Both the position numbers and the translations under genes were made by a program. DNA of 38,319 nt from Patescibacteria group bacterium (GTDB lineage Bacteria; Patescibacteriota; Microgenomatia; Woykebacterales; 2-01-FULL-43-14), in NCBI GenBank assembly GCA_023485445.1, contig JAMCZT010000008.1, positions 1 to 38,319 on the forward strand. Reading direction: 5' to 3'. The notes under the pieces were generated by a model, which saw nothing but the letters and a program-made list of their open reading frames with translations, was not told the DNA's origin and searched no databases. How positions within the stretch are numbered: position 1 is the first letter of the stretch; every line of letters starts with the position of its first letter. This document shows positions 1 to 38,319 of this stretch, piece by piece.

Positions 1-87
1 TTTCGATAAACTAACTGCATGAACATATTCACTTTTTGGTAAGATCTTGTAGGCTCGCATATACGAGCCACTATACATTCCCCTCAT
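1..87 (-). CDS. Possible partial ORF running off the left edge
   Basis: On the minus strand the frame is open from about position 155 to the window edge, and the first in-frame ATG is at 87. The predicted peptide begins MRGMYSGSYMRAYKILPKSE and continues off the window. I do not recognise it. No convincing Shine-Dalgarno sequence precedes the ATG. A short inverted repeat (GGCTCG/CGAGCC, 52-69) falls inside it. The codons look reasonable, but the fragment is too short to be sure that it is coding. Confidence 0.22.
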   Translation of the reverse strand, partial: MRGMYSGSYMRAYKILPKSEYVHAVSLSK

Positions 88-208
88 TAACCACTCAAGT
101 GTTACGGGATCTATCAGGTCCTGGACAATATATCTCTTGTACCCTAGAATAAATTAAACGATATAATTTATAGGAAATATTGCCTTTAAAGCTTTAACTT
201 CTATGTTC

Positions 209-237
209 TTGTCAACCCTAACAATTTCTGGCAAAAT
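209..237 (+). promoter_or_regulatory. Candidate leaderless-type promoter of uvrB
   Basis: A -35 box TTGTCA (209-214) is followed by a 17-nt spacer and a -10 box CAAAAT (232-237). The uvrB ATG begins at 244, only 6 nt after the -10 box, so transcription would start at or next to the A of the start codon. No Shine-Dalgarno sequence precedes the ATG, which fits a leaderless mRNA. The rest of 1-243 holds only the possible minus-strand fragment. Confidence 0.5.
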
Positions 238-243
238 GGGACT

Positions 244-2223
244 ATGAATGAAAAGTTCGACTTAATTTCGGCTTTTTCACCCACTGGAGACCAGCCTCAA
301 GCAATTCAAAAACTTACTGAGGGGATTAACCGTGGCATGAAATATCAAACCCTACTTGGTGCAACCGGCACTGGCAAAACATTCACCATGGCCAACGTCA
401 TCGCAAAAGTCCAAAAACCTACCCTCGTTCTCGCGCACAACAAAACTTTAGCCGCTCAATTGGCAAGCGAATTTCGGGACTTTTTCCCCAGTAACGCTGT
501 CGAATACTTCGTCTCTTACTACGATTATTATCAACCCGAGGCCTATGTACCCCACAAAGACCTTTACATTGAAAAGGATTCCGCGATTAACGAAGAAATA
601 GACCGGTTGAGGTTAGCCACCACCAAAGCCTTATTAACCAGAAAAGATGTCGTTATCGTAGCTTCTGTTTCCTGCATTTATAATATCGGCTCTCCTAACT
701 CCTACCAAAACAGCACTGTCATATTGAAGGTAGGAGATCTTTGTAATCGAACAGAAATCTTAAAAAACCTGAATAATTTACAGTATGAAAGAAACGACCT
801 TGACTTTAAACGAGGAACTTTCCGTGTTAAGGGAGATATTTTGGATATTTTTCCCGCTTATGAAGAGCAAGGAATACGAATCAATCTCTTTGGAAATCAA
901 ATTGAAAAGATCTCTGTCATTAATCCAATAAACGGAGAAAATTTAAATAACCTTACCGAAACAACGATCTTTCCTGCCCGACATTTCGTGATGCCATCTG
1001 AAAGTACCATCAAACCAATAAAAGAGATTGAAAAGGAACTCAATGAAAGTGTTAAGGACTTTAAAAGGCAGGGGAAACTGTTGGAAGCCCAAAGGCTCGA
1101 CGAAAGAACCAAGTATGATCTCGAAATGATTCAACAACTCGGCTATTGTAATGGGATTGAAAATTACTCACGGTATTTTGATGGGCGAAAACCAGGAGAG
1201 GCTCCTTACACCCTTTTGGACTACTTCCCGAAAGATTATTTATTGTTTGTCGATGAATCCCACATGACCATTCCCCAAGTCAGAGGGATGTGGGCTGGGG
1301 AAAAGAGCCGAAAGCAAACTTTGATCGACTTCGGCTTTCGCTTGCCTTCAGCAATGGACAACCGCCCCCTGCGTTACGAAGAATTCGTCCGCAAACTAGG
1401 GCAAGTCGTTTTCGTCTCAGCCACTCCAGAAGAATATGAGATTTCTTTATCCAGCCAGGTTGTGGAACAAATCATCCGTCCTACCGGTCTGATCGACCCA
1501 AAGATTTTAATTCGCCCCCAGAATGGGCAAATCAAGGATTTGATCAGAGAAATTGAAGTCCGGACTAACCAAGGCGAGCGTGTTTTAATCACCACTTTGA
1601 CCAAGAGAATGGCTGAAGAACTTTCCACCTATTTAGGCGAAGATGGAATTAAAGTAATGTATCTGCATTCCGACATCGATACTTTAGAAAGGATCACTAT
1701 TTTGCGTGATTTAAGGTTAGGAGTGTACGACGTGGTAGTAGGAATCAATCTCCTCAGAGAAGGATTAGATTTACCAGAGGTTTCTCTCGTCGCTATTCTC
1801 GACGCCGACAAGGAGGGCTTCTTGCGTTCAAAAACTTCCTTGATCCAGACCATCGGCCGAGCCGCCCGTCACGTTAATGGCCAGGTTATCATGTACGCGG
1901 ACGTTATGACCAAATCAATTCAGGTAGCCGCTGAAGAAACTAATCGGAGAAGAAAAATTCAACTTGACTATAATAAAAAGTATCACATCACGCCGACTTC
2001 AATCAAAAAGGCAGTTAAAGATATCGGTGATCGGATAAAAGAGCTCCAACCAGAGGCTTCAACTACCGAAGAATTTGACCTAACCAAAATTCCTAAAGAT
2101 GAAATTCATCGTCTAATTAAAGATCTGGAAAAACAAATGAAACAAGCCGTCCAAACACTTGAATTTGAAAAAGCCGCTCTTCTAAGGGATCAAATTTTAG
2201 AGTTGAAAAAAGAAAAGGCCTGA
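244..2223 (+). CDS. uvrB: Excinuclease ABC subunit UvrB
   Basis: UvrB is the helicase-like damage-verification subunit of nucleotide excision repair; it is loaded on DNA by UvrA and then recruits UvrC. The 659-residue product has the normal family length. It shows Walker A GATGTGKT at residues 39-46, the UvrB beta-hairpin signature ([12 protein letters not shown], about 92-103) that inserts between the strands, the DESH box near 336, and helicase C-terminal motifs such as [12 protein letters not shown] and the QTIGRAARH segment. The C-terminal UVR motif (about 620-655, [10 protein letters not shown]) is the UvrC contact. The start is the first ATG after the candidate promoter, with no Shine-Dalgarno sequence. 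The stop codon lies inside a hairpin that appears to terminate the convergent plsXY transcript. uvrA and uvrC are also in this window but not adjacent. Identification is very secure. Confidence 0.98.
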
Positions 2224-2237
2224 AAAAAATCAGGCCT
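2203..2237 (-). terminator. Rho-independent terminator for plsX-plsY, overlapping the end of uvrB
   Basis: The inverted repeat AGGCCTGA (2216-2223) / TCAGGCCT (2230-2237) has a 6-nt A loop on the plus strand. Read on the minus strand, the 8-bp hairpin is followed by TTTTCTTTTTT, a classical intrinsic terminator for the convergent plsX-plsY operon. On the plus strand there is no U tract (CGAGCG follows), so termination of uvrB here would be weaker. The hairpin includes the last uvrB codons and its stop, so the U tract is encoded within the Lys-rich uvrB C-terminus. Confidence 0.75.
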
Positions 2238-2272
2238 CGAGCGTTTAAGTCTTCCTCTCGTAAAACTTCCTT

Positions 2273-2893
2273 TCAACCCTCAACTGTTTCCTTCTGGCCA
2301 AGTTTCCGTTCTGTCCCAAGAGCCAACCGGCCGATGTTATCGGCGTGCCTAAGCAAAATCACTAACCAAGCCAGGAAGGCGAAAATCCTATACTCCAAAG
2401 GCAGAAAATAGTAATTTGAATAGGCTAAAACCAGTAACAAAACTGTAGTAGCGCCCACAAGCGAGCCAAGGGAAACATAGCGCTTGGCCACGACTAGCAC
2501 TATTGCCACCAGTAATCCGCCTAATGTCGGGAAGGGAGAAAAAAGAAGCATAACGCCTAAGCTACTAGTCACTCCTTTCCCTGCCGGGCTTTTGAAGTAA
2601 ACAGACCAACAATTACCAGCGACAACTGCCAAACCGCAAAGCATCTCCATGAAGGGGGAATTAGTCATTTCCCGAACCAAAAGGATCATCGCCATGGCTT
2701 TCGCCAAGTCAACGATAAAGGCCACCACTCCCAGACCCCAACCCAAGTTTCGAACAACATTGGTCGCCCCGGTGCTGCCGCTACCTTTCTCGCGAAGATT
2801 GATCCCCTTTAGCGTTCCCAAAAAGTAACCAGTAGAAAACGCTCCGACAAGATAGGCTAGTGCAATTAGGAAAAATGCCTCAATAATACTCAT
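2273..2893 (-). CDS. plsY: Acyl-phosphate:glycerol-3-phosphate acyltransferase PlsY
   Basis: This integral membrane enzyme transfers an acyl group from acyl-phosphate to sn-glycerol-3-phosphate, giving lysophosphatidic acid. The 206-residue product has the multi-helix profile of the family and its conserved loops: GSGSTGATNVVRNLG (about 37-51), the phosphate-binding AGKGVTSSLG (about 104-113), and the C-terminal RHADNIGRLALGTERKLG. It lies directly downstream of plsX, which makes the acyl-phosphate substrate, so the two form a two-step operon. The start ATG has a good Shine-Dalgarno sequence (GGAG, about 7 nt upstream on the minus strand). The region between plsX and plsY contains a stable hairpin. 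A terminator lies just past the stop. Both Pls enzymes imply that this organism retains at least part of phospholipid synthesis, which is not universal in reduced genomes. Confidence 0.95.
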   Translation of the reverse strand: MSIIEAFFLIALAYLVGAFSTGYFLGTLKGINLREKGSGSTGATNVVRNLGWGLGVVAFIVDLAKAMAMILLVREMTNSPFMEMLCGLAVVAGNCWSVYFKSPAGKGVTSSLGVMLLFSPFPTLGGLLVAIVLVVAKRYVSLGSLVGATTVLLLVLAYSNYYFLPLEYRIFAFLAWLVILLRHADNIGRLALGTERKLGQKETVEG

Positions 2894-2931
2894 GTCCCTT
2901 CTCCTTTTTTTGTTGTTTTTTTAAAATGTTC

Positions 2932-2966
2932 TCCGGCTGGAAACCCTATCAAATATTCCAGCCGGA
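2932..2966. other. Intergenic hairpin between plsX and plsY
   Basis: A perfect 11-bp inverted repeat, TCCGGCTGGAA / TTCCAGCCGGA, with a 13-nt loop occupies the 81-bp plsX-plsY gap. No U tract directly follows on either strand, so it is not a standard terminator. In the plsXY mRNA it would fold upstream of the plsY ribosome-binding site and could act as a processing or stability element. Function is not known. Confidence 0.5.
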
Positions 2967-2974
2967 AAAATGCG

Positions 2975-4057
2975 TCACCTACAGGCTGAAAAGTCCTTTT
3001 CGACTTCCCTCTGTATCATCTGGACGAGGTCTTGTTCTACCACCTCTTTTGCCACTCTAATCGCATTTCTGATCGCCTTTGGGCTGCTTCTCCCATGAGC
3101 CACAATACAAACCCCATCAATACCCAATAACGGAGAGCCGCCCCATTCCGCGTAATCGAGTCGTTTTTTAACTCTTCTTAATTGCAAGAGTGCGGGCAAG
3201 TTAACGATCATTCGCAACCAGTTAGCAGTCAATTCTTCCTTGATTATTTCTTGCAAATATTTCGCCGTTCCCTCAGCCGATTTTATGAGGACATTGCCGA
3301 CAAAGCCATCGCAAACCACAACGTCAGCAAGACCTGCGGTGATATCCTTTCCTTCCACGTTGCCGACGAAGTTTATCTTACCTAAAGAACGTTGTTCTCC
3401 AAAAAGCGGATAAGCGGAAAGAGTCAGTTGATTGCCTTTGGTCTCTTCTTCGCCGATATTAAGCAAGCCAACCCTGGGATTTGCTGAACCCAGTAATTTT
3501 GCGTAACAGCTTCCCATGAAACCAAATTGGACAAGGTATTCAGGCTTGCAGTCAGAATTAGCCCCAATGTCGAGGACAACCACACGACCTGTCTTGGTCG
3601 GCAGGACGATTCCTAAAGCAGGGCGTTCGATCCCTTCAATCCGCCTAAGATAGTAAGAAGCGTTAACCATGATAGCTCCGGTATTGCCCGCAGAGACAAA
3701 AGCTGCCGCCTCTCCTTTTTTCACCATTTTAAGTCCTAAGGCTATTGTAGACGCTGGCTTTTTCCGGATAGTATCACGCGGATGTTCTTTCATTTCTACC
3801 ATTTGGTCAGTCTGCAATACTGGAATCCATGAGCCATCATATTTTTCCCAAGGATCGTCTGGTAGCGCTTGATAAAACTCTGGCTTTAAGCCGAACTTCC
3901 TTACTTCAGGAGAAATGTCCAGGAAACGGCCGATCAGGATTGGGATAATACCAAATTCTCGCGCTGCCTCCATAGCACCCTTGACTACCACGTTCGGTCC
4001 GTGGTCTCCTCCCATTGCGTCAATCGCAATGATTAGATTCCTCGCTGTCTTTTTCAT
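2975..4057 (-). CDS. plsX: Phosphate acyltransferase PlsX
   Basis: PlsX converts acyl-ACP plus phosphate to acyl-phosphate, the donor used by PlsY. The 360-residue protein is slightly longer than typical members. It has the family N-terminal signature IAIDAMGGDHGP (about 11-22), then SAGNTGAIM (about 122-130), RPALGIVLPT, the LDIGAN segment, NIGEEETKG and VCDGFVGNV, and the C-terminal SPLLGIDGVCIVAHG. It is first in a minus-strand operon with plsY. The ATG at 4057 is supported by a strong Shine-Dalgarno sequence (GGGAGG, minus strand) and by a near-consensus promoter upstream. The peripheral N-terminal extension MKKTARNL is short and basic. No anomalies are seen. Confidence 0.97.
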   Translation of the reverse strand: MKKTARNLIIAIDAMGGDHGPNVVVKGAMEAAREFGIIPILIGRFLDISPEVRKFGLKPEFYQALPDDPWEKYDGSWIPVLQTDQMVEMKEHPRDTIRKKPASTIALGLKMVKKGEAAAFVSAGNTGAIMVNASYYLRRIEGIERPALGIVLPTKTGRVVVLDIGANSDCKPEYLVQFGFMGSCYAKLLGSANPRVGLLNIGEEETKGNQLTLSAYPLFGEQRSLGKINFVGNVEGKDITAGLADVVVCDGFVGNVLIKSAEGTAKYLQEIIKEELTANWLRMIVNLPALLQLRRVKKRLDYAEWGGSPLLGIDGVCIVAHGRSSPKAIRNAIRVAKEVVEQDLVQMIQREVEKDFSACR

Positions 4058-4083
4058 TTAATCCCTCCCACTTTTTTATAAGC

Positions 4084-4113
4084 TTTATACACAGTTTACT
4101 ACCAATTTGTCAA
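4084..4113 (-). promoter_or_regulatory. Promoter of the plsX-plsY operon
   Basis: Reading the minus strand, TTGACA (complement of 4108-4113), an 18-nt spacer and TATAAA (complement of 4084-4089), the latter preceded by TGTG, form a near-consensus sigma70-type promoter. It lies 27 nt upstream of the plsX ATG, and a GGGAGG ribosome site lies between them, so this transcript has a leader, unlike the uvr genes. Confidence 0.65.
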
Positions 4114-4130
4114 ATATCAAAAGACTCTTA

Positions 4131-4150
4131 TTTAATCATATTTAATCATA
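4131..4150. repeat. Tandem 10-bp direct repeat in the divergent promoter region
   Basis: TTTAATCATA occurs twice in tandem (4131-4140, 4141-4150) in the very AT-rich space between the divergent plsX promoter and the plus-strand extended -10 element. One helical turn of spacing would suit an operator or an UP-like element, but no function can be assigned. Confidence 0.4.
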
Positions 4151-4173
4151 TTTATATTATTATTGTAATGTTA

Positions 4174-4182
4174 TGTTATAAT
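4174..4182 (+). promoter_or_regulatory. Extended -10 promoter of the small Cys-rich protein gene
   Basis: TGtTATAAT (4174-4182) is a perfect extended -10 element; no good -35 box is visible at the usual distance, which extended -10 promoters tolerate. A Shine-Dalgarno sequence GGAGAGG follows at 4207-4213, three nucleotides before the ATG at 4217. Confidence 0.55.
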
Positions 4183-4216
4183 AATATTTAAAATAATCTA
4201 CTTATTGGAGAGGTTT

Positions 4217-4447
4217 ATGGGTAGGTCAACCAAAAGAAGGGATGGATCAAGAAAAGCGCTTTTTCACCTTTGCCGCAGTTGCCGACTAGCCCATCACGAA
4301 AAGTACTGTCCGCGATGTGGGCTAGCACAGAGAATCACCATTCCGTGCTGCCGCCCGCTAGATAATAACGAGGAAGGAAGCAGTCCTTGCCTTAAGTGTA
4401 AAGAGCTTTCAAACTGCCAACCGAGCTTGGAAAATTGCTACAACTAA
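4217..4447 (+). CDS. Small Cys-rich zinc-ribbon-like protein of unknown function
   Basis: This is a 76-residue basic, Cys-rich protein. The ORF track starts at a TTG at 4205, but that codon lies beside or inside the Shine-Dalgarno sequence GGAGAGG, so the ATG at 4217 is the likelier start. The product begins [20 protein letters not shown]. It has CxxC pairs: LCRSC, then after 11 residues YCPRCG, then PCC, CLKC and a further Cys. Two treble-clef or ribbon Zn sites are plausible. The basic N-terminus suggests nucleic-acid or ribosome contact, but I do not recognise the family. It stands alone between divergent plsX and downstream uvrA, with its own extended -10 promoter and a downstream hairpin. 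Confidence 0.7.
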
Positions 4448-4454
4448 TCCTATT

Positions 4455-4487
4455 AGGCCATCTGATTAACCAGTTGTCAGATGGCCT
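4455..4487 (+). terminator. Hairpin downstream of the Cys-rich gene (possible terminator)
   Basis: A perfect 11-bp stem AGGCCATCTGA / TCAGATGGCCT with an 11-nt loop starts 8 nt after the stop codon of the Cys-rich gene. It is not followed by a U tract (TAGACCC), so intrinsic termination would be inefficient; it may protect the 3' end of the mRNA. It lies just upstream of the uvrA promoter. Confidence 0.45.
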
Positions 4488-4514
4488 TAGACCCTTCCAA
4501 AAAATTCCCCAAAG

Positions 4515-4523
4515 TGTTATAAT
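4515..4523 (+). promoter_or_regulatory. Extended -10 promoter of uvrA, near-leaderless
   Basis: TGtTATAAT (4515-4523) matches the extended -10 consensus, identical to the element before the Cys-rich gene. The uvrA ATG follows 10 nt later, so the 5' leader would be only a few nucleotides. No Shine-Dalgarno sequence lies between the box and the ATG. This fixes the start at 4534 rather than the ORF-track start at 4435. Confidence 0.55.
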
Positions 4524-4533
4524 TTTCCTTCAA

Positions 4534-7383
4534 ATGTCTGACAAGATCACCATTCGCGGGGCGCGCGAACACAACTTAAAAAATATCGACTTAGAAATCC
4601 CTCGAAATAAGCTCGTCGTATTTACCGGCATTTCCGGAAGTGGAAAGTCAACCTTGGCGTTCGACACAATTTATGCTGAAGGCCAGCGACGTTATGTCGA
4701 ATCTCTTTCCGCCTACGCCAGACAGTTTCTGGGTCTAATGGAAAAGCCAGACGTCGACCAGATTGAAGGGCTTTCTCCCGCTATTTCAATCGATCAAAAG
4801 TCCGCATCGCACAACCCTCGATCTACGGTCGGCACAGTTACGGAAATTTATGATTACTTAAGGCTTTTATACGCCCGAATCGGTCATCCGCATTGTCCAA
4901 AGTGCGGAAAAGAAATTACCACCCAGACGGTGCAGCAAATCGTCGACCAAGTCTATGATCTTCCAAAAGAAGGCAAAGTCTTGATCTTGGCTCCCTTAGT
5001 TAAAGGCCGAAAGGGCACCTACGAAGAAATTTTTTCAGATCTTAAGAAAAAAGGTTATGCCCGAGTTAGAGTCGATGGAAACGTTTACGAGCTGGAGGAG
5101 GAAATCAAAATTTCACGCTACCAAACTCACAGCATTGAAGTCGTAGTTGACCGGCTAGTCCTTCCAATAGAAAAATCCCGTTTAACCGACTCCATCGAAA
5201 CTGCTTTGAAACTAGGGGAAGGAATAGTAATAGTAGCTTTACAAAAAAACGACAAGAAAAGCTTTTCTGATTTAATTTTTTCCGAAAAATTTGCTTGTCC
5301 TAATTGCGGAATTTCGATTACCGAAATTGAACCCCGCACCTTTAGTTTCAATTCTCCTTATGGGGCCTGCCCTCATTGCACAGGGCTAGGAGTGACTCTA
5401 GAGATCGATCCCGAGCTTATCATTAACCCCAATCTTTCCATTTCAGAGGGCGGAATTCTTCCTTGGTCAAGACTGATGGCCTCCGATTCATGGCATTTAG
5501 GTTTAGTCAAAACCTTAGCTGAAGAAAAAGCTTTTTCGCTGCATGAACCTATAAAAAATCTAAGCGAGGAAGCAAAAAAGGCTTTATTATATGGCGATGA
5601 CTCGATCCTTCACGTCACTTTCCGTAACCGATTCAACCGAACGAGGACCTACTCAACCACCTTTGAAGGAATTATCCCAAACCTCATGCGTCGGTTTAAA
5701 GAAACTGAATCTGACTACGTCAAAAATGAGATCCAAAAATACATGGGCCAAAAACTTTGTCCCATCTGCCAAGGAGCCAGGCTCAAACCCGAAGCGCTTT
5801 CAATAACTATTTCAGAAAAATCTATTAGCGACGCAACGCAGATTTCGATAAAAAATGCCGCTACCTGGTTCGATTCCTTAAACCAAAGTAAGCTTTCAGA
5901 AAAGGAATTCGATATCGCCCGCCAAATCCTAAAAGAGATCAATAGTCGCTTAAAATTTTTAATCGACGTCGGCCTAGATTATTTAACCTTAGACCGAGGT
6001 GCGGCCACCTTATCCGGCGGGGAAGCCCAACGAATCCGCTTAGCCTCTCAAATCGGATCTGGGTTAACAGGCGTCCTCTATGTTTTGGACGAGCCCTCGA
6101 TTGGCTTACATCAAAAAGATAACCATAAACTGATCGAAACGCTTAAAAGACTTCGCGACTTAGGCAATACTGTTATCGTCGTTGAACATGACGAAGACAC
6201 CATTCGTTCTGCCGATTGGGTTGTCGATATCGGCCCTGGAGCGGGGGAGCACGGGGGAAAAATCATCGTTGCGGGAACACCAGAGGAAATTATCCAAAAC
6301 CTTGATTCTGTCACCGGACAGTACTTATCTGGACAAAAAATTGTTGGAAAATTTAAAGACGCTACGGATGACTTTTCTCAAACCGGTGAGCTTACTATCG
6401 TCGGAGCCACCGAGCACAACCTTAAAAATATTGATGTTTCCATTCCTTTAGGTCATTTTGTCTGTGTCACTGGCGTTTCTGGAAGCGGCAAGTCTACTTT
6501 AGTAAACGATATCTTATATAAAGCCATGGCCACTAAGATTTATGGGTCAAAAGAAAAAGCAGGAAGTTATCAAGAAATTAAAGGGGCAGAACTATTAAAT
6601 AAAGTAATCAACATTGACCAGTCACCGATAGGTCGAACCCCTCGTTCCAACCCCGCCACATACACAGGAGCTTTTAACTTCATCCGTGAAATTTTTGCCC
6701 GCACCCAGGAAGCAAAGATTCGTGGTTACAGCGAAGGAAGGTTTTCCTTTAACGTTAAGGGCGGCCGCTGTGAAACTTGCCAGGGAGACGGCACCATCAA
6801 GATCGAAATGCAGTTTCTTCCCGACGTTTACGTCCCTTGTGAAGCTTGCCAAGGGAAAAGATATAACCGAGAAGCTTTGGAAATAGAATATAAAGGCAAA
6901 AATATTTCTGACGTTTTAAACATGACGGTAGAGGAGGCCTTGGCCTTTTTCGAAAATATCCCTACCATTAAAACAAAACTCCAAACGCTCAACGACGTGG
7001 GCCTTGGCTATATCCGTTTAGGCCAGAGTGCCCCGACTCTCTCAGGTGGTGAAGCCCAAAGGATCAAACTCGCAACGGAACTTTCTCGCCGTGCTACCGG
7101 TAAAACTCTCTATATCTTAGACGAACCAACTACCGGGTTACATTTCGCCGACGTACAAAACTTGCTTAACGTCTTGCATCGTCTGGTTAAAAATGGTAAT
7201 ACTGTTTTAGTCATTGAACACAACCTAGACGTCATTAAAACCGCGGATTGGATTATTGATTTAGGCCCGGAGGGCGGAGACAATGGAGGACAAGTCACTG
7301 GCACTGGCACACCAAGGGCTTTAGCGAACAATCTTACATCGTTTACAGGACAATATCTGCAAAAGGTATTGTCAAGTTCTTAA
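4534..7383 (+). CDS. uvrA: Excinuclease ABC subunit UvrA
   Basis: UvrA is the ABC-type ATPase dimer that detects helix-distorting damage and loads UvrB. From the ATG at 4534 the protein is 949 residues, the usual length, and starts [18 protein letters not shown] as family members do. The extra 33 codons in the ORF track run through the terminator-like hairpin and promoter and are not part of the gene. Visible motifs are the first Walker A (GISGSGKS, about 32-39), Zn modules CPKCG, CPNCG with CPHCTG and the second-half CETCQGDG with [10 protein letters not shown], two signature motifs [13 protein letters not shown] and [13 protein letters not shown], the second Walker [10 protein letters not shown], and Walker B segments [11 protein letters not shown] and [11 protein letters not shown]. 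All catalytic elements are present. The histidine-kinase promoter overlaps its last codons. Confidence 0.98.
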
Positions 7384-7397
7384 ATTTTTGATACAAT
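7369..7397 (+). promoter_or_regulatory. Leaderless-type promoter of the histidine kinase gene
   Basis: TTGTCA (7369-7374), a 17-nt spacer and TACAAT (7392-7397) form a strong promoter. The kinase ATG is at 7405, 7 nt after the -10 box, with no Shine-Dalgarno sequence. The arrangement matches that in front of uvrB. The -35 box is inside the 3' end of uvrA. Confidence 0.65.
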
Positions 7398-7404
7398 ACC
7401 TGCC

Positions 7405-9444
7405 ATGAAAAGCAAAGAAACAACCAGAAGGAATTCTCTTTATAAAAATAAGACAAAAATCCAACTAAAGTTGGCTAAGGCTCTAAGCTCAACCTTAGAT
7501 ATTGATAAGCGAATTTCATTAATCGCGAAAGAAATCTCTCACGTTTTTGATGTTGAACGATGTAACATCTTTTTAGTCAATGAGAAAAAGACTCATCTTA
7601 TTCCCCAAGCTTCCACTTCAGAAAAACTTAGCCAGCTTTGGCAAGAAACGCCAATCGATTTAAAAAGCAACTCTACTACCGCGAAAGTTGTTCGAAGCGG
7701 GAAAGTAGAAATGATTGAGAACGCTTCAAAGGTCCCTGGAGCTTACCGAAAATTGGTCAAAAGGTTTAATATCAAATCCTCCCTTTACGTCCCCATGAAA
7801 TTCAAGGGAGAAACCATAGGGGTCATCGTTATCGATGATACAAAAAAGTATCGGGTCTTTTCCGATGACGAGATAGGTTTTGCCTCGATGTTGGCTAGTC
7901 AAGCAGCCGTCTCTTTAGAGAACGCCAAACTTTATGAGGAGATCAACCGAGAAAGGCTTAACTTAAAAAACATCCAAAACTCCATCCCAGATGGAATTAT
8001 TATTTATAATAAAGATGAAAGGATAATCAGCCTCAACAAGGCGGCAAGGGAAATTTTCAAATTTAAAAAGGATCCTGTCGGTAGATTCCGGTCAGAAGTC
8101 TTGTTCGGAGAGAAAGGAAATTATCTTGACGGGAAGCTAGAAACCACCTTCAACACTAGCCAGGCCTTCCAAGAGGCTATCTCTTTTGGAAAAAATCCTC
8201 AAATCATTTCTGTTTTGCATCGAGGAAGGAAACGCTATTACCACAATGTTCTTTTTTCACCTCAATTTGATAAAGATGGGCAGGTTGATAGTGTAATTGC
8301 TACAATCAGGGATATTTCAAAGATCATTCAACAAGAAAATAAAATAAAAGAGCAACTTAAGAGAGAAGCGCAAGAAAAGGAACGTTGGGAGGCTGTCTTT
8401 AATAATGTCGACGAAGGAATCATCATTCTTGGGAGGAACCGACAAATTAAAAAGGTCAATCCTGGTTTTGAAATCCTCACAGGCCTTCGAGCAGAAGAAG
8501 TTATCGGAAAATTTTGCTGGCAAGCCAATCCAGCTTATAATTCAAAGGGCGAAAAAATTTGCGACACAAGTTGTCCTATTAAAAAGCTAGAAGAAACCAG
8601 AGAGGCTATTCCTTATTTTGAACATAAAATCAAGACCAATTACGGCAAGGAAACCTGGACAGGTTCTAGTTTCAGTCCTCTTAAAGATTCGCAAGGAAAG
8701 ATCAAAGGAACGATCCACGTCATACGAGACATCACTAAGTTAAAGGAATTGGATAAAACCAAATCCGAGTTTGTTTCCATCGCTTCTCATGAGCTGCGTA
8801 CTCCTTTAACCGTCATTAATGGTTATCTATCCTTGTTACTCTCAGGAGACCTGGGAAAAATTTCGCCGAACCACCAAATAATTTTTAACAAGATCTACAG
8901 CGATACCCAAAGGCTGACCCGTTTAGTGGAGGATTTATTGAATGTCGCGCGGATCGAAGAAGGAAGATTAAAACTAAATCCGGAAAAAGTAGAAATGGCA
9001 CAGCTAGTTAAGGATACAGTGGAAGAATATAAAATTTACGCGGAAAGCAAAAAAATCTCCCTGAACTTTATTGTCCCAAAAAATAAAAATACTCAAGTTT
9101 TTATCGATAAAAATAAAATCAAACAAGTCCTTACTAACTTGATTGACAACGCCATCAAATACACTCCAGAAAAAGGAAAAGTCAAGGTTAAAATCACTGA
9201 GGAAGATAGACTTATCGCAATCACCATCGAAGATAATGGAATTGGTATCTCCAAGCAAGCCTTACCGTCGCTTTTTACAAAATTTCAGCAGGTTAGCGGA
9301 AGCTACATCAAGGAAAATAAAGGTACCGGCTTAGGCCTCTTCATCGTCAAAGGCCTTGTTGAATTACATGGTGGAAATATCGATGTTAAATCCACTTACG
9401 GTCAAGGTTCAACTTTCCGGTTTACCTTGCCAAAAACAGCGTAA
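7405..9444 (+). CDS. Soluble sensor histidine kinase, GAF-PAS-PAS-HisKA-HATPase
   Basis: This 679-residue sensor kinase has no transmembrane segment or signal peptide, so it should sense a cytoplasmic cue. Domains in order: a GAF domain (about 20-180), PAS 1 (about 190-305), a coiled stretch, PAS 2 (about 325-445) containing CDTSCPIKKLEE, HisKA (about 452-520) with the phospho-acceptor in SHELRTPL at His462, and an HATPase_c domain with N-box NLIDNAIKYTP, G1 DNGIGIS and G2 GTGLGLFIVKGL. All kinase motifs are intact. The two Cys in PAS 2 might be redox or ligand sensing, but this is speculative. The cognate regulator follows 32 nt downstream. The ATG is selected because it lies directly downstream of a leaderless-type promoter. 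Confidence 0.93.
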   Translation: MKSKETTRRNSLYKNKTKIQLKLAKALSSTLDIDKRISLIAKEISHVFDVERCNIFLVNEKKTHLIPQASTSEKLSQLWQETPIDLKSNSTTAKVVRSGKVEMIENASKVPGAYRKLVKRFNIKSSLYVPMKFKGETIGVIVIDDTKKYRVFSDDEIGFASMLASQAAVSLENAKLYEEINRERLNLKNIQNSIPDGIIIYNKDERIISLNKAAREIFKFKKDPVGRFRSEVLFGEKGNYLDGKLETTFNTSQAFQEAISFGKNPQIISVLHRGRKRYYHNVLFSPQFDKDGQVDSVIATIRDISKIIQQENKIKEQLKREAQEKERWEAVFNNVDEGIIILGRNRQIKKVNPGFEILTGLRAEEVIGKFCWQANPAYNSKGEKICDTSCPIKKLEETREAIPYFEHKIKTNYGKETWTGSSFSPLKDSQGKIKGTIHVIRDITKLKELDKTKSEFVSIASHELRTPLTVINGYLSLLLSGDLGKISPNHQIIFNKIYSDTQRLTRLVEDLLNVARIEEGRLKLNPEKVEMAQLVKDTVEEYKIYAESKKISLNFIVPKNKNTQVFIDKNKIKQVLTNLIDNAIKYTPEKGKVKVKITEEDRLIAITIEDNGIGISKQALPSLFTKFQQVSGSYIKENKGTGLGLFIVKGLVELHGGNIDVKSTYGQGSTFRFTLPKTA

Positions 9445-9455
9445 AATGATAGTAT
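9427..9455 (+). promoter_or_regulatory. Candidate internal promoter of the response regulator gene
   Basis: TTGCCA (9427-9432), a 17-nt spacer and TAGTAT (9450-9455) precede the response regulator, followed by Shine-Dalgarno GGAGG (9468-9472) four nucleotides before the ATG. The -35 box is within the last codons of the kinase gene. It would allow the regulator to be expressed in excess of the kinase. Confidence 0.35.
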
Positions 9456-9476
9456 ATTTATTAATTTGGAGGAACT

Positions 9477-9860
9477 ATGAAAGAAGACAAAGTTAAAGTT
9501 CTCCTAATCGAAGACGAGAAGGAAGTTCTCGAGCTTTATAAGCTTAAGCTTACTCTAGACGAGTATGATGTTATTACCGCCGAAAACGGCGAAGAAGGGT
9601 TAAAAAAAGCCTGGGAAGAAAAACCAGAACTAATTTTCCTAGATATTAAGATGCCGGGAATGGACGGGTTCGAAGTCTTAAAAAAACTTCGAGAAAACCA
9701 AGAAACAAAAAATACCCCCGTCATCGTCCTTTCGAATTTTGATGAGCAAGACATGATTGAAAAGGGGCTCACCCTGGGGGCAAACGAATATCTCGTCAAA
9801 TCCCAATTTTCTCCTGAGGAAATTTCAAGGAAAGCTGGTTCTTGGGTCAACGAGGAGTAA
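9477..9860 (+). CDS. Single-domain response regulator (CheY-like receiver)
   Basis: This 127-residue stand-alone receiver domain has no output domain. Conserved residues are present: acidic pair Glu12-Asp13, phospho-acceptor Asp56 in FLDIKMPGMDG, the switch Ser86 (IVLSN) and Lys108 (YLVKS). It is probably the partner of the upstream kinase. With no DNA-binding domain it must signal by protein contact or as a phosphorelay intermediate. Its stop codon is directly followed by the TTG start of the transglutaminase-like gene, whose ribosome site GAGGAG lies in its last codons, so translation of the two is likely coupled. Confidence 0.93.
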   Translation: MKEDKVKVLLIEDEKEVLELYKLKLTLDEYDVITAENGEEGLKKAWEEKPELIFLDIKMPGMDGFEVLKKLRENQETKNTPVIVLSNFDEQDMIEKGLTLGANEYLVKSQFSPEEISRKAGSWVNEE

Positions 9861-9863
9861 TTT

Positions 9864-11798
9864 TTGGTCAATTTTTCCTACTTCTTGAAGATAGGTAAAA
9901 AATACCAAGTTGCATTGGTTTTTTTTACAATCTTACTAATTTCGATTACTTTGGCTTCTGCAAAGCAAATTTTTGCCGCGGATAAGTTTTCTGTTTCTTA
10001 TGACGTAATCTATAACGTAGAAGAGAATAACAATACCCAGGTAACCCAAAACGTTCGCCTTACCAATCAAACGCGTAATTTTTACGCCACGGAATATACC
10101 CTGAGTATCGGTTCAACGAAGATAAAGGATGTCTCAGCTTCCGATAACGGGGGAAATATCGCGCCTGAAGTCAGCACCAAAGAAAATTCGACTGATATTA
10201 AGTTAAAATTTAACGATAAGGTGATTGGCCAAGGACGAGTCTTAAATTTCAAACTTGTTTACATTGTAGAGGATGCCGCGATCAAAAACGGCCTGATTTG
10301 GGAAGTTAACGTTCCAAAACTAGCCTCCACGGGGGATATAGACACCTATAACCTCAAAATCAGGATCCCGAAAAACTTTGGCGACCTTCATTATATTTCT
10401 CCTGAACCAAAAGGAAAAGCAGATTCAGACAAGACGGAATATCTTTTTGATAAAGACCAACTCGCCAAAAGCGGAGTAGTGGCTGCTTTTGGCCCATATC
10501 AAGTTTTTGATTTTGAACTAAAGTATCATCTCGGAAACGATAGCCTTTTTAGCACCTTTTCCGACATTGCCCTTCCTCCCGATACAGAAACCCAGCAAGT
10601 TTATTTTAGTCAGATTGACCCGCTTCCAGAAAAATTCTTTACCGACGACGATGGCAACTACATGGCAAAGTATAAAGTTAATCGAGGGGAAAAGCTTAAT
10701 ATTACCGTCAAAGGTTCGGTGAGAATTATTGGGAACGACAAGTACTTTAACGCAAAAAAATGGACAAGGTCAGAACTAAATCAGTATTTAAAACCCGATA
10801 AATACTGGGAATCAAATGACCCTACTATCGTTGCGAAAGCCAAAGAACTCAAGACCCCGGAAGCAATTTATAACTACGTCGCGACTACTTTAAAGTATGG
10901 CTACGAACGGGTAAAAGACCCAAATTTGGAAAGAATGGGAGCCCTAACCGCCCTTAATAATCCAGATCAGGCTATTTGCATGGAGTACACCGACCTTTTC
11001 ATCACTCTCTCTCGGGCCGCTGGCATTCCCGCCAGAGAGCTTGATGGGTTCGCTTATACCGAAAACAAAAAATTGAGACCGACAACAATCGGCGGAAAAG
11101 AAAACAGTGATGTCCTCCACGCCTGGCCTCAATATTATGACTTCGAAAAAAGTCGCTGGGTCTCTATCGATCCAACCTGGGGATCAACAACGGGAGGAAT
11201 CGATTATTTCCATAAGCTTGACACAAATCACTTTGTCTTCGCGATTAAGGGTATCTCTTCTAACCAACCACACCCTGCTGGTAGCTATAAAATTGATCCC
11301 AGCAACCAAGGGGATGTCAAAGTTACCTTTGCCGGCAAGGATCCGAATGGCGAACCAAAGTTAGAAATTAGCGTAAAAAATACAGAAGTACCCGCGGGAT
11401 TCTCAACTAACGTCGAGGTCGACGTAAAAAATAATGGACCGAAAGCGTTGCAAAATGCTAAGTTAAACATCACTACCCAAGCGCTAGAACTTTTGAACGA
11501 GAAAAGTATTGAAATCGGAAATGTGTTGCCTTATGAAAATAAGATCATCACCCTTAAACTCCGAACGAAAGATCTTTTCCTAAACAAAGTAGACCCTCTT
11601 TATTTAGAAGTAAAAGGAACGGATGGAAGAAACCCCATCAGTAGCGCAGTCCTTAAACCGATCCAAATCAAGCCTTTTTTGATTTACGGTTTTTTCCCAT
11701 GGCTCGGATTATTCGCCCTCGCGGTAATGGCTTTTGCAGGACTACTGATTCTTTATAACAAACTTAAAAAGTCGTCAACTTCGAACCCTACTTCATAA
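9864..11798 (+). CDS. Secreted, membrane-anchored transglutaminase-like protein
   Basis: The 644-residue protein starts at a TTG preceded by GAGGAG in the end of the response regulator gene. It has an N-terminal signal segment (hydrophobic about 17-35, then SAKQIFAADK), an N-terminal beta-rich region, and a transglutaminase-like core (about 325-465). The likely catalytic triad is Cys372 (QAICMEYTD), His419 (DVLHAWPQ) and Asp436 (SIDPTWG). A beta-sandwich domain of the bacterial alpha-galactosidase NEW3 or CARDB type follows (about 490-605), then a C-terminal transmembrane helix (about 613-637) and a basic tail. The topology puts the catalytic domain outside the cell, anchored by the C-terminus. 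Members of this fold act as cross-linkers or as proteases/amidases, so the substrate is unknown. Coupling to a two-component system and closeness to the cohesin genes hint at a surface role. Confidence 0.85.
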   Translation: MVNFSYFLKIGKKYQVALVFFTILLISITLASAKQIFAADKFSVSYDVIYNVEENNNTQVTQNVRLTNQTRNFYATEYTLSIGSTKIKDVSASDNGGNIAPEVSTKENSTDIKLKFNDKVIGQGRVLNFKLVYIVEDAAIKNGLIWEVNVPKLASTGDIDTYNLKIRIPKNFGDLHYISPEPKGKADSDKTEYLFDKDQLAKSGVVAAFGPYQVFDFELKYHLGNDSLFSTFSDIALPPDTETQQVYFSQIDPLPEKFFTDDDGNYMAKYKVNRGEKLNITVKGSVRIIGNDKYFNAKKWTRSELNQYLKPDKYWESNDPTIVAKAKELKTPEAIYNYVATTLKYGYERVKDPNLERMGALTALNNPDQAICMEYTDLFITLSRAAGIPARELDGFAYTENKKLRPTTIGGKENSDVLHAWPQYYDFEKSRWVSIDPTWGSTTGGIDYFHKLDTNHFVFAIKGISSNQPHPAGSYKIDPSNQGDVKVTFAGKDPNGEPKLEISVKNTEVPAGFSTNVEVDVKNNGPKALQNAKLNITTQALELLNEKSIEIGNVLPYENKIITLKLRTKDLFLNKVDPLYLEVKGTDGRNPISSAVLKPIQIKPFLIYGFFPWLGLFALAVMAFAGLLILYNKLKKSSTSNPTS

Positions 11799-11831
11799 GC
11801 AACTTTGGTTTCCTTTTGGCCTCAAATTTAG

Positions 11832-11837
11832 TAAAAT
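11832..11837 (+). promoter_or_regulatory. Candidate -10 box of a leaderless uvrC promoter
   Basis: TAAAAT at 11832-11837 ends 6 nt before the uvrC ATG (11844), as in uvrB. The -35 region at the right spacing (TTTCCT, 11809-11814) is poor. No Shine-Dalgarno sequence precedes the ATG. The call rests on similarity to the arrangement at uvrB and the kinase gene. Confidence 0.35.
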
Positions 11838-11843
11838 AAGTTC

Positions 11844-13088
11844 ATGGATAGTCAAAATCTCCCCGACAAACCCGGGGTTTATCTCTTTAAGGACAAAAAT
11901 GGTAAAGTCATTTACGTGGGAAAGGCGGTTAACTTAAAAAACCGGGTCCGTTCGTATTTTCAAAATAACCTTTTGCCTAAAACAACTCTCTTGGTGTCAG
12001 AAATAAAACATATTGAGCATATCGAAGTACAGTCAGAAGTAGAAGCTCTTATTCTGGAAGCAAATCTCATTAAGAAATTCCGTCCTTATTATAATGTCCG
12101 TCTTAAAGACGATAAGGACTACTTGTATATAGAGATAACCAAAGAAACTTTTCCAAGGGTAATGACCGCTCGTTTACATGATTTAAGGGGAGCAAAAGTT
12201 CATTTCGGCCCTTTTCCAAATGGAACCGCTGTTCGACAAACCTTGAGGCTTCTCCGCAAACTTTTCCCTTACCGAAGCTGCCGTGATTTACAAAATCGCC
12301 CTTGTCTTTATTTCCATATCGGCCGCTGCCTCGGCCCCTGCCAAAAAAATTTTGATAAAAAGGAATATGAAAAGACGATTCGTCAGATAATCCTCTTTTT
12401 GAAAGGGGGAAAAGAAAAAATCGTTCAACAAATTACCCAAGAAATGAAACAAGCGGCTAAAAAATTGGACTTTGAAAAAGCCGTCAAGCTCCGCAATCAA
12501 TTAAGCGCAATTGAGTATGTGACCACTCAAACGAAAGTTATTTCAAATTATTTAGAGAATCCAAACTTAATGGAAGACTTACGCCATGAAGAGCTATCCC
12601 AGCTTAAGGAAATCCTTAAACTTGAAAGGTTGCCCCACAGAATTGAATGTTTCGATATCTCAAATATAGGTGGGGAAAATGCGACAGGGTCAATGGTAGT
12701 TTTTTCATCCGCCCAACCAAACAAAAAAGAATATCGGAGATTTAAAATAAAATCGGTACGGGGAATCGACGACTACGCGATGATGCGAGAGGTACTTAGC
12801 AGGAGGTTTAAAAATAGCTGGGCAAGTCCAAACCTAATCGTCGTCGATGGGGGAAAGGGCCAACTGAACGCAGCTCTCGAAATTTTAAATAAAGAAACTC
12901 TAACCACCCCCGTCATCAGTCTGGCTAAAAGGGAAGAAGAAATTTTTATTATGAATCGATCAGCTTCAATTAAGCTTCCTAAAGAATCTCCTGCCCTACA
13001 TCTCATCCAACGACTTCGTGACGAAGCCCACCGCTTTGCCCTTAATTATCACCGCAAACTGCGTACAAAATACTCCCTGTCAAAATGA
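11844..13088 (+). CDS. uvrC: Excinuclease ABC subunit UvrC, short form lacking the HhH domain
   Basis: UvrC is the dual-incision nuclease of excision repair. The product is 414 residues, against about 600 in typical bacteria. The GIY-YIG nuclease domain (about 5-85, PGVYLFKDKNGKVIYVGKA) makes the 3' cut, a Cys-containing segment SCRDLQNRPCLYFHIGRCLGPC follows (about 145-166), then the UVR motif that binds UvrB (about 195-235, DFEKAVKLRNQ). The RNase H-like endonuclease domain has its acidic residues in CFDISN, VVDGGKGQ and RDEAHRFA and makes the 5' cut. The protein ends right after that domain with RTKYSLSK, so the tandem helix-hairpin-helix DNA-binding tail is absent. The next ORF overlaps it by 4 bp if the longest start is used. 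There is no sign of a frameshift, so the short form looks natural. Confidence 0.93.
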   Translation: MDSQNLPDKPGVYLFKDKNGKVIYVGKAVNLKNRVRSYFQNNLLPKTTLLVSEIKHIEHIEVQSEVEALILEANLIKKFRPYYNVRLKDDKDYLYIEITKETFPRVMTARLHDLRGAKVHFGPFPNGTAVRQTLRLLRKLFPYRSCRDLQNRPCLYFHIGRCLGPCQKNFDKKEYEKTIRQIILFLKGGKEKIVQQITQEMKQAAKKLDFEKAVKLRNQLSAIEYVTTQTKVISNYLENPNLMEDLRHEELSQLKEILKLERLPHRIECFDISNIGGENATGSMVVFSSAQPNKKEYRRFKIKSVRGIDDYAMMREVLSRRFKNSWASPNLIVVDGGKGQLNAALEILNKETLTTPVISLAKREEEIFIMNRSASIKLPKESPALHLIQRLRDEAHRFALNYHRKLRTKYSLSK

Positions 13089-13121
13089 AGAATAAAATTT
13101 TTAATTTAATTTTTTGCCCTA

Positions 13122-13151
13122 TTGACATGTCGTGTATTTCTAGTGCAAAAT
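13122..13151 (+). promoter_or_regulatory. Candidate promoter of the cohesin adaptor gene
   Basis: TTGACA (13122-13127) is a perfect -35 box. With an 18-nt spacer the -10 would be CAAAAT (13146-13151). An overlapping TATAAA at 13151-13156 is a better -10 match but would require a 23-nt spacer. A weak ribosome site (ACAGGT, about 13156-13161) and the ATG at 13172 follow. A promoter here favours the internal start over the 4-bp overlap start at 13085. Confidence 0.4.
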
Positions 13152-13171
13152 ATAAACAGGTAACCAACCAT

Positions 13172-14941
13172 ATGATATTAACCAACCTGTCAAAACATGA
13201 ACTTTTTATTGTTATTATAACTTTTCTTGTCGCTTTTTCTTTACCTTTTGCTGTGAATTTGGCTTTAAATCAAACAAGCGTTAGGATTAAAGCCACTTCT
13301 ACACCTACCTCTCTAACTCTTGCCAGTAGCGCTACTAGCGGGGCTACGATTAATATTGGCGACCCGATCGATGTGGCAATTTACCTTAATAACGTAAACG
13401 GCGTCGCTATTTCGGCAATCGATACGGTTGTAAAGTACAACCCCGCAGTGGTCGGAGTAGCCCCTTCAACACCAGTTACTTACGGAAATATCTTTGGGTC
13501 AGGCGCTCAGTTTTGTGGAACTACTTGCAGTGCTGCTCTAAACTCTGTTGATATGTCAGGGGGATCTGAAACAGGGAAGGTAATGATTAGCACTTTGGCC
13601 TGGGATAGTCTAGGAGGAGCAAGCCTAAGCGCCTATTCCGCGACCTCTTCGGCTCAAATTGCAACGGTTCGTTTTGTCGCCAAAGCTGCCACTACAAGTA
13701 GCAGTATTTTTCTAGATTTTAAAGGAACACCGACTGCAGATCCAAATGTAATTACTTGTAGCGATACTGACCCAGTCGTCGCCAATCGTTGTTCAACGAC
13801 GGACTCAAATGTCGTTAAACAACTTTCCGCAGGTGAAACATCTGCAGATGCCGATACCTTAACCAAAGTAACTAACATTTCATTTGCCGTAACCAGCCCT
13901 ACTCCTGCCACATTCTCTAGTGTCTCACCGACATCAGGGCAAGTAGGAACTCCAGTAACAATTACCGGAACAAATCTAGGTACTAGCGGTACTATTTCTT
14001 TTAATGGTGTCCTCGGGACGGCGACCTCATGGAATGATACGAATATAGTGTTAAATGTCCCGAACAATGCCACTTCAGGTACAATTACAATTCAAACAGT
14101 CAATGGAACAATCACGACAACTAGCTTCTCTGTCGTTGCTGCGCCACCGACAATTTCCAACTTTTCGCCAACATCAGGATTGGTAGGTGCCTCAGTCACA
14201 GTTACTGGAACCAATTTTGGTTCAACAAGTACCGGCGCTCAAGTTCTTTTCAACGGCACGGTTGCCAATTCTATAACTTCATGGAACAGCACGACCATCG
14301 TCGCAACAGTACCTAATGGCGCAACAACAGGTAAGATCTCTGTTACTTTACCAGCTGGAAGTGCCACTAGCGTAACAGATTTTACAGTAAATCCTCCAGC
14401 GTTGGTCGATAACACTCCACCAGCCATCACAAATGTGGCAATCAGTAACGTCACAATCTCAGGTGCAACTATTACTTGGGTAACCGACAAATCATCAACA
14501 TCCTTAGTTGAATACGGAACCACTGCCGCGTATGGTTCTTCTTCGAATGGGGATAGTGGCATTTCGCATTCTGTTAATTTAACTAATTTAACCGCGGGGA
14601 CGACTTATCATTTCCGAGTCAGGAGCAACGATGGAAATGGTCATGAGGCGATTGAAAATGATAATTACTTTACAACATTAACACCAACTCCAGCGCCAAC
14701 ACCAACCCCGGAACCAACTCCAGCGCCAACACCGGCCCCGGAACCAACTCAAAACAACACACCAGCCCCCACAAAGCCAACTTCTGACCTGAACAAGGAT
14801 GGTAAAGTTAATGTCTTTGATCTGTCGATCTTATTAAGAAAGTGGAACAGAACTAGTGACGTGGCTGATGTAGACTTAAACAGTGACGGTAAAGTGAACG
14901 TATTTGACCTTTCAATTTTACTCAGAAGCTGGAACAGATAA
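13172..14941 (+). CDS. Secreted cohesin-IPT-IPT-FN3-dockerin protein (possible adaptor scaffoldin)
   Basis: From the ATG at 13172 the protein is 589 residues and opens with a signal peptide (MILTNLSKHELF, then a hydrophobic stretch to about residue 32). The ORF-track start at 13085 overlaps uvrC by ATGA but adds 29 non-signal residues, so it is the less likely alternative. A cohesin-like beta-sandwich follows (about 45-225; INIGDPIDVAIYLNNVNG, VVKYNPAVVGV, TVRFVAKAA). Then come two IPT/TIG domains (about 235-405, each opening SPTSG...GTPVTITGTNLG-like), an FN3-like domain similar to purple-acid-phosphatase N-domains (about 415-495; TYHFRVRSND), a Pro/Thr/Glu linker and a C-terminal dockerin (538-589). 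The dockerin halves are almost identical (DLNKDGKVNVFDLSILLRKW / DLNSDGKVNVFDLSILLRSW). Carrying both a cohesin and a dockerin is the hallmark of an adaptor scaffoldin. Binding partners are inferred. Confidence 0.85.
   Translation: MILTNLSKHELFIVIITFLVAFSLPFAVNLALNQTSVRIKATSTPTSLTLASSATSGATINIGDPIDVAIYLNNVNGVAISAIDTVVKYNPAVVGVAPSTPVTYGNIFGSGAQFCGTTCSAALNSVDMSGGSETGKVMISTLAWDSLGGASLSAYSATSSAQIATVRFVAKAATTSSSIFLDFKGTPTADPNVITCSDTDPVVANRCSTTDSNVVKQLSAGETSADADTLTKVTNISFAVTSPTPATFSSVSPTSGQVGTPVTITGTNLGTSGTISFNGVLGTATSWNDTNIVLNVPNNATSGTITIQTVNGTITTTSFSVVAAPPTISNFSPTSGLVGASVTVTGTNFGSTSTGAQVLFNGTVANSITSWNSTTIVATVPNGATTGKISVTLPAGSATSVTDFTVNPPALVDNTPPAITNVAISNVTISGATITWVTDKSSTSLVEYGTTAAYGSSSNGDSGISHSVNLTNLTAGTTYHFRVRSNDGNGHEAIENDNYFTTLTPTPAPTPTPEPTPAPTPAPEPTQNNTPAPTKPTSDLNKDGKVNVFDLSILLRKWNRTSDVADVDLNSDGKVNVFDLSILLRSWNR
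14684..14750 (+). repeat. 30-bp tandem repeat encoding the Pro/Thr/Glu linker
   Basis: A 30-bp unit (14684-14713) is repeated at 14714-14743 with two changes, followed by a 7-bp partial copy. It encodes TPAPTPTPEP-type sequence between the FN3-like and dockerin domains, a flexible and probably glycosylatable linker typical of scaffoldins. Such repeats expand and contract easily, so linker length may differ between strains. Confidence 0.7.
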
Positions 14942-14972
14942 TTTTTAATCTATAATAAAAGGAGTACTTCCA

Positions 14973-16151
14973 ATGTTTAACAAAAAAGTAATTAGTATTT
15001 TTAGTTTATCTTTTTTAGGTCTTCTTCTTTACACTAAACCAGCTTTTGCGGCTACCTTATCTCTCTCTCCGGGCAGCGGAAATATCAACCAGGGAAGTAC
15101 TCTAAATGTCCAAGTAAAGTTAAACGCAGGTGGAGATGCCGTAAACGCGGTTTCCGCCTTTTTGACTTATTCAGCAGATAAACTTGATGTCGCTTATGTC
15201 AGTTACAGTTCATCTGCTTTTGGAATTGAAGCTGAAAACACTTATGGAGGAGGGAGCATTAGAATATCACGGGGAAGCGTAAGTCCGATAAGCGGAAACG
15301 CAACGGTAGCCACAATTGGTTTTAGAGGAAAGACACTAGGAAATGCATCTGTTTCGTTTGCGGCCGGTTCCGCGGCCCCTCGTGCCTCTGACAGCTCTGA
15401 TTCGCTTAGTTTAGCTGGTAGTGGCGGTGGGAGTTATAGTGTGGTAGAAGCTCCGCCGGAACCACCAAAAGACACTACTGCTCCTAAAATCTCGGGAATT
15501 TCCGTTGTAGATACTTCCACAACCAGTGCAACAATTACCTGGAAAACGGATGAAAAAGCAGATTCTTATATCGAGTATGGTTTAGAAAAGGATAAATATT
15601 TCCTAAATGTCTCTAACGGCGATTTAGTAACGGAACATTCATTAAAATTGGAAGGACCAGTCTTAGTGGCGGGAACTAAATTTCATTATCGAATAAAGTC
15701 AAAAGACGCTGCGGGAAACCAAGTGGTTGGAGATGACGGAGTTTTTCAGCTAAAAGGATTCAAAGTAATCGTAAAGGCTGTAGACAACAATAATAAACCT
15801 TTAGTTGGTATAAAGGTATTACTTTATAGTGATCCGTTAGAAGCAGTAACCAACTCAAAAGGAGAGGCTAGTTTTGATAATGTCGCTCCCGGAAAACACT
15901 TGGTGCTAATCAAATCAAATAATGCTGAAAAAACAAACGAAATAACAGTAACTGCGTCATCCGTTCCACAAGTTACTACGATAAACGTAGGAGCGCCACT
16001 TATCGAATCGTCACAACAAGGGAATATTTTCAGCAATCTTGCGGTTTATGCTGTAGTTATCGTCCTTGGAATTATTATCGGAGTTCTTTACTACTTCTTA
16101 AAAATTAAGAGGAAAACTCCTAGTAACACTAGTAATTCTTCTAGTTATTAA
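14973..16151 (+). CDS. Membrane-anchored cohesin protein (possible anchoring scaffoldin)
   Basis: The 392-residue protein has a typical signal peptide (1-26, ending KPAFA). A cohesin-like domain follows (about 27-150): LSLSPGSGNINQGSTLNVQV, then AFLTYSADKLDVAYV and ATIGFRGKTLGNASVSF are the usual cohesin strands. Next come an FN3-like domain (about 165-255; TSATITWKTDEKADSYIEYG) matching that of the upstream protein, a carboxypeptidase-regulatory-like beta-sandwich (about 257-335; NNKPLVGIKVLLYSDP) and a C-terminal transmembrane helix (about 348-372) with a KIKRK stop-transfer tail. The topology places the cohesin outside the cell, tethered to the membrane. It starts 31 nt after the previous gene with Shine-Dalgarno AAGGAGT (14959-14965). 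It has no dockerin. In cellulosome terms it would be an anchoring scaffoldin receiving dockerin proteins encoded nearby; partner choice is untested. Confidence 0.87.
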   Translation: MFNKKVISIFSLSFLGLLLYTKPAFAATLSLSPGSGNINQGSTLNVQVKLNAGGDAVNAVSAFLTYSADKLDVAYVSYSSSAFGIEAENTYGGGSIRISRGSVSPISGNATVATIGFRGKTLGNASVSFAAGSAAPRASDSSDSLSLAGSGGGSYSVVEAPPEPPKDTTAPKISGISVVDTSTTSATITWKTDEKADSYIEYGLEKDKYFLNVSNGDLVTEHSLKLEGPVLVAGTKFHYRIKSKDAAGNQVVGDDGVFQLKGFKVIVKAVDNNNKPLVGIKVLLYSDPLEAVTNSKGEASFDNVAPGKHLVLIKSNNAEKTNEITVTASSVPQVTTINVGAPLIESSQQGNIFSNLAVYAVVIVLGIIIGVLYYFLKIKRKTPSNTSNSSSY

Positions 16152-16197
16152 CATAGCTACTAAATAGACAGAGCTAGTAATCTAATTTGCATTTTGC

Positions 16198-16233
16198 TTA
16201 AGACCCTGTCCCTGACCAGGGACAGGGTCTTAA
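16198..16233. repeat. Perfect 16-bp palindromic hairpin before the dockerin array
   Basis: TTAAGACCCTGTCCCT (16198-16213), a 4-nt loop GACC, and AGGGACAGGGTCTTAA (16218-16233) form a perfect, GC-rich stem in an AT-rich gap. It is followed by AAATCTAAGGA rather than a U tract, so it is not a classical terminator. It begins 46 nt after the cohesin gene and ends 14 nt before the first dockerin gene, just upstream of its ribosome site. It resembles a REP-type dispersed palindrome; copies elsewhere in the genome cannot be checked here. Confidence 0.65.
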
Positions 16234-16247
16234 ATCTAAGGATTTAG

Positions 16248-17273
16248 ATGAAAAGGAAGTTTATATTCATTTCGTTAATAATATGTTTTTTTGCCAGTTA
16301 TTTTTTGTACTGTAAAAATGTATCAAATGAATTTGGCAAAGTTAAAGAAGTTAAAGCTCAAACCGCCCCGGTTGATTATAACGATGTGATTTTCCTCCAT
16401 CATTCAACAGGTCAGGGATTGATCGATGGCGGAAATGTAAGAAAACTTTTGACGGATTTAGGTTACCAATTTTGGGATCACGGCTATAATTCTCAAGGCC
16501 TTACCTTACCAAACGGTACTTCAGCTGGTTATAATTATAATATTCCAAATGATAATACTGACCCGATCGGACTCGTCACCACATTTGAACTACCTTTCGA
16601 CGCATCTTCTCCCGCACATCCAAGTCAACCAACTAATGCTCTGTCCGGATTATTGCGGCACAAAGTAATCGCTTTCAAGTCGTGCTTTCCAGCGAGTGCC
16701 ATTTACAACGATGCGATGCTAAACCAGTATAAAGATTATTACCTTCGAATCAGAAATGTAACCGATAAGTACCGAGACCATATTTTCATTGCTTTTTCCA
16801 CCCCACCCCTTCACCCCTCAAGTACCGATTCTCAACAAGCTACCAGGGCTCGAGCTTTCGCTAATTGGCTAAAATCTCCCGAGTATCTTGACGGACACCC
16901 AAACCTTTTTGCTTTTGATTTCTTTGATTTACTAGCCGCGCCTGCAGACGCGACCACTGAAGCCAATATGCTTCGCGCCGAATATCGACCTCCCTATGTT
17001 GATTCCCACCCAAACGCCTTAGCCAATCAAACCATCGGCCCAATTTTTGTAAATTTTATAGACAACGCCGCTAAAAGTTACAATCCAAACTCCTGGCCAA
17101 TCAAATCTTTGCTTGGTGATTTAAACGGTGACAATGTTGTTAACAAGGTTGATGTTGACGAACTTCTCAACAACTGGGGGTATTTCCCTCGAAACGTTAA
17201 AGCTGACACAGATATCAACGGAGTGGTTAATGGAGTAGATTTTGCCTTAGTTATTAAAGATTGGGGCAGATAA
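16248..17273 (+). CDS. Secreted SGNH-hydrolase-like protein with C-terminal dockerin
   Basis: The 341-residue protein starts with a signal segment (hydrophobic 5-21) followed by EVKAQT, the same processing-like motif as its neighbours. The catalytic region (about 42-275) has FLHHSTGQG with candidate nucleophile Ser53, the FKSCFPAS block, and a C-terminal DSHPNALAN containing candidate Asp252 and His254. This pattern fits the SGNH/GDSL fold, whose extracellular members are often carbohydrate esterases, so de-acetylation or de-esterification of a polysaccharide is a reasonable guess. The dockerin (289-341) has loops DLNGDNVVN and DTDINGVVN; the second is slightly irregular. Shine-Dalgarno AAGGA (16238-16242) lies 5 nt before the ATG. 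It is the first gene of the packed dockerin array, and the next gene begins 4 nt after its stop. Base composition is CpG-rich, unlike the next gene. Confidence 0.8.
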   Translation: MKRKFIFISLIICFFASYFLYCKNVSNEFGKVKEVKAQTAPVDYNDVIFLHHSTGQGLIDGGNVRKLLTDLGYQFWDHGYNSQGLTLPNGTSAGYNYNIPNDNTDPIGLVTTFELPFDASSPAHPSQPTNALSGLLRHKVIAFKSCFPASAIYNDAMLNQYKDYYLRIRNVTDKYRDHIFIAFSTPPLHPSSTDSQQATRARAFANWLKSPEYLDGHPNLFAFDFFDLLAAPADATTEANMLRAEYRPPYVDSHPNALANQTIGPIFVNFIDNAAKSYNPNSWPIKSLLGDLNGDNVVNKVDVDELLNNWGYFPRNVKADTDINGVVNGVDFALVIKDWGR

Positions 17274-17277
17274 CTCA

Positions 17278-20200
17278 ATGGGAAGAAAATTTATACTTGT
17301 TACCGCTTCAATTATTATTTTTCTTATTGGCCTAAACCTTCTTAATAAAAATAATAATTCGATAAATTTACCCTCTAAAATCCAAGCCCAAACATTAGAC
17401 TCCGACTGGCCTCAATTAGGACACGACTCTCAAAAAAGTAATGCTACTAACCAAATTGTAAATGGTCCTTATCGCTTTTATTGGAGATGGACAGATGTGC
17501 CCATTGCTTCTCGAATTCAACCGGTAATATTTAATGGGACTATGTTTGTAGGAGGGCTAAATGGAACTTTCTATGCTCTTGATGCTGCAGCTGATACTCG
17601 AGGACAAGCTCCTAGGATAGTCTGGCAAAGAGATCTCAAAGACCCAACAGGAGCACTTAACTCACCCATTAGATCTGGAGCCGGAGTTGATGATGCAACC
17701 AATACAGTTGTTGTAGGTACTCAACATGGAGTAATTTATGGTTTGGATATTGCAACAGGCAATGTGGGGGGTAGTCCAAAATGGACTGTCCAAACTGGAG
17801 GAGCTATTTTAGCCTCTCCTCTTATGTATAATGGAGTAGCTTATCTTGGTTCCTCAGATGGTAACTTCTATGCCATAAATACTGCTGACGGAAATGTCTT
17901 GTGGAAGCATCCAATTACTGATCCGGTTAAAGGTAATGTACCTATATTAGGTTCAGCTGCCTTATCTGCAGATGGATCGAGACTTTTCTTTGTGGCGGAA
18001 AATGTTCAGGCTTATGCTTTAAATACTGCTGATGGATCCGAAAGCTGGAACCAGCAACTCCAAGGCCAATCTGGAGCTGACCGCTGGCCAGTAGTGTTGG
18101 GTAACACTGTAGTTTTTAGAACCCAGCCAATTAGAAATTTATGGGATCTTTTACATGAAGGTGATACTGTCATGGATTCTGCAGGAACTGTTTTGGCTGA
18201 TTGGAGTGCTGACTGGAATATTGTTAGACCCCAAATTATTAATAACTTGACTGCAAGTCCTGTCAACCAGACCCTTTTTGTTTTAGATGTTAATACCGGA
18301 CAATCAAAGGGAGTGGCTCCGGTTTTGGCTACTTATGGTACTCAAGATCCGCCCGCTCCACCTACTGTTTATAATCAAATGTTTTATCTTCCTTACCGAG
18401 CCCGTCATGGAATTCAAACAGATGGCGGATCTGTCCATGTGACTACCAGATATGATGCAGAACTCGGAAGAATGGATCCAACAACTTTGGATATTGCAGG
18501 GCTTACTACTGCTGACACCTTTACTTATCAGTTCCGGATGACCTCTGATGAACAATCTGTTCCTACACTGGCTGGCAATTTACTTTTAATGGACAGTTGG
18601 GAAAGGTTAGGTGGGGTACAACTGACTGCATCTACCAATGGTAATTTGGTTGCTATTGCTCAAAGAGCAGCTAATGATTCTTGCGGTTGGGGGCCAGGTG
18701 GAAACCAAATTGTTTTTTCCGAAAACTGTCCTTCTGCTGGACCTTTGACTACAGAAGGAAGAGCTAGAGCAGGAGCAGTGGTAGGTTCTGGCAGGATCTT
18801 CTGGCATGTCGATGCTGTTACCGATGCCAATGGTAGTGGCTATGAATTTTCTGGCAGTGGCTTAGGGGCAATTGGTCCAGCCACTGGAGGTACGACCATA
18901 CCTTTACCTGCAGGAACTGCGCTTTCTCCAATTAGTCCGCTACCATCCAGAGCAGCCACTCCTTCAGCTCAGGCTTTGCTCAATTACATTACCACTGAAC
19001 CAACGCGTCCGGTTGCTGCCCCGACTGATTTAACGACAAAATTAGAGCAGGAAATCCAAAAAATAGTTAGCGCCAATGGTCATTTATTACCTTTATTTAT
19101 TCAGCCGGGAGGATTCAACCCTCTAGGTTCTTATCCCCAAGATACTAATAACCCACCTGAGCCGGCTGTTGTAGCTGGGTCAGATGCATTTTGGTTTGAT
19201 CCGGGTGAACAAGTTCTGACTTTATCACAAGCGTATCCTTATCTTAATCCAACTCTTCAAGGACAGCTTAAAACTTATTTGCAGACTGAGATTAATCGAT
19301 TTTCACCCTTACAAATGCTTCCCTATGGTGCATCTTACGGATCATCCGGTGATTGGTTAAGAACTGGAGTCTCTCGAGAGTTTTATCCAGTGACAATTCG
19401 CAGTAGTCTAGGTACTGGTAACCTTGGAAGTTGGCCACCACCGGCACCAGCTATTCAAACTATATATTCTCTGTGGGCCTACGCCAAATATGTTGATGGT
19501 TTTGGTCCAACCTCTTATGTAGCCACAAATTGGACCAGTATTAAAAATCTATTTGATGCCAAAAAAGGCACTGTAAATAATTATGCGAGAATTGCCGGAG
19601 CAATTGGGTACTCTCGTATAGCTGCTCAACTTGGTCATACTGCTGAAGCCACCGAGGGACAAAACGTGGCTATTGCTGCCATGCAAAACGGAGTAAATTT
19701 CCAGAATTGGTTAGACGTTGCTGACAATGTTTATACTCCCACAACTCCCGATTATAGGCAAAACCAACTAAATAGAGAGCCTGGATTCCGAGGTCAGGTG
19801 TTTTTTGGTCTGACACCGGAAATTGGGAGGTTTTTAAGGGATACTAATAATACTCCAGTTAATACCTTTATTAATCGGTTGACCCATTACACCAATAATG
19901 ATTACCTTTGGTATGTAACTCGGGTAGGTATACAAGGAGAGGCGGGTGAAAATAGTTTCCAAAATCCTGAACTAGGCTGGTCTGTTTTCTTGGCTCAAGC
20001 GTATATTAATGGAGCCAGTCAACAGCAACTGAGGTATTGGTTAGACAGGCCTTGGGGATTGGGTGACCTCTGGTATTTGCAAAAATTAGTTGCTACTATT
20101 GAGGCGCCTTCATCGGCTTTTTCTTTAGCTGATATCAACCAAGATAGTCAAGTTAATATTAAAGACATGGAAATCTTGTTTGATAATTGGAATATGCCAA

Positions 20201-20289
20201 AAAATCGAAGGGCAGATATCAATGGTGACGGAATAGTTAACAGTGTTGATTTTGCACTGGTTTTAAAGGATTGGGGTAAAGTAAAATGA
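17278..20289 (+). CDS. Secreted PQQ-type beta-propeller / helical-domain protein with dockerin
   Basis: This 1003-residue product has an N-terminal hydrophobic segment (about 5-21), a polar spacer and KIQAQT. The PQQ-like beta-propeller (about 40-530) opens DWPQLGHDSQKS and shows blades such as FYALDAA, IYGLDIATGN, FYAINTADGNVLWK and AYALNTADGSESW. After a Pro/Thr/Ala linker (about 540-575) comes a large helical domain (about 580-945) with EQVLTLSQAYPYLNP, YSLWAYAKYVDG and RPWGLGDLWYLQKL. The same helical motifs occur in four other proteins here. Its alternating helix and aromatic pattern suggests an (alpha/alpha)-toroid, as in many glycosidases and lyases, but I cannot name the family. The dockerin is at 951-1000 (DINQDSQVN, DINGDGIVN). 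The gene overlaps the next by 4 bp. CpG is sparse compared with genes on either side of the array. Confidence 0.8.
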   Translation: MGRKFILVTASIIIFLIGLNLLNKNNNSINLPSKIQAQTLDSDWPQLGHDSQKSNATNQIVNGPYRFYWRWTDVPIASRIQPVIFNGTMFVGGLNGTFYALDAAADTRGQAPRIVWQRDLKDPTGALNSPIRSGAGVDDATNTVVVGTQHGVIYGLDIATGNVGGSPKWTVQTGGAILASPLMYNGVAYLGSSDGNFYAINTADGNVLWKHPITDPVKGNVPILGSAALSADGSRLFFVAENVQAYALNTADGSESWNQQLQGQSGADRWPVVLGNTVVFRTQPIRNLWDLLHEGDTVMDSAGTVLADWSADWNIVRPQIINNLTASPVNQTLFVLDVNTGQSKGVAPVLATYGTQDPPAPPTVYNQMFYLPYRARHGIQTDGGSVHVTTRYDAELGRMDPTTLDIAGLTTADTFTYQFRMTSDEQSVPTLAGNLLLMDSWERLGGVQLTASTNGNLVAIAQRAANDSCGWGPGGNQIVFSENCPSAGPLTTEGRARAGAVVGSGRIFWHVDAVTDANGSGYEFSGSGLGAIGPATGGTTIPLPAGTALSPISPLPSRAATPSAQALLNYITTEPTRPVAAPTDLTTKLEQEIQKIVSANGHLLPLFIQPGGFNPLGSYPQDTNNPPEPAVVAGSDAFWFDPGEQVLTLSQAYPYLNPTLQGQLKTYLQTEINRFSPLQMLPYGASYGSSGDWLRTGVSREFYPVTIRSSLGTGNLGSWPPPAPAIQTIYSLWAYAKYVDGFGPTSYVATNWTSIKNLFDAKKGTVNNYARIAGAIGYSRIAAQLGHTAEATEGQNVAIAAMQNGVNFQNWLDVADNVYTPTTPDYRQNQLNREPGFRGQVFFGLTPEIGRFLRDTNNTPVNTFINRLTHYTNNDYLWYVTRVGIQGEAGENSFQNPELGWSVFLAQAYINGASQQQLRYWLDRPWGLGDLWYLQKLVATIEAPSSAFSLADINQDSQVNIKDMEILFDNWNMPKNRRADINGDGIVNSVDFALVLKDWGKVK

Positions 20290-21851
20290 AGAAACTCTTT
20301 TTAATTATCACTATTTTGGCCAGTACCGTAATCTTAGCTTTTATCTCTCAACCAAAGACTAGACACTCTCCTCCTAACCTTCCCGCTTTAGTCCAAGCTC
20401 AAACCACCGGTACCGATTGGCCTCAGGTTCAAAAAGATGCTGCTCACACCGGATATTCTTCTGAAACCTTAGGCACTAATTTCAAAGTAGCCTGGACTCA
20501 TCCTTTCCAGCCAGACAGAGTCCATCCTCAAGTCCAAGCTATTATCTACAAAGGTAAAGCTTTTGTAGGTACTGAAGGGGCTAATGGTCAAAAACCAACC
20601 CTTTATGCCCTAAATTCTACCAATGGCCAAGAAGTTTGGAAATTTGAAGCAGGTGGACCAATATTAAACTCAGTCGCTGCAGATAATGGCAAAGTCTTCT
20701 TTGGATCATTAGATGGAGCTGTTTATGCCATCTACACTGATACTGAAAATGGGCATACTCAAGGCCAACTTGCCTGGAAACAACAATTATCCCAAAGATT
20801 AGGCTTTTCAACAGCACCGATAGTAGCTGATAATAAGGTTATGCTGGGTGGACAGGATGGTTACTTTTATGCTTTGGATCCAGGAGATGGCCACACGATC
20901 TGGAGGTATGATGCCGATGCTCCTATTATTCAAACTGCTGCTTATGACCAGGGCAAAGTTTTCTTTGGCACGCTTGATATGTATGTTTATGGCTTAAATA
21001 CGTCTCCGGCAAATACTAATGATCCGGCATCTATTCTTGCTTGGAAGAGCGCTAAACTGGATGGTAAAGGTTTTAAAGATTATTGGCCAGTTGTTACTCA
21101 AGGTAAAGTACTGGCCAGACCCATACCCAAAGAACCATGGGTCTATACAGGTTTTCCGAATTTAGGCTTTCCTTTTGTCCAAATCTGGAGTGCTTCCGAT
21201 CCTAACTGGACATGGCTAAACACTAATAGTTCGGCTATAGCTGCCGGCCATGCTGCACAAGTGGCCGATATTATTAATTCGCAAAACAAAGCTATAGCTA
21301 GTTATGAGGCTAATCCGGGTAGCTTCCAGAAAAATCTTTATGTTTTGGATGAAAATACCGGTCGGGAACCTTTTGCCGTACCTCAGTGGATTGAGCAAAC
21401 CATGAACGGCACTCCGGCTGCCCCTTGTGTTGATCGGGATGGTAAACTAGTTACCCCCGTATCGTTTATCCGCAGTGGATGGGGCAGGCTCGAGTTGGCA
21501 ACAAGTAGCGGTCGGATTACTGATCTTTTGTATGATGGTTATGATTGGTATGAGCAGCCATTTAATTCGACAAGTGGGGGTAGTCCGGCTGGAATGGGTA
21601 ATCCTGATGAAAATTTGGCGGTTAGTTGTACGGCTAACTTAATTCTCTCCGCTCATCACATGGAGACAAACGCAAATTACACCGGAGCCTTTAATTTAGA
21701 TACCAGAAGATGGATACAAATTCCACCTGGTTACAGAAATAGCCAAATGTTTAACAATACCCAGGCCGGAGGCACTAATCCTTTCTCTATTTCCAACGGT
21801 ATGATTTATCATGTGGCGGTTAATGAATTAGTAGCCAGGACAACGAATTAA
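20286..21851 (+). CDS. Secreted PQQ-type beta-propeller protein lacking a dockerin
   Basis: The 521-residue protein starts with a signal segment (3-21) and VQAQT near residue 36. Only a PQQ-like propeller follows (about 42-518): it opens DWPQVQKDAAHTG and has blades LYALNSTNGQEVWKFE, VYAIYTDTENG, FYALDPGDGHTIWRYD and VYGLNTS. It ends at VNELVARTTN, exactly where propeller paralogues continue into a linker and helical domain. It therefore lacks the helical domain and dockerin found in the related products. The next ORF is in the same reading frame, separated only by this TAA plus three codons, and supplies the missing parts. It may be the front half of a split gene, or the pair may be the ancestral arrangement. 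It overlaps the upstream gene by ATGA. Confidence 0.78.
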   Translation: MKKLFLIITILASTVILAFISQPKTRHSPPNLPALVQAQTTGTDWPQVQKDAAHTGYSSETLGTNFKVAWTHPFQPDRVHPQVQAIIYKGKAFVGTEGANGQKPTLYALNSTNGQEVWKFEAGGPILNSVAADNGKVFFGSLDGAVYAIYTDTENGHTQGQLAWKQQLSQRLGFSTAPIVADNKVMLGGQDGYFYALDPGDGHTIWRYDADAPIIQTAAYDQGKVFFGTLDMYVYGLNTSPANTNDPASILAWKSAKLDGKGFKDYWPVVTQGKVLARPIPKEPWVYTGFPNLGFPFVQIWSASDPNWTWLNTNSSAIAAGHAAQVADIINSQNKAIASYEANPGSFQKNLYVLDENTGREPFAVPQWIEQTMNGTPAAPCVDRDGKLVTPVSFIRSGWGRLELATSSGRITDLLYDGYDWYEQPFNSTSGGSPAGMGNPDENLAVSCTANLILSAHHMETNANYTGAFNLDTRRWIQIPPGYRNSQMFNNTQAGGTNPFSISNGMIYHVAVNELVARTTN

Positions 21852-21860
21852 TTAAGATTT

Positions 21861-24638
21861 ATGACTAAAGATTTACGATTAAAGAATATCAATTGTCATT
21901 GCGAGCGTAAGCGAAGCAATCTTTATCTTTTGTTTAATGGATTGCCACGAATCCTTTGGACACTGGCAATGACATTAGTGTTACTTTCAACATTTAGTGT
22001 AAATGAGGTGCATGCCCAGACTGTGGATCCTTCGGTGTGGCAAACAGGAGCAACTGGATTAAGGGCCACTGCTAATAATGAAAGTAAAACAGCTGGGCTT
22101 TCAATTATTATCAAGGCGTCAAGTGTCCCGTTTATGTCCCTGCAGGGAGGGGTGAAAAATGGGGGGTGGGGAAGGGTTATAGGACCTACTACAGTTGATT
22201 TGGGTGAAATTAAATTACCTGGGATAAATCCTTCTCTCGTTTCCCAGGTGTCTGATTGGTCACATAATGAAATGTCTTTTACTAACAATTTAAATATTTG
22301 GATTTCCAGGCTTTCCCCGGCGGTATTAGTTCAAAACTTAAACAACTCTTTAAGATTATTTTCTGGTAATTTAAATGGAGGTGTATTTGCTCCTGGAAGC
22401 GCCATCGGCGAACCTTGGTATCAACAAGTGGTTCAAGGCAGAACTCCCTCGCCTGTCTATCCTAAATATATAGCATATTCCTCAGGCGGGAATATCAGGG
22501 TTCAACAAATCCCTGCTTCAGGAACTACTGCCTTAAGCCTGCCTGATTTAGATAGTAATTGGATCCTGGTTTGGTATGGCAATAATAGTTATTTTGTAGA
22601 TACAAAAAAACCGCTAACTTATTCAGGTACAAGTGATAATTATCCTGAATCAAATCTCGCCATACAATACACCTATCAAGCAGATCCCCCAATGTTAATT
22701 AAATTCCAAAATAATCCTACAAGTATTATTCAAACTTCTGAAGGAGGAATAGATTTAGCCTTTAATGGTAATTCTGGTTATACCTCAATGATGCCTCTTT
22801 TAGGCAGAGAACATTTGAAAGCAACAGACACAGAAGGATGGGGAACTTCTGGAACATTACCAGCAAATGTTTTGACTAAGATTAATTTCTGGAATACTAA
22901 CAACAGATTATGTTCTTATCCAACAACTGTCTCAGAAACCTATGCTTATGATACCAGTAGTGATACTTCAACTATCTCAGAAAATATCAATTACCTTAAT
23001 GTTTGTCTTGGAGGATCAACTACTTCAGGTTTTACTATCTTACCTCCATCTGTATCTTTGGCTAAAGACGCTTTAGGCACAAGCTTTAATATTTCTGGAA
23101 CGCCTACTGATGCTAATTATCCTACAGAATTTGGACCAATTATTGGAATTGATAATACTAACCATTATTCTTACTCCATTTCTGGCTTTAAAAAATATAC
23201 CGATGTAAAAAGAGTGGCAACTAATTCAAACGGAGCACCAGCTGATTTATTACAAAGCCTAATCGCTCAGGTGGATAAACTCATTGCTGCTGGGCATTTA
23301 GCTCCTTGGGTAGCTCATGATGCAGCTCAGGGTGATCTTACCGGCTCAGTGGAATTTATTAATCCTGCAGATACTATTTACCATTTAGCAGAAGTTATTC
23401 CAATTTTACCTGAACCTCAAAAAACCAATCTGATTAATTATCTTAAATCTGAAAGAACAAACTTTCCCCCAGAAACTGTTTATAATCTGTCACTAACTCA
23501 AGGAACAGCCAGAGAAGATTATGCTTTGCCTTTATCCAGAACATCAATTGGACCAACTTATGCTCAAAGATGGGAACAGTTTCGCTCAGACATATTTTTG
23601 AAGCAGATCCCGCTTTATAATTTCTATGCTTTGGCTAATTATTATGATGTTACAGGTGATACTGTTCCTTCTTCTGTTCTTACTGCAGCTGTTTCTGTAT
23701 TAAATGCAAATATGGCCGAGCAGGATTGGGCCACTTTTTATTGGTTTAAGGGGTTTGATCAACAAGAAGTAGCAGTGGAAAATGTTAACAGGCACTTAGC
23801 CGGACTTGTTGGCTTAACCAAACTTGCCAAAAAGGCTAACAATTCTCAAGTCGAAAATTTATCTCGGGCACTTTTAGCAAAAACTGCCCTAGAAAGAATT
23901 GCCTTTTTGGAATACCCAAGTTACCTTTATACTTCTGGTCTTATGGATTTGGCTTCACTACCTGCTAATTGGCAGCCTCTTCAGTTAACCACTGATTTTT
24001 ATGGATATATTATTAACTATAACTGGCAGAATGCCAATGATGATGTCCGTCAAATGTTAACTTTGAACCAATTTGAAAGTTACCTTTCTGATCATTCTGG
24101 TACCAGTAGGGTGTGGAGAAAAGCAGTCAATCCAGATTTGATTACTTTTAAAGGAATGGTGCCAGAAGCTTTCAGGTTTTTGGCTGACTTTGATAAATCA
24201 AAAGCAGAAATTTATGTTAAAAAGGTAGAAACTTATATTCCTTCCTGGTATCTAGCTTTAGATTCAGCTCAGGTTGGAGCAGAACATGGAACAAGCCATC
24301 CGGGTGATTCTTTCCAAATTTTTATGGCTAAGGATTTAATCAATGGAGAATCAGCACAAAACTTAGCTCGCTATACCAGTTTTCCCTGGCTTAATATTGG
24401 TGATTTTTTCTATATGCAAAAGCTGGCAGAAACTATTAAAGCTTATGAGGGAGTAACTTGGGAAGATCAAACATACTTAGCAGGGGACATTAACCAAGAT
24501 CATACCGTAAACTTAGATGATATCAAGATTTTGTTTGATAACTGGAATATGCCCAGAGATAGAAGGGCTGATGCCAATGGCGATGGGGTAGTCAACGGGG
24601 TAGACTTCGGCTTATTATTAAAAGACTGGGGGAAATGA
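21861..24638 (+). CDS. Secreted helical-domain protein with dockerin; 5' end overlaps a palindromic repeat
   Basis: The ORF (925 residues) begins in sequence that is partly a dispersed-type palindromic repeat; residues about 13-38 are its translation (NCHCERKRSN...). The real start may be the ATG at 21969, inside the terminal inverted repeat, giving 889 residues with signal peptide MTLVLLSTFSVNEVHA and mature start QT. A beta-rich domain (about 60-465; SNWILVWYGN, IDLAFNGNSGYTSMMP, VSETYAYDTSSD) matches the middle of the 1331-residue protein at the array end. The helical domain follows (about 470-865; VDKLIAAGHLAPW, NPADTIYHLAEVIPILP, NIGDFFYMQKLAETI), then the dockerin (874-925; DINQDHTVN, DANGDGVVN). 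There is no propeller of its own; the preceding gene supplies one. Neither candidate start has a clear Shine-Dalgarno sequence. CpG is very sparse. The enzymatic role is not identified. Confidence 0.8.
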   Translation: MTKDLRLKNINCHCERKRSNLYLLFNGLPRILWTLAMTLVLLSTFSVNEVHAQTVDPSVWQTGATGLRATANNESKTAGLSIIIKASSVPFMSLQGGVKNGGWGRVIGPTTVDLGEIKLPGINPSLVSQVSDWSHNEMSFTNNLNIWISRLSPAVLVQNLNNSLRLFSGNLNGGVFAPGSAIGEPWYQQVVQGRTPSPVYPKYIAYSSGGNIRVQQIPASGTTALSLPDLDSNWILVWYGNNSYFVDTKKPLTYSGTSDNYPESNLAIQYTYQADPPMLIKFQNNPTSIIQTSEGGIDLAFNGNSGYTSMMPLLGREHLKATDTEGWGTSGTLPANVLTKINFWNTNNRLCSYPTTVSETYAYDTSSDTSTISENINYLNVCLGGSTTSGFTILPPSVSLAKDALGTSFNISGTPTDANYPTEFGPIIGIDNTNHYSYSISGFKKYTDVKRVATNSNGAPADLLQSLIAQVDKLIAAGHLAPWVAHDAAQGDLTGSVEFINPADTIYHLAEVIPILPEPQKTNLINYLKSERTNFPPETVYNLSLTQGTAREDYALPLSRTSIGPTYAQRWEQFRSDIFLKQIPLYNFYALANYYDVTGDTVPSSVLTAAVSVLNANMAEQDWATFYWFKGFDQQEVAVENVNRHLAGLVGLTKLAKKANNSQVENLSRALLAKTALERIAFLEYPSYLYTSGLMDLASLPANWQPLQLTTDFYGYIINYNWQNANDDVRQMLTLNQFESYLSDHSGTSRVWRKAVNPDLITFKGMVPEAFRFLADFDKSKAEIYVKKVETYIPSWYLALDSAQVGAEHGTSHPGDSFQIFMAKDLINGESAQNLARYTSFPWLNIGDFFYMQKLAETIKAYEGVTWEDQTYLAGDINQDHTVNLDDIKILFDNWNMPRDRRADANGDGVVNGVDFGLLLKDWGK
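21894..21974. repeat. Palindromic dispersed-type repeat at the 5' end of a coding region
   Basis: An 81-bp element bounded by the inverted repeat TGTCATTGC / GCAATGACA, with inner repeats GCAATC / GATTGC. The sequence type (TGTCATTGCGAGCG...AAGCGAAGCAATC...GATTGC...GCAATGACA) is, to my knowledge, a widespread non-autonomous palindrome of many bacterial genomes, whose translation CHCERxxS is often seen as spurious peptide. Here it sits at the junction between the propeller gene and the helical-domain gene, and its right end supplies an in-frame ATG (21969-21971). Confidence 0.75.
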
Positions 24639-27600
24639 TGAAAAAAGTTCTCTTGACTTTCCTGGCCGTTCTTGCCCTCTGGACTTTTATTTATCAGAAA
24701 AACCAAGTCTACTTGATGAAAATTAACGCTCAGACCACTGGTCCTCAAATTGGTAGTATTAACGATAACCTTTCAGCTTATCCTAATTCCATCGTTCCGC
24801 AGTATTCTAAATTTGAACTTACTTTTAGTATTAACAACACTGTCGCAACGAATTTACAGTTTCCTTACGATGCTAGCCCACCCACCGGGTTGATTGGCAA
24901 AATTGGCCTTTCCGTGGACGGGCTTTTTACGACGGATAATTGGGCCACTACGATTACCCAACCTGGCTTTTTATATCAGGATTATGAGCAAACGGTGCAA
25001 AACAACCGAGAGCATCTTTATCCCAAAGGGGTACCGGTTTGGAAGATTCGCTTTGCGCCAAAGATTAAGGGAACTTATCATTATAAAATCAGAGCTACGG
25101 ATGACTCCGGAATAAATTATTATCCCACTAACGGTGATTTGACTTTTTCCGTGGGTGATTCACCACCAAGTAATCACGGTTTTATTCAGGTCAGTCCTAA
25201 TGATAAGCGCTACTTTGAATTTTCCGATGGTACACTCTTTAATCCTGCGGGGGTAAACGGGGGTTTTGACGCCAAAAACGATAGTTTGGTCACTCTTGAT
25301 CAAAAACTCACCCAACAATCTAACAACGGCCTCAACCTGTTCCGTCTTTGGATGAGCGGGACTTCAATTGCTGGGTCGGCTTGGTCTCCTTGGATCTGGT
25401 TTGGTGGGCCTTGGTATGGCGGTTATATTCCTAACTCAGCGCTTTGGGTGAACCCTCAAAAAAACCAGACCAACCCTCTTTATAACCCCACCGCCAGCAG
25501 CGAAGACTACATCTTTGCTCTAAACTATAATCCGCCCAACACTTCCGCCGCCTGTTTATTTACCGGCTGGATGAATCCGCCTATTTCAGTCAAACCCAGC
25601 ACAAAGTATCATTTTAAAGTTCGCGCTTTGGCAGAAAACGTTACCGGTCCAAGAAATTCTGCTCAAACTAACTATGGTTTAACGCTAAAAATTGCCGGTT
25701 GGCCCAACGCAGACGCCAATTCTTGTCCCGACGCGTTGTCTTCTTACTCAGCCCTAACGCCTTACCTTAACGGGAATGGCTGGCAGACGGTTGAAGCTGA
25801 CTACACTACGACAGGAAGTCAACAATTTATCGATTTTCTTTACATGGTCATGGACAACGTTAATACTGGTTCTTATGCTCACGTGGCCGAGGTTTCGATG
25901 AAGGAAGTTTTAGCCAACGGTTCGCTGGGACCGGAGATTTTAATTAAGAGCAAATCCGATATGCAGAACGACTTTAACTTACGCGAATCTTGGAAATGGG
26001 ATTATCTTTTCGATAGAGCGGCCGAAAAGAATATTTACTTTAAAACGGTCGTTTTAGAAAAAAACGATCGAGTCTGGAACATGATCAAACCAGACGGAAC
26101 CATGGATACCACCGAAAGCAACAACAATTTTTACGCCGTTGACCCTTCCGATTGGACGAAAGAAACTAAAGTGAGAAGATTGCAAGAATATTTTTGGCGG
26201 TACCTCGCCGCCAGGTGGGGATACTCGACGGCTGTCCACTCTTGGGAATTCGTGAACGAAGGCGACCCGTTTAGCGGATATCATTATACTTCTACCGAAG
26301 CTTTTGCCAAATATATGCATCAAAACGAACCAGAGCGACACTTGGTGGCCACTTCCAATTGGCATTCTTTTCCCGTCGATAGTTTTTGGGGCAATTCTGC
26401 CTATCCCGACGTTGATTATGCCGATATTCATGCTTACATTAACACTGGTAGTTACAATTGGTCGCCACCAACGGGAACCTATTTGGAGACAGATTCGGCA
26501 AACGTGATGGACAGTAAGGGCGGCTCGATCAGGGTACCAGCAGGGAAGAATAGTGTTAATGGTGATCTTGGTTATCCGGTTAAGGGTCAAGGAAAATGGA
26601 CAATTTCTGTTTGGATGAAAATAAATAATTACACTGGTAGTTGTCCTTACGGAATGTCTTCCGGCTTGGCCGGACCAATTTTTAGGATCAACATGGATGG
26701 AACGGGCGGTTTTACAAGAAGCATTCCTTACGATCCGACTGATCCCAATAAATATTACGTGTGTACCAACTCATTTACTGGAACGAAAGATTGGACCAAG
26801 TTTTCGGAAGCCTTCGATATCCCGGATAGCGTGTATCACAATCTTCGCGTGGGCTTTGACACTTCATATGCGACAACCGGCACCGCTTGGTTTGATAACT
26901 TAGAGATTACGGATCCAGCAGGGAAGAAGTTTTACGTTTTAGGCGATGGCACCTTTGATGATCAAGTTCGCCTTGATCAAGATACGGCAGTTTATGCTCA
27001 GAGCTTAAGTAGTTTATATAGTTCCGCCGGGCCAGCGGGCGCCGCCAAACCTACTATTCGAGGAGAAACCGGTATCGTTGATCCGTTGACAGGTGGCGAG
27101 TGGTCAGAACTGGCTAAAGACACCCAAGGAGTTTGGTTACATAAATTTATTTGGGGGCAGATAAATTCTGGCGGCATATCGAGCTTATACTGGTGGCAGG
27201 ATGCAATTAACAAAAATAATCTTTGGGGGCAGTTTAAGCCGTTTTCAAACTTTATGCAAGGTATTCCGATTAATAATGGTCATTATCAAGACGCGCAGAC
27301 TAGCGTTTCGGACAGTAATTTAAGAGCCTGGGGACAAAAAGATACTTTTAATGGCAAAGCTCATCTTTGGATTGATAACAAAACTGATACTTGGACCAAT
27401 GTCGTCAATAATCCGGGAACTGTTACCCCCGCTTCGGGAACAGTCACCTTTTCTGGAATGCCTATTGGGTCTTACAATATCGCTTGGGTCGATCCTTACA
27501 CCGGCAACACCATCAAAACTGAGACGCTCAACGTAAATGGCGCCGGAAATATTCTTCTTACGTTACCATCGACCTTAACCACCGACGTTGCTGTCAAAAT

Positions 27601-27784
27601 CGACGCCACCTCTTTAATAGCTGGAGACATTAATCGAGATGGAAAGGTCGATCTTTCCGATTTACAACTATTGTTTGATAACTGGAATATGCCAAGGGAC
27701 AGAAGGGCTGACGTTAATGGCGACGGAGTGGTCAATGGGATAGATTTTGCGCTAGCATTAAAAGATTTTGGGAAATCGCCCTAA
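24635..27784 (+). CDS. Secreted clan GH-A-like glycoside hydrolase with beta-sandwich insertions and dockerin
   Basis: This 1049-residue product has a signal segment (about 5-20) ending INAQT. The first domain (about 45-175) resembles the immunoglobulin-like DUF5060 found before GH catalytic domains (PVWKIRFAPKIKGTYHYKI). The barrel begins HGFIQVSPNDKRYFEFSDGT and NGLNLFRLWMSG. The acid/base candidate is Glu542 in WEFVNEGDPF and the nucleophile candidate Glu811 in TIRGETG, a clan GH-A pattern. Two beta-sandwich, carbohydrate-binding-like segments are inserted: about 275-430 (between early barrel strands) and about 600-770 (between the two Glu). After a C-terminal beta domain (about 905-985) comes the dockerin (996-1049; DINRDGKVDLSD, DVNGDGVVNGID). 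It is the only clear glycosidase in the array. Substrate is not predictable from sequence. It overlaps the upstream gene by ATGA, and its CpG-rich composition contrasts sharply with both neighbours. Confidence 0.83.
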   Translation: MMKKVLLTFLAVLALWTFIYQKNQVYLMKINAQTTGPQIGSINDNLSAYPNSIVPQYSKFELTFSINNTVATNLQFPYDASPPTGLIGKIGLSVDGLFTTDNWATTITQPGFLYQDYEQTVQNNREHLYPKGVPVWKIRFAPKIKGTYHYKIRATDDSGINYYPTNGDLTFSVGDSPPSNHGFIQVSPNDKRYFEFSDGTLFNPAGVNGGFDAKNDSLVTLDQKLTQQSNNGLNLFRLWMSGTSIAGSAWSPWIWFGGPWYGGYIPNSALWVNPQKNQTNPLYNPTASSEDYIFALNYNPPNTSAACLFTGWMNPPISVKPSTKYHFKVRALAENVTGPRNSAQTNYGLTLKIAGWPNADANSCPDALSSYSALTPYLNGNGWQTVEADYTTTGSQQFIDFLYMVMDNVNTGSYAHVAEVSMKEVLANGSLGPEILIKSKSDMQNDFNLRESWKWDYLFDRAAEKNIYFKTVVLEKNDRVWNMIKPDGTMDTTESNNNFYAVDPSDWTKETKVRRLQEYFWRYLAARWGYSTAVHSWEFVNEGDPFSGYHYTSTEAFAKYMHQNEPERHLVATSNWHSFPVDSFWGNSAYPDVDYADIHAYINTGSYNWSPPTGTYLETDSANVMDSKGGSIRVPAGKNSVNGDLGYPVKGQGKWTISVWMKINNYTGSCPYGMSSGLAGPIFRINMDGTGGFTRSIPYDPTDPNKYYVCTNSFTGTKDWTKFSEAFDIPDSVYHNLRVGFDTSYATTGTAWFDNLEITDPAGKKFYVLGDGTFDDQVRLDQDTAVYAQSLSSLYSSAGPAGAAKPTIRGETGIVDPLTGGEWSELAKDTQGVWLHKFIWGQINSGGISSLYWWQDAINKNNLWGQFKPFSNFMQGIPINNGHYQDAQTSVSDSNLRAWGQKDTFNGKAHLWIDNKTDTWTNVVNNPGTVTPASGTVTFSGMPIGSYNIAWVDPYTGNTIKTETLNVNGAGNILLTLPSTLTTDVAVKIDATSLIAGDINRDGKVDLSDLQLLFDNWNMPRDRRADVNGDGVVNGIDFALALKDFGKSP

Positions 27785-27812
27785 AAACTTGGGCGAAACT
27801 GGTTAAAAATAT

Positions 27813-30800
27813 ATGAAAAAACTATTTATTTTTATCTCTGCTTTATTAGCAACTTTATCCTTGATTGTGACTTATCAATTGGGGGATAAAACTTCTTTAA
27901 GTCTTTCACCCAAAGTCCAGGCTCAAGCAATCAATTATGATTGGCCAACTTTAGCTCATGACAGTAAAAGATCAGGTTCAGCTCAAGAAGGCCCTGATGG
28001 ACCATATACTAAAGTTTGGTATAGGGATTTTTGGTCAGAATTTGGGGAACAGGTGGATAATGGTTATCAGCCTATTGTTGCCCATAACAATAATTTAAAC
28101 AAAGATATTATCTATATCGGGATCACCAGAGGGGCAATTTACGCTTTAGATAACGCTGACGGTTCAATTATCTGGCGTTATCCAAAGCAAGGATATATTG
28201 GTGGGATTTTAAATTCACCCACTTATGACAATGGCATCCTTTATGTAGGTAGTTTAGATGGCAATGTTTACGCTCTTAATACCAGTAGTACCAGTGGCAG
28301 CAACCCGGCCGCTCCAGCAGTAGTTTGGACTTTTAAAACCGGTAGGGAGGGAGGATTCTGGGCTACTCCAGCCGTGACAAATGACTCTGTTTATATTGGC
28401 GGCCGTGATGGTTACTTTTATGCTATTGATAAAAATAACGGCAGTAAAAGATGGGAGTACCAAGTAGGTTTTCCCATTTTAACTTCTCCAGCTGTAGAAA
28501 ATAACACTATTTATTTTGGGGCAGAGGACATGAAAGGCTATGCCCTTAATACTTCAGGAAACCTGATTTGGAAATCAAACCAAATGGCTGGGCAGACTAT
28601 GAAGGGTGAGTACCCAGTACTGACCGGGGACAAGGTAATTTTTAGGACATCCCCTAATGATATGGGGCATAGCAAACTTGAGGCAATGAATGTTCTAACT
28701 TATGCTGCTGGCTGTTTGGATGACCAAGCTTACCAGGGAGATATTGCTCCAAATTGGGCTAACACCCCCTGCTTTAAGCAAAAATTCATTTCTACAGACC
28801 CAGGGGCGGATCCGGTAAAAGAAGATCAGACAATTAGAGATTACTTATCAGGAAAAAGCATTACTTTTACCACTACCAATACTGCCACTCCCCGACAAAT
28901 TACTATTCCTGGCCGTCCTCAATATGAAACTTTCTTTGCTTTAAATAAATCTGATGGGCAAAAACCTTATATTTCACCGGTTCTTTATACTGGCGGGTAT
29001 GTTCATCCCGGAGTGGCTCCAGTAATTGATCCTACTGGGAAAGTTTGGGTAGTTTACCGCAGTTATTATTCTGATTGGGATGATACCGGCAACCCTCAAA
29101 TGTTTGAGGGTTTGGGGACGATAAATATGCAAACGGGCACAATTACCCCCTTTAACCCTAACCAACACCCCACCGGTTATTCCTGCACTACTGCTTCCTG
29201 TAACCCAGTTTACAACACCAACATGTGGTTTATTGGTGATGAAACAACCGCCATTTCTTTAACCAGCAACAGGCTTTATACCAACCATTGGTCTGGCCTG
29301 GGGGAAGCGGATACTACCAATGGAAATTTGCAGTCAATCATTGGCCAAAGAGATGTTTTTCAATACAAGCTGACAGACAATAGTCCTCATTTGGGACCAT
29401 TTAATTCCTATGGTGACGGGATAAACCCGCCTTCGGTAGTGGAATCAAAAGGGCCGACTATTTTTAGAGATACGGTGGTGGTCAATTATAACTCAGTGGT
29501 GGCAGCGATGAGAGGTCATTTGGCGGGAACCACACCCACTCCGATATCCACAATTACTCCTTATCCAGTACAGACCTTAAACCCAACCACTGCCGGACCA
29601 GTAAATATTCCTACCCAAACTGAGTTGGAAAAATACATCTGGGAAATACCTCAAGTGAGCAATATTGATAATGCCAAATCAGCTGATTTGCAGGCTAAAT
29701 TAAATAGCGAGGTCAGCAAATTTATTACCACAGGCATGCTTAATCCTTGGATATTGGCTTTCAGTATTGCCAATGGGATAGGTTATTGGGCTGAGCCTTT
29801 ACAAACAGGTTATTATCTTTCCTTGGCTTACCCTTATCTTTCACCCCAACTGCAGGCTCAAGTTAAAACTTTTATCAATAACGACTTTACCAATATCCAT
29901 CCTTTAGGGAATGTCTATGATTATCTGCGCACTGCCCGCTATCCTTGGGACAGCGGTTTAACCTATGATAACGGCCAAATTCTTGACCCTAATCACAAAG
30001 AACGCTCTCCATACATTATTGGCCCGCATATTTTTTGCCAAATAAAAGGTAATTGTGACGGAAATCCTTATGAAAATACTGTAGGCTATATTCCCAGTTC
30101 TAACTTTGGAATTGACCGTCTTTACTATTTCTGGTCCTATGCCCAAAGGAGCGGAGATTGGTCCTGGATAGAAAATTACTGGGATAATACCAGTAACCCG
30201 GGCCGAGCTTCCATCAAAAGACTGAGGGTTCTGGCTAATATTGATACTGCCAGCGATGCCAGCCTGTTAGGTATTGGTTCAGCCACTGACCCCACCTGTA
30301 TAACTTATAATTGCCGAAGCATTTTTGATTCTGTCAATCGTCGAGTTTCCGGCCTGATTGCCTATGCCAGGATTGCTTATCACATGAACCAGATTGCCCC
30401 ATCTGCTGATAACCAGGCAGAACTTGACTGGGCAGTCGATGCGGCCACTAAAGCTATGCAGGCCAGGTTGCGCTATGTCAACATCTTTAGACCAATAGAC
30501 GGCAATTGCGCTAACGGTAATCTTTGCTGGACGACCTCCTCCAGCGAAGGAGGATTGTTTATCCAAAAAAACGGTTGGAATAATACGAATATTCCTCAAT
30601 ATTTTGATTTAATTCCAGAAGTCAGTCGGCTGTTGAGCGATTATGCCATGGCTGATTTTACCCGTTATAACAATTTTATTGACGCAGTTACTCCTTTGGC
30701 CTATTTGCAAAAAGGCGGATCCAGCTTTGACGGGGAAGCTTCTTATGTTGCTCCCCATAACATCCAAGGAATCTTTTTAGCTAAGGATTTGGTACTACAT

Positions 30801-31100
30801 CAGCCGGGGGACCAGCTAAGGACTTACTTGGATATTCCTTGGGTTGACCAGGATTATTACTACTGGGAAAGGTTAGCCAGAACTATAGAAGCTTATGGAA
30901 CAACCACGTGGGTAAACTTAGGAATCGCCGGTAGGGATGCTTTAACTGATATTAATCAAGATGATCGAGTGGATTTACTTGATTTGCAGGTCTTGTTCGA
31001 GAACTGGAATATGCCAAGGGACAGAAGGGCGGATGTTAACGGTGATGGAGTAGTTAATAGTATTGATTTTACTTTGGTACTAAAGGACTGGGGTAAATGA
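27813..31100 (+). CDS. Secreted PQQ-type beta-propeller / helical-domain protein with dockerin
   Basis: The 1095-residue protein has an N-terminal hydrophobic segment (3-21), a polar spacer and KVQAQA. The propeller (about 40-575) opens DWPTLAHDSKRSG and shows blades IYALDNADGSIIWRY, VYALNTSS, FYAIDKNNGSKRWEYQ and GYALNTSGNLIWK. A Pro/Thr linker (about 578-605) leads to the helical domain (about 610-1035; TGYYLSLAYPYLSPQLQAQV, YYFWSYAQRSGDW, RLSGLIAYARIAYHMNQ-like segment, LDIPWVDQDYYYWERLARTI). The dockerin is at 1044-1095 (DINQDDRVDLLD, DVNGDGVVNSID). It starts 28 nt after the glycosidase gene, the widest gap inside the array, which holds a small 6-bp hairpin (TCGCCC/GGGCGA) overlapping the previous stop codon. 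It overlaps the next gene by ATGA. Catalytic function is not identified; a structural or lyase/glycosidase role is possible. Confidence 0.8.
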   Translation: MKKLFIFISALLATLSLIVTYQLGDKTSLSLSPKVQAQAINYDWPTLAHDSKRSGSAQEGPDGPYTKVWYRDFWSEFGEQVDNGYQPIVAHNNNLNKDIIYIGITRGAIYALDNADGSIIWRYPKQGYIGGILNSPTYDNGILYVGSLDGNVYALNTSSTSGSNPAAPAVVWTFKTGREGGFWATPAVTNDSVYIGGRDGYFYAIDKNNGSKRWEYQVGFPILTSPAVENNTIYFGAEDMKGYALNTSGNLIWKSNQMAGQTMKGEYPVLTGDKVIFRTSPNDMGHSKLEAMNVLTYAAGCLDDQAYQGDIAPNWANTPCFKQKFISTDPGADPVKEDQTIRDYLSGKSITFTTTNTATPRQITIPGRPQYETFFALNKSDGQKPYISPVLYTGGYVHPGVAPVIDPTGKVWVVYRSYYSDWDDTGNPQMFEGLGTINMQTGTITPFNPNQHPTGYSCTTASCNPVYNTNMWFIGDETTAISLTSNRLYTNHWSGLGEADTTNGNLQSIIGQRDVFQYKLTDNSPHLGPFNSYGDGINPPSVVESKGPTIFRDTVVVNYNSVVAAMRGHLAGTTPTPISTITPYPVQTLNPTTAGPVNIPTQTELEKYIWEIPQVSNIDNAKSADLQAKLNSEVSKFITTGMLNPWILAFSIANGIGYWAEPLQTGYYLSLAYPYLSPQLQAQVKTFINNDFTNIHPLGNVYDYLRTARYPWDSGLTYDNGQILDPNHKERSPYIIGPHIFCQIKGNCDGNPYENTVGYIPSSNFGIDRLYYFWSYAQRSGDWSWIENYWDNTSNPGRASIKRLRVLANIDTASDASLLGIGSATDPTCITYNCRSIFDSVNRRVSGLIAYARIAYHMNQIAPSADNQAELDWAVDAATKAMQARLRYVNIFRPIDGNCANGNLCWTTSSSEGGLFIQKNGWNNTNIPQYFDLIPEVSRLLSDYAMADFTRYNNFIDAVTPLAYLQKGGSSFDGEASYVAPHNIQGIFLAKDLVLHQPGDQLRTYLDIPWVDQDYYYWERLARTIEAYGTTTWVNLGIAGRDALTDINQDDRVDLLDLQVLFENWNMPRDRRADVNGDGVVNSIDFTLVLKDWGK

Positions 31101-34100
31101 AAACAATGATAAAGGTAAAGTTAAAAGTTAATGCGAGAATATTGTTCTTATCTATTCTTATTGGACTTATTCCCGCCCTTGGTATTTTATTCTGGTCAAA
31201 GGATAAGACTTCTTTAAAAATTTCTTCCCAAGTCCAGGCCCAAACAAACAGTAACGATTGGTCGATGGTGGGAGCTAATCCCCAACGAACTTCTTGGGTT
31301 TCTACCCAAGTTTCTGGCAATTTGAACTTGGAGTGGTATAAACCGATTGAGGCCTTTATTCCCCAAAATTCCCAACTAATTGCCACCAACAATATGATTT
31401 ATGTCTCTTCTGCCCGCGGACTTTATGCTCTGGCGTATGACACCGGCAATATCATTTGGCATTTTGATACTGAATTGCCGCTGGGTAACTCGCCTACAGT
31501 GGTGGGAGGAGTAGCTTATGTTGGCGGTATGGATAAAAAACTTTATGCTTTGGATGCCAATACCGGCTTGCTGCTTTGGTCTTTTGACGGTGCTACCGCT
31601 GGCTACTCAGCTAATCCCTTAGTTTTAAATGACGTGATTTATGCTGCCAATCGGGATGAAAGTCTGTATGCTATTGGAGCTCAAGGTAGCACCAGACAAG
31701 GTCAGCAAATCTGGAAATTTAGCGCCGGCGGACCAATCATTCAATCTCCTGCTTACAAAGATGGCGTCATTTATTTTGCCGCCAACGATAACTACGGATA
31801 CGCAGTTAATACGGCCAACGGCAGTCTCAAATGGAAATCAGCCAACCAGTTGCCTGGCGATGCCTGGCAATCCTATTGGCCGGTTATTTATACTGATCCG
31901 ATTAGCGCCAAGGATTATGTCATCTTTTCTGCCGCTTCGTCTTACCGGCACAGCGGTCTAAATCCGGGTACAGGCAGTGTTGCTCATCCAGTTTATCAGC
32001 AGGATAGTCCTTTTGCCTGGGATTGTAATCCCAGTTTAAACGCCACCTGCACTCTAAAAAATTATCCCTACTCTAATTACGAAACCATGCAAAAGGACGG
32101 AGTTTTCCCCTGGCAATCCAGCCCTACTAATTACACCCCGCCCGGAGGCGCACTGCCTACAGTTAACTTGCCGGACGCTTGGGCACAGGGCAAAATTATT
32201 TATGACGGTACCAATATTACCAATTACTTGGAAAACATGTCTTGGAGAAGGACATTTATTGTCCTGGATACTGGAACCGGCCAGGAATTTACTCAAGATG
32301 CTAATAATAACGGCAAACCTGATTATGCGCCAATTACCCTCTGGCAAACCAAGACCGGCAATATGTATCCGCCAGTGGTAGGGGCTGATGGCACGCTCTA
32401 TGTAGAAAACATTTACTCTGCTGCTTCCGGAAGTTATAGCATTGCCCAAGGTCGGGTTTGGGGATGGAGGATGGGCACGCCATACTTTATGGAGTCGCCG
32501 GGCAGAGCTGGCCAGGGAGCGATGGATGAACCGCAGTCGATTTCCATGGGGGGAAATATCCTCTACCGTAGTATCTGCTGTGACCGGGTGGGAGACTTTT
32601 TTGACGTCAGGCCTTCCACTACCCCTAATTTGATTCCAAGCGGATCCTTGTGGAATTACAGTAAAACTCTTCTCTCCCAGGCAGGGGATTATAACGAAAT
32701 GTGGTGGGGAGAAGATCCGACACAAGGATATCCAGGACTTGAAGGCAATTATGGAGGCAATACTGCTTTAGGCGCTCCTCATGATGGACGCAATGGCATT
32801 TACAATAATAACGGTCAGGAATCACCAATGATTCCTTACAATGGTAAAATTTATGCTTTCCATTCCAATACCATTTTTGCCTATGGCACTGGTACACAGC
32901 AAGGAAACAAGGGTTTGCTGCGGGTTACTCCTGCCAATGAGAATTTAACTGTTCCCACCACGGACGATCTCAAAGCCAAGTTGGAAGCAGAGATTAATAA
33001 AATGGATACCAATGGCGATGGGGCTTTGGATAACCTCCGACCAGCATATTATGGTGTTGGGCAAGTTGCTCCGACTATTTTAAATGACTACTTTGACAAT
33101 CCAGGAGAAACTGTCTACACCTTGACTCAGGCTTACCCTTATCTTTCGGCTACGACCCAGCAAAAGGTCAAAACATTTTTGCAGACTGAATTCGCCAATT
33201 ACTTTAACCCAACTATGTATTCGCACATTGGCTGGTCAGAAGGGCAGTCTAGGGAGGCGATGCCTATTCCCAGTGATGTCCTGCCTAGTATGGCCGCTTC
33301 GGTCAAATCCACTTTAGCTGGCAACAGCTGGTCCTGGCAATATCCCCAGGAAAACTTCTATGCTTTATGGAAATATACCCAAATTGTACCCACTGATGCC
33401 TCAACTGCCTATAATTTGGCCAAGTCCAAACTGGAGATCCATTCCAATCTTGATGCTACTTACTTTAATCAAAATACCTGGGAGCTAAACGGCTATATTG
33501 CCGGCTATATTGGCTTTTTGAATTTACAAAAAATGGTAAGCATGGATAAAGCTGACGCTACTCTTCGCAACAACGTTCAAACTGAGCTAACGAGATTAGA
33601 AGGAATTTGGGTTAATAGCATCTCTAAAGATACTCCGTGGATTGATCCAAATAATTCTAATTTGCCGGCTCATAGCGGTCCCTATCATTACCGTAACCAT
33701 AATATTGACCGGATTTTTATCAATCTAGTACCGGAGCTTGGAGATTACTTAAACCAAAATGCTCTTTCTAAAATCCAGTCTGCCTGGGAGGATTATAATT
33801 ATGTCGCTCCTTACTGGTTTGTTTCTCGTTATGATGCTATTAACGACGAAGGAGTGAATGGGCCACTGGATATTTACCATGCCCTTTTCCAGGCTAAAGT
33901 TTATGCTTTGAAGCAACCTTACTCAGAGCTGGTGAAATATTTAGACGTCCCAGCTTTTGCTCGAGGAGACCTGTTCTATATCCAAAATCTTACCGCTGCG
34001 TTAAGTACAGTGCTTAATATTTTTTCTCCTGATATTAACCAGGACGGCCACGTCGATAGAATGGATTTAAGTATTCTTTTTGATAATTGGAATACTGCTC

Positions 34101-34192
34101 GGGATAAAAGAGCTGATATTAACGGAGACGGGATAGTTAATGGAGTGGACTTCGCCTTATTAATGAAAGACTGGGGTAAAACAATATCATGA
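31097..34192 (+). CDS. Secreted PQQ-type beta-propeller / helical-domain protein with dockerin
   Basis: This 1031-residue paralogue has a basic N-terminus (MKTMIKVKLKVNAR), a hydrophobic segment (about 14-31) and QVQAQT near residue 50. The propeller (about 53-605) opens DWSMVGANPQRTSWV, with blades LYALAYDTGNIIWHFD, LYALDANTGLLLWSFD and GYAVNTANGSLKW. The helical domain (about 615-965) contains NPGETVYTLTQAYPYLSA, FYALWKYTQIV and LDVPAFARGDLFYIQNLTAAL. The dockerin is at 977-1031 (DINQDGHVDRMD, DINGDGIVNGVD). It is most similar to the following 1331-residue protein in both the propeller opening and the C-terminal helices, which suggests tandem duplication followed by domain gain or loss. The gene overlaps both neighbours by ATGA. 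Segment MDTNGDGALD inside the helical domain looks like an extra EF-hand-type loop. Confidence 0.8.
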   Translation: MKTMIKVKLKVNARILFLSILIGLIPALGILFWSKDKTSLKISSQVQAQTNSNDWSMVGANPQRTSWVSTQVSGNLNLEWYKPIEAFIPQNSQLIATNNMIYVSSARGLYALAYDTGNIIWHFDTELPLGNSPTVVGGVAYVGGMDKKLYALDANTGLLLWSFDGATAGYSANPLVLNDVIYAANRDESLYAIGAQGSTRQGQQIWKFSAGGPIIQSPAYKDGVIYFAANDNYGYAVNTANGSLKWKSANQLPGDAWQSYWPVIYTDPISAKDYVIFSAASSYRHSGLNPGTGSVAHPVYQQDSPFAWDCNPSLNATCTLKNYPYSNYETMQKDGVFPWQSSPTNYTPPGGALPTVNLPDAWAQGKIIYDGTNITNYLENMSWRRTFIVLDTGTGQEFTQDANNNGKPDYAPITLWQTKTGNMYPPVVGADGTLYVENIYSAASGSYSIAQGRVWGWRMGTPYFMESPGRAGQGAMDEPQSISMGGNILYRSICCDRVGDFFDVRPSTTPNLIPSGSLWNYSKTLLSQAGDYNEMWWGEDPTQGYPGLEGNYGGNTALGAPHDGRNGIYNNNGQESPMIPYNGKIYAFHSNTIFAYGTGTQQGNKGLLRVTPANENLTVPTTDDLKAKLEAEINKMDTNGDGALDNLRPAYYGVGQVAPTILNDYFDNPGETVYTLTQAYPYLSATTQQKVKTFLQTEFANYFNPTMYSHIGWSEGQSREAMPIPSDVLPSMAASVKSTLAGNSWSWQYPQENFYALWKYTQIVPTDASTAYNLAKSKLEIHSNLDATYFNQNTWELNGYIAGYIGFLNLQKMVSMDKADATLRNNVQTELTRLEGIWVNSISKDTPWIDPNNSNLPAHSGPYHYRNHNIDRIFINLVPELGDYLNQNALSKIQSAWEDYNYVAPYWFVSRYDAINDEGVNGPLDIYHALFQAKVYALKQPYSELVKYLDVPAFARGDLFYIQNLTAALSTVLNIFSPDINQDGHVDRMDLSILFDNWNTARDKRADINGDGIVNGVDFALLMKDWGKTIS

Positions 34193-37100
34193 AAAAATTG
34201 TTTATTATTTTTCTAGCTTTAGCGTTTACAGTTGGGTTAGGCTTAATCCTTCGGTTGCCTCTTCTTTTTTCAGCAGGTATTCCTGGGAAAGTCCAAGCTC
34301 AAACCAGAAGCAATGAATGGTCTATGGCTGGAGCCAATCCTCAAAGAACTTCCCATGTTGACAGTACTGTAGAAAATCAGACTGAAATTAAAGGGCAGCT
34401 AAATCCCGAATGGTATAAAAAGATTGATCCCTATATTCCTGGAAAAGTCCAGGTGATTGCTGCCAGCGATATTTTATATGTTTCTACCTCCAGAGGATTG
34501 TATGCTTATGATGTCAACAGCACTAACCTTAAATGGATTTATTGTACTTCCACCCAAACAGCTTCTACTAATCCTTGTTCAGAAAATGAGCTGCCTTTAG
34601 GCCATTCACCAACTTATTATAACGGGACAATTTATGTGGGAGGTTATGATAAAAAGATCCATGCCATAGATGGTAGCACTGGAGCTTTCAAATGGGCCTT
34701 TACAGCTGGGGATGGATTTGATGTTAATCCTTTAGTTGTTAATAATGTAGTTTATGCAGGAAACAGGGATGGGTACTTTTATGCCATTGATGTAAACACT
34801 GGTAATCAAATCTGGCGATACCAAACTGGTGGGCCAATTAGGTACTCTGCCGCCTACAAAAATAATGTGGTCTATTTTGCCTCCAATGACATGTTTGCCT
34901 ATGCTCTTAATGCAACAGATGGCAGTGTAATCTGGAAATCTAGCAAGATTCCAGGATTAGGTTTTTATACTTATTGGCCAGTAATTTATACCAATCCGGC
35001 TACCAATAAAGATTATGTTATTTTTACCGGTGCTTGGCCTTATCGTGCTGAAGGTTCATATGGAGGAGGGCTGCCGGCGCCAGCCGGTTTTGAAAGTTAT
35101 AATTTTAACGGTTTTGAAGGGGATGAAGTCTTTCCCGATAGGTTTACTGTGCCTTATGGCACTATTGGTTATCAAACAGGACAGGTAAGCGGTCCTTGGG
35201 CAACAGGCTCAGCGACATTGGATCTTAGCAAGCCTAATGGCAGCGTGAAATCAGTTCCTGATTATTTTGAGAACAAGCCTTGGAGAAGAACTGTGTTTGT
35301 ATTAGATGCCGGGAGCGGCCAAGAATTTACTACTGATTTAAATAATAACGGCAAACCGGAGTACGCACCCTTCCTGCAGTTTGGTACTTATGGAAGCAGC
35401 CGATATCCGGCTGTGATTGGTGGGGATAAAGTTCCATATTTGACTAACGACTATCAAGAAAGAGGTTATATTAATGCCGGAAACCTGGTTGGCTGGAATT
35501 TGGGGTCTCCAGTTGTACAGGTGCCTAGCTCAGCCATGTTTGCTGTTGATGAGCCTGTAGCGTATTCCGGTGCCGGGAATATGATTTATTGGAAACATTG
35601 CTGTTTCCGTCAAGCCGGTAGCTTTGATCTCTCTAAACCAAATACTACTTTTCCTCAAGCTGATATGTTCAATCGGGAGTGGCAATACTTTGGTTATGAT
35701 TTTACCAATAGATTACCTGAGTATCAGAATGAAGGATGGCGCTTTGCCTATGGAACCCATGGAGATGATCAAAGCCCGCCGGTCCCCTATAAAGGCAAGG
35801 TTTATATGTTTATTTATAATTCGCTGTTTGCCTTTAGTCCTACAGGGAGTTTGACCTTCCCTCAGCCTACCCCTAGGCCAACGACTACGCCTTTTACTTT
35901 GGCGACAAAGTTTAGCGGTTTAACTGCCATAATTTCATCAACTACCAATCTTTGGCCTTCACTGGTAATGCAAAGTAAATATGCTATGACAGATCAAACT
36001 ATCCAAGGATTAGATCCTACTTATTATGAACTAGCCAAGATTACGGCCTCAGATACTTTATCACCAACTACCTTGGTTTCAGATACTTCTAAAGCTATTG
36101 CGACCAAAGTTACCCAAACCTTTGGTGCTAATACTTTAACTTCCTGGGTTTCTAAAAGAGCTCCAGCTACTTTATTCCAAACAGACAGTAATTTATATAA
36201 TATTTTAGGTAATTACACCAAAATTGCTTATCCAACTGCTACAGGCACTGCCATATTCTCAGGATCAGGTAACTTTACCGGCACTGATATGTCGGGATCC
36301 TGGATTTTGGCCTGGAATGATACTAATGCCCCCCGCTTTATGCCCATTTTAATCTCACTCCAACATAGACCAACCCAAATTACTTATTCCAGCACTGGAA
36401 TTAGAATGAATTTTAGCGGTCAAGCAGGATATCTTTCAGTTACTCCTTTCAATGGTCTTGCTAACCCTGCACTTTCTCAAGCTCAAGCTTGGGGCAGTAG
36501 TTTACCGGCTGATATTGTCCAAAAAGCCCAAACTTTAAACCAAATTTCCAAGTCATTCCCGGTAGATGTAACCGAAAGCTTTAATGAGGATCAAACTACT
36601 CATGATGTTATCCAAAGTTTTAATTACACCTATACAGACATTACTGATGACTGGAATACTCAAACTCAAAGAGTAGCCTTTTTGCCGCCTGATTTAGGCT
36701 TAGCTGCTTGGGGCAATTCTCCCATTAGAATTAATGGTCAGCCTGCATCAGCTTTGTTTGATCTAAATTATCCTACTCCTTGGGGAAGGTTAATGGGGGT
36801 ATCTAATAGTTCTTCTGCCAGCGTTGCCTTACCAGGAATTTTAAAATACTGGAACCAAACCGAAACTACTCCTAATATCCCCGATACTGATCCTTTAAAG
36901 CAAAAATTAATTTCTGAGGTGGATAAAATCTTAGCCGCAGGACATCTAAAACCTGGATACTTTGCCAGTGGCCTTATTTACGAGAATGCTGATGATCGTT
37001 ACCCTGATTATTTCAGCAATCCTGCGGAAACTATTTATACTTTGATAAGAGTTTTACCTTTACTTCCGGCAGATAAACAAGCTCAAGTTAGGACATATAT

Positions 37101-38184
37101 CCAAAATGAATATACCAGCTATCCTCCATATAACATTATTCATGTTGGTTGGAGAGATGGGGCTAATCGTAATAGTTTAGATCTTCCGCCGGAAACTATT
37201 ACTGCTATGTCGAGCTACGGACCAAAGGATTACAATTCTGCTTCCAGCATGTGGGCAAAGAATTGGAATTTTCTGCCTTACAACTTCTTTGCTTTATCCC
37301 AGTATGCAGATACTTTTGGTGGAACTGCAACTGTTTATAACCTAAGTAAACCCCGTTACAGCACTTTGCAATATTCCATTGGCCAGCGGGACATCCCATA
37401 TTTACTTAACTCCTATCTGGCTGGGGATATGGGCTACCTTAAGTTAGCGTCAACAGCAGGGGAAACAAGCACCAATTTAGACACTATTAAACAAGAATTG
37501 GTAAAACAGTTAATCAAAAGAGCCGCTTTGTCTAAAAATGCTCAGAGTTTGCAAAATTCTGGTTTTGAATATGGTGGTTATCCTTACACTATTGAAAGGT
37601 TTAGTGAAACGGATAATGAAATAGATTTTAAGAAAGTCCAAATAGCAGGAACTTATAGAGATTGGGATAACATACCTGATGGACAGTTTTGGCCACGGAT
37701 GAGTTTGGATTTTGTTAACTTAGTTCCTCCTGTAGCAGCCTTTATGAAAGATTATGTCAGGGATGAGGTTAAAGCCTCAGTGGACAGTTATAACTTTAGA
37801 GCTCCTTACTGGTTTGCCAGTTTGTCTGAAGGGTTTGCCTTAGAAGGGACAATTTCTCCTCTATATAACGTAATCTCCAACTTCCAAGCTAAAGCGATGA
37901 TCTTGGAAGGCAGTAGGGAAAGTCTGGAAAAATACCTAGACGTTCCAGCCTTTGAAAGAGGAGACTTATTTTACATTCAAAATCTTACTTCAGTGCTCAC
38001 TGCCAAAGCCACAACTATTCCCGCCGACGTTAATCAAGATCTGACGGTTGATGCAAACGATTTAAAGCTATTGTTTGAAAACTGGAATATTCCCAGGGAT
38101 AAAAGGACTGACGTTAATGGGGATGAGGTAGTTAACAGCGTGGATTTCGCCTTAATTCTTAATAGTTGGGGACGAGTAAAATAG
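34189..38184 (+). CDS. Secreted 1331-residue propeller / beta-domain / helical-domain protein with atypical dockerin
   Basis: The largest product has a signal segment (about 3-30) and KVQAQT. The propeller (about 40-560) opens EWSMAGANPQRTSHV and has blades IHAIDGSTGAFKWAF, FYAIDVNTGNQIWRYQ and AYALNATDGSVIWK. After a Pro/Thr linker (PQPTPRPTTTPF) comes a beta-rich domain (about 570-895; GSWILAWND, IRMNFSGQAGYLSVTPF) shared only with the 21861 gene product, then the helical domain (about 900-1265; VDKILAAGHLKPGY, NPAETIYTLIRVLPLLP, LDVPAFERGDLFYIQNL) and a dockerin (1278-1331). The dockerin loops DVNQDLTVD and DVNGDEVVN both lack the usual Gly at position 6, so calcium or cohesin binding may be weakened. 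The architecture equals the two upstream ORFs 20286 and 21861 fused. It is the last gene of the array and starts with a 4-bp overlap. Confidence 0.82.
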   Translation: MKKLFIIFLALAFTVGLGLILRLPLLFSAGIPGKVQAQTRSNEWSMAGANPQRTSHVDSTVENQTEIKGQLNPEWYKKIDPYIPGKVQVIAASDILYVSTSRGLYAYDVNSTNLKWIYCTSTQTASTNPCSENELPLGHSPTYYNGTIYVGGYDKKIHAIDGSTGAFKWAFTAGDGFDVNPLVVNNVVYAGNRDGYFYAIDVNTGNQIWRYQTGGPIRYSAAYKNNVVYFASNDMFAYALNATDGSVIWKSSKIPGLGFYTYWPVIYTNPATNKDYVIFTGAWPYRAEGSYGGGLPAPAGFESYNFNGFEGDEVFPDRFTVPYGTIGYQTGQVSGPWATGSATLDLSKPNGSVKSVPDYFENKPWRRTVFVLDAGSGQEFTTDLNNNGKPEYAPFLQFGTYGSSRYPAVIGGDKVPYLTNDYQERGYINAGNLVGWNLGSPVVQVPSSAMFAVDEPVAYSGAGNMIYWKHCCFRQAGSFDLSKPNTTFPQADMFNREWQYFGYDFTNRLPEYQNEGWRFAYGTHGDDQSPPVPYKGKVYMFIYNSLFAFSPTGSLTFPQPTPRPTTTPFTLATKFSGLTAIISSTTNLWPSLVMQSKYAMTDQTIQGLDPTYYELAKITASDTLSPTTLVSDTSKAIATKVTQTFGANTLTSWVSKRAPATLFQTDSNLYNILGNYTKIAYPTATGTAIFSGSGNFTGTDMSGSWILAWNDTNAPRFMPILISLQHRPTQITYSSTGIRMNFSGQAGYLSVTPFNGLANPALSQAQAWGSSLPADIVQKAQTLNQISKSFPVDVTESFNEDQTTHDVIQSFNYTYTDITDDWNTQTQRVAFLPPDLGLAAWGNSPIRINGQPASALFDLNYPTPWGRLMGVSNSSSASVALPGILKYWNQTETTPNIPDTDPLKQKLISEVDKILAAGHLKPGYFASGLIYENADDRYPDYFSNPAETIYTLIRVLPLLPADKQAQVRTYIQNEYTSYPPYNIIHVGWRDGANRNSLDLPPETITAMSSYGPKDYNSASSMWAKNWNFLPYNFFALSQYADTFGGTATVYNLSKPRYSTLQYSIGQRDIPYLLNSYLAGDMGYLKLASTAGETSTNLDTIKQELVKQLIKRAALSKNAQSLQNSGFEYGGYPYTIERFSETDNEIDFKKVQIAGTYRDWDNIPDGQFWPRMSLDFVNLVPPVAAFMKDYVRDEVKASVDSYNFRAPYWFASLSEGFALEGTISPLYNVISNFQAKAMILEGSRESLEKYLDVPAFERGDLFYIQNLTSVLTAKATTIPADVNQDLTVDANDLKLLFENWNIPRDKRTDVNGDEVVNSVDFALILNSWGRVK

Positions 38185-38242
38185 CTGAACGCACGAGTTC
38201 TAAAAACGATTGCAACCCCCTAGATAAATAATTAAGAGTAAA

Positions 38243-38273
38243 ATTCACTTCCTGAACTAGTTAGGAGGTGAAT
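38243..38273 (+). promoter_or_regulatory. Hairpin that masks the ribosome-binding site of the next gene
   Basis: ATTCACTTCCT (38243-38253), a 9-nt loop and AGGAGGTGAAT (38263-38273) form an 11-bp stem with a single U-G wobble. The whole Shine-Dalgarno sequence AGGAGGTGA is in the 3' arm. Translation of the following TTG-start gene would require opening of this stem, as in RNA thermometers, attenuators or autoregulated leader RNAs. No aptamer-like domain is recognisable in the 58 nt upstream of it. Confidence 0.6.
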
Positions 38274-38276
38274 ATT

Positions 38277-38319
38277 TTGAGCAAACATACTAAATTAACA
38301 AAGACTGAAAGAGTCTTGT
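38277..38319 (+). CDS. Start of a gene cut by the window end
   Basis: An ORF starts with TTG at 38277, 6 nt after a perfect Shine-Dalgarno sequence AGGAGGTGA, and is open to the window edge. The visible residues are MSKHTKLTKTERVL, hydrophilic and basic, with no signal peptide, so the gene is probably cytosolic and not part of the dockerin array. Too little is present to name it. Confidence 0.55.
   Translation, partial: MSKHTKLTKTERVL

Follow-up and report, generated by a model that had tools for sequence, protein, structure and literature searches.

A membrane-anchored cohesin and its neighbouring adaptor scaffoldin in CPR bacteria: a predicted chain for surface display

A 38,319-nt contig of a Patescibacteria group bacterium from the Woesebacteria/Microgenomates group (the whole stretch is hereafter called the window) carries, side by side, the genes of an adaptor scaffoldin combining one cohesin with one dockerin, of a cohesin protein that ends in a transmembrane helix, and of a series of proteins most of which end in a dockerin. 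We consider it probable that their products form a display chain, in which the membrane anchor would hold the monovalent adaptor through predicted cohesin-dockerin binding and in a predicted topology, while the adaptor would hold secreted proteins as putative cargo. The anchor had been singled out in an earlier note made from the sequence alone; the observation is confirmed here and its interpretation is supported, and it is the cohesin-dockerin adaptor gene, lying upstream of the ORF that the note had covered, which turns out to be the more informative feature.

Results

The anchor gene (14973-16151; like all features below, on the forward strand) begins with an ATG preceded by AGGAG and encodes 392 residues. 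Its first part (14973-15050) is a predicted signal peptide with the cleavage motif AFA/AT, an export signal judged from inspection of the sequence and from the N-terminal helix (residues 4-18) of the structural model only. The cohesin that the earlier note had recognised follows at residues ~27-158 (15051-15446). As a single sequence the protein has no match to Pfam Cohesin; a profile of 14 family sequences retrieved cohesins of the PDB, the best being 2xdh of Archaeoglobus (E=1.3e-5), and the top 39 Foldseek matches of an AF2 model of the domain (pLDDT 76; the anchor models were built from a four-sequence alignment only) are cohesins without exception (39/39), 6kgc among them (E=6e-8, TM 0.77). 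The two spacers of the note were found as well: an FN3-like one (residues 173-249, 15489-15719), whose single-sequence matches to Pur_ac_phosph_N (E=4e-5) and fn3 (E=0.014) both stay under the curated cut-offs and which recurs in the orthologues, and a carboxypeptidase-regulatory-like (prealbumin-like) one (residues 270-334, 15780-15974), whose match to CarboxypepD_reg (E=1.8e-5) is also under the cut-off and is shared by eight of eight family members. The protein closes with a single transmembrane helix at residues 358-376 (16044-16100; hydropathy 2.65; helix 346-380 in the AF2 model) and the basic stop-transfer tail KIKRKTPSNTSNSSSY (16101-16148), that is KIKRK and 11 further residues, an arrangement read correctly in the note and kept in the orthologues. 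The cohesin module, C-terminal transmembrane helix and export signal that characterize the non-SLH class of anchoring scaffoldins with a C-terminal membrane helix are all three present.

A search of other CPR genomes for this domain order, proposed in the note, shows that it recurs. The same four-part order is found at full length in 13 of 374 genomes of the class (one of them, G009, with two copies) at identities down to 33-40%, which shows that the ORF is not a product of chance. Beyond the class, further families of the phylum also have anchor-related proteins. A scan with a three-sequence alignment gave, as named relatives, Ca. Woesebacteria DeMMO6_50 and two Ca. Daviesbacteria. One Daviesbacteria anchor is followed directly by the gene of a giant GH44 + GH5 cellulase protein (L051:11283-20981; over 3,200 aa), with no dockerin in the part examined.

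The adaptor gene (13085-14941), separated from the anchor gene by 31 nt, encodes a scaffoldin composed of an N-terminal helix, one cohesin, two TIG domains, an FN3 domain, a PT-rich linker and a C-terminal dockerin. Its cohesin (13352-13741; PF00963, 25.5 bits, over the cut-off) is divergent from that of the anchor (34% identity), and its dockerin (14783-14923; PF00404, 39.1 bits) is of the FDLSILL type, with two repeats that are alike. Eight ORFs follow the anchor in the same direction (16248-38184), with short or overlapping junctions except for a 96-nt gap directly after the anchor gene. Seven of them carry at the C-terminal end a dockerin of a type other than the adaptor's, and most are PQQ/BamB-like beta-propellers. 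In order, they encode a secreted protein with dockerin (16248-17273), a PQQ/BamB-like propeller with a C-terminal region and dockerin (17278-20289), a secreted PQQ-like propeller protein which is the one lacking a dockerin (20286-21851), a further secreted protein with dockerin (21861-24638), a DUF5060-type, putatively carbohydrate-active protein with dockerin (24635-27784) and three propellers with dockerin (27813-31100, 31097-34192 and 34189-38184). The possibility that 20286-21851 and 21861-24638 are one broken gene was rejected, the same split into 521 and 924 aa being found in G001 (contig C10). As a possible dockerin-fused enzyme for plant polysaccharides the window has the one DUF5060-type protein, the remaining cargo being mostly propellers; among the dockerin proteins of relatives are chondroitinase-B-like and metallopeptidase-like ones. 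Two dockerin-tailed proteins with matches to M11/M12-type metallopeptidases were seen beside anchor loci (L129:2603-5560 in G009 and L130:12406-14970 in G006).

The 96-nt intergenic stretch that separates the anchor gene from the first cargo gene folds with z=-4.9 and contains an inverted repeat of 17 nt (16198-16233), whose arms match perfectly around a spacer of 2 nt. No T-run follows the repeat, and its core was not seen in loci of other genomes; it could be an attenuator, a terminator or a repeat element. Rfam had no match in the window, PADLOC had no match, and no relative was found among viral contigs.

Comparison of the dockerins suggests which partner the anchor cohesin would take. The adaptor dockerin of the window matches the upstream-gene dockerins of other genera (G001, G006 and G102) at 62-67%, as against 31-44% for the cargo dockerins of its own genome, whose repeats are unlike each other. 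A simpler arrangement, in which the anchor cohesin would bind the downstream cargo dockerins directly and the adaptor would be just another displayed protein, is plausible for G006, G008 and G009, where the enzyme and adaptor dockerins are both of the DLSILL type; taken as the general explanation we find it unlikely, since the cargo dockerins of the window have departed from the adaptor type while its anchor cohesin has stayed like those of other genera (38-75%). A two-tier system, in which the adaptor dockerin would go to the anchor cohesin and the cargo dockerins to the adaptor cohesin, predicts that the likeness between the two cohesins and that between the two sets of dockerins are lost in parallel, as is the case in the window's genome (G000) and in G001: there, the adaptor and anchor cohesins share 24-34% and the enzyme and adaptor dockerins 30-44%, the corresponding values in G006, G008, G009 and G419 being 45-51% and 51-79%. 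G670, for which the cohesins alone were compared, has adaptor and anchor cohesins at 23% and was counted against the two-tier model. As the split is seen in a single sister pair (G000 and G001), it may reflect one evolutionary event.

One may also suppose that the adaptor and the cargo are kept in the membrane by their own uncleaved N-terminal helices, so that cohesin-dockerin contacts would cross-link surface proteins and the anchor would not be the main tether; indeed, in the adaptor and several cargo proteins a plausible cleavage site for this helix comes only after a stretch of unusual length. We nevertheless consider such an arrangement quite improbable, because a [V/I]xAQ motif resembling a signal-peptidase site, and hence suggestive of cleavage, follows the N-terminal helix in all eight downstream ORFs (AQT in seven, AQA in one), and because the conservation of a membrane-anchored cohesin would be left unexplained.

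The association of the anchor with a dockerin gene extends well beyond the window. In nine of the 13 class loci whose upstream side is assembled (G000, G001, G004, G006, G008, G009 twice, G102 and G148, G004 being counted on a dockerin fragment at a contig edge), the immediately upstream co-directional gene closes with a dockerin, of the DLSILL type where readable. In six of these loci (G000, G001, G006, G008, the second G009 copy and G148) the upstream protein also has a cohesin, and at the first G009 copy it is metallopeptidase-like. Outside the class, the same pairing of an anchor and an upstream dockerin gene was found in G670, G436 and G419. Co-occurrence with dockerin genes, which the note had put forward as a check, also holds at the level of genomes: a dockerin of the adaptor type (E<=1e-6 in a search started from the adaptor dockerin of the window) is encoded by 12 of the 13 anchor genomes as against 64 of the 374 class genomes (p=2.8e-9, a statistic that ignores phylogeny and counts the query's own genome). 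The presence of any dockerin (12/13 versus 245/374, p=0.03) is a weak test, dockerins being common in the class. It may be objected that the cohesin-like domain is only a jelly roll of structural or adhesive use, borne on a stalk in the membrane and lacking a dockerin ligand, and this would agree both with the four class loci where no dockerin gene lies immediately upstream of the anchor (G035, G283, G226 and G334) and with G007 (95% complete), in which an anchor was found and no dockerin match, the contig ending just upstream of the anchor. Dockerin genes of one type recur next to the anchor, and that very type is enriched at the level of genomes, both of which make this reading still less probable than the preceding one. 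As for two of the four loci, the anchor frame of G226 contains a TGA, and in G035 a DLSMLL-type dockerin gene adjoins a different, short gene encoding a cohesin and a transmembrane helix.

Lastly, the note had proposed that the anchor is held without an SLH module or a sortase signal, and the C-terminal features bear this out. No LPxTG-like motif lies within the last 60 residues of the anchor copies examined, and the tails after the helix are too long for sortase-type signals: they measure 8-35 residues in the class, and those of homologues from the rest of the phylum reach 97. Three sortases are encoded in the window's genome, and the C-terminus of their likely substrate (LPNTG, a transmembrane helix and RKTK as a 4-residue tail) contrasts with that of the anchor; this protein of 1210 aa is encoded at L125:988-5292 (G000, contig C9), where its gene lies immediately upstream of a sortase gene. 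The same genome has no match to the exosortase family and no SLH match over the cut-off, and SLH is absent from the anchor protein. Despite the sortases present and the many short class cohesin proteins with an LPxTG-like end, it is therefore highly improbable that the anchor carries an unrecognised sorting signal, at which it would be cut and then attached to the wall or to a lipid, given the missing motif, the long tails, the LPNTG contrast and the lack of an exosortase match. In its predicted topology, the anchor probably belongs to those anchoring scaffoldins of the cell surface that use neither SLH modules nor a sortase.

The short cohesin proteins just mentioned (~220 aa: a signal peptide, a single cohesin and, mostly, an LPxTG-like motif with a transmembrane helix) are widespread in the class (L016, L021-L023, L026, L027, L031 and others), so that both anchoring modes seem to exist there. 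In the window itself, a transglutaminase-core protein (9864-11798) shows the same simple layout of C-terminal transmembrane helix and basic tail as the anchor. Anchor homologues from outside the class (L151, L152 and L155, in G674 and G436) have long predicted cytosolic tails with a recurring short, acidic and leucine-rich motif (DELDELLQRL-like), possibly a cytosolic contact.

Discussion

In the display chain that we favour, the signal peptide would send the anchor through Sec, the C-terminal helix would stop in the membrane with the N-terminus outside and the C-terminus inside, and the two Ig/prealbumin-like spacers would hold the single anchor cohesin outward. The most likely ligand of this cohesin would be the FDLSILL-type dockerin of the monovalent adaptor scaffoldin encoded upstream and, in the window's lineage, the different cohesin of the adaptor would bind the secreted products of the downstream genes by their dockerins; the outcome would be a two-step non-covalent chain on the CPR cell, leading from the membrane through the anchor cohesin and the adaptor to the cargo. 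It is tempting to go further and to propose that CPR bacteria share a two-gene module for surface display, made up of a membrane-anchored cohesin and a dockerin-bearing partner, which is usually a monovalent adaptor with cohesin and dockerin, and that, within the family to which the window belongs, adaptor cohesin and cargo dockerins co-diverged into a second, separate specificity through which interchangeable cargo (enzymes, propellers, peptidases) would be loaded via the adaptor; this wider proposal seems to us evenly poised between right and wrong.

The note had set the C-terminal membrane helix against the SLH modules and sortase signals of known scaffoldins. The membrane anchoring stands, and it is less unusual than was implied, such a helix being already given as a feature of non-SLH anchoring scaffoldins, with transmembrane-anchored cohesins as a recognised putative class (PMC11557425, 2024); in proteins of H. 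luporum and C. cibarium a single Coh2 is joined to a transmembrane helix, and the binding partners of these proteins are said to be unclear (PMC11557425). The window anchor shares with these scaffoldins the single cohesin on one C-terminal membrane helix and differs from them in its CPR host, its FN3-like and carboxypeptidase-regulatory-like spacers and the adjacent gene of an adaptor with cohesin and dockerin. In the complex cellulosome of Acetivibrio, Coh1/Doc1 serve for enzymes and Coh2/Doc2 for the anchor (PMC11557425); there as in the window, two cohesin-dockerin types apparently part cargo loading from cell anchoring, whereas the window system has no SLH anchor, a monovalent adaptor and cargo consisting mostly of beta-propellers. 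No multi-cohesin primary scaffoldin was found in the window's genome (89% complete), which has few cohesins and, among the genes examined, none that encodes more than a single one. ScaE of Ruminococcus flavefaciens is a sortase-anchored, wall-linked cohesin (PMC12484212) that resembles the window anchor as an anchoring cohesin for a dockerin-bearing scaffoldin, a role which is predicted in the window; of the ScaE-like ending with LPxTG-like motif, transmembrane helix and short basic tail, however, the anchor copies examined lack the motif, and their tails are long.

Cohesins outside cellulose degradation have precedents. ANME archaea have scaffoldin-like dockerin/cohesin proteins (PMC9012536), and the closest solved cohesin by profile, that of Archaeoglobus, likewise comes from a non-cellulolytic setting; these archaeal cohesins belong to a different lineage, and the available part of that source describes no conserved anchor-adaptor pair. 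Within Microgenomates, the same CPR supergroup as the window, cohesin and dockerin genes are reported to be expressed in Ca. Shapirobacterales (PMC9123182); the accessible part of that paper also cites such genes of Roizmanbacterium (as Geesink 2020) and describes neither an anchor nor its pairing. In the literature searched, of which coverage was partial, no description of an anchor-adaptor pair in CPR was found. Membrane-anchored cohesins and the cohesins and dockerins of Microgenomates are thus already known; what is new is the conserved anchor-adaptor pair in CPR together with the apparent two-tier specificity.

CPR bacteria have small genomes, and their surface functions are mostly unknown. 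Together, the anchor, the adaptor and the dockerin-tagged secreted proteins look like a kit for the display of proteins on the surface of a tiny, uncultured CPR bacterium, and the anchor-adaptor gene pair defines a small and concrete set of binding assays. If the proposed chain is true, a conserved membrane-held cohesin with its dedicated adaptor would show how some CPR bacteria retain on the cell the proteins that they secrete, and cohesin-dockerin assembly would extend beyond the degradation of cellulose.
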